The notes: a model not told the origin generated them from the sequence alone. Positions 1 to 64,000 are shown, counted from the first letter of the stretch. The stretch is 64,000 nt of DNA from an uncultured Verrucomicrobiota bacterium (GCA_903863295.1 CAIPBM010000091.1:1-64000); one strand, 5' to 3'. Numbers and translations are program-made.

Positions 1-279
1 ACTGACCTGATCGAACCTTGCCATCGCGTCGCGGACATGCGTTGCGTTAATCAATGGCTCTTTTCGGGATCGGGGAAATGCAAAAGCAGTCGTTGGAAGT
101 GAATCTCTCACTGCCGCAGTGAGGCGGCCAGAAACTGAAGTGCTGGAAGGTTTCCAAGTGGGGTGTTGCATATTTTTAGTACTCCGAGGATCAAAAAATA
201 ATGCTCGTTTATCCGGCTAAACATCAGCAGGTTGCAGCCGCAGGCACTATGAGTTTCAGCAAAGCGGGGGAAATTAAGA
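1..279. other. gene-free left edge
   Basis: I find no convincing gene here. A short open frame runs from base 1 to about base 102 without any recognisable motif and could be the tail of a gene cut by the window edge. At 159-167 there is one half (TGGGGTGTT) of the palindrome described elsewhere in this cluster, but its second arm is missing. Confidence 0.4.
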
Positions 280-1017
280 TCACAGTTTATTCGCTAGCGC
301 CGATGAATCCTCAAAAGCCCACGGTGGCACATGATATTCCGGGGCTTTCAGGATGGTTTCCTTGGTCAAATTGACGAACACTTTTGATTCGTCGTAGCTG
401 ATTCGGTCGATGTTTTTCGGGGAAATCACCATCTCTTTGCCCGAAAACCAATGGCCAGTTTCGACGACCAAGTGACAAATCGCCCAAGTGTTGCCATGGA
501 TGATGAAGTCCGTGACATGGCCGATTTCTCCGTCATTGGCTTGGATGTGGTAACCGTTGAGTGCTTGGGTGCTCCGGAGATGCACATCGGCAAGCTGGGA
601 CTGCGAGGCGTCTCCACCCATGGGTTCCTCCGGACGAGCATCTGCGGTCAGCTCCAGAATGGGGAAAGCGCTACATCCCCATAAGCCATCACCCCGCCAA
701 TAGTTCGGCCAACCATAGTAACGGTAGTAATCCTCTTCGTATTGTCGTGACACCGGCTTATGCGAATCAAAGTCGGGACTGTCTTCGATCTGCTTACGGG
801 TCAGATTCACGTCGCGAGAGACACCATCTTGATAAAAGTTCCTGAAAGCATGGGGAGAGATCAGAACCAGGCGACCTGACAGCCATGACCCCGTATCCAC
901 GACCACATAGCGAACGGCCCATTTGTGGTCATCAAAGTAAAAATCCTTGATATGGCCGATTTCGCCGTCAGAAGCCTTGAGCGAGTCTCCGTACAACTGT
1001 TTGATGCTTCGCAACAT
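280..1017 (-). CDS. tandem PRC-barrel domain protein
   Basis: This 245-residue soluble protein has two PRC-barrel domains. The first covers about residues 1-75, with the phrase DGEIGHIKDFYFDD. The second covers about residues 145-225, with DGEIGHVTDFIIHG. A tyrosine- and tryptophan-rich linker containing YRYYGWPNYW joins them. PRC-barrels are small beta-barrel domains known from photosynthetic reaction-centre H subunits and RNA-processing proteins; in bacteria, two-domain versions are usually stress-associated with no known biochemical role. I chose the ATG at 1017 because GGAGATAGG lies just upstream; the frame stays open to a TTG at 1038. It is divergent from the NADH dehydrogenase gene, and a palindrome at 1123-1140 sits between them, so both may share control. 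Confidence 0.85.
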   Translation of the reverse strand: MLRSIKQLYGDSLKASDGEIGHIKDFYFDDHKWAVRYVVVDTGSWLSGRLVLISPHAFRNFYQDGVSRDVNLTRKQIEDSPDFDSHKPVSRQYEEDYYRYYGWPNYWRGDGLWGCSAFPILELTADARPEEPMGGDASQSQLADVHLRSTQALNGYHIQANDGEIGHVTDFIIHGNTWAICHLVVETGHWFSGKEMVISPKNIDRISYDESKVFVNLTKETILKAPEYHVPPWAFEDSSALANKL

Positions 1018-1122
1018 AATCCTATCTCCAGTAGCCAATGTTCCTGCGGGTGGAAGAGACCTTCCTTAGAAGATTCGTCCGTTATCCACGCTCCTAATGT
1101 ACTCGAATGAATTTCCATCGGT

Positions 1123-1140
1123 ATGGGGTTTAGACCCCAT
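1123..1140. promoter_or_regulatory. 18-bp palindrome, copy 1 of 6
   Basis: The site reads ATGGGGTTTAGACCCCAT, with 7-bp inverted arms around TTAG. It lies between the divergent PRC-barrel and NDH-2 genes, where one regulator could act on both. It ends 5 bp before the first possible TTG start of the NDH-2 gene. Confidence 0.7.
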
Positions 1141-1145
1141 GCCCG

Positions 1146-2768
1146 TTGGTTCATTCCTTAGGTAGTTTGCTTAGGATCAAGCCTCTACATTACCAAGTTC
1201 TCATTGCTGGTGGCGGTTTTGCCGGAGCGTACTGCGGCAAGTACCTAGGCAATTATTTCGAACCGGAGGCGTCGCAGCGTGCAGCGCTTATCGCCGATGG
1301 AAACGTCTTCGCGTTTCAACCGATGCTGGCCGAGGTGGTTGGTGCAGCACTCTCACCCTTGGATGTGGTGATCCCACTGCGCCAGTTTTGCCAAGGGATC
1401 AACGTCCTTCAGGGGAATATTGTTGCGCTCGATCTGAAGGGGAAAGTGGCGACGCTCGACTCGGGGCGCTTCACTCCCAATTCGACAATCACCTTCGATC
1501 ACATTGTCTTGGCTCTCGGGAGCGTCGTCAACGTCAGTCAGGTCCCAGGAATGAGCGAACACGGATACATCCTGAAGAATGCCTGGGATGCGATGCGCTT
1601 GCGCGTTGCCATCATTGAAAGACTGGAAGAGGCGAACCTAACTGTGGACGTCGAGACCAAAAAGCGACTGCTCACATTCGTGGTGGTGGGCGGCGGTTAT
1701 TCAGGCGTCGAAACCGCCGGACAGATACTTGATCTCGTCTGCAGCATCCAACCCATGTATCTGAACCTCGCGGGCATCACTATGCGTGTCGTGCTCGTCC
1801 ACAGCCGTGACCATCTTTTGCCGGAAATTGGATTGAGGCTAGGCCAGTATGCCGAAGCCAAGCTCAAGGAGCGCGGAATGGAAGTGCGCCTTGACGACCG
1901 CGTCGAGTCAATAACGGCGGGAAAAGTATTCTTGAGTAAGAGCGAGCCGATAGAATCGCATACAATCGTTTCGACCATTGGTAATGGGCCGCACCCATTG
2001 CTGGCCTCCCTGTGCAAAAGCGAAAATCTTGAAAATGAGTACGGACGGATTGTGACGGAGCCGACCATGCTCGTGAAAGGCTTTAAGCATGTGTGGGCTG
2101 TCGGCGATTGCGCCGCCATACCCGTCAACGGCGAGTCTTCCTGCCCACCCACTGCCCAGTTTGCGCAGCGCCAGGGCATCCAGGTCAGCCTCAACTTGCA
2201 GCGGGCGTTAGCGGGATCGCCACTGAAACCGTTCAAATACAAATCACGTGGCCAACTCGCCTCAATCGGACACCAGAGGGCAGTGGCCGACATCATGGGT
2301 TTCCAGTTTTCCGGTTTCCTCGCATGGTTTCTCTGGCGGACACTCTATGCGAGCAAAATTCCCGGATTACAGCGCAAGCTGCGCGTGGTGATCGATTGGA
2401 CGCTGGATCTTTTCTTCCCGCGTGACATCAGCGTCATTAGAACCTTGGAACAAGGGGTTCTCGAGGACATGCCTTTCAAGAAAGGCGACGTTATTGTCGA
2501 GGAGCGAGACCCCTACGTCTCGGTTTACATCATCAAAACAGGCCGCGTCGAGTGCCACCGTGACAACCACCACTTACAGACGCTTGAAAGCGGCGACATT
2601 CTAGGCGGGAGCAATTTCACCGCCGATGACAAGTGGAACGTGAGGGCAGCAGCCGACGCCCCAACTATCCTTATCTCGGTCCAACGTCGCGCCTGGCTGA
2701 GTCTTAATCAGCCTCCTTCACTCTTATCCAAGACTTCAGAGGGAGAAAGCTATGTTGGATCGCGATAG
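1146..2768 (+). CDS. type II NADH dehydrogenase with C-terminal cyclic-nucleotide-binding domain
   Basis: The 540-residue protein combines an FAD/NAD(P)-dependent pyridine nucleotide-disulphide oxidoreductase (about 1-420) with a cNMP-binding domain (about 430-525). The FAD-binding loop GGGFAGAYC is at 22-30, the NAD-binding loop GGGYSGVET at 182-190, and a second flavin motif WAVGDCAA follows. NDH-2 enzymes pass electrons from NADH to quinone at the membrane without pumping protons. The fused sensor domain (FKKGDVIVEE, then GDILGG) suggests allosteric or membrane-associated control. The start is uncertain: TTG at 1146, or TTG at 1167 with TTAGG upstream, which would clear the palindrome. The last 17 bases overlap the NRAMP-like gene, so the two are translationally coupled. 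Confidence 0.9.
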   Translation: MVHSLGSLLRIKPLHYQVLIAGGGFAGAYCGKYLGNYFEPEASQRAALIADGNVFAFQPMLAEVVGAALSPLDVVIPLRQFCQGINVLQGNIVALDLKGKVATLDSGRFTPNSTITFDHIVLALGSVVNVSQVPGMSEHGYILKNAWDAMRLRVAIIERLEEANLTVDVETKKRLLTFVVVGGGYSGVETAGQILDLVCSIQPMYLNLAGITMRVVLVHSRDHLLPEIGLRLGQYAEAKLKERGMEVRLDDRVESITAGKVFLSKSEPIESHTIVSTIGNGPHPLLASLCKSENLENEYGRIVTEPTMLVKGFKHVWAVGDCAAIPVNGESSCPPTAQFAQRQGIQVSLNLQRALAGSPLKPFKYKSRGQLASIGHQRAVADIMGFQFSGFLAWFLWRTLYASKIPGLQRKLRVVIDWTLDLFFPRDISVIRTLEQGVLEDMPFKKGDVIVEERDPYVSVYIIKTGRVECHRDNHHLQTLESGDILGGSNFTADDKWNVRAAADAPTILISVQRRAWLSLNQPPSLLSKTSEGESYVGSR

Positions 2769-4113
2769 TCCAGGCTTCGCGGGCGGGAATTTCACCCATG
2801 AGGATCGTGATCGATCCTTGGACCGGACACGAGTCTTTAACGCTAGGCGCAGCGGCAGCCGAGGCATGGTCACATGGCTGCTGCTTGGCCCGGGTGTATT
2901 GGCCATGTTAGGCGAAAACGACGGTCCAAGCATGCTTTCCTACGCTTTCAGCGGGGCGACTTATGGAATCGGCTTTTTTCTTCCCTTCATTGCTGTCACG
3001 TTTGCGGCGGCCTACGTCGTCCAGGAAATGTCGATGCGACTTGGGGCCGTTACGCACCGGGGCTACGGCGAACTGATCTTTCAGCGCTTCGGGCGATTCT
3101 GGGGCTGGGTGTCCGCAGGGGACCTTTTCGTGACCAACCTGATCACCCTCATTACAGAGGTGATTGCCATCCGGATTGGAATGGCTTTTTTCGATATTTC
3201 CGCGCCTATTGCCGTTGCGTTCGCCGTGGGATTGGTTGTGCTCAGCGCTTGCGGAAGTCGCTACTCACGATGGGAGCGTCTGGCGATGGGGCTTGCGCTA
3301 TTCAATCTTGTCTTTCTTGTCGTCGCCGTTTTGGCCCGCCCCTCACCCCAAGCCCTTGGGCATGCTTTCTTGACCTGGACGCCGCTTCCCAAGGGCTCTG
3401 CTTCCGTTTTTCTGCTCGTTCTTGCTTCGAACATAGGGGCGACCGTAACGCCGTGGATGCTCTTCTTTCAGCAAAGCGCATCTGCCGACAAGGGGCTGAC
3501 ACCTCGAGATATTCCCCAAGGGCGTCTGGACACCTTGATCGGCACGCTGCTCGCGGCCGTTGCCGGTTGTGCGGCGCTAGTGGCTGCTGCTCCGCTCTTC
3601 ACTCACCATGTCGATATGTCGCAGAATCTCAGCGGCACTGGTTTTCCACAGGCACTACTGCCGCTCATAGGTCGGCCAGCGGCGATTCTCTTCGCCCTTG
3701 GACTGATGGAGGCCGGTGCCGTGGCGATGCTGACGATCTCCGCGAGCACGGCCTACGCTGTCTCGGAAGTTGCCGGGGGAGTTGGCCACAGTTTCAACCA
3801 ATCGATTCGCGAAGCCCCGTTATTTCACGTCGCGAACATTGGAGTGGCCGCGATGGCTGGCGCTATCGTCCTAATCCCTGGTACGCCCCTGATGGCTATT
3901 GCTTTAAACGCAAACCTCCTCGCAACGGTGTTGATGCCGCCCGCACTGGTGTTCTTGCTGATCCTGGCCAATGACCGGGAGATCATGGGATCGAACGTCA
4001 ATTCCCGGACGACGAACTTCTTGGGAATTTTGATCACGGCACTGGTTACCGCAGCCGGCAGCGCTTACGCCGTGGTCGCCTTCTTGGAAACCTTCCAAAG
4101 CAAAGGCCACTGA
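2752..4113 (+). CDS. NRAMP-like divalent metal transporter, divergent motif type
   Basis: This is a 453-residue integral membrane protein with about eleven hydrophobic segments and the overall layout of the NRAMP (Mn/Fe-H+ symporter) family, LeuT fold. The two metal-site motifs are altered. The usual DPGN of helix 1 appears as D57-G-P-S60, and the usual MPHN of helix 6 appears as T-P-W-M (about 233-236). Loss of the soft methionine ligand is known from NRAMP-related magnesium carriers, so the substrate should not be assumed to be manganese or iron. The ATG at 2752 has GGGAG upstream and overlaps the NDH-2 stop. The N-terminus is unusually long and charged, about 37 residues before helix 1. 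Confidence 0.85.
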   Translation: MLDRDSPGFAGGNFTHEDRDRSLDRTRVFNARRSGSRGMVTWLLLGPGVLAMLGENDGPSMLSYAFSGATYGIGFFLPFIAVTFAAAYVVQEMSMRLGAVTHRGYGELIFQRFGRFWGWVSAGDLFVTNLITLITEVIAIRIGMAFFDISAPIAVAFAVGLVVLSACGSRYSRWERLAMGLALFNLVFLVVAVLARPSPQALGHAFLTWTPLPKGSASVFLLVLASNIGATVTPWMLFFQQSASADKGLTPRDIPQGRLDTLIGTLLAAVAGCAALVAAAPLFTHHVDMSQNLSGTGFPQALLPLIGRPAAILFALGLMEAGAVAMLTISASTAYAVSEVAGGVGHSFNQSIREAPLFHVANIGVAAMAGAIVLIPGTPLMAIALNANLLATVLMPPALVFLLILANDREIMGSNVNSRTTNFLGILITALVTAAGSAYAVVAFLETFQSKGH

Positions 4114-4127
4114 AACGGAGTCAAACC

Positions 4128-4343
4128 ATGCAACCTGAAGCCAAATTTCAACCAGAAGGCCACCATGAAAGCCAACTGATCGAGTCCCTTGAACCGGATC
4201 AGTTGGTCGCTGCGGTCGCCAAGCCACTACCCCGGCTCAAACTGAGTCGTCCCGTTAGGATTGCGCTATGGGCGGTCCGCATCTTTGTCCTCATTATCAG
4301 TGCGCTCGTGGTCTACACCTTCATTGTGAAGCTTATGGAATAG
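4128..4343 (+). CDS. small single-pass membrane protein
   Basis: The 71-residue protein has a hydrophilic N-terminal half and one transmembrane helix near the C-terminus (about 46-67, IALWAVRIFVLIISALVVY). GGAG precedes the ATG, and the gene follows the transporter by 14 bp, so it is probably the last gene of the NDH-2/NRAMP-like operon. I do not recognise a family. It could be an accessory subunit of the transporter or of the membrane-bound dehydrogenase; this rests only on position. Confidence 0.65.
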   Translation: MQPEAKFQPEGHHESQLIESLEPDQLVAAVAKPLPRLKLSRPVRIALWAVRIFVLIISALVVYTFIVKLME

Positions 4344-4385
4344 GATTCTTTCCCGCAAATTCTATTTCCGAAATTGCCCCTACTG

Positions 4386-4403
4386 ATGGGGTGAACACCC
4401 CAT
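4386..4403. promoter_or_regulatory. 18-bp palindrome, copy 2 of 6
   Basis: ATGGGGTGAACACCCCAT is a perfect 8-bp inverted repeat around AA. It lies 103 bp before the chosen start of the large PAS kinase and 43 bp after the preceding gene. Confidence 0.75.
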
Positions 4404-4505
4404 AGAGTCGCGGACTGTTCAGAGCATGATTAGGACACTGCTCCCCAAGATGTTTTGATTTATGAAGCGATTTTGTGCTTGGGATGCCGCCAGGGAGACA
4501 AAATC

Positions 4506-7500
4506 ATGAGCACCAACCATCAAAACGGGAACGGAACTGCCAAGGCGACGCGGACGGAACAGGCTCTCCTCGCTTCCGAACTGAGGTATCGTCGCCTCTT
4601 CGAGGCAGCCCAGGACGGCATCCTTATTCTCGACGTACAGACCGGACGTATCGATGACGTGAATCCCTTTCTGTCCAAGCTCTTGGGGTTCACTCACGAC
4701 GACATGGTCGGTAAGACCGTGGGCGAGTTAAGTCCGTTCAAGGACATTGAGTCCAACAAGGCCATGCTGGAACAACTCCAGCAGCACGGCTATGTCCGGT
4801 ACGAAGACCTACCGCTGAAAACCAGGGATGGTCGTGATATTGCCGTGGAGTTTGTCAGCAACGTGTATCAAGCGGGCGAACAACAAGTGATACAATGCAA
4901 TGTTCGCGATATTACGGCCCGGAAAAAGGCCGATGAACACCTCAGACTGCTCAATACCTGCGTCTCCAATCTCAACGATATTATTCTGATCACCGAGGCA
5001 GAACCAATTGACGAACCGGGGCCCAAGATCGTTTTCGTGAACGAAGCGTTCGAAAGGATTACGGGATATACTCCCGCTGAAGGGATCGGGAAAAGTCCGC
5101 GGCTTCTTCAGGGAAAAGGCACCGATAAGCGCATATTGGCGGAAATCCGTCAGGCTCTTTCAAACCGCCAGCCGATTAGAAGGCAGGTTATCAATTACAA
5201 AAAGGACGGCACCGAATATTGGATGGATATCGATATCGTTCCTGTTCTGAATACAGCGGGCCAATGCACCCATTTTGTGGCTATTGAGCGTGATATAACC
5301 GAGTCGAAAAAGCTAAGGGAATCGCTCAAGTTGTTTCGGACCTTGATGGAACGGTCCCCCGACGCCATTGAAGTGATTGATCCGAAAACAGGCCGGTTTC
5401 TTGACTTCAATCAAACGGCCCACGAGCGCTTGGGCTACAGCCGTGAGGAAATGCTTTCCCTGTCCATGCCCGATATCGTGGCGCTTGATGAGGGTACTGT
5501 CTCCATGCGCGATGCGGCGGAAGAAGTAAAGAAGGCGGGCGTTAGAATTGTGCAAAGTCGGCACCGCCGTAAGGACGGTTCAACTTTTCCCGTGGAGATC
5601 AGCGTCCAACACATCGATCTGGACCCGGGCTATCTGGTCGCCGTGGTTCGGGATATCACGGACCGCCGTCAAATGGAGGAAAAGTTGCAGGAAAGCGAAA
5701 CCAAATTCCGCACCTTGTTTGAGGTCGCCAACGACGCCAACTTCATTCTCTATAACGGCCTGTTCGTGGACTGCAATGCCCGGGCCCTGGAGATGTTCGG
5801 TGCGACGCGCGACCAACTTATCGGACAGTGCCCGTCCCTTTTCTCCCCAGCGATTCAACCAGGCGGAGATACTTCACTCCTCAAAGCAACGGGGTTCATC
5901 CAGGAAGCCCTGGCAGGTCGCCCGCAGTTTTTCGAGTGGGTGCATCAACGGCTAGATGGAACACCAATATTCTCGGATATCAGTCTCAGCCGATTCGAAC
6001 TCGGAGGCAAAATTTATATCCAGGGTATTGTTCGAGACATCACTGAGCGCAAACAAGCGGAGGATGCGCGACGAACGAGCGAAGCGCGGTATCGCACGCT
6101 TTTTGAATACGCCCCGGACGGCATTGTCATCGCCAATTCGGAAGGTGTTTACATTGATGGCAACGCGAGCATGTGCCGGATGCTCGGCTACTCCCGTGAT
6201 GAACTGATTGGGCGAAGTGCTTCAGACATCGTCGCCCAGTCGGAAATCCCACAAATTGAGACGGCCTTGGGTGAGATCACCTCGTCGTCCGATCATCACC
6301 GGGAATGGCAGTTCCGGCGCAAAGACAGTTCGATCTTCGGGGCCGAAGTAATCGCGACCCAGATGCCCGACGGTAATATTCTGGGAATGATTCGCGACAT
6401 CACCGAGCGGAAACGAGCTCAGGAGCAAATCTCGGAACAGGCTTCATTTCTCGATAAGGCACAGGATGCGATTTTTGTGCGAGACCTGGAAGGAAAGCTT
6501 CTCTTTTGGAACAAGGGTGCCGAGCATATGTATGGCTGGACACGCCAGGAAGTTGTGGGTCGGAAGATGGACGATCTCCTCTACACCGAAGCCCAAAAGT
6601 TAGAGGAAGCCTATAGAGTGACACTGACAGAAGGCGAATGGCACGGCGAGCTCCAACATCTTACCAAGGACCAGGGTAAACTCAGCATCGAGTCGCGCTG
6701 GACCCTCATTCGAGATAGCGAAGGGCAACCGAAATCGGTCCTCGCGATCAATACCGACGTCACGGAGAAGAAGCTGATCGAAGCCCAGTTTATGCGGGCG
6801 CAGCGCATGGAAAGCATCGGCACCCTGGCCGGCGGGATCGCGCACGACCTAAATAACATTCTGGCCCCGATCCTGATGTCCATCGACATCTTGAAACTCA
6901 CAGCGACCGATGCTCAAGCGAAGAATGTTTTGGAGACGATTGAGATCAGCGCCAAGCGGGGCGCAGATATCGTCCGTCAGGTCCTTTCGTTTGCGCGTGG
7001 CATGGAAGGTGAACGCGTCGAGGTGCAGCCCAAACACCTGTTACAGGACGTCGAAAGCATTATCAAGGACACCTTCCCAAAAAACATTCTTCTGCGGTTT
7101 TCGATTCCCAACGATATCTGGACGATCCTGGGCGATCCCACCCAGGTGCACCAAATCCTCCTGAACCTTTGCGTAAATGCCCGGGATGCGATGCCGAACG
7201 GAGGAAGCTTGACCATCGAGGTCGAAAACTGCGTGCTGGATGAACACTACGCCGCGATGAATCTCAAGGCCAAGGCGGGGCGTTACGTGAACATCAACGT
7301 AACCGATTCGGGAACGGGCATACCGCCGAGCCTTCTCGAAAAGATTTTTGAGCCCTTCTTCACTACCAAGGGAATCAACAAGGGCACCGGCTTAGGCCTT
7401 TCGACCGTGATGGGCATCTTGAAGAGCCATGGCGGACTCATCAGTGTTTATAGCGAGCCGAATAAAGGCACGACTTTCAAAGTTTACCTGCCAGCGATGG

Positions 7501-7928
7501 AAATGTCGTCTGAGGCTCGGAAGACACAATTGGAACAGGCCGGTCTTCCCCGTGGCAACGGCGAGACGGTTTTGCTGGTCGATGACGAGGCTTCCATTAT
7601 CACTATCACCACGCAAACCTTGCAGGCCTTCGGCTACCGGGTTTTGACCGCCATGGATGGAGCGGAGGCCGTGGCCGCTTACGCAGAGCACAAGAATGAG
7701 ATCGCCGTTGTGCTGACCGACATGGCGATGCCCATCATGGATGGCGCAGCGGCCATTCGGGCTCTGTCGAAGATCAATCCCGCAATCAAGATCATTGCGG
7801 CGAGCGGACTGCATGCGAACGCCGATGCAACTAAGGCTTCCGGCGCGGGCATCAAGCACTTCCTGACCAAACCCTATACAGCGGGAACCTTGCTGAAGAC
7901 CCTACGGACGATTTTGGAGGAACCCTAG
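4506..7928 (+). CDS. multi-PAS hybrid sensor histidine kinase
   Basis: The 1140-residue protein has six PAS domains in series, then HisKA, HATPase_c and a C-terminal receiver. The PAS domains begin near RYRRLFEAAQDG, the NLNDIILITE stretch, FRTLMERSPDA, FRTLFEVAND, YRTLFEYAPDG and ASFLDKAQDA. The phospho-acceptor is the His of GGIAHDLNN. The ATP-binding lid contains DSGTGIPP and KGTGLGLS. The receiver carries the DDE acid pair, an aspartate in LTDMAMP and the lysine of LTKP. It has no transmembrane helices, so it is a cytoplasmic sensor. The ATG at 4506 has GGGAG eight bases upstream; the frame stays open to 4455. The first PAS is closely related to that of the kinase at 15888. It probably forms an operon with the stress protein 26 bp downstream. 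Confidence 0.93.
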   Translation: MSTNHQNGNGTAKATRTEQALLASELRYRRLFEAAQDGILILDVQTGRIDDVNPFLSKLLGFTHDDMVGKTVGELSPFKDIESNKAMLEQLQQHGYVRYEDLPLKTRDGRDIAVEFVSNVYQAGEQQVIQCNVRDITARKKADEHLRLLNTCVSNLNDIILITEAEPIDEPGPKIVFVNEAFERITGYTPAEGIGKSPRLLQGKGTDKRILAEIRQALSNRQPIRRQVINYKKDGTEYWMDIDIVPVLNTAGQCTHFVAIERDITESKKLRESLKLFRTLMERSPDAIEVIDPKTGRFLDFNQTAHERLGYSREEMLSLSMPDIVALDEGTVSMRDAAEEVKKAGVRIVQSRHRRKDGSTFPVEISVQHIDLDPGYLVAVVRDITDRRQMEEKLQESETKFRTLFEVANDANFILYNGLFVDCNARALEMFGATRDQLIGQCPSLFSPAIQPGGDTSLLKATGFIQEALAGRPQFFEWVHQRLDGTPIFSDISLSRFELGGKIYIQGIVRDITERKQAEDARRTSEARYRTLFEYAPDGIVIANSEGVYIDGNASMCRMLGYSRDELIGRSASDIVAQSEIPQIETALGEITSSSDHHREWQFRRKDSSIFGAEVIATQMPDGNILGMIRDITERKRAQEQISEQASFLDKAQDAIFVRDLEGKLLFWNKGAEHMYGWTRQEVVGRKMDDLLYTEAQKLEEAYRVTLTEGEWHGELQHLTKDQGKLSIESRWTLIRDSEGQPKSVLAINTDVTEKKLIEAQFMRAQRMESIGTLAGGIAHDLNNILAPILMSIDILKLTATDAQAKNVLETIEISAKRGADIVRQVLSFARGMEGERVEVQPKHLLQDVESIIKDTFPKNILLRFSIPNDIWTILGDPTQVHQILLNLCVNARDAMPNGGSLTIEVENCVLDEHYAAMNLKAKAGRYVNINVTDSGTGIPPSLLEKIFEPFFTTKGINKGTGLGLSTVMGILKSHGGLISVYSEPNKGTTFKVYLPAMEMSSEARKTQLEQAGLPRGNGETVLLVDDEASIITITTQTLQAFGYRVLTAMDGAEAVAAYAEHKNEIAVVLTDMAMPIMDGAAAIRALSKINPAIKIIAASGLHANADATKASGAGIKHFLTKPYTAGTLLKTLRTILEEP

Positions 7929-7954
7929 TCGGTGCGTTTCAACCAAAGAACCAT

Positions 7955-8416
7955 ATGCCAAAAACAACTAAACGGTGGGATCACCGCCAGAACATCGGCG
8001 GGGTATTTTCAGATCGGATCAATGCGGACAAAGCCATTCAGGCCTTTCACGACTTGGGCGTGAAGGAACACGACATTGAGGAAGTAGTGTCTCTCAACGA
8101 TACTGTCCGCAATGGAAAAATCCTTGTGATCGTGCACAACGTCAAGCATCCCGCTCCCATCATCGATATATTCGACAAGAACAAGGCTGAATATAATCCT
8201 GATGGTTCTTATAACTTTCGGGATGACGTCGCGGGATTGACTGTTGGTGCATTGGCAGGCGCAGCGATGGGGGGAGCGGCAGGCGCTGCGGAAGGTGGTA
8301 CGATTGGAACTATTGTCGGAGGACCAGTTGGTACCGCAGTTGGAGCAATCGTGGGCGCGGTTGTCGGAGGCGGGGTCGGAGCTGTCGCCGGCGAGATAGC
8401 GGAACATCGAAAATAG
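7955..8416 (+). CDS. GsiB/YflT-like stress protein with glycine-zipper tail
   Basis: In this 153-residue protein the first ~85 residues resemble the general-stress-protein 17M (YflT) domain: NIGGVFSDRINADKAIQAF, then a short alpha/beta layout. The remainder is an Ala/Gly-rich glycine zipper (GALAGAAMGGAAGAAEGG and following), as in membrane-inserting or oligomerising stress proteins. It follows the PAS kinase by 26 bp on the same strand and is likely an output of the same stress regulon. The exact function is unknown. Confidence 0.8.
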   Translation: MPKTTKRWDHRQNIGGVFSDRINADKAIQAFHDLGVKEHDIEEVVSLNDTVRNGKILVIVHNVKHPAPIIDIFDKNKAEYNPDGSYNFRDDVAGLTVGALAGAAMGGAAGAAEGGTIGTIVGGPVGTAVGAIVGAVVGGGVGAVAGEIAEHRK

Positions 8417-8460
8417 ACCTCCACCGGTCCTAGTTCTTTCGAGAGACACTTATCGCGGAT

Positions 8461-9057
8461 TTATAACTCGTGCGTGACGCGTACCAAGCCGTCTTCCAGA
8501 AGACTGTGTGAAGTGAATCCCAGCCCACGACATAGGTTCAAGGTATCGTGATCGGCGACTAACAACTCAGTCGTCAACGTCTGAAACCCAAACGCCCGGG
8601 CCAGCTTGACGAGTTGCTTGATCAGCACTTTCGCTAAATGCAGTTCGTTCTTTTCTGTGACGATCAATGTATCGAAGGTGGCAACATGAGGCTTATCTGT
8701 CTTGGTAATTCTTCCGACTGCCAAAATGGACTCCAATCGATGGGGTGTTGCAGCATCTTCCATGACGATGGCGTATGACTCGCCAGTATTTTTGCAAATT
8801 CGAACAAGTCGGTCGTGGGAAGTACGCTCATCTAATCCCAGAAACTCAAAATACCGCATGTAGATGCTCTCTTTTGAAAGGCGTTTATGAAAGGCGATCA
8901 TTTCTTCCTCATCATCGAGTTGGATGGGACGTATTTTCAACCTGCCAAAACCTTTTACGGCGACGGGTTGCCCGAATTTCATTCCTTCTGGTTCCGATCT
9001 CAGATCGGGAATGCTCGTAATTGGGGGAGTCTGGTGAGAGTTACTGGTGGTTATCAT
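8461..9057 (-). CDS. GNAT-family acetyltransferase (Pat-like)
   Basis: The 198-residue protein has the look of the GNAT domain found in protein lysine acetyltransferases of the Pat/YfiQ group: LKIRPIQLDDEEEMIAFHKRLSKES, an YMRYF turn, and the CoA-binding region around HLAKVLIKQLVKLARAFG. The acyl-CoA-synthetase-like part of full-length Pat is absent. The substrate may be a protein or a small molecule. It is divergent from the NarL-type regulator, and palindrome copy 3 lies between them, 106 bp from this start. Confidence 0.85.
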   Translation of the reverse strand: MITTSNSHQTPPITSIPDLRSEPEGMKFGQPVAVKGFGRLKIRPIQLDDEEEMIAFHKRLSKESIYMRYFEFLGLDERTSHDRLVRICKNTGESYAIVMEDAATPHRLESILAVGRITKTDKPHVATFDTLIVTEKNELHLAKVLIKQLVKLARAFGFQTLTTELLVADHDTLNLCRGLGFTSHSLLEDGLVRVTHEL

Positions 9058-9163
9058 TTTGGTCGCCTTTTCGCTCGAACGATGGGTGCTTCGCCGGAGT
9101 GTTTCCGGTTACAACTACGTACCTACTTGACCACCCATATTAACCCGCGTCGCTGTCGTCGAT

Positions 9164-9181
9164 ATAGGGTGTTCACCCCAT
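9164..9181. promoter_or_regulatory. 18-bp palindrome, copy 3 of 6
   Basis: ATAGGGTGTTCACCCCAT has one mismatch from a perfect inverted repeat. It is in the divergent gap between the acetyltransferase (start 9057) and the response regulator (start 9302). Confidence 0.75.
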
Positions 9182-9301
9182 AGGCGTATGCTCCCTTTTG
9201 GCCGTATTCTGTTCTTTGATGAGTATCCCAGGCTCCGGTCGCTTTCCCGTAAGAGTTCCATTTGCTTATGAAACATATCCCATCGATTGTATGAGCACTA
9301 A

Positions 9302-9997
9302 GTGAAACGCATCCCCGTACTTTTGGTCGAAGACCACACGCTTGTGCGCCAGGGTCTTCGACTCTTAATCGAGTTGGATGGGGATATTGAGATTGTCGGA
9401 GAAGCCAAGACCGGTCGCGAGGCAGTCCAGATGGCCACCAACCTGCGACCTGACGTTATTGTCATGGACATCGCCATGCCTCTTCTTAACGGCCTGCAAG
9501 CAACTCGGCAAATTCTGAAAACACTTCCTGCTACCAAGATAATGATTCTATCCGCCCACAGCGATCCCGAGTACGTCCAGCAGGTAGTTAAGGTCGGAGC
9601 CGCCGGGTATCTGATCAAGCAATCCTCAGGCGACATCGTCGCCCGGGCGATTCGTGAGCTCAAGAAGGGTAAAACGTTTTTCACGCCTTCCATCGCCAAG
9701 CGCTTAAACGCAGACTACCAAAAGTCACCTGATGGTGTAGGACTTCAAAAACGGCGATCAACGGAATTAACGACCCGAGAGGCCGAACTCCTCCAGTTGG
9801 TCGCCGAGGGCCACGTGAACAAGCAGATTGCATCCGAACTCGGCATCAGCATAAAAACCGTCGAGAAGCATCGCCAGCATCTCATGGAAAAATTGGACAT
9901 CCACGACATCGCGGGTCTCACCCGTTTCGCGATTGCCGAAGGAATCATCGAGAGCAGCGTGCAATCGACCATAGACAAGAATACCCCATCAACTTAA
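9302..9997 (+). CDS. NarL/FixJ-type response regulator
   Basis: This 231-residue regulator has an N-terminal receiver (VEDHTLVRQGL; phospho-Asp in VIVMDIAMP; Lys in YLIKQ) and a C-terminal LuxR-type helix-turn-helix (LTTREAELLQLVAEGHVNKQ, then SIKTVEKHR). It starts with GTG. As the only gene of the cluster with a complete DNA-binding output, it is the leading candidate to bind the six palindromes (inference). Likely partners are the NarX-like kinase at 10901 and the PAS kinases. The palindrome just upstream would make it autoregulated. Confidence 0.93.
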   Translation: MKRIPVLLVEDHTLVRQGLRLLIELDGDIEIVGEAKTGREAVQMATNLRPDVIVMDIAMPLLNGLQATRQILKTLPATKIMILSAHSDPEYVQQVVKVGAAGYLIKQSSGDIVARAIRELKKGKTFFTPSIAKRLNADYQKSPDGVGLQKRRSTELTTREAELLQLVAEGHVNKQIASELGISIKTVEKHRQHLMEKLDIHDIAGLTRFAIAEGIIESSVQSTIDKNTPST

Positions 9998-10043
9998 GCG
10001 GAAGCCCGCTTGCGCCGGAACCGTTAGCGGTTAGGCCACCATT

Positions 10044-10565
10044 CTAGGCTACTAGCAGGGCCATACGCTTTTTTTCTAACTCACCTTTGCCAAATGCCTT
10101 TCGGCATCGATCACGCAGTGGTTTCGAGATCGGAGCGCAGAAGAAGGAGTTGCCCTTTGCGACCTCACGGATGGCTTGGGACAGCACTTGGGGCAATGAT
10201 TGCTTGATCAAATATCCAGAGGCACCGGATTGCACGGCCTGTTTGATGTACTCAGGTTCGGAGTGTGCGGAAAGAACGAGGACCCTGGTCGAAGGAAACT
10301 GTTTGATAATCTGTCGGGTCGCCTCCAATCCGTTCATTATGGGCATGGCAATGTCCGCGACAACGACCTCAGGACGTAGTTTCTCGGCCAGTCGTACGGC
10401 CTGAAGTCCATTCTTCGCCTCACCCACGACCTCAATATCACCTTCTTCTTCTATCAACGACTTTAAGGACCTACGAAAGCTCGCATTGTCCTCCGCCAAA
10501 ACCACCTTAATTGATTTATTTGGCGCTGTTGCAGTAGCGAATTGTTTTTTCTTCATTCTGATCAT
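10044..10565 (-). CDS. receiver-only paralogue of the NarL-type regulator
   Basis: The 173-residue protein has a receiver domain (about 18-140: LAEDNASFRRSL, VVADIAMP, YLIKQ) that aligns well with that of the regulator at 9302, including GDIE(V/I)VGEAK and LSAHS(D/E)PEY. After the receiver the similarity fades (GNSFF versus GKTFF), and the protein ends about 30 residues later without a helix-turn-helix. The downstream sequence does not restore one in another frame. It may act as a phosphate sink or a protein-protein switch. It is divergent from the kinase at 10901 across palindrome copy 4. ATG at 10565 or 10556 could be the start. Confidence 0.85.
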   Translation of the reverse strand: MIRMKKKQFATATAPNKSIKVVLAEDNASFRRSLKSLIEEEGDIEVVGEAKNGLQAVRLAEKLRPEVVVADIAMPIMNGLEATRQIIKQFPSTRVLVLSAHSEPEYIKQAVQSGASGYLIKQSLPQVLSQAIREVAKGNSFFCAPISKPLRDRCRKAFGKGELEKKRMALLVA

Positions 10566-10695
10566 CAGGGTACGTCCCTAAACTTGGAATGAGATCATCC
10601 TATCCTCATTTTTGAGTGAAAGGTCAGCGGACAAAAATCATGCGATTGGATACATACCACGACGTCAGACTAAGGTCTAACCGTTCATCGATGAA

Positions 10696-10713
10696 ATGGG
10701 GTGTTCACCCCAT
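10696..10713. promoter_or_regulatory. 18-bp palindrome, copy 4 of 6
   Basis: ATGGGGTGTTCACCCCAT is a perfect inverted repeat between the divergent receiver-only regulator (start 10565) and the NarX-like kinase (start 10901). Confidence 0.78.
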
Positions 10714-10900
10714 TGGAGACAAGAAGACCCAAACGATAGATTGTTCGCATTAATCCCAGCACGTATCCCCTCCGACTCGTTACGAAATATAGTCCTGTTT
10801 ATTTTTGACAGGAACCCGCATCATCCTACTGCGCCGCTGGCAAGCACTTCGAAGGCCTTTTGCGAACCGTCGTCCCTGAACGAAATCAAAAGGTTCCACC

Positions 10901-12298
10901 ATGCCCAAACCGACAAGCAATCCGACCGAACTTCGTCACCGCGCTGAGTTAAGACTCAAAGAGTCCCGTGGAGTTAGCGAATCACCGCGCACCGAAGCCA
11001 ATACCAAGCGAATCCTTCATGAACTCGAGGTCCATCAGATCGAACTGGAAATGCAAAACGCGGAGCTCCAGGAGTCCCGGGACAAGGTGGAAGCACTCCT
11101 CGAAACTTATACTGATCTCTATGACTTTGCTCCGGTCGGCTACTACTCAGTCGATGAACAAAGCTTGATCCTTGAGGTCAATCTCACCGGCGCAGCTTTG
11201 TTGGGCGTGGATCGATCACGGTTGATCAATCGCCGCTTGCTCTCTTTCGCCACACCCAAAAGTCTCGTCATTCTTCAAACGTTCTTTAAGAAAATCTTCG
11301 CAGAATCTGGAAAGCAGGTGTGCGTGGTTTCGCTGATGAACGAACATGGCGCTCCCTTTTGGGCCGACCTTCAGGCCACTCCTTCGACTGGTCTGAAAGG
11401 TACAAAAAAGTGGTGCCGGGTTGTTGTTTCGGATCTTACCACCCTAAAACAAGCGGAAGATGTACTCCAACGAATGGAAGGCCTTGCCACCGCCAATCGG
11501 GAGCTAAAGCTAGAAATCGTACACCGGCAGATGGCCGAGTTGGCCCTCAAAAAAGGTGAGACCGAAGCCCTCCACATGCAGGAACAACTGCGACATCTTT
11601 CACGTCAACTCCTCTTGACCCAGGAAGAGGAGCGCAAGCGCATCAGTCGGGAGCTTCACGATGAAATCGTTCAGACGTTGGTGGGCATCAACGTCCATCT
11701 TGCCTCATTGACCGTGAAGGACACCGTCGATCTCAAGGAACTAAGGGCTAAAATTATCCGGACTCAACAACTGGTGGAAAAGTCAGTGGAAATTGTCCAT
11801 CGGTTCGCCCGTGAATTGCGCCCGACAGTGCTGGATGACCTTGGCCTGATTCCGGCCCTTAAATCCTTCATCAAGGAATTTGCCAAACGGAAGAATCTTC
11901 GGATTAGTTTTAAGGCGTTTTCTGGAGTGGAATTACTAAGTGACACGCAACGGACGGTACTATATCGCGTTGCCCAGTCAGCGCTGGCGAATGTCGATAA
12001 ACATGCGTGTGCTAGCAATGTGACAGTGAGTATCAGAAAACGCGGAGAGGTCATTCGACTGGAAATTCGTGATGACGGCAAATCTTTTGATGTGCAGCGC
12101 GTTCTACTCGCCAAAAGGCACAAACGATTGGGATTGCTCGGATCCCGGGAAAGAGTGGAGATGGTGGGTGGTAAATTTGATATTACGTCCGCACCGGGAC
12201 AGGGTACCATCCTGAGTGCAGAAATTCCTTTCGGCAGCGACGAACAAGCTATTGCTCCCAAAGCTTCTCGTAAAAGCGGAAGCGCGGCCAGCATATGA
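10901..12298 (+). CDS. PAS-containing NarX-type histidine kinase
   Basis: The 465-residue cytoplasmic kinase has an N-terminal coiled coil (HELEVHQIELEMQNAEL), a PAS domain (YDFAPVGYYSVD onwards, about 75-190), a second coiled coil, a HisKA_3 dimerisation domain (EEERKRISRELHDEI; the His in ELHDE is the phospho-acceptor) and a HATPase_c domain (residues about 340-450, DDGKSFD and LGLLGSRERVEMVGG). HisKA_3 kinases normally pair with NarL-type regulators, which points to the regulator at 9302. The last four bases (ATGA) overlap the CheB-CheR gene, so they are translated together. Confidence 0.92.
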   Translation: MPKPTSNPTELRHRAELRLKESRGVSESPRTEANTKRILHELEVHQIELEMQNAELQESRDKVEALLETYTDLYDFAPVGYYSVDEQSLILEVNLTGAALLGVDRSRLINRRLLSFATPKSLVILQTFFKKIFAESGKQVCVVSLMNEHGAPFWADLQATPSTGLKGTKKWCRVVVSDLTTLKQAEDVLQRMEGLATANRELKLEIVHRQMAELALKKGETEALHMQEQLRHLSRQLLLTQEEERKRISRELHDEIVQTLVGINVHLASLTVKDTVDLKELRAKIIRTQQLVEKSVEIVHRFARELRPTVLDDLGLIPALKSFIKEFAKRKNLRISFKAFSGVELLSDTQRTVLYRVAQSALANVDKHACASNVTVSIRKRGEVIRLEIRDDGKSFDVQRVLLAKRHKRLGLLGSRERVEMVGGKFDITSAPGQGTILSAEIPFGSDEQAIAPKASRKSGSAASI

Positions 12299-15012
12299 AG
12301 AAATCAATTCGGCGGGTTAAACGAAAATCTCGGAATTCAGCTGTTGTTCGTAAAAGCTCGGTTTCTTCATCCGAGGCGACAAACAACTCCGTGAGTCGTT
12401 CATTCCCCATCGTCGGCCTTGGCGCATCTGCCGGAGGTTTGGAGGCCTTGGAACAATTCATCAGTCATGTCCCCAAAGAGTGCGGCCTCGCCTTCGTCAT
12501 CGTTCAACATCTGGACCCTACCCATAAGGGCATCATGGTGGAACTGCTGCAACGCGATACCGCGATGCCAGTTCTTCAGATCAAGGATCGGATGAAAATT
12601 GAGTCTGACCACGTTTATGTGATCCCTCCCAATAAGGATCTTTCCATTCTAAACGGCGTACTTCACTTGCTTGAACCCGCCGCTCCGCGTGGACTGCGTT
12701 TGCCGATAGATTTCTTTTTCCGTTCATTAGCCGACGATCAGCATGAGCGAAGCTTGGGGGTCATCCTTTCCGGGATGGGATCGGACGGCACCCTGGGTCT
12801 TCGGGCAATCAAGGAGAAAGCTGGGGCGGTTTTTGTCCAGACACCAGCCTCAGCCAAATTCGACAGCATGCCTCGCATGGCCATCGACGCAGGACTGGCC
12901 GACGTTGTCGCTCCAGCGGAGGATTTACCTGGCAAGATAATCGATTATCTGAAACACGTTCCGCTTCTCGCTCACCGCGACCACGCAATTGCCGAGAAGG
13001 ATCAGAGTGCTTTGGAGAAGATCATTATCTTATTGCGCGGGCAAAGCGGTCAGGACTTCTCGCTTTATAAAAAAAGCACCATTTCTCGTCGGGTTGAGCG
13101 ACGCATGGGACTTCATCAAATCACTAAAATTGCCGACTACGTGCGGTATTTGCGTGAAAATCCCCAGGAATCGGAACTTCTCTTCAAGGAACTCCTTATC
13201 GGAGTTACCAACTTTTTCCGCGATCCGGAAGTTTGGGACCAACTAAAAAACAAGATTATCCCGGATTTTTTGGCCACTCGCCCTCATGGAGGAAGGCTGC
13301 GGGCATGGACGGTTGGATGCTCGACTGGAGAAGAAGCTTATTCTTTCGCCATCATCTTTAAAGAGGCGCTGGATAAGGTCAAACCAGCCAAAAACTTTTC
13401 ACTGCAAATCTTTGCCACCGATTTGGACCAGGATGCCATCGATAAGGCGCGGGCCGGAGTTTATCCTCCCAACATCAGCGCAGATGTCTCAGAGAAGCGC
13501 CTCCGCGATTTCTTCGTTAAAGAGGAGAACGGCAACTACCGAGTCAAGAAGGAGATTCGCGAGATGATCATCTTTGCGCCGCAAAATCTCGTCATGCACG
13601 CGCCGTTTACGAAGCTCGATTTCGTGACCTGCCGAAATCTTCTCATTTACCTCGATGCGGAATTGCAAAAGAAACTCATGCCGCTTTTCCATTACGGTCT
13701 CAATCCAGGCGGCATTCTGCTGCTGGGCAGTGCGGAAACCATTGGCACGGCAACTGATCTATTTTCACCGCTGGCAGGCAAGGCCCGAATATACCGACGT
13801 TTGGATACCTCCGGGAGTGTCCATCTGATCGAATTTCCCTCTGCGTTTAGTCGTACTAAAGCGAACACCGTCGCGGCTTCGTCCGCTCTATCGGGACCGA
13901 TAACGGCAGCCCCCAGCCTCCAATCGCTCGCAGATCAGCTACTCTTACTGCACTTTTCTCCGGCGGCGGTTCTCGTCACCAATGAAGGCGACATTCTTTA
14001 TGTCAGTGGTAAAACGGGTAAATATCTTGAGCCTGCTGCGGGCAAAGCTAACTGGAACCTCTTCGCAATGGCTCGCGAAGGACTGGGCAACGCTCTAAGC
14101 GAAGCATTCCATAAAGCCGTCCGGCAAAAAATTGCCGTCACACTTAAGGATGTAAAGGTCGGGACCAACGGAGGCACGCAAGTCGTGGATATCACCGTTC
14201 AGCCCGTTGCCAACCCGGAAGCCTTACGGGGTATGGTCATGGTTGTTTTTACCGACGTAGTCACTCACGTTTTAGCAAAAAGAACAAACTCGTCCCCACG
14301 GGCGACGACTAACGATGTCCGGCTGGCCGCGATGGCGCATGAACTTCAGCAGGCGCATGAAGATTTGCAGGCGACGCGAGATGAAATGCAAACCTCGCAG
14401 GAAGAGCTTAAATCGACCAATGAGGAATTGCAGTCGATGAACGAAGAACTTCAGTCAACCAATGAGGAACTGACGACCTCGAAGGAGGAGATGCAGTCGA
14501 TGAACGAGGAGTTGCAAACGGTTAACCACGAACTGCAGGCTAAAGTGGACGAATTATCGCGAACCAGCGACGATATGAAAAACCTCCTAAATAGCACAGA
14601 TATCGCCACCCTCTTTCTGGACGATAAGCTACTCGTGCGACGCTTTACGACCCAGGCGACCGGCATCATCAAACTCATCCCCGGTGATGTGGGGCGTCCC
14701 ATTACCGATATCGTCACCACTCTGAAATATCCCAGTCTAGCCGACGACACGCGTGAGGTTCTGAAGAAGAAAGCTTTCGTGGAGAAACTGGTCTCTGCCC
14801 GCGACGGGCGCTGGTTCACGGTCCGTATTATGCCCTACCGTACACAGGAAAACAATATTGACGGTGTGGTGATTACTTTTGCCGACATCACCGTGGCCAA
14901 GAAATTGGAATCGGCATTGCGTAAGGCTCAATCGAATTTAGAGGAGCGTTATACAACTCAAACAGCGGCACTCGGAAAAGCCCGGAAGAATTCCAAAATT
15001 AAAAGCCGTTAG
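12295..15012 (+). CDS. CheB-CheR-PAS fusion
   Basis: The 905-residue protein contains a CheB methylesterase domain (about 40-225; catalytic Ser in GLGASAGG, His in VQHLDPTH, Asp in GMGSDGT), a CheR methyltransferase domain (about 240-500; SRRVERRMG, WTVGCSTGEEAYS, CRNLLIYLD), a region of heptad repeats rich in NEELQS/MNEEL (about 680-760) and a terminal PAS domain. Such fusions are usually not chemotactic. They belong to stress-signalling cascades where the coupled kinase follows, but here the kinase precedes it. No chemoreceptor, CheA or CheW gene is in the window. It is co-translated with the NarX-like kinase. Confidence 0.93.
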   Translation: MKKSIRRVKRKSRNSAVVRKSSVSSSEATNNSVSRSFPIVGLGASAGGLEALEQFISHVPKECGLAFVIVQHLDPTHKGIMVELLQRDTAMPVLQIKDRMKIESDHVYVIPPNKDLSILNGVLHLLEPAAPRGLRLPIDFFFRSLADDQHERSLGVILSGMGSDGTLGLRAIKEKAGAVFVQTPASAKFDSMPRMAIDAGLADVVAPAEDLPGKIIDYLKHVPLLAHRDHAIAEKDQSALEKIIILLRGQSGQDFSLYKKSTISRRVERRMGLHQITKIADYVRYLRENPQESELLFKELLIGVTNFFRDPEVWDQLKNKIIPDFLATRPHGGRLRAWTVGCSTGEEAYSFAIIFKEALDKVKPAKNFSLQIFATDLDQDAIDKARAGVYPPNISADVSEKRLRDFFVKEENGNYRVKKEIREMIIFAPQNLVMHAPFTKLDFVTCRNLLIYLDAELQKKLMPLFHYGLNPGGILLLGSAETIGTATDLFSPLAGKARIYRRLDTSGSVHLIEFPSAFSRTKANTVAASSALSGPITAAPSLQSLADQLLLLHFSPAAVLVTNEGDILYVSGKTGKYLEPAAGKANWNLFAMAREGLGNALSEAFHKAVRQKIAVTLKDVKVGTNGGTQVVDITVQPVANPEALRGMVMVVFTDVVTHVLAKRTNSSPRATTNDVRLAAMAHELQQAHEDLQATRDEMQTSQEELKSTNEELQSMNEELQSTNEELTTSKEEMQSMNEELQTVNHELQAKVDELSRTSDDMKNLLNSTDIATLFLDDKLLVRRFTTQATGIIKLIPGDVGRPITDIVTTLKYPSLADDTREVLKKKAFVEKLVSARDGRWFTVRIMPYRTQENNIDGVVITFADITVAKKLESALRKAQSNLEERYTTQTAALGKARKNSKIKSR

Positions 15013-15101
15013 CATCACGAGTTGTCCGAAGAAAAGAGATTGGGATGAATTGACGTCTATCTTCGTTAATGACTCGAATGTGTCGCAACATCCTATCTTT
15101 C

Positions 15102-15683
15102 TCATTTTCGGACCGTAGCACAACCCGACAACTCTGAAAGCTTAGCTGCTATCTCTTTGATAGGCAGACAAAAGTCCACAGCCCTCGCTTCGAGGGCCGC
15201 AATAGGCATTTCAGGACTTTGAGCCTCTTCAGGTTCCTGAGCGATGGTTGTTCCGCCTGCGTTACGGATGGCAAGAAGACCCGCCACTCCGTCATGCATG
15301 GTTCCGCTCAAAATGACGCCGACTGCCTTAGCGCCCTGGGACTTTGCGGTGCTTTCGAACAACTCGTCGATGGAAGGTATCCAGAGTTCCCGTTTTGGGG
15401 CATTCAGTTCAGATACACTTATCGTCTTCGTGTTCACCGTGAGATGCCGTCGCGGTCGGGAAACGTAGATGCCTTTTTCGATTCGTTCCCCGTCTTCAAC
15501 AAATCGAACTTGGTGGCTGTCGCAGGCTGTAAGGATTTCATCGAGTAGACTGTCGGGACCAGTGTGTAGAACGATATACATGGGCACAGGCGATGGAGCT
15601 GGCAGGGCTTTGACGAGAGCGCACAATGCCTTTACTCCTCCCGCAGAAGCGCCCACAACGATTACACGCCCATTCGACTTCAT
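15102..15683 (-). CDS. stand-alone CheB-type methylesterase
   Basis: The 193-residue catalytic CheB domain lacks a receiver. The triad is visible: Ser in GASAGG, His in IVLHTGPDS and Asp in GTMHDGV. The frame is open up to 15761, but palindrome copy 5 lies at 15719-15736. The conserved first strand (RVIVVGASAGG) follows directly after the ATG at 15683, so I chose that start; ATG at 15701 is also possible. It probably deamidates or demethylates a signalling protein outside chemotaxis. It sits tail-to-tail with the CheB-CheR fusion. Confidence 0.87.
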   Translation of the reverse strand: MKSNGRVIVVGASAGGVKALCALVKALPAPSPVPMYIVLHTGPDSLLDEILTACDSHQVRFVEDGERIEKGIYVSRPRRHLTVNTKTISVSELNAPKRELWIPSIDELFESTAKSQGAKAVGVILSGTMHDGVAGLLAIRNAGGTTIAQEPEEAQSPEMPIAALEARAVDFCLPIKEIAAKLSELSGCATVRK

Positions 15684-15718
15684 TCGTACATAATGGCGCA
15701 TTCTGTTCGAAGATTTAA

Positions 15719-15736
15719 ATGGGGTGTGCACCCTAT
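15719..15736. promoter_or_regulatory. 18-bp palindrome, copy 5 of 6
   Basis: ATGGGGTGTGCACCCTAT is imperfect at one position per arm. It is 36 bp before the preferred start of the lone CheB and would fall within the coding region if the longest frame were used. Confidence 0.68.
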
Positions 15737-15836
15737 TTAAGCAGACGTAGAACCGAGCCATGGATTATTCAAACTCGCAAGGTGCATGATTCGATTGGGT
15801 AACGAGTATCAACGCGGGCTAGGGACTAACTGCGCA

Positions 15837-15854
15837 CTGGGGTGAAGACCCCAT
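15837..15854. promoter_or_regulatory. 18-bp palindrome, copy 6 of 6
   Basis: CTGGGGTGAAGACCCCAT lies 34 bp before the preferred ATG of the PAS kinase at 15888. Copies 5 and 6 are 118 bp apart and serve opposite strands. Confidence 0.68.
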
Positions 15855-15887
15855 TGGGATGCGCCGTAATTGTTACAAGATGACAGC

Positions 15888-17084
15888 ATGTCTCCTGGAA
15901 ACAAAATCCTGAGCGAAGACAATCAAGAGAGAAATGAAATCAATAAAGAGGATCTCCGTGCCTCCGAACTTAGTTATCGTCGTTTGTTCGAGGCTGCGAG
16001 AGATGGCATTTTGATTCTAGACGTGAATACAGGGCGCATCACCGATGTAAATCCGTTCCTGGTGGAACTCTTGGGTTTTGCCCGGAATGAAATGATGGGC
16101 CAAACCGTAGGTGAGCTCAGTCCGTTCAAGGACATGGAGTCCAACCAAGCCATGTTAGAGCGACTCCAGCATAACGGGTACGTTCGCTACGAGGACCTGC
16201 CGCTCGAAACGAGGGACGGCCGCAAAATTGCCGTGGAATTTGTCAGCAATGTGTATCAAGCCGGTGACAAGAAGGTGATCCAATGCAACATCCGCGACAT
16301 CACAGAGCGCAAACACGCGCAAGATGAAATACGCCGTCTGAAGGCAGAACTGGAAGAACGGGTCTTGGAGCGGACGGCGCAACTGCAGGCGGCCATCCAG
16401 CAACTAGAGGCATTCAGTTACTCTGTCGCCCACGATTTGCACGCCCCTCTACGCCACATCATGGGTTATGTGGCAGTGCTGCAAGAAGACATCGGACCAT
16501 CGCTTTCGAAGGAAAATCTCCAAGATCTTAAATCGATTACCCGTGTGACAAAACGGATGAAAGATTTGATTGATGGTTTGCTCGCCTTCGCCCGCGTCGG
16601 GCATGTGGAATTGCACAAGACGGAGGTCGATCTCCATGTTTTGGTCCGAGAGACAATGGGAGATTTTCAGGACGAAACCAAAAACCGCAAGATTGGATGG
16701 AAAATCCATCCACTGCCATCTGCCCGTGGCGATTATGCCTTACTCCGGATGGCGCTGGTCAATCTAATGTCTAATGCGGTGAAATTCACCGGCGGTCGCC
16801 AAGATGCCAAAATCGAAATTGGTCTTTCTCCTGGCGAACCAGGAGAAACGGTGGTTTTTATCCGGGATAACGGCATCGGTTTCGATTCAAAAAATGCCGG
16901 TAAATTATTCGGGGTTTTTGAACGCCTGCACACCGAAGCCGAATTTGAAGGCACCGGAGTTGGCTTGGCCAATGTCCAGCGGATCATTCAGCGACATGGA
17001 GGAAGAATATGGGCGGAAAGCGTACCGCAGGGCGGTGCCACATTTCATTTTTCACTCCCTAATCGAACGAAGAAAGATTTGTAA
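15888..17084 (+). CDS. PAS sensor kinase, phytochrome-type kinase core
   Basis: The 398-residue kinase has one PAS domain with its PAC segment (about 25-145), a coiled coil, a HisKA domain (phospho-His in SYSVAHDLHAPLRH) and a HATPase_c domain (NLMSNAVKFT, DNGIGFD, GTGVGLANVQRII). Its PAS is a near copy of the first PAS of the kinase at 4506; both contain VGELSPFKD and GYVRYEDLPL. The kinase core resembles that of bacteriophytochromes, which pair with Rcp1-like regulators, and such a regulator follows with a one-base TAATG overlap. ATG at 15888 is preferred to TTG at 15870. Confidence 0.9.
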   Translation: MSPGNKILSEDNQERNEINKEDLRASELSYRRLFEAARDGILILDVNTGRITDVNPFLVELLGFARNEMMGQTVGELSPFKDMESNQAMLERLQHNGYVRYEDLPLETRDGRKIAVEFVSNVYQAGDKKVIQCNIRDITERKHAQDEIRRLKAELEERVLERTAQLQAAIQQLEAFSYSVAHDLHAPLRHIMGYVAVLQEDIGPSLSKENLQDLKSITRVTKRMKDLIDGLLAFARVGHVELHKTEVDLHVLVRETMGDFQDETKNRKIGWKIHPLPSARGDYALLRMALVNLMSNAVKFTGGRQDAKIEIGLSPGEPGETVVFIRDNGIGFDSKNAGKLFGVFERLHTEAEFEGTGVGLANVQRIIQRHGGRIWAESVPQGGATFHFSLPNRTKKDL

Positions 17085-17629
17085 TGAAGAAGAGACACCC
17101 AACCATCCTAATTGTCGAGGACGATCCCGATGACCAATTCATGCTCATGCGGGGCTTCAAGAAGATTGGAGTCACAACTCCAATGCATCTGATGAATAAC
17201 GGCCTGGAGGCAATTGCTTACATGATGGGCGAAGGAAAGTTCTCGGATCGGGACAAGTTTTGTTACCCGACCTTTATTATGACCGATCTGAAAATGCCCG
17301 GGGCAGACGGTTTCGCAGTCTTAGACTTTCTCAAGAAAAACCCGGCATGGGCGGTCATTCCGACCATCGTTTTTACAGCTTCAACCGATTTGGATGACAT
17401 CAAAAAGGCTTACATGCTTGGGGCAAGTTCCTACCATGTGAAACCCGCCACAGCCGAAGCACTCGCTCACCAGTTACGAGTGCTACATGCGTATTGGATA
17501 ACGTGTGAAGTGCCCCAGGTTGATAGCACCGGTAAGCAATTGCAGACGAATAGCCGGGGCAAGTTAGGCGAACGGTTTCCCCAGGCTGAGAGCGCAAGCT
17601 CCTCGAAAACAGTTAAAGGGACGCCTTAA
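17084..17629 (+). CDS. Rcp1-like single-domain response regulator
   Basis: The 181-residue protein has a receiver with VEDDPDDQFML, phospho-Asp in IMTDLKMPG, and Lys in YHVKP. The extra loop DRDKFCYPTF before the phospho-site strand is typical of the Rcp1 family. About 35 residues after the receiver look disordered. It overlaps the preceding PAS kinase by one base and is its obvious phospho-acceptor. Confidence 0.92.
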   Translation: MKKRHPTILIVEDDPDDQFMLMRGFKKIGVTTPMHLMNNGLEAIAYMMGEGKFSDRDKFCYPTFIMTDLKMPGADGFAVLDFLKKNPAWAVIPTIVFTASTDLDDIKKAYMLGASSYHVKPATAEALAHQLRVLHAYWITCEVPQVDSTGKQLQTNSRGKLGERFPQAESASSSKTVKGTP

Positions 17630-17676
17630 TTTTTCCCCGGCTCCACGATTGAAAGTGGGAAAGGTCAGTGGCGGGA

Positions 17677-17694
17677 ATAGGGTGTTCAACCACT
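17677..17694. promoter_or_regulatory. degenerate relative of the 18-bp palindrome
   Basis: ATAGGGTGTTCAACCACT keeps the left arm and centre but loses part of the right arm. It follows the Rcp1-like gene and does not sit directly before a gene, so it may be a decayed site or chance. Confidence 0.3.
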
Positions 17695-18105
17695 GGCCGG
17701 ATTCGGAGGGACTTCCCAAGGCGTGATAATAAGCATTATCAGGCTTGGAATTGGTTCTTCAGAGGAGAAGTTTACGTATTATCAGGCTAAGCCTTGATGG
17801 TTTGCCTAAGGGGTTTGTCCGACTTCGGTCAAAGGGGTCGATGACATCTTTCTTCCTTTTTTCATATTGCTTCGATTGCGTCACAGACGAGACTACGTCT
17901 ACCTTCGAGCAGACCTTGCATGATAAGGAGTGCGGACGTTACGTCGTGGGGCGACGGTTTGGGTGATCTGGATCGGGGAAATGACGAGCAAATGGATGGG
18001 AAAATTAATGGGCAAAACTATGGGCAAATGCGATCCATTTTATAGCCATCATCCATACCATATTACCTTTACAACAATAACTTATACCTTTATATTGATC
18101 GGTAA
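17695..18105. other. intergenic region with short repeats
   Basis: No gene is supported here. The region holds TGATAAT-AAGC-ATTATCA (17724-17741), a second ATTATCAGGCT at 17777, and three copies of ATGGGCAAA between about 18008 and 18117. The last of these forms the start of the Fic gene. AT content rises sharply from about 18040, which suits a promoter region for the Fic gene. These repeats may be operators, but nothing proves it. Confidence 0.4.
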
Positions 18106-19350
18106 ATGAATGGGCAAATAAAAGAGCTGGATCCGAGCGATGTCTATCGAATCGAGCCGCTGACGGTCGACCAGCCACCTCGCGCCTTGGAGGAAAAGTC
18201 CCAGCAGCTCATTATTCGGTCCGCCACTCTTTCGAATTATTTCGTTCCCGAGGTACAAAAGGAGGTCCAAGGCCTAGTCAAATCGATGAACGGGTATTAT
18301 TCAAACCTGATCGAAGGCCATCAGACCCGACCGGAAGACATTGAGCGGGCGCTGCGCCGTGATTTTTCAGCCCAGCCCAAGCAAAAGGACCTCCAGGTCT
18401 TGCATCTGGCCCATCTCAAAACCCAGACCGCCATTGAGGAGTTGCTGGCGCGCGATCCTTCAACTCCCATCTGCCAACCCGACTTTCTCAAGTGGATCCA
18501 TCGCGTCCTGTATGAGGACTTACCCGACTCACTGCGCGTCCAGATCGACACCAAGGGGAAGGAATATGTCGTCCGTCCAGGCGAGTTTCGCGATCATCAG
18601 GTGGTGGTGGGGAACCATTTGGGCCCCCCTTGGGAATCCTTGGATGCCTTTTTCAAGCGATTCGCCGCCTATGAGGGTTTTATCTCCTGTACCCCGACCG
18701 GGGTCATCAACGCGATGGCCGCTCATCACCGACTCGCCTGGCTTCACCCCTTTCCAGACGGCAACGGTCGCGTCGCAAGATTGTTTACCCACGCATGGCT
18801 CTTGAAAGCAGGTATTCAGGGCCTGAAAATGTGGACGCTCTCCCGGGGGCTGGCCCGGTCCCGGGACCAGTACTATGCTCGCCTCGTCGCCGCTGACTCA
18901 GCTCGGTCGGGAGATTATGATGGCCGGGGGGCACGATCACTCAAGGGGCTGGTTGAATTTTGCGAGTTCATGATCGAGACGGCGATTGACCAGGTGGAGT
19001 TCATGCAGGGCCTTCTGGCCCCGGCAACCTTCATCGAACGAGCCTATGCCTACTGCCGCGTCCAGGAAGAAATGCGCAAGCTGCCCGCAGGGGCGGGTGC
19101 GATCTACCGCGATGCGCTTTTCAAAGGAAAATTGACCCGGGGAGAAGTGACCCTTCTGTCAGGGCGCAGCCGCCGCTCCGCCCAGGACATTACCAAGGCC
19201 TTTCTCCAGCAGGGTTACTGCATGAGCCCCTCACCCAAGGGTGAGCTTTTCCCCACCTTCCCCCCATCGGCCTGTTCTGCCCTTTTTCCCGAGCTCTACC
19301 CCGCTGGTGGCCCCATCACGGTTCGGAAGCCTGAACAAACGGTCCGTTAA
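18106..19350 (+). CDS. Fic-domain protein (AMP-transferase)
   Basis: The 414-residue protein has the complete Fic active-site motif HPFPDGNGR at 214-222 and an N-terminal inhibitory motif SNLIEG at 66-71. This is the class II layout, where the inhibitory helix blocks ATP until it moves. Fic enzymes transfer AMP from ATP to hydroxyl side chains of target proteins. The C-terminal ~100 residues include a helix-turn-helix-like stretch (LTRGEVTLLSGRSRRSAQD). Because the inhibitor is in cis, no separate antitoxin gene is needed, and none is seen. The end overlaps the convergent HU-like gene by 4 bp. Confidence 0.92.
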   Translation: MNGQIKELDPSDVYRIEPLTVDQPPRALEEKSQQLIIRSATLSNYFVPEVQKEVQGLVKSMNGYYSNLIEGHQTRPEDIERALRRDFSAQPKQKDLQVLHLAHLKTQTAIEELLARDPSTPICQPDFLKWIHRVLYEDLPDSLRVQIDTKGKEYVVRPGEFRDHQVVVGNHLGPPWESLDAFFKRFAAYEGFISCTPTGVINAMAAHHRLAWLHPFPDGNGRVARLFTHAWLLKAGIQGLKMWTLSRGLARSRDQYYARLVAADSARSGDYDGRGARSLKGLVEFCEFMIETAIDQVEFMQGLLAPATFIERAYAYCRVQEEMRKLPAGAGAIYRDALFKGKLTRGEVTLLSGRSRRSAQDITKAFLQQGYCMSPSPKGELFPTFPPSACSALFPELYPAGGPITVRKPEQTVR

Positions 19351-19691
19351 GCAGATGGTCCGGAGCCCAAGGTCGGCGTGCGCTCTGTAGCGGTCTCAAG
19401 GGAAAGCTTCATCACTCTGGCCTTCATTTCCTTGCCCATCTTGAACTTGACCACAGCGCGGGACGGAATCGGTACGTCATGTTCGGGGCGGTTAGGATTT
19501 CGGCCTACGCGCGCCTTGCGCAATTTCACTTCGAAAACCCCAAAGTTGCGTAGTTCGACGGCGTGACCTTGGGATAGACTTTCGACGAGATAATCCAGAG
19601 TGCGCTGAATGATATTCAGCACGTTCTGCTGAACTATTCCCGTCTCGTTGCTGATGCGAATCACCAGGTCGCGCTTAGTCAAATTGGGCAT
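19347..19691 (-). CDS. HU/IHF-family DNA-binding protein
   Basis: The 114-residue protein has the family layout: N-terminal helices (LTKRDLVIRISNETG), the FGVFEV strand turn and the DNA-embracing arm with GRNPNRP. It bends DNA and helps organise the nucleoid. I chose the ATG at 19691, which has AAGG five bases upstream and begins MPNLTKRDL; in-frame ATG at 19703 and TTG at 19772 are alternatives. The C-terminal 20 residues beyond the usual end are Ser/Thr-rich. Confidence 0.9.
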   Translation of the reverse strand: MPNLTKRDLVIRISNETGIVQQNVLNIIQRTLDYLVESLSQGHAVELRNFGVFEVKLRKARVGRNPNRPEHDVPIPSRAVVKFKMGKEMKARVMKLSLETATERTPTLGSGPSA

Positions 19692-19804
19692 ACGCACCTT
19701 CATTTCCCCAGATGTTTCAAGTTTTGCAAGTCGCAAACTCAGAATGGGGGCCGTGATATTGGCTCCAACCAACTATCTATAACGAGCCTCGAAAACAAAA
19801 TTCC

Positions 19805-20542
19805 ATGGCAAAAAGTACAAGCATAGAATGGACGGATAATTCATTTAATCCGTGGATTGGATGCAGCAAAGTCAGTGAAGGCTGCGCAAACTGTTATGCC
19901 GAGGCCGGTGACAATTTTCGTCACTGGACCCCCATGGGCTGGGGACCAGGAAAACCACGTCACCGAACCTCAGCGGAATATTGGAAGGAACCGCTCAAGT
20001 GGAATCGCGCGGCGGCAACCGCCGGAATTCGCACTCGCGTGTTTTGTGCCTCCTTGGCCGACGTATTCGATCAGGAAGTCGCTCCGGCCTGGCGGATGGA
20101 TCTTTGGAATCTGATCCGGCTATGCCCTTATTTGGATTGGCAAATTTTGACGAAGCGACCCGAGTTCATCGCTTCATGTCTCCCGAGCAACTGGGGCTCT
20201 GGTTGGTCGAACGTCTGGCTGGGAACCTCTGTCGAAAACCAGCGCTGGGCGGATAAACGAATCCCCCACCTCATCGCGGTGCCAGCCCGGGTTCATTTCC
20301 TTTCGGTTGAACCGCTACTGGATTCGATCACCTTCAAGAGCTTGGATGACATCGAATGGGTGATCGTTGGTGGTGAGAGCGGCCCCAGGGCTCGTCCCAT
20401 GGCACTGTCCTGGGTATCCGCCATTCAGGCGCAGTGCCAAACGGCCAACGTCCCCTTCTTTTTCAAGCAATGGGGCGGGGTCAACAAAAAGGCGACTGGG
20501 CGCATCCTACATGGTCGAACCTACAACGCATTCCCGCCCTAA
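19805..20542 (+). CDS. DUF5131 (phage Gp37/Gp68-like) protein
   Basis: The 245-residue protein opens with the family signature: IEWTDNSFNPWIGC, then SEGCANCYAE, giving a three-cysteine cluster that resembles a radical-SAM metal site. Later conserved pieces are FCASLADVFD, LTKRP, WLGTSVENQ and GGESGP. The family is common in phages and mobile DNA, and its reaction is not established. An ATG at 19805 starts MAKSTSIEW. A strong hairpin follows the stop. Confidence 0.88.
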   Translation: MAKSTSIEWTDNSFNPWIGCSKVSEGCANCYAEAGDNFRHWTPMGWGPGKPRHRTSAEYWKEPLKWNRAAATAGIRTRVFCASLADVFDQEVAPAWRMDLWNLIRLCPYLDWQILTKRPEFIASCLPSNWGSGWSNVWLGTSVENQRWADKRIPHLIAVPARVHFLSVEPLLDSITFKSLDDIEWVIVGGESGPRARPMALSWVSAIQAQCQTANVPFFFKQWGGVNKKATGRILHGRTYNAFPP

Positions 20543-20568
20543 TCACCACGGGTCAACAAGGATTGATC

Positions 20569-20602
20569 GCCCGCTGTTCCGTTACGCACGGAAACAGCGG
20601 GC
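20569..20602. terminator. bidirectional hairpin terminator
   Basis: GCCCGCTGTTCCG pairs with CGGAAACAGCGGGC around a 7-base loop (TTACGCA), with one bulged base. It sits in the 76-bp gap between two convergent genes, so it can end transcription from both. There is no long T-run. Confidence 0.65.
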
Positions 20603-20618
20603 TCGAACCAGATCTGAC

Positions 20619-20933
20619 CTAAGACTTCAAATGACCCGAAACAAGTTTGGTCATTTCAAACATCGAAACGGCCTTTTTGCCGTTGAAGATAGGCTTGAGC
20701 TTGTCGTCGGCGTTGATTTGGGTCCTCACCTTGGCATCCTGAAGTTTGTTCTTCTTGATGTAGTCCCAGAGTTTTTTCGTCAGGTCGGTCCGAGGGAGCG
20801 GCTTCGCGCCAACGACAGCGGCCAACAGCTCATCGGGCTGGACGGGCTTGAGAAAAGCGGCGTTGGGTTTGCGCGCTGATTTCTTCGCTGCGGGTTTCTT
20901 AACGGATTTGGAGGAGGATTTTGTGGATGCCAT
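20619..20933 (-). CDS. SWIB/MDM2-domain protein
   Basis: The 104-residue protein has a Lys/Ala-rich tail of histone-H1 type at the N-terminus (KSVKKPAAKKSARKP) followed by a SWIB domain (about 25-104; LTKKLWDYIKKNKLQD, FEMTKLVSGHL). SWIB proteins occur in chlamydiae, verrucomicrobia and related bacteria, sometimes fused to topoisomerase, and are thought to act on DNA compaction. I chose the ATG at 20933 because the 38 extra residues of the open frame look non-coding. Together with the HU-like gene it makes a pair of nucleoid proteins. Confidence 0.87.
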   Translation of the reverse strand: MASTKSSSKSVKKPAAKKSARKPNAAFLKPVQPDELLAAVVGAKPLPRTDLTKKLWDYIKKNKLQDAKVRTQINADDKLKPIFNGKKAVSMFEMTKLVSGHLKS

Positions 20934-21028
20934 GGGAGTGAAGTCTGGCAAACCGCCTTTGGCACCGCAAGCTCTGCTGACATTACCTTTTGCAGGAAAG
21001 GTCACTCTCCCGGTTTTAACAAAAATAC

Positions 21029-21601
21029 ATGATTGGATGTCCTGCACTATCTCCCAAACAATTACGACTCACCCTTAAAAACCTGAACGGCCAATACGCG
21101 CTGAGAAATCGAGCACTTGTCATGCGGGGCATTCGTTCTGGCCTTCGCATCAGCGAACTCTTGGCCCTCAAGGTCGGTCAGGTGTGGGATGGCAATAAGG
21201 TCGTGGATCGATTTTACGTGCGCCGCCAAGCGACAAAAGGCAAAGAGGCGGACGCTTCCATCGTCATGCACCCCGAAGCCGCGCAGTACCTGTCCCGCTG
21301 GATCAAATCAGGCAAGCTGACAGGGAAACCGGAGAATTATTTGTTTCCCGGCCAGACCAACGGGCATTTAAATCGCCGGTGGATGTGGAACGTTCTTAGC
21401 CGAGCCTTCAAGGCGGCTGGCGTCACGGGCATGGCCGGAACCCACTGCATGAGGAAAACTTTTGCCAACAATGTTCACAAGGCTCTCGGCGGCGACCTCT
21501 TCCGCACTTCCAAAGCGATGCGTCATGCTTCGCCGCTCAGCACGCTACGCTACCTATCGTTCAAACAGGAAGAGATTGATCGGGCAGTTCTAGCGACCTG
21601 A
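21029..21601 (+). CDS. compact tyrosine recombinase
   Basis: The 190-residue protein consists almost only of the catalytic domain of the tyrosine recombinase family: R40 (SGLRISELLAL), H139-x-x-R142 (GTHCMRK), H166 (AMRHAS) and Y175 (TLRYL). A lysine near 70 may be the fourth basic residue. The N-terminal core-binding domain is nearly absent, as in compact XerC/D-like or fim-type recombinases. The start at 21029 overlaps the promoter of the divergent SWIB gene. It lies directly left of the tRNA-like fragment at 21648. Confidence 0.88.
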   Translation: MIGCPALSPKQLRLTLKNLNGQYALRNRALVMRGIRSGLRISELLALKVGQVWDGNKVVDRFYVRRQATKGKEADASIVMHPEAAQYLSRWIKSGKLTGKPENYLFPGQTNGHLNRRWMWNVLSRAFKAAGVTGMAGTHCMRKTFANNVHKALGGDLFRTSKAMRHASPLSTLRYLSFKQEEIDRAVLAT

Positions 21602-21647
21602 ATTCAGTGGGGAGCGGTGACCTTGAGGTTAACATTCATGCCAGATG

Positions 21648-21661
21648 GATTCGAACCCTCT
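21648..21661. other. possible attachment-site remnant resembling a tRNA T-arm
   Basis: GGATTCGAACCCTC matches 14 bases of tRNA-Ser (51555-51568), in the same orientation, 29.9 kb away. It lies 47 bp after a recombinase gene. The bases shared are largely the general T-arm consensus, and the match stops at both sides, so it could come from another tRNA or be chance. Confidence 0.35.
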
Positions 21662-21782
21662 GCGGTGGAGACTGTCGGAAGGGCGGCGTAACGTTGATTC
21701 GCAGCCATTGAGAGACGAGGGCCTTTCGGGATTGTGTGCGGTTATCTTCTGCTCCTCACTGACGATAGCGAACAGTAGACCT

Positions 21783-22313
21783 CTAATGATGCATATATCC
21801 CAAGTACGCCAGGCGAATCGTCATGGCATGCTCACTCACCTCATACTCTTGAGCGAGTTCGCTTATCATGTCTTCGTCCGAGTGAGACAATTCCCTTTGA
21901 TGTTCGATGTCTTTCTTTATCAGATGTTCTGGCATCAATAACTCTGCTGCAAATAGGTTTGCTTCCATTTCTTCAAGGCTGACACCTTGACTTGAAGCTT
22001 TATCCCTTAACCAGATTTTCGATTGTCGGTCGACGTGAACGTCATCGAAATCATGCAAGAGATAATGCCCCAGCTCATGTGCTGCCGTGAAATTGCGCCT
22101 ATTCGGATGATGTCGTTCGTTCACACCAATGATCGCGGAGGCGCTCTTCTTGTCGCGATATAAGAAACCAGACAACTCGTCTTCAGCAGATTGCGAGCAC
22201 ACAATTGCACCAAGTGACCTGGCAATATCTGCCACGGGTATGGGCGCTTCGCGTATTCCTCGTTCGGTAAGTAGCTTTTCAACCATCATGCGGATTTGTT
22301 TTCTGCGAATCAT
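21783..22313 (-). CDS. ImmA/IrrE-type metallopeptidase
   Basis: The 176-residue protein has the zinc site HELGH at 79-83, followed by a downstream acidic residue region (LEEMEANLFAAELLMP), as in the ImmA/IrrE family. These enzymes cleave a partner XRE repressor to switch on the genes it controls. The start overlaps the stop of the XRE gene as ATGA, so the two are one operon. The last ~40 residues contain a predicted helix-turn-helix (SELAQEYEVSEHAMTIRL). Confidence 0.92.
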   Translation of the reverse strand: MIRRKQIRMMVEKLLTERGIREAPIPVADIARSLGAIVCSQSAEDELSGFLYRDKKSASAIIGVNERHHPNRRNFTAAHELGHYLLHDFDDVHVDRQSKIWLRDKASSQGVSLEEMEANLFAAELLMPEHLIKKDIEHQRELSHSDEDMISELAQEYEVSEHAMTIRLAYLGYMHH

Positions 22314-22651
22314 TTCATTCCTTTCGTTTGCCCAGCGGCTGCGACTGCATTCAAAATCCAGTCTTTTTCAATTTTGGGACGTCCTTGAAGGGAGTGAGCC
22401 AACGCCAGTGGTTCAGTCAGCGGAAGTAGCGTTGATAGATCTGTTCTAAGGACGTTGGCCAATTCCACGAGTGTGTGAATAGGTACTTTCTGCCGTCCTT
22501 TTTCGACGTTGGTAATGGAAGTTCGGGTCAAACCCACCTCCTTGCCGAGATCTTCCTGCGTAAGTACAGGTTTGCGCCTCAACCGCGCCGAGCGGATTCG
22601 TCGCCCCACCTCTTCGTAAAATGCTTTTTGCTCTGCAGGATTGAGACGCAT
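22310..22651 (-). CDS. XRE-family repressor
   Basis: The 113-residue protein has an N-terminal helix-turn-helix (TQEDLGKEVGLTRTSITNVEKGRQ) and a short C-terminal tail. It is predicted to bind the tandem repeat just upstream and to be inactivated by the ImmA-like protease encoded next. I prefer the ATG at 22651 (MRLNPAEQ) because a TTGACA at 22681-22686 and an AT-rich -10-like element end just before it, which also suggests a nearly leaderless message. The frame stays open to a TTG at 22702. It is divergent from the lamin-tail/E1/JAMM operon. Confidence 0.9.
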   Translation of the reverse strand: MRLNPAEQKAFYEEVGRRIRSARLRRKPVLTQEDLGKEVGLTRTSITNVEKGRQKVPIHTLVELANVLRTDLSTLLPLTEPLALAHSLQGRPKIEKDWILNAVAAAGQTKGMK

Positions 22652-22680
22652 CTGTGAATCTATCCGAACTTTCAGAGTCT

Positions 22681-22712
22681 TGTCAATGAAACAAACTGTC
22701 AATCATACAAAC
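22681..22712. promoter_or_regulatory. tandem 16-bp repeat, candidate XRE operator
   Basis: TGTCAATGAAACAAAC is followed directly by TGTCAATCATACAAAC, a tandem repeat with two mismatches. It covers the -35 region of the XRE/ImmA promoter (TTGACA on the minus strand) and is 94 bp before the divergent operon. Two repressor dimers could bind side by side here. Confidence 0.55.
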
Positions 22713-22805
22713 ACTAAGTTCACATACCGTTTTTATAAGTTGACATTTATTCGCATTCTGCAAGTCTCCTCGGGACGAGATCAACCCCCTCGTCCCTTAT
22801 AAACA

Positions 22806-23372
22806 ATGCAAATACCCCCATTAAAAATAGTCGGGGCCAAGCCCAAACCGCTCGGTTCCTCCATCACCCAACATCATCACAATCCGGCCAAGTTGCTCGC
22901 CGAGTTCGCCGACATCAAAAACGTCGGCTCGCACAATGTCAGCTTGGAGGGCATCCGCCTGGCGAACACCACGTTTGACCATGACGGAAAGCCCCACAAA
23001 ATCCGCGTTTACTGGACCGGCAGTAATTTGACGGTGCTGTCCCCGGGACAGGTTGTGCGGGTTCACACCGGAAAATCGAAGGATGCGGCCCTCATGCATC
23101 CCGAGGACCGCAACGGTGCGGATCACCACGCCTACGCTGAATCGGGCGACTTCATTCTGAATGATAAGGAGGGTGACAAGCTCTACCTGTATGCGAGCTC
23201 CAACGAGCCCTTCGATTCGGCTTATTATAAGCCAAATCCGCCAGCCGGCTCGTACCTCGTCCGTCGCGGTGATGAACTCGTGTTGTTGTCGGCAGAGGGT
23301 GCTCTTGCCTCCATTCCGCCGATCACCTCGAACAAGAAACCCGTTCTGGGCCATTCAGGTCGCGCCGCGTGA
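22806..23372 (+). CDS. lamin-tail-domain-like protein of the E1/JAMM operon
   Basis: The 188-residue protein resembles the lamin-tail (LTD) beta-sandwich: FADIKNVGSHNVSLEGIRL, then LSPGQVVRVHTG and DFILNDKEGDKLYLY. A C-terminal part of about 50 residues follows, including NPPAGSYLVRRGDEL. No ubiquitin-like fold or C-terminal Gly-Gly is visible. It is the first gene of the operon and overlaps the E2-E1 gene by GTGA. It could be the substrate, a scaffold or a nucleic-acid-binding sensor. I cannot tell which. Confidence 0.7.
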   Translation: MQIPPLKIVGAKPKPLGSSITQHHHNPAKLLAEFADIKNVGSHNVSLEGIRLANTTFDHDGKPHKIRVYWTGSNLTVLSPGQVVRVHTGKSKDAALMHPEDRNGADHHAYAESGDFILNDKEGDKLYLYASSNEPFDSAYYKPNPPAGSYLVRRGDELVLLSAEGALASIPPITSNKKPVLGHSGRAA

Positions 23373-24985
23373 TTCTTGAATCCCTCTACGATCCCTCGCC
23401 TGCCCGCCATTGGCTCACTACCAATGGTGGGCGGCTCTTGTCGGATGCGGAGGTTGTTGAACTCAAGGTGCGTCGTGCTGTCGGTCAATCCTGGCTATTG
23501 CCGGTACCTTGGTCAAAATCCGGAACGGTTGTCGTTGGTCTAAGTCCACATTTTCCCGACGCACATCCCAAGTTCTTCCTGCCGCGCGAAGGCAGGAAAG
23601 GCCAAGTCATCCCTCATGTCGGCCTTGAGGACGGGTTTATTTGCACGCTTCCGCCGGGGATAGAAATCGATCCTGCGGCTCCTGTTGCCGTCATTAAGGA
23701 ACTCTTGGCGAAGGCCGAAGCCTTGGTGAACAAGACATATACGCCGGACGAATGGATCGGAGAGGTGGAAACCGAACTTGGCGGTTACTGGACGATCAAC
23801 CCAGCATTCAATATTCATCACTTTCTGGACGGCATTCCGAAGTCAGTGGCCATGGCGCTGATTCCAATGAACGAGGAAAGCTCGATCTTCCGCCCGTCTA
23901 CGTTGCAGTCGGCCAATCTCAAAGCTAATAAGCACATCACCCTCTGCGTGATTTGCCCCAGAGCTTCCTTAAAGCAACTTCTTTTGGACCCAGCAGCATG
24001 GCTCCGCGATTCCGGCGCGCTGGCGTCGGCGATAACCTCACTTTTTGAACTATTCTCCGGTGGGGGTATCCCGATCAAAGCATCGGAGCTGAGCTTCTTC
24101 ATCTTTTGTGAAACCTCGAGGGGCCCTGTCCTTCTCCCAGCTAAGCTGAAGTCAAAGGTTAGACTCAAAGGCCACTCTCCAGAAGAGGTGCTAGCGAGCG
24201 TCAGCCACAAGCTTCTCACCGAGGGCCTGTTGCGAGGCTTGGCGGAAGACTGTTCCACCCAGCGTCTCATGCGCCGATCACAAGGCACCGAATCCGAAGT
24301 CATCTCGCATCTCCGCGTCGCCATTATAGGCTGCGGCTCCCTTGGAGGCTTCGTGGCCGATCTTCTCGCCCGCGCAGCGATAAGTCGTTTTCTGTTGATT
24401 GACCCGGAAAGGTTGAAGGTAGAAAACCTGCCGAGGCATGTTTGCGGCTATCATCTCGTTGGTCAGGCGAAGGCGAGGGCTCTCAAATGGCATCTTGGTC
24501 AAATTCTTCCTGACGTGGAGGCTCAAGACGTCGTTGCCGATTTCCGGGACGATACGGCCATCCGAGCAATACAGGACTTCTCGGCTGACATCACCTTGGT
24601 GGCCATCGGCGAAACCAACGCCGATCTCACAGCGGCTCGATTTGGCCAAGCTGGCCTCATCCGCAGCCCGGTCTTCGCATGGGCTGAGCCAGGCTTGGCG
24701 GCGGGACATATTGTCTACTTGCCCACCGGCGACTCCACCGGTCTGGTTGATCTCTTCGACGACAAAGATGGACTTTATAAACATCGGATTATTGCCCGGC
24801 CGGATGAGCGTCAGTTGCAGGAAAAAGGATGCCAAACAACCTATCTGCCCTTTTCAGGAATGGACATGGCAGGACTCTCCACCGTCGTCGCGCGACGTAT
24901 CCTGACCTTGGCGGGCAATCCTCCGATAGCGCGAAAGATCTACCGCTATTCCGGACCCGGTTTGGAGAACCATGACGAACTTTAG
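23369..24985 (+). CDS. E2-E1 fusion: ubiquitin-conjugating-like and ThiF-type adenylating enzyme
   Basis: The 538-residue protein joins an E2-like domain (about 40-145) to a ThiF/E1 domain (about 300-535). In the E2 part, FPDAHPKFFLP, IPHV with His83 and GFICTLP with Cys92 match the E2 core, Cys92 being the candidate catalytic cysteine. In the E1 part the nucleotide loop GCGSLG is at 321-326, followed by LIDPERLKVENLPRH. A later conserved cysteine may be the E1 thioester site. This is the Cap2-like layout known from type II CBASS and related conjugation systems. GTG start, overlapping the gene before it. Confidence 0.9.
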   Translation: MILESLYDPSPARHWLTTNGGRLLSDAEVVELKVRRAVGQSWLLPVPWSKSGTVVVGLSPHFPDAHPKFFLPREGRKGQVIPHVGLEDGFICTLPPGIEIDPAAPVAVIKELLAKAEALVNKTYTPDEWIGEVETELGGYWTINPAFNIHHFLDGIPKSVAMALIPMNEESSIFRPSTLQSANLKANKHITLCVICPRASLKQLLLDPAAWLRDSGALASAITSLFELFSGGGIPIKASELSFFIFCETSRGPVLLPAKLKSKVRLKGHSPEEVLASVSHKLLTEGLLRGLAEDCSTQRLMRRSQGTESEVISHLRVAIIGCGSLGGFVADLLARAAISRFLLIDPERLKVENLPRHVCGYHLVGQAKARALKWHLGQILPDVEAQDVVADFRDDTAIRAIQDFSADITLVAIGETNADLTAARFGQAGLIRSPVFAWAEPGLAAGHIVYLPTGDSTGLVDLFDDKDGLYKHRIIARPDERQLQEKGCQTTYLPFSGMDMAGLSTVVARRILTLAGNPPIARKIYRYSGPGLENHDEL

Positions 24986-24987
24986 CC

Positions 24988-25464
24988 ATGATCGTAGTAC
25001 AACTCAAAGAGGTGGGAAGACTCATCATTCCCGACGCTACCGAAGCCTTGCTGCGCGGCTACTATCAACGCCGATGGCAAAAAGAGCGCGGCGGTGTCTT
25101 AGCTGGCTCCCTGAAGGAGGACGGCAGTTGGGTACTTACTCATGTCATGCCGCCTTCACCGAAAAACCGGGCCGGACGCTACTGGTACGAAAGGAACCGA
25201 GAGGCAGCTCAGGAATATCTGGATCTGTTGTTCACCGAGGCACAGGGAACGGTTGTCTATCTGGGCGAATGGCATACTCACCCGGAACGCTCGTTCGAGC
25301 CTTCCGGGCCCGACACCAAGATGTTGGTCGACATTTTGACCACCGGGAACATCCCCAACGGCTTTGCCATCGGCATCATTGTCGACAGCAAGAAAAGGCT
25401 CCTGATTTGGAGACAAACCCCAAACGACATCAACCCCACCAAACCTGAAGTATTCATCGTATGA
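24988..25464 (+). CDS. JAB/JAMM metallopeptidase (Cap3-like)
   Basis: The 158-residue enzyme has the full JAMM zinc motif: Glu33, then H96-T-H98 with S106 and D109 (HTH-x7-S-x2-D). JAMM enzymes remove ubiquitin-like proteins from their targets. In bacterial E1/E2 operons they undo or prime the conjugation. It starts 3 bp after the E2-E1 stop and overlaps the next gene by ATGA. Confidence 0.92.
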   Translation: MIVVQLKEVGRLIIPDATEALLRGYYQRRWQKERGGVLAGSLKEDGSWVLTHVMPPSPKNRAGRYWYERNREAAQEYLDLLFTEAQGTVVYLGEWHTHPERSFEPSGPDTKMLVDILTTGNIPNGFAIGIIVDSKKRLLIWRQTPNDINPTKPEVFIV

Positions 25465-25730
25465 GCATCACCCTTCAAGGCGCGAAAATTTGCGAGCAAG
25501 GCGTCGACTTCGCCATCGTCATCGTTAAGGAATACGTGCTGAACAATCAAAGCGACTCGGAAAGTGCCCGGCAGTCTTATCGGCGTTTCTTCCCTGGAAT
25601 GCACATCCTTTTGATGGCTCAGGATTCGCGTGGGATACCCACCTATTCAGGCCGCAGGGATATCGTGAGTTTTCTTGCGGGAATTTCAATGAACCGCATC
25701 CCCTGGAAGAAATTTACCTTCTCTTGGTGA
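25461..25730 (+). CDS. small protein ending the E2-E1/JAMM operon
   Basis: The 89-residue protein overlaps the JAMM gene by ATGA, so it is almost certainly part of the operon. It has a mixed alpha/beta outline, with conserved-looking GIPTYSGRRDIVSFL and RIPWKKFTF near the end. It has no Gly-Gly tail and no clear beta-grasp, so I do not call it a ubiquitin-like protein. The function is unknown; an effector-inhibitor or conjugation target is possible. Confidence 0.72.
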   Translation: MSITLQGAKICEQGVDFAIVIVKEYVLNNQSDSESARQSYRRFFPGMHILLMAQDSRGIPTYSGRRDIVSFLAGISMNRIPWKKFTFSW

Positions 25731-25816
25731 CAGCTAGGAAGCCATTCCTTCAGAAGCTCTTGTCTAGCCGAAAAAAGAAACCCTCCCAAAGGTGTCGAAG
25801 ATTTGATAAGAACCGT

Positions 25817-26722
25817 TCAATCGTCGGTGTCAGGCACTTGGGTAAACTGCGCCTGAAGCACTTCTCTCGCAGTCTCGACCAATTGTTCCGTTGACCTAAA
25901 AAGGCGTGCCAAAGATGCGGCTCCTGCCTCGTCTTCGAGATAAATCAAGTTCATCAATGACCTCACTAAGGCCCGCCGACTGGAAGCTGAAAGACTCGCG
26001 TTTGCGTCGGCGGTATAACCAGTCAATTTGTTAGCCACCCATGACCAGGCATCCTCAGTGCTTCCTTTATGCACAGGAACTTGCCCCAGCGAGAGTTTTC
26101 GTCCGATCAAGCCACACATGAATTGTCCGCCGGCCTTGGCACGTCGATCCCCCACATTTCGACATTGGCGACCCTTACTCCTACGCTCGGAACAATATGT
26201 TGGATGATGAGTATAAAATTCGATCTCCGTTACATCAGCGTATTTAACATCGCCTTCCACCAGGATCTCGAGGCAGATGTCGCCATTTCGCTGATGACCG
26301 TGCCGTGGCGATTGTTTCCAAGGGCCATCATCAGAATCAGGATCGTAAGCGATAAGGCGCTTATTCTCGGTGGTGGAAAAGAATATTCTCGGCGCAGCCA
26401 CAGCATACTCCGCCGTTTCTACCCAGTATGTTTTCGGAAAATCGGAGTACAGTTGCTCGAATGGAACCTTGAAAGCAATGTTTCCGTAACGAGATCCAGG
26501 AGCCCAAACATTCGGAGAGAACCAAGTAACAACCGTCCGATAACGTTTCAATCTTGAGTCGTCGTAAACCAATCCCGCTCGAATATTTTTATCTTCAATT
26601 ATTCGAAGAGCGGTCTCCACATGCGCTGTGTAAGCCACAAATTCGATATCAGTGGGATCGATTAGCGGGTACTGCTCCCACTCGCGTTGCGCTTGTTGTG
26701 CCGAGATGATAGGTGTGGGCAT
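25817..26722 (-). CDS. unrecognised protein
   Basis: The 301-residue soluble protein begins MPTPIISAQQAQREW. The N-terminal half is alpha/beta, with the stretch VTWFSPNVWAPGSRYGNIAF, which is faintly reminiscent of an ADP-ribosyltransferase-like fold; I do not rely on that. The middle has four Cys/His-rich positions (THHPTYCSERRSKGRQC), perhaps a metal site. The open frame extends to 26905, but those 61 residues look non-coding. It follows the helicase gene of the TerB operon in the same direction, and a hairpin lies between. Its end faces the E2-E1/JAMM operon, so it may belong with either. Confidence 0.6.
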   Translation of the reverse strand: MPTPIISAQQAQREWEQYPLIDPTDIEFVAYTAHVETALRIIEDKNIRAGLVYDDSRLKRYRTVVTWFSPNVWAPGSRYGNIAFKVPFEQLYSDFPKTYWVETAEYAVAAPRIFFSTTENKRLIAYDPDSDDGPWKQSPRHGHQRNGDICLEILVEGDVKYADVTEIEFYTHHPTYCSERRSKGRQCRNVGDRRAKAGGQFMCGLIGRKLSLGQVPVHKGSTEDAWSWVANKLTGYTADANASLSASSRRALVRSLMNLIYLEDEAGAASLARLFRSTEQLVETAREVLQAQFTQVPDTDD

Positions 26723-26878
26723 AATTATAAAAAAGTTGAGTAAACGATTACGGTTGCCCCTTGTATGCGACAAGACGCGTTGGCAATCAGATCCAGTCTG
26801 TTGTCGCAGCGCTGCCAAGGTCGTCATTGCCAAGATTGAACCCATAGATGGAATAAACGCAATCCTTCTCGCGGGGGT

Positions 26879-26897
26879 GCCTCGCTCCACGCGAGGC
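26879..26897. terminator. hairpin after the helicase gene
   Basis: GCCTCGC-TCCAC-GCGAGGC is a perfect 7-bp stem with a 5-base loop. It is 73 bp after the end of the helicase gene and may attenuate read-through into the downstream gene. There is no T-run. Confidence 0.4.
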
Positions 26898-26969
26898 GCG
26901 ATCATTCACAAAGATTGAAAACATTGGAAGAGTCCGGTTCCTCCGAACGTCGCTAGCGACATTGAGGGA

Positions 26970-29282
26970 TTATGCACGGATCGCCGCACGAACGCACGCC
27001 ACAGTTCCTTGAATTTCCAATAATCGCTGACTGTTGGTTAAATGGAAAAGATCGCTTTCGAGATAGCTGTCAAATTTCTGCGTGGGTTGCATGGGAAGGT
27101 GTTCAGCCAAAGCCAGGGGATCGTGAGTGCCATTTGTAACTTGGTCAAAATGATTGTGGATTTGCTCCAATGAAACGTCCCGGTAGAAAAGAGACAACCG
27201 ATCAGCCGCTACGCTAAGACCTTTTAGTTTGGCCAGTGCCCAGAGTGTGTTGTGGATTTTGGATCCGGCCCAAGGGAAAAATCGGACGCCCTTGTCTTCG
27301 ACGACAAATCCGGTTCCACCGACCGCGCCAGAAAGCTTGGCTAGTTGCCTCGCCGCACCAAGAAGCAACTTGGCGTTATCATCAATATAAGCGGGGACAT
27401 CCTGCCGCTCCAGGAGCAGCTTCATTTGCCGGGCAATTTTGTCTCCGGTGCCCATTCCAGAGGAAGCGAAATAGGGAGGCTTGAGGTTGTTCGAGGGAAG
27501 GACGACAACGGTTAGTTCGGCCAGGATTACGTCCATCACCACCCAACGTCGACCGCCTAAAAGTAAGTTCTCTCCCTTAGGTGGAACGCGATCAGGCGGA
27601 ATCTTGCCGATGGCTTCACCCTGATACTCGACCTTCAATTCCTCCTGCCCCATGAATGCCGCATAGAAATCCCAAGACGAAGTAACAAATTCACCTTGGG
27701 TACCCACAATGAGAGTATTGGGTGGGACTGAATCCAGGAGCGAGCACTTGAGCAGACATTTTAGGACCCGCTGAAAAATATCCGGGGTCACTTTCCGGAA
27801 GGGCCCCTTTTTGACCAAGGCATCGAATAGGGCTTGGGCGGGCATACCACCCGTCTGGGTCAAATGACTAAGGATTTGGTGAATCAACGTGCTGAGATTC
27901 AAGTCATGAACGTCTGGTGATTCGAGCCACTTCACCAGCATGAGCTCCACCATGGCGATGCTCTGGATCAAATCGGGAAAGAGGAGATCTGTCAGCGAGC
28001 AGTCGCCATGCGGCGTAAAGTCGCGGCAATAGGCGCGAAAGACGGCAGATTCTCCCTGGCCGCGTCCTGACCGACCCAGTCGTTGAACCATAGAGGAGAC
28101 GGTCCAAGGCGCTTGGACCTGGCCGACGGCTTTAATGCCGGATATGTCGATGCCCATTTCCAAGGTGCTTGAGCAAATGGCGGTTGTGGGCACGCCGCTT
28201 TTCAGATGCTCTTCAGCTTCGTCCCGTTGACTCCGTGAAAGAGAGGCGTGATGCACCACGAACGGATCGCGTTGAGAGCCGGCCTTGGCAAACACCTGGT
28301 GAAGTCGGTCGGCTAAAACTTCCACTGTGCTTTTTGAATTGCAGAAGACGAGGTTGGTGGAACTAGAGAATTTTTGAGCAACATCGTTACTAATCATGTC
28401 GATGTCATCCGGACGCGGGAGGGAGTAGGCGTCCAGTTCTTCCTGCGTAAGGAGGCCTTTCAACGGTTTCCCGCTCAAAAAGTGTCCCTGTTTCACGCGG
28501 GAAACCAGACCGGGAATTTTCTCAAGAGGTATGCCAAAAAACTGCACTCGCTTTTCCTCGTCCTCGGTGCATTGAGGGCGAATAAAGGCTTTTACCGTCA
28601 GTCGGATTTGCCGCGTGGTGGTGGGATTTTCAATCAGACGAACCCGCTCCGGATGATCGATATCGAGAAAGCGCTTCGCCACATCATAATCTCCCAAGGT
28701 CGCCGATAGTCCGGCCATGCGAGGCTGACATCCTGCCTGGGCACAAACTCGCGAAAATAGACTCTGAAGATGGATGCCGCGCACGTTGTCCAGAAACGAG
28801 TGGAGTTCGTCCACGACGATGTAGTCCAAGGCGCTAAACAGTTGCGGTACATTTTTCCCACGGCGCAGGAAGATGGCTTCCAGCGACTCAGGTGTGATTA
28901 ACAATATGCCGCCGGGCTGACGAATAACCGACAGCTTTTCCGAGGCTCCCACATCCCCATGCCATCGATGCACCGGTATACCCAGATTCTCGCATAGGTC
29001 TTCCATGCGACGGAATTGATCATTGATGAGGGCTTTCAACGGCCCGACATAGAGTGCTTGAACGGAGGGAGTCGATTTTTCCGCAATCTTCGAAATGATG
29101 GGAAGGAAGGCAGCTTCTGTCTTTCCGCCGGCAGTCTGGGCACTGACGAGGAGATGGTCATCGGACTGGTAAATCGCCCTGATCGATTCGGTCTGGATCG
29201 GGTGCAGCCCCGTCCAGCCTTTGTCATAGATCGTCTTTTGAACTCCCGGAGACAAGAGCTCGAAAGCCGAGACCTCACTCAC
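26970..29282 (-). CDS. Lhr-like DEAD/DEAH-box helicase (BrxHI-like)
   Basis: The 770-residue superfamily 2 helicase has AQTAGGKT (48-55, Walker A), DELH at 158-161 (Walker B) and the HRxGRxxR-type end of the second domain (RLGRSGRG). It continues with a winged-helix and Lhr-type C-terminal region. Lhr-core helicases of this type are named BrxHI when they occur in BREX type 2 loci beside a BrxD-like ATPase. The ATG overlaps the stop of that ATPase gene (ATGA). Confidence 0.88.
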   Translation of the reverse strand: MSEVSAFELLSPGVQKTIYDKGWTGLHPIQTESIRAIYQSDDHLLVSAQTAGGKTEAAFLPIISKIAEKSTPSVQALYVGPLKALINDQFRRMEDLCENLGIPVHRWHGDVGASEKLSVIRQPGGILLITPESLEAIFLRRGKNVPQLFSALDYIVVDELHSFLDNVRGIHLQSLFSRVCAQAGCQPRMAGLSATLGDYDVAKRFLDIDHPERVRLIENPTTTRQIRLTVKAFIRPQCTEDEEKRVQFFGIPLEKIPGLVSRVKQGHFLSGKPLKGLLTQEELDAYSLPRPDDIDMISNDVAQKFSSSTNLVFCNSKSTVEVLADRLHQVFAKAGSQRDPFVVHHASLSRSQRDEAEEHLKSGVPTTAICSSTLEMGIDISGIKAVGQVQAPWTVSSMVQRLGRSGRGQGESAVFRAYCRDFTPHGDCSLTDLLFPDLIQSIAMVELMLVKWLESPDVHDLNLSTLIHQILSHLTQTGGMPAQALFDALVKKGPFRKVTPDIFQRVLKCLLKCSLLDSVPPNTLIVGTQGEFVTSSWDFYAAFMGQEELKVEYQGEAIGKIPPDRVPPKGENLLLGGRRWVVMDVILAELTVVVLPSNNLKPPYFASSGMGTGDKIARQMKLLLERQDVPAYIDDNAKLLLGAARQLAKLSGAVGGTGFVVEDKGVRFFPWAGSKIHNTLWALAKLKGLSVAADRLSLFYRDVSLEQIHNHFDQVTNGTHDPLALAEHLPMQPTQKFDSYLESDLFHLTNSQRLLEIQGTVACVRAAIRA

Positions 29283-30601
29283 ACGGTCACCGCTGTAAGG
29301 TCATCGTCAGTGACTGGGCCACTCTTCGCAATTTCCTCCTCCACGGAAGGAGGAAGATCGGCTCCACCGCCCATGAACTCTCCAGCCAAAATCTGCTGCC
29401 AAGTTACGCCCGGGTTCTGATCGAGGAGATTGAGCAGACCGATAAATGACCGGATGACTTTTCGCGGGGTCTTAAATGTTTCAGCACCGAGCGCCTCGTT
29501 GGCTTTTTGCAGAATCTGCGCGATGGCTTCATCCGGAACGGCTATTTTGGTGAGGTCGCCTGACGCATGAACCAGTCGGATATTTTGCAGGAGAACAAAG
29601 AGCTCTTCGGGCGTCAGGGTCGTGAGCTTGATGACTGAGCCCGAAAGGTCTATCAAGCCACCTTGAGCTAAGGAGTTGCTGGCTAGGCGCGAACGGAGCG
29701 CCTCATACGAAAAGAGGCCGCGACGGGTGTCTTCCACACATTCCACCGTACCTGCGAGGATAAATCCGAGGTGGGAAGCACCTCCCTGGAGACAGTCGTT
29801 GATGATCGCGAGAATCGCCTCAAAATTTGCCTGTCGAACCATGCGGTTTGGAAGACGATGGGAAAGAACAACCAACTCATCAATATTGACGAGTATGCCC
29901 GCACCTCCTGCAAGGACGGAAAATGCGGCGATCAGTTTCAAATTCTCGTAGAGGTCGTCTCCCAAAATGGAACGGACGCCCAACGCCTGGCGCGCTTCCG
30001 TCTTGGTGGGATATTCCGCCCGCAGCCATTTGACGGCTGAGGCCTTCAGTCCGTCATCTGCCTTAGCAAAACCTTCGTAGTATTTGCCCAATACTTCCGA
30101 AAAATCAAAACCACCAGTCAAGGAGTGAAGGCTGGAAAGTGACGTCAGGATTTTGGTTTTGACGGCTTCATCTGATCCCCCAGTGGATTTGACCTGAATC
30201 TGGATCGAGGCAATCCAGGACTCGATGAGTCCGATCAGTCCCTCTCCCTCAGGTCGTGCTTTGGTCGCCAAATTTCGGATTAATTCCGAGAAAAGTGCTT
30301 GGGCTTCACCGCCCTTGGAATAGATGCGTCTCGCCATCGTGATGTCGGCCTGCAAAACGAGCAGGTTCTTTTGCAAGGCGAGGCTCTTCACCAGATTGAG
30401 AAAAAAGCTTTTTCCGCTGCCATAGTTGCCCTCGATGATGCGGAAGGCCGCGCCGCCGTCTGCAATGCGGTCGATATCGCCGAGCACCGCGTTTACCTCC
30501 TGCTTACGACCAACCTGAATCAAGTGCAGGCCGAGCTTGGGAACTAAGCCTGCCTGGAGGGATTGGAGAATGGCATCTCGCTCACGCCTTTTGATGATCA
30601 T
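29279..30601 (-). CDS. BrxD-like P-loop ATPase (DUF2791)
   Basis: The 440-residue protein has Walker A GNYGSGKS (58-65) and a Walker B-like GILVNIDEL (about 235-243). The order of motifs matches the BrxD/DUF2791 family known from BREX. Position 2 of the three-gene operon; both of its ends overlap neighbours by ATGA. It presumably works with the helicase on DNA and needs ATP. No BREX methylase, PglZ or BrxC/PglY gene is in the window, so this is not a BREX locus. Confidence 0.85.
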   Translation of the reverse strand: MIIKRRERDAILQSLQAGLVPKLGLHLIQVGRKQEVNAVLGDIDRIADGGAAFRIIEGNYGSGKSFFLNLVKSLALQKNLLVLQADITMARRIYSKGGEAQALFSELIRNLATKARPEGEGLIGLIESWIASIQIQVKSTGGSDEAVKTKILTSLSSLHSLTGGFDFSEVLGKYYEGFAKADDGLKASAVKWLRAEYPTKTEARQALGVRSILGDDLYENLKLIAAFSVLAGGAGILVNIDELVVLSHRLPNRMVRQANFEAILAIINDCLQGGASHLGFILAGTVECVEDTRRGLFSYEALRSRLASNSLAQGGLIDLSGSVIKLTTLTPEELFVLLQNIRLVHASGDLTKIAVPDEAIAQILQKANEALGAETFKTPRKVIRSFIGLLNLLDQNPGVTWQQILAGEFMGGGADLPPSVEEEIAKSGPVTDDDLTAVTV

Positions 30602-32886
30602 AGTGCTTGAGGTAGGAGTTCGGTATGGATGGTGACGGGGTCTTCCCCTTCAATCAAGAAATCTCCCAATGCATCGTCGGCCCAGGCGTTGATTACGTCA
30701 GCTACGGCCACCGGCATGAGATTGTATTTAGCCGCCAATTTCATGAAATCGGCCTTGGCCCACTGAGGTTGAGCGATTAATTCCTGGTAGAGGGGCAAAT
30801 AATTGGGATTCAACGCAGGAGCGGCGTCCGACGGGGCTGCGACCACCGGGTTGGCTGCTGGGGGCGCTTCTGCCTTCGCTTCTTTGTCCTCCATGATACC
30901 GGAAAGCTTGGCCACAACCTCTCTAGTTTCTTCGGCAATAGCCGCCACCCGGCTCATATCGAGCTTTAATCCACCGCCTCCAGCCTGTCCTTTGATGGTT
31001 TCACCAACGGGTTGTGGGTCAGCGTGGAGCACGGTTACTTCAGCCGATGATGCCGTGTACTTGCAAACGATTCTGGCCGAGGCCTCGGAGGGGAGGTCAA
31101 TAACCTGGAAAATTCTCTCAAGTACCTCGCGCTCGGTTTTTTCCAGAGTCCCATTCTTGATTCCCACGTAAACAGCCACTTCCACAGCCCATTCCTTGAA
31201 CTCAGGCTTGAGCTGGCTAACAACCTTCGGGAGTGCACGCCAAAGACAATCTCCGTTGACCAAGAGCGCTTTGAGTAACGCATCGAATCGGGCCGCATCT
31301 ACGGGAGACAATTTGAAAGCCTCTTGTACACATTGCCACGTGCGATCCACTTCGTAGGGCTCTGGACGACCGTCTGCCACAGCGACCAGACCGCACATCG
31401 CCAAGATGGCCGCTGCACCTTGATATGCAGACGATGTCTTCAGGTCTGCTGGATTCTGGGGAACATACAGTGCGATGGCATCGGTCGGACGATAGGATTG
31501 GGCCAGAATCGACGCGTCCGGTTCAACTGCATAACCACCTTCCGCCAACAAGGTGATCAGACTGCGGCTGTCGCCGAGATTGGCACGAGCGCCAGGAATG
31601 CTGCCGATCAGTTTTTGGATATCCTGCACTTGGAACACAGCAGTCCCATTTGCCTGCGTGATACGTTGTTTCAGAATAGCAATCCATCCGGACTCACTCG
31701 AAGCCTGACTCGCCTCGGCACTTGCAGGAGTCACGGGTCGATATTTTTGCAGAGGATCGGAAGACCGGCCTCCCAAGCCTCGAAAGCATTCTTCGGGATC
31801 GACCTTGGTGAGATTAAGTGGCGAAAGGGCAGTTGGCGTCGTGTTCAGGGCCAGGATACAGGTCCGGTCGACGTTGCCGGTTGCCGGGTTCGTGGCCGAG
31901 ACATAGCCGTTTAAGCCAACTCCATTGATAACCTGGGCGGCATCAGCTGCAAAAACTTCCTGAATAGTGCGGAGGCAGACTTGAAAGACGAAGCTGGCGT
32001 ATAATTCGTTCGCAGCTTTGACCGACAGGGTTGATTCGGTAAAGGAATCCTTGGCTTTGACATATTTGACGCTCTCGATCCTGGGAAAATCATCAAAGGC
32101 GGGAAGGTCGTAGTTGATGATCAACACCCGTTTCACCCCGTTAAAATCGAGATCGAAGCTTTTCTCGAAGAATTCGGGATAGGAAGATTGCTCAAGAATC
32201 CTGGTATTGAATTCGACGACTTCTTGGGCACTTCCGGATTTGTACCGATGAAGTTTTAAATCCGCCGCTGCCACTGCTTTTGCCTGTGTTAGTTCAAAGG
32301 CATGCTTGTCGTTCTTCCATTTTTCAATTCGAGCAAGGTAATCAGCCTCCAGTCGGTCATTGCTCTGACCGAGTTCCGCGCAGGTACTTTCCCAACTGGA
32401 TAGTGCCTGTTGATAAAGCCGCTGACTTTCCGCGACCTTCTTATCGTGAAGTGGCCCCACCAATTTATCCAATATGCCAAAGTGGGGAGTAAATGCGGCG
32501 TCAGTAGGCTGCGGTTGGACTGGAAAATTGTGGTAGGTCACTTCCGGCTGCGTAATCGGATAGGGAACGTGATTTCGTCTGTCATCCCAGGAAAAAGAGA
32601 ACCGACGCCCGACGCTTGAAGACAATGTATTTCGAATGGACGTGAGAATTCCCTGGGCCTCTATCGTCCTGCTTTCCGCTTCTTCCTGAGCTTCCTGCAA
32701 ATGGGCGGCTTTGGTGGCGCTGGCCTGGCGCTTGGCATTCGCCGCGCGTTGCCGGGCATACATGTCGTCCCAAATCCGGTTCTGGGCATCCACCTTTTGC
32801 TGTAGTTCGCTTCGGGTTTCCGCCTTAATCACGCGCGACCGGCCCAAACCCGGATGCGTGAGCGTGTAGGAATAGTAGTAGCTCAT
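30598..32886 (-). CDS. TerB-domain protein (TerB-N/TerB/TerB-C)
   Basis: The 762-residue protein has a charged N-terminus with a coiled coil (about 20-110) followed by a middle domain around NYDLPAFDDFPRIESVKYVK. It has a TerB-like helical domain (about 500-620; AMCGLVAVADGRPEPYEVD) and a TerB-C domain (about 690-760; LPLYQELIAQPQWAKADF, DVINAWADDALGDFLIEGED). The series TerB-N/TerB/TerB-C is known from tellurite-type stress loci with a helicase and an ATPase. The preferred ATG at 32886 starts MSYYYSYTL; 13 more residues are open upstream. First gene of the operon. Confidence 0.8.
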   Translation of the reverse strand: MSYYYSYTLTHPGLGRSRVIKAETRSELQQKVDAQNRIWDDMYARQRAANAKRQASATKAAHLQEAQEEAESRTIEAQGILTSIRNTLSSSVGRRFSFSWDDRRNHVPYPITQPEVTYHNFPVQPQPTDAAFTPHFGILDKLVGPLHDKKVAESQRLYQQALSSWESTCAELGQSNDRLEADYLARIEKWKNDKHAFELTQAKAVAAADLKLHRYKSGSAQEVVEFNTRILEQSSYPEFFEKSFDLDFNGVKRVLIINYDLPAFDDFPRIESVKYVKAKDSFTESTLSVKAANELYASFVFQVCLRTIQEVFAADAAQVINGVGLNGYVSATNPATGNVDRTCILALNTTPTALSPLNLTKVDPEECFRGLGGRSSDPLQKYRPVTPASAEASQASSESGWIAILKQRITQANGTAVFQVQDIQKLIGSIPGARANLGDSRSLITLLAEGGYAVEPDASILAQSYRPTDAIALYVPQNPADLKTSSAYQGAAAILAMCGLVAVADGRPEPYEVDRTWQCVQEAFKLSPVDAARFDALLKALLVNGDCLWRALPKVVSQLKPEFKEWAVEVAVYVGIKNGTLEKTEREVLERIFQVIDLPSEASARIVCKYTASSAEVTVLHADPQPVGETIKGQAGGGGLKLDMSRVAAIAEETREVVAKLSGIMEDKEAKAEAPPAANPVVAAPSDAAPALNPNYLPLYQELIAQPQWAKADFMKLAAKYNLMPVAVADVINAWADDALGDFLIEGEDPVTIHTELLPQAL

Positions 32887-33051
32887 AAGCGTCCCGCAGT
32901 AATAGGTGCCAATCCATACCACCATGAAGCGAGACGCGAAAGCCTAGATCGCGCGGGCTAAATCAATGCGCAATGTTGATAAATTTTCAATGGGCTGCCG
33001 GACAGCTTGAAAAAATGCGATCTTTGGGAAAACGTGAGATTGTTGGCGGGC

Positions 33052-33159
33052 TATCTCACCCCTTATCTCACCCCTTATCTCACCCCTTATTTTACCCCTT
33101 ATCTTATCCCTTATCTTACCCCTTAACTTACCCCTTATCTTACCCCTTATCTTATTCCT
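33052..33159. repeat. 12-bp minisatellite, nine units
   Basis: Nine consecutive units of TATCTTACCCCT or a close variant (three are TATCTCACCCCT) fill 108 bp. The sequence is upstream of the TerB operon and 193 bp right of its first codon, inside a stretch of about 630 bp without a confident gene. A minus-strand ORF at 32944-33198 reads it as a tandem IRGK/IRGE peptide, but this looks like a by-product of the 12-bp period. Confidence 0.85.
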
Positions 33160-33366
33160 ATCTTTTGCTTGGCTTACCCTTGGATTTATATGGCTCACGG
33201 TGCCTAGTGTTGCCTAATTCCCACTCTGGTAGCACCAAGACGCTTGCCTTTCCCGAGGCCGGAAGGCCCCCGCCGAAAATTTTAATGCCGAATCCGACGC
33301 TCGCCGCCGCCGACCGACGCACGCCGACGCACGCCGATGGATGCCGTTAGTTCAACCCGCAAGATA

Positions 33367-33411
33367 GAATTTCCCTGCGGGAAATTCCAAGTAAATGCGG
33401 TACTTTGTACC
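33367..33411. promoter_or_regulatory. two inverted repeats before the three-gene unknown operon
   Basis: GAATTTCCC-TGC-GGGAAATTC (33367-33387, 9-bp arms) is followed by GGTAC-TTT-GTACC (33399-33411). A TTGACA at 33423-33428 lies after them, and a third one, TGCCGCC-TAC-GGCGGCA (33473-33489), lies in the leader. They may be operator or attenuator structures for the genes that begin at 33520. Confidence 0.45.
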
Positions 33412-33519
33412 TACTTTTAAAATTGACATGCAAGGACAAGCATTTTACCTTTAGCACCGCTTCGCGTTGATGTGCCGCCTACGGCGGCAACCACGGAGCA
33501 ATATCACCAACCAAATCCA

Positions 33520-33843
33520 ATGAATTCCTCAGAGCCGACCGTTCAATCCACGGAAACTGCCATTCTCGACGACGGTCACGTTCGTGTGAACGGTGCAACC
33601 CGCATGCGCGCCGCTGAACTTCAGATGCGTTACGGCTTGAGCCAAACCGAGTTGGTTGAAACCGCAGTTTCCCTTTTCGATGACCACTGCTTACGCCGGA
33701 GCTTCGTTCAGTTACCACTGTTGACACACCAGGTCGTCAGCCTTGGTCACCGAGTCCAATTGCTTTCGGCGCAGCTTCAGAACCTTGAACAGGTCGCCGA
33801 TATCATCACCGTGGCCAGTGCTGGCCAAGGCAAACTCGAATAG
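33520..33843 (+). CDS. small unrecognised protein
   Basis: The 107-residue protein begins MNSSEPTVQ. Residues 27-50 (ATRMRAAELQMRYGLSQTELVE) could form a helix-turn-helix or ribbon-helix-helix, and the C-terminal half is helical and Leu/Gln-rich. I chose the ATG at 33520 because a hairpin overlaps the upstream GTG at 33472. It leads a three-gene operon; the next gene begins 27 bp later. Confidence 0.55.
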   Translation: MNSSEPTVQSTETAILDDGHVRVNGATRMRAAELQMRYGLSQTELVETAVSLFDDHCLRRSFVQLPLLTHQVVSLGHRVQLLSAQLQNLEQVADIITVASAGQGKLE

Positions 33844-33870
33844 CCGATATTCAGATAAAGCTTAGACAAC

Positions 33871-34749
33871 GTGAATAATATCATCTTCCATTATTTACAG
33901 AGGCTTCCGGAAGATGATCGGTTACGGCTAGAAAGCGGCGTTCTAGCCGGAGAGGTCAGCGCCGCCATGCTGGCTGATACCGATCCCATGTTTCTCCCCT
34001 GCCCCCTGACGTTCGAGATGGCGGCATGGCGGCGGGCCACTGCCTTCCGATTTGAAACCACAGCGGAAGACATCTTGGAGGGCTGCCTTCAATACATGCG
34101 TTACTTGCTTTCCAGACCAAGCCAAGGCTGCGCGACTTTTGAGGAAGAATTATACAACCGCGCCACACGGTCCAACCGACTGGACTACCGTCTCGGCCTG
34201 ATCAGCGCACAGATCGACGAGCTAACCGTTAAAATCAAAGGACAAATCGGCCACTTGAAAGAGCAAGCGCCATCCGTCGTCAACCGTCTACGCCCCATGG
34301 TCATTGATTCGTCCATTTTCAAGCGCGAGGAAATGGCCATCCCCCCGCCCGACGATGAGGAGACGGCCTGGATCAACGAAATGCTTTCCAGCAAGACAGC
34401 CGGACAAGACCTGCATCAATATGTGGCAGCGGACCTGGCGGCATTTGTGGTCACAACGGCGCAAGCTTGGTCTCTATCGCCGGAGGCTGTCATCCGGGAA
34501 GCCGTTTGGATCAGTGCATGGGTTATGGCTAATTCTGGAGGACTCGGCGGGAACAATTTCCGCGAAGAACTGTTTGTCCGCCAAAGCGAGGTGGACAGCG
34601 TCATGCTTCAACTCGATCAATTCGTCAGCGACCTGGAATCTCATGTCCCCCAGGCCGAAGCTCTCGCGGCGCACCTTACCGAAAAGTCGGAATCGATCGT
34701 TGCCGTTTTCCATCAAATGCATTCGCATCCTGTCTCAAAGAAGGATTGA
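33871..34749 (+). CDS. unrecognised helical protein
   Basis: The 292-residue, acidic and largely helical protein starts with GTG. Two stretches rich in Leu and charged residues (about 95-135 and 225-270) look like coiled coils. No signal peptide or membrane segment, and no motif that I recognise. It ends 2 bp before the ATG of the next gene, with the end of this gene (AAGGATTGA) doubling as a ribosome-binding site. Confidence 0.65.
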   Translation: MNNIIFHYLQRLPEDDRLRLESGVLAGEVSAAMLADTDPMFLPCPLTFEMAAWRRATAFRFETTAEDILEGCLQYMRYLLSRPSQGCATFEEELYNRATRSNRLDYRLGLISAQIDELTVKIKGQIGHLKEQAPSVVNRLRPMVIDSSIFKREEMAIPPPDDEETAWINEMLSSKTAGQDLHQYVAADLAAFVVTTAQAWSLSPEAVIREAVWISAWVMANSGGLGGNNFREELFVRQSEVDSVMLQLDQFVSDLESHVPQAEALAAHLTEKSESIVAVFHQMHSHPVSKKD

Positions 34750-34751
34750 CC

Positions 34752-36500
34752 ATGGCACCTCCTCGAAAAAAACGTCTCCGCAAGACGGGAGCCTTTCGCC
34801 CCGTTCATTTCGGCAAAACCATCCCCTACGTGGATCGTGAGCGATTGAATAAGAACCTGGCACGATTTTTCGACGGCGAGCGTGACATCAGGGTTATTGG
34901 TTTCCTTCGTCCGCAAATTGAGTTGGAGGCCGATCGTTCTTTTGAACTTCTCAACAGAAAGGAACTTCTCGAAGCGATTCAGGCGGTCTGGAAGGCGAGC
35001 CTGCCCATGAACCGAGAAGCGGCGCTCGGCTACATTGTGACGATCCAACTTGTCCCCCAAGCCTATCAGGAGATGGTCGCCGCCCGAATCCCGATAGCGG
35101 ATAATTTCACTTATTTGATTTGTCGTGAGTTGCGTATTCTTGGCCAGAAAATCCACCTCGGTGAACATCTGAGTTATCTTTTGCGCATCGACGACGGTCC
35201 CAACGAAGCAACCGCTAAGCTCCTTTTGTTTCCTGCCACAAACCGTGGTACACTGTTGAATTTTCCCAAGCCAGACACGACCGTTTCGGAGAAGCGTGTG
35301 AACATCGATTGGCGCGTTGAAATCAAGAATCGCGTGGAAAACCAAGGGGCAGATTTCTACCGATCAACGGTGACTCATCCTATTCGGCCCTCCTTTCATT
35401 CAGCGGATGTTCTGGCCCAAAACCGATTGATCACCCAGGCAGCCCATCAGCTATGTGAAATCGACATTGCTTCGGATATAGCCGCAAAAAGTCCCGTCGA
35501 GGAAGTTGATCTTTGGCTTCGTACGCAAGCTCTTCGCCGCCGCTTTCTGGAGTCTCCGGATAACAATCGTCGGGTCATCCTTGAAGGAGCCTATCAAGAA
35601 CGCCAAGGCCGGTTTGACCAACTTTCGATTGATGAAGCAAAAATCAGATTAAGGTCGCAAACTCTCGTTCAGGCCAAGATTCGTCAAAGCCTTTACGATT
35701 TGATCGGTGCAGTTATGCCGTGGCAAATCGGCGCAGCCTTTGAAACCAATGAACGCACTTTGATTAAGGACTTTTTCCGCTTTAAGACCATTTTGTGCCG
35801 AGACCATCGTTCGAAGTGGTCCTTCCCTGTTTTAGCCACGACAATCCCTGCAACTAATGCTGATCCGGCTCCCGCCGCTGCGGCCCGACGATTGAGACTT
35901 CTGGACCAACGACTGAGAGATTTCCGCAAACTGCAAAAAGACCGCCAAGTGGAGATTGAAAAAAACGTGAGTCGGCAATCCGCCGCTAGGCGGGAACAAT
36001 TAGCTATCTTTGGCGCCACGCGGCTTCAATTTGATACGACGGACTTGACCATTGTGGATTGCCGGCACCGTAGCCAGGGTTCGCGTCCCCTTTACCTTCT
36101 CCGCTTTCACGATTGGACCAGCATGAGCCGTCCAACTCCCGTGTTACTTCGTCGTCTGGAGGAAATGATCCAGGAACGGGCGGCGAAGGTTCAGGATGCC
36201 TGGGCTAAAGCCGTAAGAAATTCAGAACCCAGAGCTCCCGGGCATTCGCCCGGAGCCAAAGACGTCATCAGCCTGTCACCCAAAGGCTGTCATTTAGATT
36301 TTACAACCACCATGGACATTCGCCGTGAGCAGTCCAAGTCCTGTTCCGATTTAAACCGTGAACGCCTGGTCAGCGAACTGAAGAATAATTTCGAGGCGAT
36401 TCAGCTTCTCGTTAATCCCAGCCATAATAATCGCATTGTCCGAAAAGCATTCGTACCAGTCTACGACTGCGATCAGGCGATGGAACGAATCGAGTTTTAA
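34752..36500 (+). CDS. unrecognised large basic protein
   Basis: The 582-residue soluble protein begins MAPPRKKRLRKTG, a strongly basic N-terminus. Later parts include a coiled coil (about 370-420, ARRLRLLDQRLRDFRKLQ) and a C-terminal domain with the sequence FVPVYDCDQAMERIEF. I recognise no catalytic motif. I preferred ATG at 34752 over TTG at 34746 because AAGG is placed correctly. The basic start and coiled coils fit a nucleic-acid or filament-associated role, but this is a guess. Confidence 0.65.
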   Translation: MAPPRKKRLRKTGAFRPVHFGKTIPYVDRERLNKNLARFFDGERDIRVIGFLRPQIELEADRSFELLNRKELLEAIQAVWKASLPMNREAALGYIVTIQLVPQAYQEMVAARIPIADNFTYLICRELRILGQKIHLGEHLSYLLRIDDGPNEATAKLLLFPATNRGTLLNFPKPDTTVSEKRVNIDWRVEIKNRVENQGADFYRSTVTHPIRPSFHSADVLAQNRLITQAAHQLCEIDIASDIAAKSPVEEVDLWLRTQALRRRFLESPDNNRRVILEGAYQERQGRFDQLSIDEAKIRLRSQTLVQAKIRQSLYDLIGAVMPWQIGAAFETNERTLIKDFFRFKTILCRDHRSKWSFPVLATTIPATNADPAPAAAARRLRLLDQRLRDFRKLQKDRQVEIEKNVSRQSAARREQLAIFGATRLQFDTTDLTIVDCRHRSQGSRPLYLLRFHDWTSMSRPTPVLLRRLEEMIQERAAKVQDAWAKAVRNSEPRAPGHSPGAKDVISLSPKGCHLDFTTTMDIRREQSKSCSDLNRERLVSELKNNFEAIQLLVNPSHNNRIVRKAFVPVYDCDQAMERIEF

Positions 36501-36559
36501 GTATCTCCCCGACGCCTCATTCTACTGGAGTTGACGCGCCACTCAAAACCTTCGGTATA

Positions 36560-36670
36560 CTAGTCTGTACGAATCAAGGTGGCGACGAAGCCCAGCAGGT
36601 TTTCGGCGATATCCAAGCCGTCGAGCACATCGCGCCAAGACCGCATCTCAATCACCCTGTCAGTAAGCAT
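36560..36670 (-). CDS. possible 36-residue ORF or gene remnant
   Basis: A short frame from ATG at 36670 to TAG at 36560 has codon use like that of the real genes here (many GCC, CTG, GAC). The product includes SWRDVLDGLDIAENLLGFVATL. It begins 16 bp after the stop of the upstream gene. It could be a genuine small protein or what remains of a larger one. Confidence 0.3.
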   Translation of the reverse strand: MLTDRVIEMRSWRDVLDGLDIAENLLGFVATLIRTD

Positions 36671-36686
36671 TCTTAAAGTTACTCAA

Positions 36687-37289
36687 TCAATCCATCATTT
36701 GAAATGACGGGCTGTCCTTGTCCAGCTCTCTCTCCAAGAAATCCAGCTTACTCATAACTTCATAAAGACTAGGCTCCAGCTTGATAGGGTCAGATTCGGT
36801 CGATATTATCAGGGCGCGACAAAGTTGATTTAATTGCAAATCGTCGTGAAAGAAGTTCTCAGCTCCCCGGACGTAACTCGCGTCCACCGCAATCAGCCGC
36901 GTATCCACATTCACCTGATTGAAGGCGGCAAGTATCTTCAGAATCTTGGTTGGATTATCGACCGGAATGGGTACACCGGTTCGGGTGACATACGGGATGG
37001 TGTCGTTGACCGCTTGGCGGGCTTCTTCTAAATGGCTCCTGAAATCCGCAATTTTTCCAGTAATTACGGCTTCATGGCGTCCCTCCAGTCGTTCCTTATT
37101 CTTTTCCATTGAGTCCATCTTCGTGGTCAAAATGACGCCGAACAATCCCACCAGTCCGGCAATAACGATTTTGTCCAAGACAAAGACCATGGCCTCTTTG
37201 CTCCAAATCCATTCTTTGAGATGTTCCCACTGCTGGCCAGGAAGTGATTTCTTCGGGGGCGGCGTATGGTGGGGATGTGGTGCATTCAT
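36687..37289 (-). CDS. membrane-anchored unrecognised protein
   Basis: The 200-residue protein has a short Pro/His-rich cytoplasmic N-terminus, a single transmembrane helix (about 40-58, IVIAGLVGLFGVIL) and a C-terminal helical domain with a coiled coil (about 60-100). No family is recognised. It could be a membrane sensor or anchor. Confidence 0.6.
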   Translation of the reverse strand: MNAPHPHHTPPPKKSLPGQQWEHLKEWIWSKEAMVFVLDKIVIAGLVGLFGVILTTKMDSMEKNKERLEGRHEAVITGKIADFRSHLEEARQAVNDTIPYVTRTGVPIPVDNPTKILKILAAFNQVNVDTRLIAVDASYVRGAENFFHDDLQLNQLCRALIISTESDPIKLEPSLYEVMSKLDFLERELDKDSPSFQMMD

Positions 37290-37386
37290 ATGGTGTGGTC
37301 TTCGACATATTCTATCAGGATTTATTGAAAATCACCGGATTGAAAAAGATCGCTCCTGGCCGGTGCACCTATTCAAAATCCTAGCG

Positions 37387-37620
37387 TCACATTTTTTCGC
37401 AGCCAAGAAATGGTTCGGGATCCTCTTCTCCTCCGGGAAGCAGTTCCTTTATTAACTTGTTTCGCTCTTCTTCCGACATCTGTGCCCACTGTCGTTCCTG
37501 TTTCGCACGCCGCTCGGATTTTATTCGCTCCAAATCTTTCTCTGAGATTTCAGGCATAACCTCTTCGTCCAGCCAGGACTCTGGCATTAAGTTGCCCTTA
37601 CGGGTAAAGAGCCGTGCCAT
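37387..37620 (-). CDS. small charged unrecognised protein
   Basis: The 77-residue protein is rich in Glu and Lys and is probably one or two helices (SEKDLERIKSERRAKQERQ). It lies 8 bp after the PEP-CTERM gene on the same strand, so it may be co-transcribed. It has no recognised domain. Confidence 0.5.
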   Translation of the reverse strand: MARLFTRKGNLMPESWLDEEVMPEISEKDLERIKSERRAKQERQWAQMSEEERNKLIKELLPGGEEDPEPFLGCEKM

Positions 37621-37628
37621 CTGGTGCT

Positions 37629-40016
37629 TTAAGGAAGAGAACGTGGCCGTCTAGATCTAAAATGAAATATGCCCGCGAGAAGAAGAAACCCCGATAGAGC
37701 CAATGTCGCGGTGTCGGGCTCCGGCACCATTTCAAGATTTCCATTGGGATCGAGTTCGGCGAACGAACCGCTGTAACCTTGGAAACTGATGTCGGACAAT
37801 TGAAGGGAAGTCAGGGCAAGATCAGACGTTCCAAAGCGAAGCGTATCGATGGTCGGGTTCCAATTTTCAATGACAAGTTGATTGGTTCCCCATGTCTGAG
37901 TTGAGCTGTCGGCAAATGCCAGGTTGAAAGTGAGATTAAGTGAGTTGGCAAAATTGATGGTGGAATTGCCCTGTAAACTGAGAGTGCCGAGCTGTTGCGT
38001 CATTCCCACCTGGACGGTATCCAGCGCAAGCGTTCCGCCGCCCAGCGTCACCGGCGTCGAACTGGCCAGAACGCTGCCCGTGCCGACGTTGCCTTCGACC
38101 AGTGACAGGGTCCCGCCGCTAATCACGGTCGATCCAGTATAGGTATTGGTCCCGGTTAGAGTTTCCGTTGCGCTGCCTGTTTTGGTTATCCCACCAGTTC
38201 CGCTAATTGATCCCGAATAGATATAACTGGGCGAAACCGTGGTATGTAGCAGCAAGGTTGCTGAACCCAAGGTGACAGAGCCGCTACCGGTGAAGCCGCC
38301 CACCACGGAACTGAAATTGTTCAAGGCGAGCGAGCCGCCCGCCGCATTCACGACGGTATTGGTCGGCAGAGCAGACGGTCCCGTCAACCCCAGCGTCCCC
38401 TGATCAATGGTGGTTGTGCCTGTGTAGGTATTGTTGCCGCTCAGATTGAGTATACCTACCCCAGACTTGGTCAATCCAACCGAACTGCTCGAATTGGTAA
38501 CATTGGCGCTGATGGTCTCCATGTTTTCGTTGGTGACAATGAATTCTCCAGAAGAAGAGGTCAGCGTGCCGTTTTGAATGGCTGTTGCTCCGCTGCCACT
38601 ACTCAAGATTCCTCCACTGGCAACTGTCAGGGTATTGGCGCCAAGATTAAGCGCCCCAGTTCCGCTCCCTAGGTTTTGCAGGTTCAATGAATTGATCGTC
38701 CCGGACGAGTTTAATGAGGCAGTCCCCACGATCAGCTTCACGTTGGAACTGGCGGTGGCTGTATTCAGGTTGGTGGCATATGAATTGTAGGCCGATACAT
38801 GGCCACTACCATCGACCGTTGCCCAATCGACGCCATTGACTGTGGCGTAGGAACCCAAAATGCCATTGGTATTCGCCGTCCCCGAAAGTTGGCTGGTACC
38901 AGTGCCACTGAAATTGACCGTCCCGCCGCCGATGGCTCGGGAAGCGTTATTGAACGTTACGACCGCTGTCTGGCTGGTCCCAGCATTGACCGTCACGGTC
39001 GAACCGCCGCCCACCAGCGTCAACCGCCCCGCCAATTCAGTCGATGCTGACGTGCTATTCCCCTGAAAAAGAAATGTTCCGCCGGACATGGAAAAGGCAG
39101 CGATGGGAGACAGGCGATTAGGATCATTTACGCTGGAATCATCGATTTCAAACGTGCCGCCCACGACCGTGATCGCCGAATTTAGAATGGCTCCGGCTCC
39201 CGCCAGCGTCAGAGTGCCGGAGTTAATCTGCGTAGCCCCGGAATAGGCGTTATTACCCGTAAACGTCTGGTTGGTTCCCACGATAGTCACAGCCAGGATA
39301 GATGGCCCCGCGTCCTGCAAGACCCCGGAATAAGACGCCGTACCCGTTCCTGCCAGAACGATGGTACTGGTTCCAATACTCGCATTATTTGGAGCGATAT
39401 TTCCGCCCGAAGTTCCTCCGCCATTTAACCCTCCCAGGACATAACTCTGTCCACCGCCAGCCGCGAGAGTAATCCCGACACCTCCGCTATTCGAAAGATC
39501 ATAGAATGCCTCGTTTCCTGCACTGATGGAACTGCCCAGCGTCAGGTTGCCGCCCGTTATGGTAACTTGGGAAAAGGTGTTACCACCATTGAGAGTCAGA
39601 CCACCGAAGCCCGAGAGAGTTAGGGTAGTTGCCGACACTCCGTTGAGCGCCGAATTAATTGTCACAGTACCGTTGGTCTGAATCGTAAGGCCAGACGACG
39701 TTCCTTGGATGGTGCCGCCGCTGAGAAGATAGCCCGGCGCATTGAAACTCAACTGACTCGTGGTTTGCGTACCTGAAACCGCTATCATCGCACCCCCATT
39801 CATAAAAGTCGCCGTGTCACCAGGCGCCCAAGTCACGTTGGCGCTGCCATTATACCAATTCGCGGTTGTGCCATCCCAGGTTCCGCTGCCGCCCACGCCA
39901 CCCGGCCCCCAGGTGAGTTGTGCTTCGACCGGAATTGATCCGAACAACAGAGTGACGGAACCAATTGTCCAGAGACGCAAAAGAAGTGTCCTTCCGGAGA
40001 GAATGAATGGAGACAT
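37629..40016 (-). CDS. autotransporter-repeat surface protein with PEP-CTERM anchor
   Basis: The 795-residue protein has an N-terminal signal sequence and many passenger-associated repeats, such as GTNTYTGSTVISGGTLSL, GNNTYTGTTTIDQGTLGL and GNNAYSGATQINSGTLTL, which fold as a beta-helix. It ends with a PEP-CTERM signal: VPEPDTATLALSG, a hydrophobic helix and an arginine-rich tail (FRSRRPRSLP). PEP-CTERM proteins are anchored or processed by exosortase and exported. Its amino-acid and base composition (Gly/Thr/Ser/Asn) differs from its neighbours. It has no autotransporter beta-barrel. Confidence 0.88.
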   Translation of the reverse strand: MSPFILSGRTLLLRLWTIGSVTLLFGSIPVEAQLTWGPGGVGGSGTWDGTTANWYNGSANVTWAPGDTATFMNGGAMIAVSGTQTTSQLSFNAPGYLLSGGTIQGTSSGLTIQTNGTVTINSALNGVSATTLTLSGFGGLTLNGGNTFSQVTITGGNLTLGSSISAGNEAFYDLSNSGGVGITLAAGGGQSYVLGGLNGGGTSGGNIAPNNASIGTSTIVLAGTGTASYSGVLQDAGPSILAVTIVGTNQTFTGNNAYSGATQINSGTLTLAGAGAILNSAITVVGGTFEIDDSSVNDPNRLSPIAAFSMSGGTFLFQGNSTSASTELAGRLTLVGGGSTVTVNAGTSQTAVVTFNNASRAIGGGTVNFSGTGTSQLSGTANTNGILGSYATVNGVDWATVDGSGHVSAYNSYATNLNTATASSNVKLIVGTASLNSSGTINSLNLQNLGSGTGALNLGANTLTVASGGILSSGSGATAIQNGTLTSSSGEFIVTNENMETISANVTNSSSSVGLTKSGVGILNLSGNNTYTGTTTIDQGTLGLTGPSALPTNTVVNAAGGSLALNNFSSVVGGFTGSGSVTLGSATLLLHTTVSPSYIYSGSISGTGGITKTGSATETLTGTNTYTGSTVISGGTLSLVEGNVGTGSVLASSTPVTLGGGTLALDTVQVGMTQQLGTLSLQGNSTINFANSLNLTFNLAFADSSTQTWGTNQLVIENWNPTIDTLRFGTSDLALTSLQLSDISFQGYSGSFAELDPNGNLEMVPEPDTATLALSGFLLLAGIFHFRSRRPRSLP

Positions 40017-40100
40017 AACCCCATGCTATATCGTCTCTTATCCGGGACATCAAGTTCAAATGTCCCGCATCCGAGACCTTTGCCGTTGCATCTTTGTCTC

Positions 40101-40334
40101 GTGAGCGCCCCACCTACCCCCTTCGATAAAAAGCTTGCCGCCTTCATTCGCCAGAAGCGGGGCGAGATCCCCTATCGAACCTTTGCCCGGCAACTCGGCG
40201 TCCACCGATCCACCCTCCATCGCCTGGAACATGGCGAGCAAAGCATCACGCTTGGCGTGCTTCACCAGATCATGCGCAAGCTCAAATGCCGCTTTTCGGA
40301 TATCTTCGGCTCGGATAATCCGATCGATAAATAA
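40101..40334 (+). CDS. XRE-type helix-turn-helix protein
   Basis: The 77-residue protein is little more than an XRE helix-turn-helix: FIRQKRGEIPYRTFARQLGVHRSTLHRLEHGEQSITLG. GTG at 40101 gives a short leader; an ATG at 40023 would add 26 residues that resemble non-coding sequence. It is divergent from the PEP-CTERM gene and precedes the seven-gene nuclease operon by 241 bp. It may regulate either. Confidence 0.75.
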   Translation: MSAPPTPFDKKLAAFIRQKRGEIPYRTFARQLGVHRSTLHRLEHGEQSITLGVLHQIMRKLKCRFSDIFGSDNPIDK

Positions 40335-40401
40335 CGCCCCCATTTGACCGTCGCTGGACGCGACCTTTTGTCAGCCCGAGGATTTCGGTCTCCATGCGGC
40401 A

Positions 40402-40456
40402 GAGCGAGGGCTCGCTCCTGTCTCATCCTGAAACCATCCCTGCCTGATGGTTTCAG
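40402..40456. promoter_or_regulatory. two adjacent hairpins before the nuclease operon
   Basis: GAGCGAG-GG-CTCGCTC (40402-40417) and CTGAAACCATC-CCTGCCT-GATGGTTTCAG (40428-40456; 11-bp arms) are perfect inverted repeats. GGATTTCGGTCT occurs twice nearby (about 40379 and 40524). The pair may be an attenuator, terminator of the XRE gene or operator sites. Confidence 0.5.
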
Positions 40457-40575
40457 AAAGTTAGCCATTTATCTGTTCATTAATGGCAAGCCGTCCGCCG
40501 CTCGACGCGGCTGACTCCCAAAGCAGGGATTTCGGTCTTCTTCCGATCTGTCTATCCGTTTGAACAGAAAAACAA

Positions 40576-41544
40576 ATGGATTCGATAAACAATGATCTTA
40601 AAAATGATTTAACCTGGTCATCGGCCAGATACAGCACGCTTTTACGGTGCGAGAAAAAGTACTATTTCCAGCACATCGGGGGTTGGGGCGGCTGGGACAA
40701 ATCGGCGCCTGATTTGACCCAGGAAATCTACCACCGCAAATATCTGACGGCGGTCCACCCGGAGATCGGGCTGTTGGTCCATGATCGCATCGCTTGTATT
40801 TTTGACCGGGCGCTGACAGGCCACTCGCCCAACGTCGCAGACGAAATCAGGAAGGCACAAAATGCTTTTGTCACTTTCATCCGTCGCAGCGTCGTGCGGC
40901 CTCTTGATGCGGTGACCCGAAAGTCCCGTAAACTGCTGCGCGACGAATTAGGCCAGCCGCTCACCGATCAGGCCGTGGCCGCGTTGACTGAGCACATCGA
41001 GGTTTTGTTGAAGGGATTCTTTGCCTTTGCGGACGTCAAGGCATTACTCGAACACCCGGAAGATTTGATTCCGCAGTTGCTCGATCCGCAAAATTTCGCC
41101 ATCGGGCATGAGTTAGGCGTACCCGCTCGTCTGCGGACCGATATCGTCTGGGTGACAGAAGATTCAGTGGTGGTTGGGGACTGGAAAGGTGGACGTCCAA
41201 GCCCTTCTCACCGCGATCAGGCGCTGACGTACGATCTCTATGTCCGAGCTCTGCTCCAGCTCCCTCCGGAAGAAACTGTTGAGGTTCGATTTTATTATTT
41301 GGGCGAGCAGAAAATCGCGACATTTCGATTCACAGATGAAGAGCGAGAACTGCACAAATGGCAAATTGGCGAAGAATGGGAAACGATCAAAAGCTATAGC
41401 CAAAGTCCCACCATCAATATCGCTCCACCGGAAAAGTTCCGGGCCCGTGTGACTAAAAGCTGTGCGGAATGTTCCTTCCAATCGATCTGCCCCGAATTTA
41501 TTCGACAGCACCGAAATCAAGTCGTCGTGGAGGCGGAGCTATGA
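40576..41544 (+). CDS. Fe-S PD-(D/E)XK nuclease, first of a pair
   Basis: The 322-residue protein belongs to the RecB/AddB/Cas4 nuclease group. C25 (LLRCEKKYYF) and C296-x2-C299-x5-C305 near the end form the typical four-cysteine Fe-S site. The nuclease core has D (TDIVWV), GDWKGG and a Q-x3-Y motif (QALTYDLY). These enzymes trim single-stranded DNA. Overlaps the ATPase gene by ATGA and heads a seven-gene operon. Confidence 0.88.
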   Translation: MDSINNDLKNDLTWSSARYSTLLRCEKKYYFQHIGGWGGWDKSAPDLTQEIYHRKYLTAVHPEIGLLVHDRIACIFDRALTGHSPNVADEIRKAQNAFVTFIRRSVVRPLDAVTRKSRKLLRDELGQPLTDQAVAALTEHIEVLLKGFFAFADVKALLEHPEDLIPQLLDPQNFAIGHELGVPARLRTDIVWVTEDSVVVGDWKGGRPSPSHRDQALTYDLYVRALLQLPPEETVEVRFYYLGEQKIATFRFTDEERELHKWQIGEEWETIKSYSQSPTINIAPPEKFRARVTKSCAECSFQSICPEFIRQHRNQVVVEAEL

Positions 41545-43541
41545 GTCAGCCACGCTTTCTCAATGGAAGTGGGGAGGCTCCACGTAATCCGGTGGAGTTC
41601 GCCTTCCTCGAACCAGATGTTCTCGACGATACGATTATCAAACTTCCTTGCTACGAACCCAGCGGTTTGAAAATCGAGGTAACAGCCAGGCAGGCCTTGA
41701 GGCACCTGCTCATCACCGGAAGTTCGGGGTCGGGCAAGTCGACGATCATCAATCGCCTCTTTCATGACCTGATTGGTTACAAAACCAAGACCGGCCAATC
41801 TATCGGGCTTTTAATCCTCGATGCACAGGGAGATGGCACCGTGGAAAGAGTCCGACAGATCGCAGCGGAGGTTGGTCGCCCGGACGATGTTCGAGTTTTA
41901 TCACCGCAGGAAGGCTATCTTGATCCGTTGGGCGATCTCAACTCCTTCGCGGATTTGGACCGGGTGGTTTCCAAATTATTGTGCGCGACTGAAACCGCGC
42001 ATGATAAAGGATCCAACGCGTTCTGGTCTGAAAATACCCGACTGTTAATAGAATCCGCTTTGGCTGTGCTGCTGGTGACAGATAAAAGCATTTCGTTACA
42101 CCAGACTCTTTGCTTCATCTCCGAACTTCTAGTTCAAGGGCAACACTGGAGTGCGGATGTCGAGGCCCGGGTGGAACGGTTTCGGTCATCTCTTGTCAAG
42201 ACATCGGACCACCTGTCACCGGGAATCTCCGCCAAATTGCAACTTGTCGACTCGTCGCTCAAAGGTTGGAAAGCCCTTGATTCGAGGACTCGCGGAATTC
42301 TTCAATCGTGCGTGGCGGTGGTGGTGGCTCCGTTTCTTTCCGCCAACTCTCTCATCTACTGGGATGAAGCCAAAGGCGATCAGGTTCGTCCTGCCGAAGC
42401 GCTGGATGGAAAAATTATTGTCGTCAGCGTGAAGGGCTCGACCGAGCCTGAAACCGCCGCGCTTATTTCCCGGCTGGTAAAGATTGATTTTTACCGGGCG
42501 GCCCAAGAACGAATCAGTCCCTGTGACTCACCTCTTACCGGTTGCATTCTCGATGAACTGCCGCTGGCCGTTACCGTCGGTTCGTCCCGCTGGTCAGACG
42601 TTTCTAATCTCGCGACCCTGCGAGGAAAAGGCGTTTTCGTCATCGCCGCCACCCAGGGTTTGAGCAACCTCGACCTCGTTATTGGTCCAGAAAAGACCAA
42701 GGCGCTTCTGGTAAATTTCTCCAATCTCATTTTTCTTCACTCACAAGAGACCGGTTACCATTATCATTTTGCGGACAAGATTCTGGGCATCAAGCCCGCT
42801 CCTCCAAGAGCTGCCAGCTTTCTCAGTGACGTCGGCAATCTGCTTCATCTGCAAACTCTCGGTACCGCCTCTTCCGGCGAGCAGGTATGCCCTCCAGGCG
42901 CATTGTCGCGACTCGAGGCACATCAAGCCTACGTTGCCTTGGCTGACGGATTCAGATCTCTCGATCCTGTCTGGCTTGCCCCCTTGTATTTTCCACAAAA
43001 AACGACCCCAATCAAAATATCTCCGGATCTCGATCTGGCCGCACTGCGATCCGCGCCCTGCTTGACGGTAAACCAATCGGAGGTTCCTCTAGCCAAACTA
43101 TTGGCGCTCCGACTCTGGCACATTCTGAGGGAACGTCCACGCCAAGTCCGCGCTGCCAAGACGACAACACTGAAAGACTTCAAAACAAAGATGCGGCGCC
43201 ATTCCCGTCTCCGCACGGGTAAAGATCTTGAAACCATCCCGGCGTCCTGGCGGTTGGCCTGTATCAACCTGACCAGGAAACTGCCCAAGGGCGTTCACCT
43301 TGCCGCGCTGAGTTTTGTGGCGGGCGTTCTGGATCCAGAATTTGTGGCCTTCGAGGTCCTTCCTGGAGGCGTGGAAGATCTTCAGCGATTGACGAGGCGA
43401 TGGCAGTTGTCGGTTTATCCTTCGATCTTGCGGAGTCCCAATGCGACTGACCGGAGATGGTTAAAACTCCATTTTCCTCACCTTTGTCCGAGGACAAATC
43501 CAAAATCCTTAAACAAACAAATCGACCAGGAAAACCCATGA
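41541..43541 (+). CDS. VirD4/TraG/HerA-like DNA-pumping ATPase
   Basis: The 666-residue protein has Walker A GSSGSGKS (60-67), Walker B IGLLILDAQGD and a second acidic strand CILDELPL. A glutamine in VIAATQG fits the sensor position of VirD4/HerA ATPases. No transmembrane segment is clear, so it differs from typical coupling proteins of conjugation. It probably moves DNA toward the flanking nucleases. The start is ATG at 41541 behind GGAGGCGGAG and overlapping the previous stop; the end overlaps the next gene by ATGA. Confidence 0.85.
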   Translation: MSQPRFLNGSGEAPRNPVEFAFLEPDVLDDTIIKLPCYEPSGLKIEVTARQALRHLLITGSSGSGKSTIINRLFHDLIGYKTKTGQSIGLLILDAQGDGTVERVRQIAAEVGRPDDVRVLSPQEGYLDPLGDLNSFADLDRVVSKLLCATETAHDKGSNAFWSENTRLLIESALAVLLVTDKSISLHQTLCFISELLVQGQHWSADVEARVERFRSSLVKTSDHLSPGISAKLQLVDSSLKGWKALDSRTRGILQSCVAVVVAPFLSANSLIYWDEAKGDQVRPAEALDGKIIVVSVKGSTEPETAALISRLVKIDFYRAAQERISPCDSPLTGCILDELPLAVTVGSSRWSDVSNLATLRGKGVFVIAATQGLSNLDLVIGPEKTKALLVNFSNLIFLHSQETGYHYHFADKILGIKPAPPRAASFLSDVGNLLHLQTLGTASSGEQVCPPGALSRLEAHQAYVALADGFRSLDPVWLAPLYFPQKTTPIKISPDLDLAALRSAPCLTVNQSEVPLAKLLALRLWHILRERPRQVRAAKTTTLKDFKTKMRRHSRLRTGKDLETIPASWRLACINLTRKLPKGVHLAALSFVAGVLDPEFVAFEVLPGGVEDLQRLTRRWQLSVYPSILRSPNATDRRWLKLHFPHLCPRTNPKSLNKQIDQENP

Positions 43542-44428
43542 AATTTTACACCCCGACTGCCCGCAAAGAATATCTCCGCTGCCCGAAGCGCTTCTATTTC
43601 CGATACTTATTTAAACCCGAAGATCCAACGGAAAAGGAACAACACCGTAGTCTCCGAAAACTTTATGGTATTCGCGAACTTGCCGGACATTTGATCCATG
43701 GGGCCATCGCTGGTGAGGTTCGGGCCTATGCCGATGGCAATATGTGGAACTATGAAAACGCAGGGAAAAGATGCCGCGAACGGTTTCTCGACGTCGTTTG
43801 CCGGTCCTATGCGGAGGAACCAGGTGTTCTGCTGGACGATTTACAGCTCGCGGAAGCTTATAATGGATGTGGCATCCAAGAACTTCGGGACGACATTACC
43901 TTTTGGCGCGATGTCATTCCGATCATGATTGAAAATGCCTGGCGCGCCTGCTTCACTCTCGGTCTCCAACAAAGCAAGAGCGGTTATTCCCTTTTCGCAG
44001 AGCACAAAGTTGAACACAAGATCGGCGATAAAACGCATCACCTTGTTTTCGACGTGATGACCCAAAGTTCCGCCCGGTCCATGGTCATCGACTGGAAAAC
44101 GCATGAAATCGATAATGAAGACATCTACCAAGTTCAAAGATATTTGCGGTGTCTCCACGAAACGCAGGGAATTCCAACCCTGCGTCTTTTCGGCTTCGCG
44201 GTCAATCTTCTGACCGAAGAAATCACAAGCATCACCTATAATCCTTTTCCCCAAAGTACCGGAGGTTATTCAGCCTTGGCCCAACGAGCCCAATCGACAA
44301 GAGTTACCACCCAAGATCCTTATCACGCCAGTCCGCATGTATCTCTTTGCCGACGGTGCCCCTACGCAGCCCTCTGCCCGGATCGGGTGACGTCCGTTCT
44401 TCCCGAATTCGATGCTCTAGCGGCCTGA
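43538..44428 (+). CDS. Fe-S PD-(D/E)XK nuclease, second of a pair
   Basis: The 296-residue protein repeats the architecture of the first nuclease: C15 (YLRCPKRFYF), core MVIDWKTHE and QVQRYLRCL, then C271-x2-C274-x5-C280. The sequences are only distantly alike, which suggests two specialised subunits. Both flank the ATPase, and all three overlap by ATGA, so they are likely one complex. Confidence 0.87.
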   Translation: MKFYTPTARKEYLRCPKRFYFRYLFKPEDPTEKEQHRSLRKLYGIRELAGHLIHGAIAGEVRAYADGNMWNYENAGKRCRERFLDVVCRSYAEEPGVLLDDLQLAEAYNGCGIQELRDDITFWRDVIPIMIENAWRACFTLGLQQSKSGYSLFAEHKVEHKIGDKTHHLVFDVMTQSSARSMVIDWKTHEIDNEDIYQVQRYLRCLHETQGIPTLRLFGFAVNLLTEEITSITYNPFPQSTGGYSALAQRAQSTRVTTQDPYHASPHVSLCRRCPYAALCPDRVTSVLPEFDALAA

Positions 44429-44617
44429 CCCTCAGGGCGTCGACTCCTTTTCTCGCTGAACGCGAGAACTTCTCAACCCGAGGATTTCGAATCCTTGCGC
44501 GGCGGCCTTTACCGTCATGGACTTCCCTTGGGCGTTGTGATGGACCTTTTTGGCGAACACCACACTCACCTCGCGAGACGTATCAGCAAAATATGCAAAC
44601 AGAAGAAAATCAAACTT

Positions 44618-45778
44618 ATGAAACTGATTATTCTTCACCCCGACAAAGTCACCCGTGAAATCCTCTGCAGCCATGTCAGGTCACTTGATCATGCCGTCGT
44701 GCATGCATCCGCAAGTTCATTCCAGATCATGCACGATGTCGCAAAACACCGACCGCACCTTGTTTTGGCCGATGAACCGGAACTCCGCTTGCGCGCGCCC
44801 ATCCAGGAAACCCTCGAGAAAATGGGCCTGCATGTTCACATCCTTTGGATTCCAGCGCTGTCCGGGGACGACCTCAAAAAATGGGCTTCGGAGCAATTGT
44901 ACGCTTTGCGCCATGCGACCGCTCCCCGGCCCTTGTCTCCCTACACCGCCGATCAACGCCTGGTGATCCGGGACGATGCTTATGGCGTCTTCGAAGATGG
45001 GCTAAAGCGTAACTTTCCCGAAGTAGAGCCCGAAAATGATGCCGCTTTTGCCCACGAATTGGCCACCTATGCCCGTCACGTGGAAGGGGCGACCGCGCAT
45101 CATGCCGCCGCCCAGCATCATCTGCATCAAGTCATCGTGACGGATCAGGGTCTTCGAGTCGAGGCAACCTACCGGGCCATTCATTCGAGTCATAAGATTT
45201 TTTGGCTGCGGGAGCATATCTTTCGTTGGATCGGAGTCCTGGCCCACTACCTACCCGGAGTCGAGTTGGAATATCTGCCTCCCCCGGCACCGCCTTCTCC
45301 GAAGCTTGATTATCTTCACTATTCGTCGCCGCCGGAAAGTTGTTACGCGGCGGCAGCTCTTCTCATCCATGGGTTTAAGCCAAGCTGGATGCTTTCGCTG
45401 CGCTCGATCCTGGAGCAAAAGTTCATAGGGCAAGATGAAGAAACTCTCCTTCAGGAGACTCTGACTCTGGCCGGGTGGTCCTTCTTGTTACGTGAAATCG
45501 CCATCGCCCAGGTTCGGGTCATGCATCACGCCCTCAAGCTCGATCCTTCATTTTATACCGAAAAGCTTCCGGCCCGGGCGCTCCACCGCGCCACCGGGAT
45601 CTACTGCGACTTTTGGAATCTTCGGTATTTGCGGACGAATCCTCATCTCCTGATTCAGGTGGCCAAAGGAGTGGTCAAGGACCGCATTAGAGTCCCGGAC
45701 ACCGTGCCGGTCGTTCCGCATTTTCACCAGTTTCTCGGCACCACCATCCGCGAGATGAAAGGCCAGGGCAAAAAATAG
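44618..45778 (+). CDS. unrecognised protein with a receiver-like N-terminus
   Basis: The 386-residue protein opens like a response-regulator receiver (MKLIILHPDKVTREILCSHV and VLADEPELRL), but the usual phospho-Asp context is missing. The rest is helical without a recognised motif. A frame from 44495 is also open; I prefer ATG at 44618 because it begins the first strand of the fold. It is preceded by a 189-bp gap after the nuclease and followed by three co-translated genes. Confidence 0.6.
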   Translation: MKLIILHPDKVTREILCSHVRSLDHAVVHASASSFQIMHDVAKHRPHLVLADEPELRLRAPIQETLEKMGLHVHILWIPALSGDDLKKWASEQLYALRHATAPRPLSPYTADQRLVIRDDAYGVFEDGLKRNFPEVEPENDAAFAHELATYARHVEGATAHHAAAQHHLHQVIVTDQGLRVEATYRAIHSSHKIFWLREHIFRWIGVLAHYLPGVELEYLPPPAPPSPKLDYLHYSSPPESCYAAAALLIHGFKPSWMLSLRSILEQKFIGQDEETLLQETLTLAGWSFLLREIAIAQVRVMHHALKLDPSFYTEKLPARALHRATGIYCDFWNLRYLRTNPHLLIQVAKGVVKDRIRVPDTVPVVPHFHQFLGTTIREMKGQGKK

Positions 45779-45797
45779 GATTCGAAAACAAAAATTT

Positions 45798-46463
45798 ATG
45801 CAAATTCAAGCCCTCTACCAACCTGAAAGAAACTTATTGGTCACATCCTACGACAACGACGCGCAGAAGATTTTTGCGCGAGCGGCAAAGAAAACTGAGA
45901 TGTTCAGGCGCAAGCCCAGCGTTATCGGAGTTCTGAAAAGCCATCACCCTGAACGGCTAGATGATTTCGCCACGGGCTCGAACCTGCTCCGTCGCCTGGG
46001 CACAGAACCTTCCCGACAGGTTAGGTTGCACCCGGACGACGTGCGGAAAAGTTTTCACCTCGCTTGTTGCGCGTCGCTCTCTTTTGCCGAAAAGAGATTG
46101 CCGCTCGGAGGCTTGAAACAAGCGCTCATGCTCCTTTCCAGCATCACGCCAATAGTTCTGACGAAAAGATCCCTGCCTCCAACGGTGGAGGTTTTTGATC
46201 AAGACAAGATACCTCGGCCCGTCTGGCAGACCTTTGAGGTCATTCGCTCATGGCCCCATCCTGGGTCACCTATTCTTTTTGTCATCCAGCTTCATCAACT
46301 CCGATTTGAATTGATCAAGATCCCGCCAGGCAATGAACAGCTCGATGCCCTGAGTCAGGAGCTTACCCAAGCGACGCGGCTTTTTCGGGAGACCATGAAA
46401 TACCTCGCTAAAGCGGAGATCGATAAGCCGAAAACCAAAGGACAGAAGGGAAGCACCAAATGA
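45798..46463 (+). CDS. unrecognised protein
   Basis: The 221-residue soluble protein has no motif that I recognise. It is mixed alpha/beta with a Lys-rich end (KPKTKGQKGSTK). It begins 19 bp after the previous gene and overlaps the next by ATGA, and so belongs to the operon of the nucleases. Confidence 0.6.
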   Translation: MQIQALYQPERNLLVTSYDNDAQKIFARAAKKTEMFRRKPSVIGVLKSHHPERLDDFATGSNLLRRLGTEPSRQVRLHPDDVRKSFHLACCASLSFAEKRLPLGGLKQALMLLSSITPIVLTKRSLPPTVEVFDQDKIPRPVWQTFEVIRSWPHPGSPILFVIQLHQLRFELIKIPPGNEQLDALSQELTQATRLFRETMKYLAKAEIDKPKTKGQKGSTK

Positions 46464-47083
46464 AAAACAGCGTTTTGCGCCGGTATCATGTTCGCGCCTC
46501 GGTTCTGATTCTGGACGATCCTTTCCGTCTCGAATTGAGCATGCTCGCTGAATTGGCTGAAGGAATCCTCATCGCTCAAGATTCCACACTCTGGTCAGAT
46601 GCCTCCGCACCGACCTTCCTGGAGGAATTGAAGCAAGGCGCGTTGGCGCTGCAACGGATCGCCCGCTGCAGTCACACCGCCGTGGAAGACTTGGAGGCCC
46701 ACCAAGCTTTTATGGTTTGCCTACTGCTTGCCATGGGGGCTGATTGCCTTCCTAGTGAGCTCAGGACAGCTTTGTCTCAGGTCCTGTCATTGCTCGCCGA
46801 ATGCTGTCCCGTTCGCCTGGAGCCGATGGAGCTTCCGCCCCTCTCCAAACTCCGACGCGGGTTGCGTCATCAATCCATGGTGCGGAAACATTATGCAGAA
46901 ATGCTTTTGGCCTGCGCGCCCCACGGCCCGGGCTATAAAGTGACCCTGGCCGATGCCCTCCGCATTCTTCGAGCCATCGAGAGAGTGCCCAGCCTCGATC
47001 TTGCGCCACTCATTTTTTCCCTTCGCGAAGTCACCGAGGGATTCCGTGTCGCGCTCGATCAGATCGAAGCGGTCGAAGTATGA
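46460..47083 (+). CDS. unrecognised helical protein
   Basis: The 207-residue, mostly helical protein shows no known motif. Leucine-rich stretches near 60-110 could be a helical bundle. It starts by ATGA overlap with the gene before it and ends by ATGA overlap with the next gene. Confidence 0.6.
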   Translation: MKNSVLRRYHVRASVLILDDPFRLELSMLAELAEGILIAQDSTLWSDASAPTFLEELKQGALALQRIARCSHTAVEDLEAHQAFMVCLLLAMGADCLPSELRTALSQVLSLLAECCPVRLEPMELPPLSKLRRGLRHQSMVRKHYAEMLLACAPHGPGYKVTLADALRILRAIERVPSLDLAPLIFSLREVTEGFRVALDQIEAVEV

Positions 47084-47523
47084 AAATCATTCCTCTCAGT
47101 TCCCCTCAAATGAATCGTTGGAACCGCTGGCTCTGGACGAGCCATGGTCTGTCCGACCTTCCCGGCCATACGGTCTATCGTTGCGACATCGATTTTCCGA
47201 TGTACCTCACTCCTTGGATCAGTTTGGAGGGATTTTCCATGCGCCAAGAGCGGGATACCGGCCAGGTCTTGATTAGTTTGGACTTGGCTCCGGGGATACG
47301 TACCATCGCCAATTTGTGGGCCGGAACGGGGTTTCGGCACTCATGCTTTCGCCGCGCAGACCGATTCGACCAAGCCAGCCGTCAATTAATCGTCGCACTC
47401 CGGGAAGGACGGCTTTGGTGGGGAACCGAGACCTTAACCGATCTCCCTTTTGTTACCTCGGTCGCATATCTGTTTTCGAAAGATAACCTGAGCAAACTGC
47501 AGTTTGACCCACTTCGACCGTAA
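47080..47523 (+). CDS. unrecognised small protein ending the nuclease operon
   Basis: The 147-residue protein has several tryptophans and basic residues (RWNRWLWTSHG), giving a beta-rich impression. It overlaps the previous gene and ends 17 bp before the convergent ribbon-helix-helix-like gene. No function can be assigned. Confidence 0.6.
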   Translation: MKIIPLSSPQMNRWNRWLWTSHGLSDLPGHTVYRCDIDFPMYLTPWISLEGFSMRQERDTGQVLISLDLAPGIRTIANLWAGTGFRHSCFRRADRFDQASRQLIVALREGRLWWGTETLTDLPFVTSVAYLFSKDNLSKLQFDPLRP

Positions 47524-47539
47524 GCACAGAAGCAGCTAG

Positions 47540-48172
47540 TTACGCGCCCTCTGGACCATCGCAGGGAAGAGGTCTTACTGGAGTCCTTGCTGAAGCGGAA
47601 GATGCTTTCTCCTGGTCGCTCATGACGGCGAGAATGCCAGCATCTATGTCAGCCCGGAGCGATGGACAAAGCTTCCGCGTCAATGCTCGCAGCGATCGCA
47701 CAGACATCGACTCCTCTGGACGCCCGAGCAGTAGTTTGATGCGGCTCAAGATATCGACAGTTTCGTGGAGTCCGACGCAGAGGGTCAGGTCGGTGCGATC
47801 AAGATCGCGTTCAAAGCGCAGATCCGACAGGTAATATTCAATCTCGCTCATGACGGCACGGACTGTATCCGCCCGGGTGACCCGGGCTCGGATCGAGGCA
47901 TCAACTCCCCCTCGCACCCTTGAGGTCCCGAGTGGGCGCACGAATTCCTCGACTAACGTCCGCCTGGCTTGCGGATCGGCAGCAGCGCGCAAGAGTTGCC
48001 ATTCTTGTTCGCCAAGGGCGCGCTGGCAGGAATTGGACAACTCGTCACGAATGAAGTCCGACGTGGTGCCAGCGCCGGACTTTTTCGCCGCACGTATCAG
48101 GGCAATCTTCAGTGGATAATCGCAATTGAAGGTCGGGTTTACTTCGCCATTTATAGTCCGTGGTCTTGCCAT
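47540..48172 (-). CDS. ribbon-helix-helix-like protein
   Basis: The 210-residue protein begins MARPRTINGEVNPTF and has a strand-helix-helix-looking stretch (PLKIALIRAAKKSGAGTTSDFIRDEL, 20-45) at the N-terminus. The remainder is helical. GAAGAAG stands before the ATG. It faces the nuclease operon at its end and the excisionase-integrase operon at its start. A DNA-binding role for plasmid- or island-type partition or relaxosome is possible, but no relaxase gene is present. Confidence 0.55.
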   Translation of the reverse strand: MARPRTINGEVNPTFNCDYPLKIALIRAAKKSGAGTTSDFIRDELSNSCQRALGEQEWQLLRAAADPQARRTLVEEFVRPLGTSRVRGGVDASIRARVTRADTVRAVMSEIEYYLSDLRFERDLDRTDLTLCVGLHETVDILSRIKLLLGRPEESMSVRSLRALTRKLCPSLRADIDAGILAVMSDQEKASSASARTPVRPLPCDGPEGA

Positions 48173-48375
48173 CTTCTTCGATCATAACCCAGTCAACGGT
48201 CATTATGCAGTATGTTTTATTTCAATATTTACAAGGTTTCGTTTTTATGTACTCTGTAATTATGCAAACGACAGCCCACAGCCAAGCCCCGCAAGGACAA
48301 TGTCCAAGGCGGGTGAGGTTCGCTTGGGCCCGTCCGATCGGCTCCGGCCGCGACGGTGAGCAGACGAGATGCGAG

Positions 48376-48407
48376 TTCGGCCTGACGATGGTCTGCGACA
48401 GGCCGAA
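48376..48407. promoter_or_regulatory. inverted repeat before the excisionase-integrase operon
   Basis: TTCGGCCTG and CAGGCCGAA (9-bp arms) are separated by 14 bases. The 313-bp gap that contains it has no gene. The site could be an arm-type or operator site of the recombination genes; it does not look like a terminator because no T-run follows. Confidence 0.35.
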
Positions 48408-48485
48408 GCACCGTGTGCAATTGATGTCATTAAGGCGTACCTCGCGACGCCCCCTGCCCGGCTCACCTCTTTATGAGCACGAGCC

Positions 48486-49040
48486 GTGGCCAGCCGCAAA
48501 GTACTCTATCCTGTAATCGTCTCTCCAGTCGCGGATCTGGAAACACAAGACGCGAAAACGTCCCAGAAGGAGAAGGCGCGCCCATTGGCAGAATTGCCGC
48601 CCCCGTCGCTGCTCCCGGGCGAGCATGCGGATGAGATCCCCCGCGTTCCGTCGCCGCAACCGGAGATGGGCAATCTGGTCCAGAAGATCCTCCTGGTGGA
48701 AAAGGAGATCGAAGAACTTTTTGCGTACGCTAAGAATTTTCGAGCCAGTCTCGAAATCAAGCTCGAGACGGCCAGCCTACTGTCACGCGAACAGGTGGCG
48801 GACATGCTGTACTCCAGCCTTTCGCAAGTCTACCGCTGGACCAAGTCCGGCGAACTGAGAGCCACCTGGCTGGACCAGCACCCGCGGTACCGGCCCAAAG
48901 ACATAGAGGCATTCATCGACTCCCGCGTCAAAAGCGGAAAGCCCACCAAGAAGGCTCAAAGTCCCTCCTGCCACACTTCAGGCAGTAGGTCCAAGCAAGT
49001 CCTGGAAAAGACCATAAACATGAAAAAGAGGCTTTCATGA
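48486..49040 (+). CDS. excisionase-like helix-turn-helix protein
   Basis: The 184-residue protein has a GTG start. Residues 93-145 have the winged helix-turn-helix pattern of excisionases and MerR-like proteins (SREQVADMLYSSLSQVYRWTKSGELRA). A proline-rich region precedes it, and the end is Lys-rich. It overlaps the integrase by ATGA, as xis-int pairs do. Confidence 0.75.
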   Translation: MASRKVLYPVIVSPVADLETQDAKTSQKEKARPLAELPPPSLLPGEHADEIPRVPSPQPEMGNLVQKILLVEKEIEELFAYAKNFRASLEIKLETASLLSREQVADMLYSSLSQVYRWTKSGELRATWLDQHPRYRPKDIEAFIDSRVKSGKPTKKAQSPSCHTSGSRSKQVLEKTINMKKRLS

Positions 49041-50386
49041 GTGCGCGTCTTCATTCCCGTCAACGTTACCGGCGAACCGTCCCGGTTTATGAATTTAAGG
49101 GCTATAAGATCCGGGTCTATCGAGCGAAGGACCGCTTTTCTGCCCAGTTCCGGGGAATCAAAAAAAGACGTGAACGATTCGAGCGGGACACGGAAGTAGA
49201 TGCGGTTGAAGCCGCCAAGGATCGGATCCGGGAATTGACGGATTCCGAGTTACAGCAATTGCAGCTCGAGGAAAAAGTAGCGTCTGATTTGTTAAAGCCG
49301 CATGGAATATCGATGATCGAAGCGGCGCGCCTAGTTGTGACCGCCTTTACGCACTTGGCTCCCTTTGGCAAAGGCATCATGGATGCCGTCAATTATTACC
49401 GCGAGCGGCACCAATGCCGACCGATCACGGTCACGGAACTGGTGAACGAATTGTTAGCGGTGAAGGAGAACGAAACCGGTGACAAGAATGTGAAAGATCT
49501 CAAGAGCAAGCTCCGTTACCGCTTTTGCAAAAAATTTGGCGATAGGCTCATGACCACCCTGACAGCCAACGAATTGACCGTCTACCTACGAGCGCTGGCG
49601 GGGAGCATGCGCAACCGACGCAATCATCACGCGGCCCTGGTGACTTTATTCAAGTTCGCCAAAGAATCTGAACGCCTGCCCAAAGACTTTCCGACGGAAA
49701 TGGATGGGATTAAAAAGCCGAAAGCGGAAGACCCCGAGATCAGCATTTTCTCCCCCGACGAATTGATGGCCTTGATTCGAGCGGGTCTCGCCATCAAATC
49801 ACGTGCACTGGCCGCTCTTTTGATCCAAGCGTTCACCGGCGTTCGCTCGGAGGAGTTGTGCCAGACCGATCCAAAAAAGGACCGTGCGAGATGGAAAGAT
49901 GTCCTGCTTGACGATTATCCCGAAATTCATATCCGCAAAAGCGTCTCGAAATTAAAAAAAGAACGCTTCGTCCCCATCCCACGCGCGCTGGCAAGCTGGC
50001 TTCGACTTTTGAAGCTGGAGGACGAAGACCCGATTTTCTCCACGAACGAGTTTGACGAGCAGTATAAGAAAATCGTCAAGAAAGCCGGTCTGAGCTGGAA
50101 AAAGAATGGCTTGAGGAAATCATTCTCGACCTATCACGCCGCACTCAGTGGCTCGCTCAAGATCACGGCCAAAGGTGCCGGGAATAGTGCGGCGATGCTA
50201 GATCGCTATTACAACAAAGCCACTCGCCGGGCACTCAAGCTGGCGAAAGTTTGGTTTGCACTGGGCCCCGATAAATTTGGAGAAGCAGTTCGCAATTATG
50301 TGACCGCCACCCGGCCAAAGCGCGCGAAAAATCATCCTGCCTCCAGTAAACGACCGAGCGATGACAAGCCCCGGACGGTTACGTGA
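49037..50386 (+). CDS. full-length tyrosine recombinase (integrase)
   Basis: The 449-residue protein has an N-terminal arm-binding part, a core-binding part and the catalytic domain: R270 (FTGVRSEEL), a basic strand (SKLKKERFVPI), a variant HxxR box (NGLRKSF, with Asn in place of His), and Y391/Y392 (LDRYYNK). This variant box is common in integrases of verrucomicrobial islands. The gene lies 1.2 kb left of tRNA-Ser, facing it, where the integrase of an element inserted in that tRNA would be expected. It is co-translated with the excisionase and the next gene. Confidence 0.9.
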   Translation: MSARLHSRQRYRRTVPVYEFKGYKIRVYRAKDRFSAQFRGIKKRRERFERDTEVDAVEAAKDRIRELTDSELQQLQLEEKVASDLLKPHGISMIEAARLVVTAFTHLAPFGKGIMDAVNYYRERHQCRPITVTELVNELLAVKENETGDKNVKDLKSKLRYRFCKKFGDRLMTTLTANELTVYLRALAGSMRNRRNHHAALVTLFKFAKESERLPKDFPTEMDGIKKPKAEDPEISIFSPDELMALIRAGLAIKSRALAALLIQAFTGVRSEELCQTDPKKDRARWKDVLLDDYPEIHIRKSVSKLKKERFVPIPRALASWLRLLKLEDEDPIFSTNEFDEQYKKIVKKAGLSWKKNGLRKSFSTYHAALSGSLKITAKGAGNSAAMLDRYYNKATRRALKLAKVWFALGPDKFGEAVRNYVTATRPKRAKNHPASSKRPSDDKPRTVT

Positions 50387-51234
50387 CAATCAACCACACA
50401 AAACCACTCATGAACTTATTTGCGTACATTGAAGACGCGAAACTTGAGCCTACCGTCATTTCACATTATCTAACCAACCAGTTAGAATTATTTGTCGAGG
50501 CGGGCCAGGAGGCGGTGCTCGCCTCGACCTCGGTTTCGTCCAAAGGTCTCAAGGGGCGGTTCACTCTTGTGCGCCCGATGGGCAGCGAGAAGTGTCTTTT
50601 GCATTGGCAGGACGAAGATGACTTGAATAGTTCGTCACGAATGTTTGATAGCGAGTTGGGTAGCAGTTGCGATGCTCTGATCTATTTTTCCCGCGTAGCA
50701 TTCGTTTGTTCTCTCGAATACTCCTCCGACCATTCACTTTTTAAGAGAAAGGCCGTTCGCAACCGCCTTCGCAACCTCTATGATCGGGCGGCCCGGATAC
50801 CCCTACCCAAAAAACATTCGACGCTAATTGAACCCACTCCGACGTGGCCTCGGGATAAGTCCATTAATGGCTATCTCCGCCATCGGAGAGCAGATCCATG
50901 GGTTTCGTCAGCTCTCTTTGCCCTTTTTAAAAATCTCAAGCGCCAATTGGAAAAACCAGCCGCCCTTAAATTAGTGAGAGTCACCTCTGGTTTAATGAAG
51001 TACTCCGTGGCTATTCTGCGGCCAAAACAAAGCCATCTCTGTCTTTACTATCCGTACAGACCTTTACCCGAGATCGCAGGTCCTCGTATCTTTTGGAAGG
51101 ACGAACAACTGATGGCGCATGCCAGCATGGAGGAAGCCGCTTTAGGCCTCAAGTTGAACACTTTCACCGATCGTGTGATGGCCGCATATAGGGCGGTGGA
51201 GGATATTCCTTCTTCTCATGTGGTGGACATCTGA
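50383..51234 (+). CDS. unrecognised protein co-translated with the integrase
   Basis: The 283-residue protein starts with GTG overlapping the integrase stop (GTGA). It has no recognisable domain and is mixed alpha/beta with basic patches. The tight coupling to the integrase suggests a role in the life of the element, such as replication, regulation or a cargo function. Confidence 0.65.
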   Translation: MTINHTKPLMNLFAYIEDAKLEPTVISHYLTNQLELFVEAGQEAVLASTSVSSKGLKGRFTLVRPMGSEKCLLHWQDEDDLNSSSRMFDSELGSSCDALIYFSRVAFVCSLEYSSDHSLFKRKAVRNRLRNLYDRAARIPLPKKHSTLIEPTPTWPRDKSINGYLRHRRADPWVSSALFALFKNLKRQLEKPAALKLVRVTSGLMKYSVAILRPKQSHLCLYYPYRPLPEIAGPRIFWKDEQLMAHASMEEAALGLKLNTFTDRVMAAYRAVEDIPSSHVVDI

Positions 51235-51477
51235 ACTCGCTGTTGAGTATCACCAGCATGAGGGGGAGTCATAACGCCGGGGTGGAATTATTCTCGAGCA
51301 CCCTCAGGCTGATGTTTGCCCGCTAACTACAGGGACCCTGCGACGTACAGGCTGGGGTTCCAGTATTTAAACCCCACCAATTCAAACCTAGACACTGGCT
51401 ATTTTTTCCAGAGCGAGAAAACCCGCGAGGATCGCAAATTTCAGAGGGAAAATCAAAGTTATAAAATCTAAAATTTT

Positions 51478-51495
51478 TTTGTCAGATTTGTCAGA
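51478..51495. repeat. tandem 9-bp repeat near tRNA-Ser
   Basis: TTTGTCAGA occurs twice in a row, after an A+T-rich stretch (from 51440) and 46 bp before the tRNA end. The 306-bp gap between the integrase operon and the tRNA holds no gene. Such short repeats are typical of integrase arm-type binding sites. The role here is inferred. Confidence 0.4.
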
Positions 51496-51540
51496 TTTTC
51501 AAAATCGACTTTTATAAGCCATTGATTATCAACGCCGATT

Positions 51541-51630
51541 TGGCGGACGGGGAGGGATTCGAACCCTCGGTGGCTTTAACACCACAGCCGCTTTCCAGGC
51601 GACCGCACTAAACCACTATGCGACCCGTCC
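51541..51630 (-). tRNA. tRNA-Ser (anticodon GGA)
   Basis: Read on the minus strand, the 90-nt gene folds as a class II tRNA. The 7-bp acceptor stem is GGACGGG/CCCGTCC, the anticodon loop is CTGGAAA, the long variable arm is typical of serine, and the T-arm is GAGGGTTCGAATCCCTC. The CCA end is encoded. The 3' end faces the island to its left. Confidence 0.95.
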
Positions 51631-51768
51631 AAAATGTTTCGCCTCTCGCTGACGAGGGGAAAGGGTCCTACCCTAGGCTATGTTCGCTTCCGGGCAAAGC
51701 AGGAATTTTATGAAGTTACGAATGGGTTGGGCATAGACCGAACCTGCCACATGGGCTAAAGTGAAAGG

Positions 51769-52716
51769 ATGAACGCGTTGCAGGAGGAAATCCTGGCTCT
51801 CAAGAAGTCGAAAAATGCGGTGATCCTGGCCCATAACTATCAGGTGCGCGAAATTCAGGAAGTGGCGGATTATGTTGGTGATTCGCTGGGGCTGGCCTAT
51901 CAGGCGCAGGCGTCCCGGGCGGAGATCATCCTGTTTTGCGGCGTCCACTTCATGGCGGAGACGGCCAAGATCGTAAATCCGGGCAAGAAGGTTCTCCTAC
52001 CCGATCTCAACGCGGGCTGCTCATTGGCGGAATCGTGCGATGCGGCGGAGTTGGCGGCTTACAAGGAAAGGCATCCCGGCATTTACGTGGTCGCTTATAT
52101 CAACTGCACCGCCGAGGTGAAGGCGTTGAGCGATGTGATTTGCACTTCTGGGAATGCGGAGCGGATGGTGCAGCATGTACCCGCGGATCGCGAAATCCTT
52201 TTTGTCCCAGACCAAAATCTGGGCGAGTGGGTGATGGAAAAGACGGGGCGCAAGATGCGGCTCTGGCAGGGCAACTGTTATATCCATATTGAGTTCACGC
52301 ATGAGAGCATCCTGCGGATTCGCCGGGAGTATCCCAATGCGCCGCTGGTCGCGCATCCGGAGTGTACGCGCCCGGTGCGACTGCTGGCGGATGAGGTCTG
52401 CTCCACGGAGAAAATGGTCCACTATTGCCGGGATAATCCCGCCAAGGAATTTATCATCGCAACGGAATCAGGGATGCTCCATCGGCTCCGGCGGGAGTTG
52501 CCGGACAAAATTTTCATCCCGGGACCAACGGAAAAGTGCGCCTGCGCCGATTGCCGCTACATGAAAATGAATACCTTGGAGAAAGTCCATGAGGCGCTGC
52601 GCGATGAAACGCCGGAGCTTTTCATGGCTCAGGATTTACGCGAAAAAGCCTTCATTCCGCTACAACGGATGCTGGATTGGAGTCGAGATACCCCTGTGGT
52701 GGCGCAGGCCAAGTAG
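51769..52716 (+). CDS. nadA: quinolinate synthase
   Basis: The 315-residue enzyme condenses iminoaspartate with dihydroxyacetone phosphate in NAD synthesis and carries a 4Fe-4S cluster. The family marks are ILAHNYQ, FCGVHFMAETAK, GCSLAESC, YINCTAEVKA, ICTSGNA and the C-terminal CACADCRYMK. The ATG at 51769 follows AAAGG directly, an odd spacing. No nadB or nadC is next to it. Confidence 0.96.
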   Translation: MNALQEEILALKKSKNAVILAHNYQVREIQEVADYVGDSLGLAYQAQASRAEIILFCGVHFMAETAKIVNPGKKVLLPDLNAGCSLAESCDAAELAAYKERHPGIYVVAYINCTAEVKALSDVICTSGNAERMVQHVPADREILFVPDQNLGEWVMEKTGRKMRLWQGNCYIHIEFTHESILRIRREYPNAPLVAHPECTRPVRLLADEVCSTEKMVHYCRDNPAKEFIIATESGMLHRLRRELPDKIFIPGPTEKCACADCRYMKMNTLEKVHEALRDETPELFMAQDLREKAFIPLQRMLDWSRDTPVVAQAK

Positions 52717-52726
52717 CATCAGATGT

Positions 52727-52852
52727 TTACTTTCTGCGGCGAATTAATTTGGCCCGGCGTGCCCGCAACGTCAGAAGGAAAATAAATATCACCAAGGCGG
52801 GAATGATGCACGCCAACCCAAAAAGCATTGTATTAGCACCATCATCGGACAT
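52727..52852 (-). CDS. 41-residue single-pass membrane protein
   Basis: A short frame from ATG at 52852 to TAA at 52727 encodes a protein with an N-terminal acidic start (MSDDGANT), a hydrophobic helix (about 9-28, MLFGLACIIPALVIFIFLL) and an Arg/Lys-rich end. This is the composition of real small membrane proteins. It ends 10 bp after nadA on the other strand. A palindrome lies 38 bp upstream. Confidence 0.5.
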   Translation of the reverse strand: MSDDGANTMLFGLACIIPALVIFIFLLTLRARRAKLIRRRK

Positions 52853-52889
52853 GGCCCTAGCTTAGATCGTCGCAAATCGGATGACGATG

Positions 52890-52908
52890 GCAATTGTGCA
52901 ACAATTGC
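52890..52908. promoter_or_regulatory. palindrome upstream of the 41-residue protein
   Basis: GCAATTGT-GCA-ACAATTGC has 8-bp arms and a 3-base centre. It lies 38 bp before the small gene and could be an operator. The remaining bases up to 53029 hold no gene. Confidence 0.4.
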
Positions 52909-53029
52909 GTTTCGGAAGAGTGCGTAACACGGCGAATCGTTTGATGGCACAGGACTCATTAATGAATGCAGTGCATCAAGTACACGTAGGGAAAGCGCGT
53001 CGCTAAAGACAGAAGCGGTTACCTAGTTG

Positions 53030-55033
53030 TCAAGCCAACCGGGCTTCTTCAAACGCCAGCTTTTCCGGCGCTTCATCCAGGGCTGCCACCGGTAAATGGT
53101 GGTCTTCCATGCCAAACCGGTGGTCGCGGTAGAGCGTGAGGGAGACATCCCGGTTCACGCGGATGCAATGCTTGATCGCCTCGGCTTCCTTCTCGCAGTA
53201 GAGGACCGTTTTCCAGGAATGGATATGCTTCGGCTTATGAAAATCGCTGCTAGCGATGAAGGGGAGCTTCTTCAGGCCGATGGGGTTGAAGATATCGTCC
53301 CGGTTGGCCACTTCCCAGGCATCGAGGAGCGGCGCGTATTCATCCACATGTTCCCAGAGATAAAGCGTGTTCTTGCCCCATTCACTTTTCAATTCGTGAG
53401 GATGAGACGCGATGGCGAGCCCGCCCTGGGCGTGAATCTCGGCAATGGTTTCCTTGATATCAAGGGACGGGTTGATCGGTTGCTTCAGGTCAACACCAAG
53501 AAGATGAGTGGAAGTCTTTGCGGTATAGCCGTCCTTGTTGAACTCGATGCCGGTCATAAGCATGAGATCGTATTTGGCCCACGCACGTTTCTTTTCGCGT
53601 TCAATTTCCTCAAAATAGGCCTCGATCTCACCGGGAGGAATGACCAGGCCGGTGAGATTGACCAATTTCCCGAGGAGCCGCTTGGGATCGCAAAGATGGT
53701 CGGTGATGCAGAGGCAATCAAAGCCCCGTTGACCATAAAAATCGACGATCTCCGGCACGGAGAGTTTGCCGTCGGACCAAGTCGTATGGGTATGCAAATC
53801 GCAGAGGAGAAGTTTCTTGGACAAGAGCCTGAGCTTGCCCCTCTTGTGGTTGGTCAGGGCGGACGCCCCGATTTCAGGCGCGGGCAGCGCGTGCAATTGG
53901 GGAACCGGCACGGTCATTGTCTCAGCCTGGTCGAGAATGAAGCGGGCGAGTTTGATCGCACTGTCAGGGCGGCCCAGCGGTTCCAAGTTGGTGCGCCAGA
54001 GCGAAAGGAGACGGCCTTGGTCGCGGAACGCACGTTCCAGCCAGTCGATGACTTCGCGCGGCTTTTCCGCGAGGACACCCGCATTGGCTTCGCGCAACAG
54101 GGAGAAGTTCCCCTCTTCCTGACCGGAGCCCAGCTTCTGCACGATTACCGGACATCGGGCGGCAATCGCTTCCTGCACCATGCCAGCCTCCGCGCGGCTG
54201 ATGACGACGTGATGTTCCCGCAGCAGTTGCGGCATCCGGCGCGTATGTCCGATCACTTCCATCCGGGCCGGGGCGGTGGAGGCTTTTTCCCGGGCCATCT
54301 CTTCGATGGCGGTGTCCTGCCCGACGCAAACGGTAATATCCCAATCGAGGTGTTCCAGCAGGCGATCGAGCAGCTTCGGCGCCTTCTTGCGCGCGCCATT
54401 GATGACACAAAGGATGCGGGGGCGACCTCCCCGGGCCACATCCGCCAGGGTGTTGGTCGATTCACGCATCGACTTGGTTTGAGGTTGCACCGGAAAGCCG
54501 AAGACCTTCACCTTTTCCTCCGGCACGCCTGCGGCGATGAGGACCGCGGCCACGGCCTCACTGGTAACGGCGAAATAATCAGCCGGAGCCCGAGGCCAGG
54601 GCGACTCCGTCACCAATCTATCCGTAATCAGCGAGACCAGGGTGAAATCGCGCGTGCGGCCATCTCGATAAATTTCACCGATCAAAAAGCTGTAGATGGG
54701 GCACGTTGCGACGACAACATCGGGTTGGATACCGCGCAGCGCATCGCGAAGGGAGTCGCGCATGCGGGCCAGTCCATCCGTTTGCCCTTCCTCGTTCGGG
54801 GTCGAACCCAGCAAGTGGTAGAACCCCTGCCAGAGTTTGGGTGCATGATGAGCCGCTGCCCGGAAGGTATTCTTCAGCAGGTCATGGAAACGCCCGTAGC
54901 TGGAATCGAGCAAATCCAGAACCTCAACCCTAGCCTCTTCCCTGGCAAGCTGCTCAAGGGCATCACGAAGGTTCCACGAGGCGACATCTTCCCGCTCACC
55001 GAAACCGGCCGTGAGGATGAGAATGTTTTTCAA
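53030..55033 (-). CDS. MGDG-synthase-like glycosyltransferase fused to a PHP domain
   Basis: The 667-residue protein joins an N-terminal region of the monogalactosyldiacylglycerol-synthase type (ILTAGFGERED, about 1-170) and a GT28-type C-terminal half (GSGQEEGNFSLLREANAGV) to a PHP phosphoesterase (about 405-640; CDLHTHTTWSDGKLSVPEIV, ITDHL, IASHPHE and SDFHKP). Such transferases make glycolipids or wall precursors with UDP-sugars. The PHP domain would add a metal-dependent phosphatase. The antisense strand contains a long open frame, but it has no motif and is rejected. Confidence 0.9.
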   Translation of the reverse strand: MKNILILTAGFGEREDVASWNLRDALEQLAREEARVEVLDLLDSSYGRFHDLLKNTFRAAAHHAPKLWQGFYHLLGSTPNEEGQTDGLARMRDSLRDALRGIQPDVVVATCPIYSFLIGEIYRDGRTRDFTLVSLITDRLVTESPWPRAPADYFAVTSEAVAAVLIAAGVPEEKVKVFGFPVQPQTKSMRESTNTLADVARGGRPRILCVINGARKKAPKLLDRLLEHLDWDITVCVGQDTAIEEMAREKASTAPARMEVIGHTRRMPQLLREHHVVISRAEAGMVQEAIAARCPVIVQKLGSGQEEGNFSLLREANAGVLAEKPREVIDWLERAFRDQGRLLSLWRTNLEPLGRPDSAIKLARFILDQAETMTVPVPQLHALPAPEIGASALTNHKRGKLRLLSKKLLLCDLHTHTTWSDGKLSVPEIVDFYGQRGFDCLCITDHLCDPKRLLGKLVNLTGLVIPPGEIEAYFEEIEREKKRAWAKYDLMLMTGIEFNKDGYTAKTSTHLLGVDLKQPINPSLDIKETIAEIHAQGGLAIASHPHELKSEWGKNTLYLWEHVDEYAPLLDAWEVANRDDIFNPIGLKKLPFIASSDFHKPKHIHSWKTVLYCEKEAEAIKHCIRVNRDVSLTLYRDHRFGMEDHHLPVAALDEAPEKLAFEEARLA

Positions 55034-55207
55034 TTGTCCATGCGGTTAGGTCTACCGCTACCCTTGTGAATAACTTGTGAATAACCTTTGGGCAAGTCGA
55101 TTTATGTTACAGTTTGATGGCGAGTTCGGCTGTTTGTAACCTGTTGTAAATGATATGGTTTTGCATGAGATCGTTGGATACCTACTCAACAGATTTCAAA
55201 ACGTGTT

Positions 55208-56767
55208 TTAAGGATTGTTCGACGGAGCAATCCATCCATGTTGTTGCATCAGAGAGATAAAATCGCGATTATCCAGGGAGAGCGGTGGAAGCCAGAGACC
55301 CCGGTTTTCACGAATCCAATACAATTGTTGCGGGTTTCCCGGCGGCGCAAAATGGTATTGATAAAGCACCGCCCGGATGTAGCGGGGCGGATGACCGGGA
55401 AAAGGGTTTCCGGCGAATAACTTGAGAACATCCGCGTCGTTATGGAGCAATTTCCAGACAAGATTCAATGTCCATGGATACTGTTGCCAGTCGGACATCG
55501 CAGCAAACCAGAGCTGCCAGTCGAGGTGCGGCTGATAGGGCGCGATAAATGGAGGCCTTAACTTAGGATCCCAGGGCGAGCCAACGTAGGGATATTCTTT
55601 CCAATCGGTGGCGAGGGCGGGATCAGCGCTGTCGGTTCCTTCAAAAATGATGACCGGACGAGTCCTTCCGACGGAGCCAAATGCACCGTACGTGTTGACG
55701 AGACTAAGTGGATCGAACGAGGCGTTCATGGCCTGACCTTGCGGCGACGGGCTGATCAGATTCAGCGTTGGTTGGATACTGAGTAGTCCAACCAATGCCG
55801 CGACGGCCCAGGCGGTAATGGTCATGGCCCGGCTCCGCTTGGAGGTGAGGTGCGCTTCGACGGCGTAGCTGGTCAGGAACGTGGGCAGGATCGCTCTCCA
55901 AAAGCGGTCATCAAAGCAAGCCAGCGCGGGGAGGATGGTCAGCCAGTTGAAGAAGGAGAGATTTCCGGACACGATGAGCGTGAGTTGAAAAGAAATCATA
56001 ACCAGGCCTGCGATATAACGCGCCCACCGTGGACCAAAGGCAAAGAACGGCGCGATCAACTCAACGATGAACGTCCAGATCACTCCGAATTGCAGAATCG
56101 GATGTGGCAAAAAATGGAACCAACGGCTGAAGGGATTTGGAATCGGCTGCGTTTCAAAGTGGTAGTAAAGGGCGGTCAGATCAGTCCAGCACGAGTCGCC
56201 ACGGAGCTTGATTAGCGCAGAGCCGAGCATGATGCGGACGATGAGCCAGCGGAATAAAAGGATGACCGGAAAGGGCGCGGGCCGGCCCGGGAAAGGACGG
56301 GCATCGAGAAGCGGACAGAGAAAAATGGCGAGGAAGCCGGTCTCGCTCATCTGGATTTCCCAGCCGTAGCCATACCAGTCCTGTCCGATGTGGACGATGG
56401 AGAGGTACAAGACCCACATTACGGTCAGCATGAGTGCATTGGCATAACCGGCGAGCATGACGCAAGAAAGAGCCACGCCGATCCAAGGCACGACTTGCAG
56501 CCAGGCATCCGAGGAATTAATCCAAAAGATCGTCGGCAGCGACTCGAATCCCGCCCAGGAGGAACCATAATAGTTACGCACCGCATCGAGATAAAGGGGC
56601 GCTGGCGTCAGGCCGTTAGAGCCTACCAGGATGACGAGCTGTTTCGCGGCCACATAGAAGGCAATGAGATAGACGAACCCAAACCAGCGCAGGATAACAA
56701 AGCGGGTCAGCCAATAGGTATCGGCGGTCGCGGACGGCAAGGCAGCGGATGTCGAAGCACGTTCCAT
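55208..56767 (-). CDS. lipase-maturation-factor-like membrane protein
   Basis: The 519-residue protein has about eight transmembrane helices in the first ~320 residues and a soluble C-terminal part. The family signature LRGDSCWTDLTALYYHFETQPIPNP is clear. In animals LMF1 helps fold lipases in the ER; bacterial members are membrane proteins of unknown client. It overlaps nothing; the next gene downstream is 174 bp away. Confidence 0.88.
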   Translation of the reverse strand: MERASTSAALPSATADTYWLTRFVILRWFGFVYLIAFYVAAKQLVILVGSNGLTPAPLYLDAVRNYYGSSWAGFESLPTIFWINSSDAWLQVVPWIGVALSCVMLAGYANALMLTVMWVLYLSIVHIGQDWYGYGWEIQMSETGFLAIFLCPLLDARPFPGRPAPFPVILLFRWLIVRIMLGSALIKLRGDSCWTDLTALYYHFETQPIPNPFSRWFHFLPHPILQFGVIWTFIVELIAPFFAFGPRWARYIAGLVMISFQLTLIVSGNLSFFNWLTILPALACFDDRFWRAILPTFLTSYAVEAHLTSKRSRAMTITAWAVAALVGLLSIQPTLNLISPSPQGQAMNASFDPLSLVNTYGAFGSVGRTRPVIIFEGTDSADPALATDWKEYPYVGSPWDPKLRPPFIAPYQPHLDWQLWFAAMSDWQQYPWTLNLVWKLLHNDADVLKLFAGNPFPGHPPRYIRAVLYQYHFAPPGNPQQLYWIRENRGLWLPPLSLDNRDFISLMQQHGWIAPSNNP

Positions 56768-56773
56768 GTCTGG

Positions 56774-57319
56774 CTAAGGTGGAAGGGCTGGGCTGTATTG
56801 GTAGATGCCGAAGATTTCACCCGTGCCGATGACGTGTCCCTTCATCGCAGCAAGGAGGGCGGACCGGTCGGAACCCTCCGGCAAGGTAAGAATCTCATCC
56901 AGGGCATAAACGCGAAAGAAGTAGCGATGGATTCCCGTGCCCTCAGGAGGGGCGGGGCCATCATAACGGACGCGTTGAAAGCTGTTCTTTCCCTGGATCG
57001 CTCCCTGCGGCAACTTGCCTTCGGGAATCGATTTTAAATTGGCCGGCAAATTCCAAACCAGCCAGTGGGTCCATAGACCGGAGGGCGAATCGGGATCGTC
57101 GACGATGAGAACCAGGCTCCTGGCGTTGGCAGGAATGTCTTGGAGGTGCAGTTCTGGGGAAAGATTTTTTACCGCAAGGGCATGGACAGCGGGAATAGGC
57201 CGCCCTGCTGCAAAAGCCGGTGAGGAAACTGTGATGGGGCTGTCTGCTTTCCCCGACGTGACAACGCCAAGGAAGACAAAGAGCCAGCATCCCAGCCATC
57301 GAAAGCCGCGCGTAATCAT
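56774..57319 (-). CDS. YbhB/YbcL-type Raf-kinase-inhibitor-like protein
   Basis: The 181-residue phosphatidylethanolamine-binding (PEBP) family protein contains DPDSPSGLWTHWLVWNLP and GPAPPEGTGIHRYFFRVYALD. The first ~25 residues form a signal peptide (FRWLGCWLFVFLGVVTSGKA), so the mature protein is probably periplasmic or secreted. I chose ATG at 57319 because 21 extra residues of the open frame do not look coding. It ends 6 bp before the LMF-like start. Confidence 0.9.
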   Translation of the reverse strand: MITRGFRWLGCWLFVFLGVVTSGKADSPITVSSPAFAAGRPIPAVHALAVKNLSPELHLQDIPANARSLVLIVDDPDSPSGLWTHWLVWNLPANLKSIPEGKLPQGAIQGKNSFQRVRYDGPAPPEGTGIHRYFFRVYALDEILTLPEGSDRSALLAAMKGHVIGTGEIFGIYQYSPALPP

Positions 57320-57425
57320 GCCTGAAAATATCGGGCCCGTTCCTCCGCCGCAATGGCGAATACGGGTGGCAGTTTGGTGCACGGATAAGTAACCCGGAAA
57401 GGCGCAAGGGAGCTCCCCTCACCGG

Positions 57426-58622
57426 TTAAACAAATTCCAAGTAGTAGTCCTCCAGCAACTCAGATTGTCTCTGGAGGTTAAATTGACGAACCATGCGCTT
57501 CCGGGCGGCTTGACCCATTTGGGCACGCAGGTCGCTGTCCGACAAAATAGCGATGATGTTTTCCGCCAGTGCCGCGGGATTTCTTCCCTCAGAAAGCAGT
57601 CCCGTCACGCCATGCTCAACGGCTTCAGGTATGCCGCCCGTCCACGTTCCAACGACAGGAAGGCCGACCGCCTGCGCTTCCAGGGTGACCAAGCCCAAAG
57701 TCTCCGCACTTCCATCTGAACCGACGACGCTCGGCAAACAAAGCAGCATGGATTCCAACATCCGCCTCCGGATATTATCGGGTGTTTGCCGCCCCAGAAA
57801 CTCGACGTCGATTCTTTCTTCCGCAGCCAATTGGTGCAGGTCCGCTTGGGACTGGCCCTCACCTATGATGACCAATTTGACCTCGGGAAATTTCGTCCGC
57901 ACCCGCACCATCGCACGGATCAAGTCCGCGCATCCCTTGGACTTGACCAACCGACCGACAAACAAGACCTCCGGTTTCTTTTGCACCGCAGGATCAGGCT
58001 GTAACCGTTCGGTATCGACCCCGATGTAATGCAGGCGAACTTTCTCCGGGGGATATCCCAAGCCCAGCATTCGATCGCAAATAAATCGTGAGGCTCCGAG
58101 ACAGAGTGTGAGTTCTTTCAGGAAAGCGGTTCTCCTTCGTCGGTAGTAATTGCCCAGGTAAGCCACATTTTGCCAGCGATGGCCTTCGGTATGATCGCTC
58201 CCGTGGCAAGTTAAAAATAGGGGGAGATTCAAGGCTTGCGCCAGGGGAAGCACCTTGATCGCGGAGTCCTCAAAATGGGCGTGAATCAATTCCGGTTGAA
58301 CTTGGAGGACGGAATTACGGAAGAATCTGTCGCTGAAACCCAGGATGGCAGCCAGGTTCCTGAGCTTCCCCACGAATTTGGAGTGACTGCAAGGTATGGT
58401 TCGCTGGAGAGGAAATTCGGCCCCCGTTTCATGGGCGAAGCCAGCGTAGTAAGGAGTGAATCTTTGAAATTTCTCCGCCTGCCCTGGGATATAGGGCTCC
58501 GTGTAGGGCAGAAGAGTACTGCGAAAAATCAATACGTTTCGGGGCAGGGCCTTCGTCGTACTCAAGCCAGAAGGCTGTACCCGAACCCGGCAAGGGTCAC
58601 GAAGAAATCTCCTTGTCTCCAC
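57426..58622 (-). CDS. GT4-family glycosyltransferase
   Basis: The 398-residue protein has a Rossmann-like N-terminal domain and a C-terminal nucleotide-sugar binding domain (FVGRLVKSKGCADLI, then GSDGSAETLGLVTLEAQAVGLPVVG). The E-x7-E motif typical of the retaining GT4 family is seen in ETLGLVTLE. It overlaps the deacetylase gene by 26 bp; the start (GTG at 58622) may be further in, near residue 29. Confidence 0.87.
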   Translation of the reverse strand: METRRFLRDPCRVRVQPSGLSTTKALPRNVLIFRSTLLPYTEPYIPGQAEKFQRFTPYYAGFAHETGAEFPLQRTIPCSHSKFVGKLRNLAAILGFSDRFFRNSVLQVQPELIHAHFEDSAIKVLPLAQALNLPLFLTCHGSDHTEGHRWQNVAYLGNYYRRRRTAFLKELTLCLGASRFICDRMLGLGYPPEKVRLHYIGVDTERLQPDPAVQKKPEVLFVGRLVKSKGCADLIRAMVRVRTKFPEVKLVIIGEGQSQADLHQLAAEERIDVEFLGRQTPDNIRRRMLESMLLCLPSVVGSDGSAETLGLVTLEAQAVGLPVVGTWTGGIPEAVEHGVTGLLSEGRNPAALAENIIAILSDSDLRAQMGQAARKRMVRQFNLQRQSELLEDYYLEFV

Positions 58623-59448
58623 CGGACCCAGTTCCGGTCCAATCCTGAAATCGCTTCAGGGCCTGTTCCCGCAAGGGACCCTCATTCCAGCAATGATAGC
58701 CTTCATAACGGGTCGCATGCATCAACTCCCTCAACGACGATCCCGACTCCTTGACCATGCTTTTCAAAACTCCTACCTGGGTGCGGTGTGAAAAAAAGAC
58801 CTGAAGTTTTTGCCTCCGATAAGGACGGGAATCCAAAACACAATCGGCCCTATCGCTTTGATTCAAGCATCGTGCATGGGGAGCGGAGGCCCAATTCGCA
58901 TTGAACGTCAGGAGCGGACGCGAAGTTCCCTTTGCCTCGCAACATACTTCCCGCACCAAGCGGTGAAGAACTTGATGCGCGGGGTGTCCGTAATCGCCAT
59001 CCGATCCATGGGTAACGACCATCCCGGCTTCGCGCTGAGTCATCAGATCAGCAATTTCTTGCTTGAGCGCCGTTGAATCAAAGACGGGAGCAGCAAGCCC
59101 CGCCTTGGAACGGTAATCAACGTAAGGGAGAAACGTTAACGATGTTGCGCCTAAGTGTCGCGCCGAACGCCTCATTTCGATTCTCCGCGGGTGAAAACGC
59201 TTCGGCAGCGTCAGGAGGAGTCTCGTCCTGCGCGACATCCCGCCTTCTCCCCCCGTCCAGCACACCAGATGCACGGGAATGCCCCGATGGGTCAACGCCC
59301 CGATTAACCCGGCGCAAAAGAACTCATCGTCGGGATGAGCCGTAAATACGATCAGGCCTCCTAGCTCGGAGGCACTACCCCTGCTCGTCCGACCGCTTGA
59401 TGGTCCGGTCATAACCTCTCCACCAAGATCAAAGTTTCCCGTGGGCAT
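58597..59448 (-). CDS. LmbE/PIG-L-type N-deacetylase
   Basis: The 283-residue enzyme shows the zinc-binding AHPDDE in FTAHPDDEFFCAGL and the second site HGSDGDYGHPAHQVLH. Members remove an acetyl group from an amino sugar such as GlcNAc-inositol or a glycolipid. The gene sits just before the GT4 gene on the same strand, so it probably acts with it in glycolipid or polysaccharide synthesis. Confidence 0.9.
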   Translation of the reverse strand: MPTGNFDLGGEVMTGPSSGRTSRGSASELGGLIVFTAHPDDEFFCAGLIGALTHRGIPVHLVCWTGGEGGMSRRTRLLLTLPKRFHPRRIEMRRSARHLGATSLTFLPYVDYRSKAGLAAPVFDSTALKQEIADLMTQREAGMVVTHGSDGDYGHPAHQVLHRLVREVCCEAKGTSRPLLTFNANWASAPHARCLNQSDRADCVLDSRPYRRQKLQVFFSHRTQVGVLKSMVKESGSSLRELMHATRYEGYHCWNEGPLREQALKRFQDWTGTGSGGDKEISS

Positions 59449-59632
59449 GGGGCGAAAGGTATCATCGGCACGTATTATTCCGCTCCCACCAACTTCTGCA
59501 AAGCGTGTTCGGATTATTTCTCAACTGATTTTTCCTGCACGCATCTGATAAGATTAAATTCCCTTTTTCGTTCCAGGCTTGCTTGATCGGCGGCTTAATC
59601 CAGTTTGGAGCAAGGAGGCTCCGGCCCGAATC

Positions 59633-62050
59633 ATGTCCCGACGCAGACTTACCATTTCCATTCACTTACCCTCGCTGGAGAGCTGTGTCGTGACTGGAAT
59701 GGTTCTGGTGTTAGTTCTGGCCGGCCTGTTCGCCGTCGTCTCCTCTTTTTTGCCCAACCCCTGGGCTGATACCGAATCCACCGCGTCTGTTTCCGATCCG
59801 AACCCGCAATTGGCGGACAAGAAGCTCAATGCCCGTGTCGAAGCCCTGCTCAGCAAGATGACCTTGGATCAAAAAATCGGGCAGCTCACCCAATATTCGG
59901 GCGGCGCGATGACCGGCCCCGGCACGGGTCGCGATGATTACAGTGACATGATTGCCAAGGGCCAGGTCGGCTCGCTCTTCAATGTGGTCGGCGCAAAAGT
60001 GACCAATCTCTACCAGCACCTGGCGGTCGAGAAGAGCCCGATGCACATCCCCATCCTCTTCGGCTACGATGTGATTCACGGGGAGCATACGATCTTTCCG
60101 GTGCCCCTGGCCCTCTCCTCCAGTTTTGACCCCGACTTGGTGCGCCAGGTTTCGCACGTCGCGGCGGAGGAGTCGGCTGACGACGGCGTCCGCTGGGTTT
60201 TCTCGCCCATGGTCGATATCGCGCGGGATGCCCGCTGGGGCCGCATCACGGAGGGCGCGGGCGAAGACACCTATCTCGGTTCCATCATGGCCCGCGCCTA
60301 TGTGCAGGGTTACCAGGGCAACGATCTCCGTCAGTCCGGTACGGTCGCTGCCTGCGTGAAGCACTTCGCCGCCTATGGCGCACCGAATGCGGGGCGTGAA
60401 TACAATACCGTCGATATGTCGGAGTTGACCTTGCGACAGGTCTACCTGCCTCCCTACCACGCGGCGATCAATGCCGGGGCGGCCACGGTGATGAGCGCCT
60501 TCAATCCCCTCAACGGCATTCCGGCCACGGCGGATCCCTTCACCCTAACGAAAATCCTCCGGCACGAATGGAGTTTCGATGGCTTCGTCGTCAGTGATTT
60601 CGGGGCGATCCGCGAATTGATTAAACACGGTATCGCCAGCAATGGGGCGATCGCCTCCCGCAAGGCGCTCACCGCAGGGGTCGACATGGACATGGAAAGC
60701 GATCTCTACGCGACCCGGCTCGCAGCTTTGGTCAAATCGGGCAGCCTGCCGGAATCATTTGTCACGGAAGCCGCGCGGCGGGTTCTGCGGGTGAAATTTG
60801 CCCTTGGACTTTTTGATTATCCCTATGTTGATGAAAAGAATCCCCCCTATGTGGCCACGCTGGAAAAGCGAAGCCTGGCGCGCAAGGCAGCGGAGGAGAC
60901 TTTGGTCCTGTTAAAAAATGGCGGCGTCATCCCCTATGTCGGGCGGGTTCTACCCCTGGCGAAATCTACACCGACGATTGCCCTGATCGGTCCCCTTGCC
61001 GATTCAGCCAGCGACATGCTCGGTTCATGGTCTGCGCAGGGCAATGCCAGGGATGTCATTACGCTGCGAAGCGCGTTGCAAAGCCGCTGCGACTGGGCCA
61101 AGACCAAGCTCATCTACGCCAAGGGCACCGATATCCTGAGCGATGATGAGGACGGTTTTCCTGCCGCGATTGCTGCCGCGCGCGAGGCGGACGTGGTCGT
61201 CATCGCACTGGGAGAATCGGCCCCGCTGATGACGGGGGAATCGTCCTCCGTCACCCGGCTTGATCTACCCGGCAACCAGGAAAAGCTCCTGGAAGCGATC
61301 ACCGCCTTGGGCAAGCCGACTGTGCTCGTGCTCTTTGATGGACGGCCTCTCGCGCTCAAATGGGCGGCGATGCACGTCCCCGCCATCCTGGAAGCATGGT
61401 ACCCGGGAATTGAAGCGGGCCCCGCCGTGGCCGATATTCTCTTCGGCGATACGAATCCCTGCGGCAAGCTCACGGCTACTTTTCCCCGCGCCGTAGGCCA
61501 GGAACCTCTCTATTATAATCAACTCCCGACCGGCCGGCCCGCCGAGGATATCGATCTGAGCCATCCGCCCACCGGTAGCGACAAATATTTTTCCCGCTAT
61601 ATTGACGAAAGCAATTCCCCGCTCTTCCCCTTTGGCTATGGCCTCTCCTACACCACCTTCAGCTACGGGAAAGTTCACGTGAACCGGGACAAGATTTCCG
61701 CCGAGGCGCTGAATCATCCTAAAAAAGGTTCTCTCTTTGCCCCCGCGAGCGAAATCCGGGTAACCGTTGATCTCAAAAATACGGGGCCCGTGGCGGGCAC
61801 CGAGATTGCCCAGCTCTATATCCGCAATACCGGCGGGAGCGTGGAAGAACCCGTGCGCGAATTGCGAGGCTTCCAGCGCATCACGCTCGCGCCGGGTGAA
61901 AGCAAGCGCTTGGAGTTCACCCTGGGCTTCGATGACTTGGCCTATGATAACCTCGACATGGAGCGGGTGGTGGAACCCAGCGATTACCAGGTCTGGGTAG
62001 GCGGAAGCTCCGAGGCCAGCAAAAGTGCGCAATTCGAGGTGACGGAATAG
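59633..62050 (+). CDS. GH3 beta-glucosidase
   Basis: The 805-residue enzyme has a membrane anchor or uncleaved signal (VVTGMVLVLVLAGLFAVVSSFL), the GH3 N-terminal barrel (KIGQLTQYSGGA; nucleophile Asp in GFVVSDFGA), the C-terminal GH3 domain (VLLKNGGVIP) and a fibronectin III-like end (GPVAGTEIAQLYIRN). It releases glucose or related sugars from the non-reducing end of beta-linked oligosaccharides in the periplasm or outside. ATG at 59633 is chosen because GGAGG lies nearby; the frame is open to 59579. The gene precedes opgG by 28 bp and may feed on or trim glucans. Confidence 0.93.
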   Translation: MSRRRLTISIHLPSLESCVVTGMVLVLVLAGLFAVVSSFLPNPWADTESTASVSDPNPQLADKKLNARVEALLSKMTLDQKIGQLTQYSGGAMTGPGTGRDDYSDMIAKGQVGSLFNVVGAKVTNLYQHLAVEKSPMHIPILFGYDVIHGEHTIFPVPLALSSSFDPDLVRQVSHVAAEESADDGVRWVFSPMVDIARDARWGRITEGAGEDTYLGSIMARAYVQGYQGNDLRQSGTVAACVKHFAAYGAPNAGREYNTVDMSELTLRQVYLPPYHAAINAGAATVMSAFNPLNGIPATADPFTLTKILRHEWSFDGFVVSDFGAIRELIKHGIASNGAIASRKALTAGVDMDMESDLYATRLAALVKSGSLPESFVTEAARRVLRVKFALGLFDYPYVDEKNPPYVATLEKRSLARKAAEETLVLLKNGGVIPYVGRVLPLAKSTPTIALIGPLADSASDMLGSWSAQGNARDVITLRSALQSRCDWAKTKLIYAKGTDILSDDEDGFPAAIAAAREADVVVIALGESAPLMTGESSSVTRLDLPGNQEKLLEAITALGKPTVLVLFDGRPLALKWAAMHVPAILEAWYPGIEAGPAVADILFGDTNPCGKLTATFPRAVGQEPLYYNQLPTGRPAEDIDLSHPPTGSDKYFSRYIDESNSPLFPFGYGLSYTTFSYGKVHVNRDKISAEALNHPKKGSLFAPASEIRVTVDLKNTGPVAGTEIAQLYIRNTGGSVEEPVRELRGFQRITLAPGESKRLEFTLGFDDLAYDNLDMERVVEPSDYQVWVGGSSEASKSAQFEVTE

Positions 62051-62078
62051 CGGCTTGAACCTATAAGAACCTGCCCCC

Positions 62079-63746
62079 ATGCGACTCCATCTTATCCTCG
62101 GCCTGATCACTGCCCTGCTGCTCGTGGTGACTTTACGCGCCAACCAGAAGCATAATTTCTCCTTCGCCCAAGTACAGGCGCAGGCGGAGAAGCGGGCCAT
62201 GTCTCCTTATGTTCCCCTGCCCGACGTCCTTCCCCCGCAATTAAAAAACCTGACTCCTGCCGAGGAAGCCGGGATTTTTTCCAAGGACACCAAGCGGCTT
62301 TGGCGGAAAAAAGGACTTCCGTTCCAGGTCGATTTCTATCACCAGTTGAAGAGCAACCCCGCGCCGCACATCGCGCCGCTCATCAATACGGTGGATCATA
62401 AAGGTGCTCATCCGCTTGGCTATTCATCGACCTACTTTAATTTTCTCAATCTTAACTTCACCCCGCCTCTCCCGCCTGATCTCGGTTATGCCGGGTTTTA
62501 CGTTCGCTATCCGATCAACAAACCCGATTCCCTTGACGGCTTTTTCTCGGTTCTAGGCTCGTGTTATTTCCGGCCCATTGCCAAGGATCAGGTCTACGGG
62601 CTCTCGGCACGTGGACTGGCCATCAATACGTCGGTCGATAAAAAATCAGAGGAGTTTCCGAATTTCGTCGAGTGGTGGCTGCACGAGCCAAGCCCCACGG
62701 ACACTAGCCTGATTCTGGATGCCCTGCTCGACAGCCCCAGCGTAACGGGTGCCTATCGATTCACGGTCACACCCGGCGCATCCACCTCGATCAACGTCCA
62801 GGCCACACTCTTTTTCCGGGACAAGGTCGACCGGCTCGGCATCGCCCCCTTTTCCAGCATGTATCTCTATGGTGAAAACGCGAAGGATCACTTCGGCGAT
62901 AACGTTCACCCTGAAATCCACGATTCCGACGGACTGCTGATGAACCGGGGTAACGGTGAATGGGTCTGGCGGCCCCTCGCCCAAACCAAGTTGCTTCAGA
63001 TCTATCCGTTCACGGATGAGAATCCCAAGGGCTTCGGCCTCGTCCAGCGGGATCGCGATTTCCAGCATTATCAGGATCTGGGCATGAAGTACAATGTCCG
63101 CCCCAGCGCGTGGGTCACCCCGCAGGGCAAGTGGGGCAAAGGCGTTGTTCAGCTCACGCAGCTCCCGACCAACAACACGAATACGGACAACGTCGTGCTC
63201 TTTTGGATTCCTGAACAAAAACCAAAGGCCGGGGATCGACTTGATCTCAATTACACCGTCGATTTCTACATGAACGATGCGAACCGGCCTCCTCTGGCTT
63301 ATTGCAAATCGACTTACATCAACTGTCCCGCTCCACCTCCCCCACCGCCGCCTCCAGTTGTCACACCGAAGCCAGATACGGCCAAGCCGGGCGCACCGCC
63401 TCCCGGCAAAGCCGCTGCGCCCGAAACTCCCAAGCCGCCCGCCACCCCTCCCGCACCCGCTCCACCGAAGGACACTGTTCCCGTCCAGTTTCTCGTCGAT
63501 TTTATCGGCAACGGGATCGAGAACATTCCGGCCAATGAACCGCCCCATCTTGACCTGACCTGCAATCCACCGGGAACTTACATTCGCGACGATATCAAGG
63601 TGGAGAAAAACGATTACGACCATCTCTGGCGGGTCACTTTCACGATTATCCCGCTCAAGCATAACGTGCCCACGGAAATTCTCTGCCGTCTCACGCGCGA
63701 TGGCAAACCCATCACCGAAACATGGAGTTACACATGGCATCAATAG
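62079..63746 (+). CDS. opgG: periplasmic glucan biosynthesis protein OpgG
   Basis: The 555-residue protein has a signal sequence (LILGLITALLLVVTLRAN) and the OpgG/MdoG core from about 45 to 400 (FQVDFYHQLKSN, AGFYVRYPIN, ASTSINVQATLFFRDKV, FLVQRDRDFQHYQDL type motifs). OpgG branches and secretes osmoregulated periplasmic glucans. A proline-rich linker of about 50 residues (from 411, PPPPPPPP and PPATPPAPAPP) separates the core from an extra C-terminal part and is longer than in ordinary members. It overlaps the next gene by 13 bp. Confidence 0.92.
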   Translation: MRLHLILGLITALLLVVTLRANQKHNFSFAQVQAQAEKRAMSPYVPLPDVLPPQLKNLTPAEEAGIFSKDTKRLWRKKGLPFQVDFYHQLKSNPAPHIAPLINTVDHKGAHPLGYSSTYFNFLNLNFTPPLPPDLGYAGFYVRYPINKPDSLDGFFSVLGSCYFRPIAKDQVYGLSARGLAINTSVDKKSEEFPNFVEWWLHEPSPTDTSLILDALLDSPSVTGAYRFTVTPGASTSINVQATLFFRDKVDRLGIAPFSSMYLYGENAKDHFGDNVHPEIHDSDGLLMNRGNGEWVWRPLAQTKLLQIYPFTDENPKGFGLVQRDRDFQHYQDLGMKYNVRPSAWVTPQGKWGKGVVQLTQLPTNNTNTDNVVLFWIPEQKPKAGDRLDLNYTVDFYMNDANRPPLAYCKSTYINCPAPPPPPPPPVVTPKPDTAKPGAPPPGKAAAPETPKPPATPPAPAPPKDTVPVQFLVDFIGNGIENIPANEPPHLDLTCNPPGTYIRDDIKVEKNDYDHLWRVTFTIIPLKHNVPTEILCRLTRDGKPITETWSYTWHQ

Positions 63747-64000
63747 AATCGGCGCGTACTTTCGTGGATGAAAAGCAGGCCTGGAACGAGGCCTTTGATC
63801 GCCTGACCGAGTACCTCGAAGGCTTTGCCCTCGAAAATCGCGCTCATGTCTCGCGCATGGCCCTGGAAATCCTGGATCAGGCCCGCCAGCTTTACCGGAG
63901 CGACACCTCACGAAGCCCGGTTGCCCTGACCATGGAACTGGCGCAAAAACGTCTGGCCGACTGGCTCTCGACCAACCTCGATCCAGGTACTCAATCCCCC
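63734..64000 (+). CDS. start of the next gene, possibly opgH (cut by the window)
   Basis: A frame from ATG at 63734 stays open to the end of the window (89 codons). It begins MASIESARTFVDEK and is helical. It overlaps the opgG stop by 13 bp. The partner gene of opgG is normally opgH, a membrane glucosyltransferase, but no membrane segment is reached here, so this is an inference from context. Confidence 0.55.
   Translation, partial: MASIESARTFVDEKQAWNEAFDRLTEYLEGFALENRAHVSRMALEILDQARQLYRSDTSRSPVALTMELAQKRLADWLSTNLDPGTQSP

Follow-up and report, generated by a model that had tools for sequence, protein, structure and literature searches.

A coupling-type ATPase gene joined to two Cas4-type nuclease genes on a genomic island of an uncultured Verrucomicrobiota bacterium

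What does a DNA-pumping ATPase do when it is encoded between two Fe–S nucleases? The question is raised by seven genes on one strand at 40576-47523 of a 64,000-nucleotide stretch of DNA (the window) from an uncultured Verrucomicrobiota bacterium (GCA_903863295.1, CAIPBM010000091.1:1-64000). An earlier note had described them as an operon of two nucleases (here n1 and n2), an ATPase and four further genes (g4 to g7), and as a candidate for a new DNA-processing or defence complex. We find that the gene run is part of a genomic island of ~30 kb and not a free-standing complex (Table 1). With a probability of about one half, n1, the ATPase and n2, together with g4–g7, form a module for processing and exporting the DNA of a mobilizable island that carries defence genes and lies at a tRNA-Ser gene.

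Table 1. Features of the gene run and of the surrounding island
Feature	Coordinates	Strand	Basis
Candidate left attachment copy, 14 bp of tRNA T-arm	21647..21660	.	putative
Shango-like SngC, SngB, SngA inside island	26970..32925	-	PADLOC 2.7e-209, 9.6e-150, 2.5e-25
12-bp tandem array, 8.6 copies, unit TATCTTACCCCT	33052..33154	.	highest-scoring tandem repeat of window
Gene overlapping relaxase-like gene	33871..34749	+	
Relaxase-like protein without HHH or HEN catalytic motif	34752..36500	+	alignment to L008 relaxase
n1, RecB/Cas4-type PD-(D/E)XK nuclease, four Fe–S-type cysteines	40576..41544	+	PF12705 (Pfam) 4.4e-13; motifs
VirD4/TrwB/DotL-type coupling ATPase without membrane anchor	41541..43541	+	TrwB_AAD_bind 8e-12; profile; hydropathy
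n2, second Fe–S PD-(D/E)XK nuclease	43538..44428	+	PF12705 (Pfam) 8.2e-9; motifs
g4, receiver-like N-terminal domain and helical C-terminal part	44618..45778	+	L027 homologue; model versus PDB
g5	45798..46463	+	relative's fragment after g4 in L027
g6, ATGA overlaps with g5 and g7	46460..47083	+	
g7	47080..47523	+	
HTH_17 protein, excisionase-like	48486..49040	+	PF12728 4.9e-8
Tyrosine integrase of island	49037..50386	+	PF00589 1e-6; phrog_1 8e-25
tRNA-Ser, island's right border at tRNA 3' end	51541..51630	-	homology limit in sister genomes

Two coupled triplets with intact nucleases

All seven reading frames are present and intact, and their lengths far exceed those of shuffled sequence (longest 690 aa, against 269 aa in 50 shuffles of the region). 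The ATGA start/stop overlaps said to join n1, the ATPase and n2 are both there, at 41541 and 43538. Similar overlaps join g5 to g6 (46460) and g6 to g7 (47080), in line with the proposed coupling of three of the last four genes, but g4 stands apart. Its start, ATG 44618, was placed by a 52% homologue in locus L027; on account of the 190-bp gap between n2 and g4 and the 20-bp spacing of g4 and g5, the run is better described as two coupled triplets plus g4 than as an unbroken chain.

The two nucleases were predicted to be of RecB/Cas4 type, each with a C-x2-C-x5-C motif and a cysteine near residue 15–25, and these motifs proved intact in n1 (C25, H69, D189, D202-x-K204, Q215xxxY219, C296/299/305) and n2 (C15, D-x-K, QxxxY, C271/274/280). 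Both have the His, Asp, D-x-K and QxxxY residues of the RecB family and the C-x2-C-x5-C motif; each has the PD-(D/E)XK residues and four cysteines of a Cas4/RecB-type Fe–S nuclease. Judged by sequence, they are diverged paralogues (21% identical). We rejected an identity with MOBC relaxases, as PF12705 was the sole Pfam match of n1 and n2 at E ≤ 1. Single-sequence PDB searches with either nuclease found no related structure. The nearest relative of n1 (31%), in locus L083 (4975-10593), has an AAA ATPase gene immediately behind it and adjoins genes for a CBASS cyclase, an E2 protein, a phospholipase and a CapP-like protein; nuclease and ATPase are a candidate two-gene unit in a defence neighbourhood. 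A solitary n1 relative in L084 lies amid apparent housekeeping genes.

For g4, the suggested receiver-like start is backed by an AlphaFold model of only fair quality: response regulators make up nearly all of its best matches in the PDB, and none of the matches falls below E 9e-3. In L027, a fragment of a g5 relative follows the g4 homologue, and g4 relatives in L042 and L043 occur without a detectable ATPase. Family-profile searches gave no significant match for g5, g6 or g7. Nothing useful came from tblastn searches of plasmids with n1, n2 and the island's relaxase-like protein, from a phage tblastn with the ATPase, or from IMG/VR scans with n1, n2, g4 and the ATPase.

An ATPase of the coupling-protein lineage

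The ATPase has a TrwB/VirD4/DotL-type nucleotide-binding domain, as expected of a type IV coupling protein. Its Pfam match to TrwB_AAD_bind (8e-12) is stronger than that to the HerA domain (6e-6), and a profile of six relatives matched DotL/IcmO (1.3e-13) and TrwB (1.8e-5) in the PDB. Such profile matches place it in the type IV coupling-protein lineage with a weak HerA resemblance, so that of the VirD4/HerA-like label first given to it, the VirD4 half stands whereas the HerA half is faint. By hydropathy, the ATPase has no N-terminal transmembrane segment (Kyte–Doolittle maximum 1.71, not N-terminal), nor have those of its relatives that were examined. Coupling proteins that lack this domain are a described subfamily (PMC7434980).

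Several known systems resemble parts of the set. HerA–NurA likewise combines a DNA-translocating P-loop ATPase with nuclease partners, but the ATPase of the window is nearer to coupling proteins and its partners are two PD-(D/E)XK Fe–S nucleases; we rejected HerA–NurA membership on the weaker HerA match and the lack of any NurA match. In PADLOC profiles, n1 weakly matched the Cas4-like nucleases of Argonaute loci (Aga_Cas4-like_Nuc, 2e-10) and the ATPase, also weakly, mad8, the MADS ATPase (5e-10), but no Argonaute, methylase or other component of those systems was among the proteins scanned. We found no PADLOC match for g4–g7; a known PADLOC system spanning n1 to g7 was rejected because the matches, to n1, n2 and the ATPase only, were partial and the component set was incomplete. 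MOBC systems (CloDF13-type plasmids and two putative Streptococcus integrative mobilizable elements) also combine a PD-(D/E)XK-type nuclease with a VirD4-type ATPase that the mobilizable element itself encodes (PMC5704250, PMC8152469), whereas n1 and n2 are PF12705 proteins with Cas4-type cysteines outside the MOBC family, and the island has two nucleases and an ATPase without a membrane anchor.

A genomic island at tRNA-Ser

In three genomes of the same genus, nadA and the tRNA-Ser gene are conserved and homology ends at the tRNA 3' end; on the left side, homology with family genomes extends to ~20.9 kb. The right border is clear. At the left, a 14-bp copy of the tRNA T-arm (21647) is no more than a candidate att site, because the acceptor-stem side is mismatched and the site has a second integrase fragment close by on its outer side. 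This fragment (21029-21601) encodes the catalytic domain of an integrase (190 aa), overlaps a SWIB gene at the island's left edge and is possibly a remnant of another element.

The cargo includes Shango-like genes, of which the SngA match spans only part of a 775-aa gene. A four-gene run at 22806-25730 (lamin-tail-domain protein, E1–E2-like ThiF protein, JAB protease and a small protein) resembles bacterial ubiquitin-like operons. The 12-bp tandem array separates the Shango-like genes from the relaxase-like region, and its units may be protein-binding iterons. Between the relaxase-like gene and n1, 37629-40016 encodes a passenger-repeat protein of 795 aa whose end weakly resembles PEP-CTERM.

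Of the features of an integrative mobilizable element, the island has a site-specific integrase adjoining its target site, tRNA-Ser, but lacks a relaxase of its own with a catalytic motif. Its relaxase-like protein aligns with the MobA/VirD2-like relaxase of locus L008 (E 5e-9, shuffle Z 17), and no HHH or HEN motif is present, the catalytic histidines having been lost. The gene that overlaps it has a counterpart by position in L008, but the two products are not significantly similar. A search upstream of the relaxase-like gene for oriT-like inverted repeats was negative. An AlphaFold model of the protein (pLDDT 38) was too poor for a fold test. Among 374 genomes of the class, there was one other good match, in G039, on the same element as an ATPase relative; a third genome gave a match of 54 residues only. 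Integrative mobilizable elements without a relaxase are known, as are others that encode both a MobC relaxase and a VirD4 protein of their own (PMC5704250).

ATPase relatives in mobile elements

The ATPase was matched in 4 of 388 genomes of the phylum and in 10 of 384 of the class (its own genome counted), and further environmental assemblies named Limisphaerales and Verrucomicrobiales are among the matches listed. For the pattern scan of genome contigs, four alignment rows were used, a six-row alignment being too divergent. The n1–ATPase–n2 order occurred in no other genome of our surveys, which took in Verrucomicrobia-like genomes (assigned to the phylum by gene content and by what related records are called), and the combination looks new. 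Likewise, tblastn with n1 and n2 against the loci of ATPase relatives gave no match at E ≤ 0.1.

Several of the relatives, where enough flanking DNA is available, sit in mobile elements. L025 carries a NikA/MobC protein, a HEN relaxase and a serine recombinase with the ATPase; L008 an HHH relaxase, PcfJ-like proteins and DUF3987; L009 an integrase at tRNA-Ala and an MbeA-type relaxase; and L007 a RecD2-like helicase, a HipA-like protein (labelled by eye) and DnaB. All three relaxases (L008, L009 and L025) keep their catalytic motifs. The integrative elements in L007, L008 and L009, from Verrucomicrobia-type genomes, share the ATPase family and encode a DUF2779 Cas4-type nuclease within about 7 kb of it, and these three nucleases have N-terminal and internal cysteines in common. 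DUF83 corresponds to the Cas4 family. DUF2779 proteins contain a DUF83/Cas4-type PD-(D/E)XK domain (PMC3985635). We regard them as predicted functional analogues of n1 and n2 and do not claim orthology. In having an integrase adjoining a tRNA gene (L009) and a relaxase (L008 and L009), these elements recall the layout of the window's island. They differ from it in that each has one DUF2779 nuclease, which also contains an RNase H-like domain, and no n1 or n2, in that nuclease and ATPase are not always adjacent, and, in L008 and L009, in the intact relaxase motifs.

A genome of the same genus, G512, retains at tRNA-Leu a remnant of the ATPase gene, the whole of g4 and fragments of g5 and of an integrase gene. 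This set links g4, g5 and the ATPase with an island that carries an integrase; n1 and n2 are undetectable there. In L033 (5297-8679), an ATPase relative with an interrupted frame lies directly behind a metallophosphoesterase-like gene, another type of nuclease beside the ATPase, called from a sub-threshold Pfam match and a motif.

Type IV secretion genes in the host genome

Two contigs of the host genome, C79 and C145 (loci L011, L012, L075 and L076), bear T4SS-type genes. C79 encodes TrbI/VirB10, a TrbL/VirB6-like protein, a VirB4-type ATPase, a PF02534 coupling protein and a TrwC relaxase, as well as a 1714–1716-aa helicase/methylase protein; C145 has similar T4SS genes, by ORF comparison only, and looks like a second copy of the C79 locus. 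A search of the genome with PF03135 (VirB4) was negative, and one with PF19044 led to the T4SS-bearing loci. From their gene content, both loci are possible helpers for the island.

Mobilization, defence or maintenance

We favour mobilization on the grounds of the ATPase lineage, the integrase and the relaxases next to ATPase relatives. This reading is supported by the relaxase homologue, the HTH_17 protein and the tRNA-Ser border of the island, the remnants in G512, the T4SS-type genes of the host, and the relaxases and recombinases that share an element with ATPase relatives (L008, L009 and L025). The literature on integrative mobilizable elements with their own VirD4 and on coupling proteins without a transmembrane domain also supports it, as does the kinship of MOBC relaxases with PD-(D/E)XK enzymes (PMC8152469). 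Several observations weaken it: the missing oriT-like repeat, the lack of n1 and n2 beside the ATPase elsewhere, the distance of 4 kb to the relaxase-like gene with opposite-strand genes between, the intact relaxase of related elements, which the nucleases need not replace, and the defence neighbourhood of the n1 relative in L083. Nor was a membrane partner of the ATPase identified.

As we envisage it, the integrase and the HTH_17 protein, both of recognizable family, would excise the island, and the two Fe–S nucleases would then act on its DNA. With its catalytic motif gone, the relaxase-like protein would be at most a DNA-binding partner. The anchor-less ATPase would gather the processed DNA and dock it on a type IV channel provided in trans, for example by either T4SS-bearing locus of the same genome; g4, through its receiver-like domain, may adapt or regulate the process.

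A bolder version, that the nuclease pair has replaced the dead relaxase in nicking and processing and, with a soluble VirD4-type pump, constitutes a new class of transfer initiation, seems to us improbable. The reading is weakened in that related islands keep an intact relaxase alongside a Cas4-type nuclease.

The strongest rival to mobilization, which we consider possible though clearly the less probable, is that the set is defence cargo: the ATPase would move along invading DNA, the two Fe–S nucleases would cut it at the pore, much as in a HerA–NurA system whose nuclease is split in two, and g4–g7 would sense or regulate. The Shango-like and E1–E2/JAB genes on the same island keep this role alive, as does the CBASS neighbourhood of an n1 relative, and the weak Aga_Cas4-like_Nuc and mad8 matches fit it as well. 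However, the coupling-protein lineage of the ATPase speaks against it, as do the mobile elements in which its relatives lie, three of which include a relaxase, and no known defence system was matched as a whole in PADLOC.

We think it unlikely that the genes instead serve replication, recombination or maintenance of the island, the nucleases resecting excised or incoming ends and the ATPase moving DNA within the cell, in the manner of AddAB/RecBCD and with no export. Cas4/RecB-type nucleases of this kind do process DNA ends, the ATPase lacks a membrane anchor, its relatives in L007–L009 are accompanied by DUF3987 proteins and by RecD2-like and DnaB helicases, and the L084 relative of n1 has apparent housekeeping neighbours. 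Against this, three ATPase relatives have a relaxase beside them, which points to transfer. A chance assembly of genes of differing origin in a decaying island, with no complex at all, would suit an arrangement met once, the lost relaxase motif and the decayed island of G512, but is very improbable given seven intact frames in two coupled triplets and nucleases that retain every catalytic and Fe–S residue checked.

The idea of a DNA-processing complex thus remains plausible, and no named system with the nuclease pair was found, but the ATPase is of conjugation descent. The earlier note would have given the idea up for a known conjugation or repair complex, or for parts found only apart in relatives; what we found goes half of that way, in that the ATPase lineage is of conjugation type and n1 and n2 lie beside no other member of the ATPase family found. 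Known mobile elements start DNA transfer, to our knowledge, with a short list of relaxase folds. An ATPase gene-coupled to two Cas4-type nucleases would mean either an Fe–S nuclease route to mobilization or, if the set is defensive, a conjugation pump recruited for defence.
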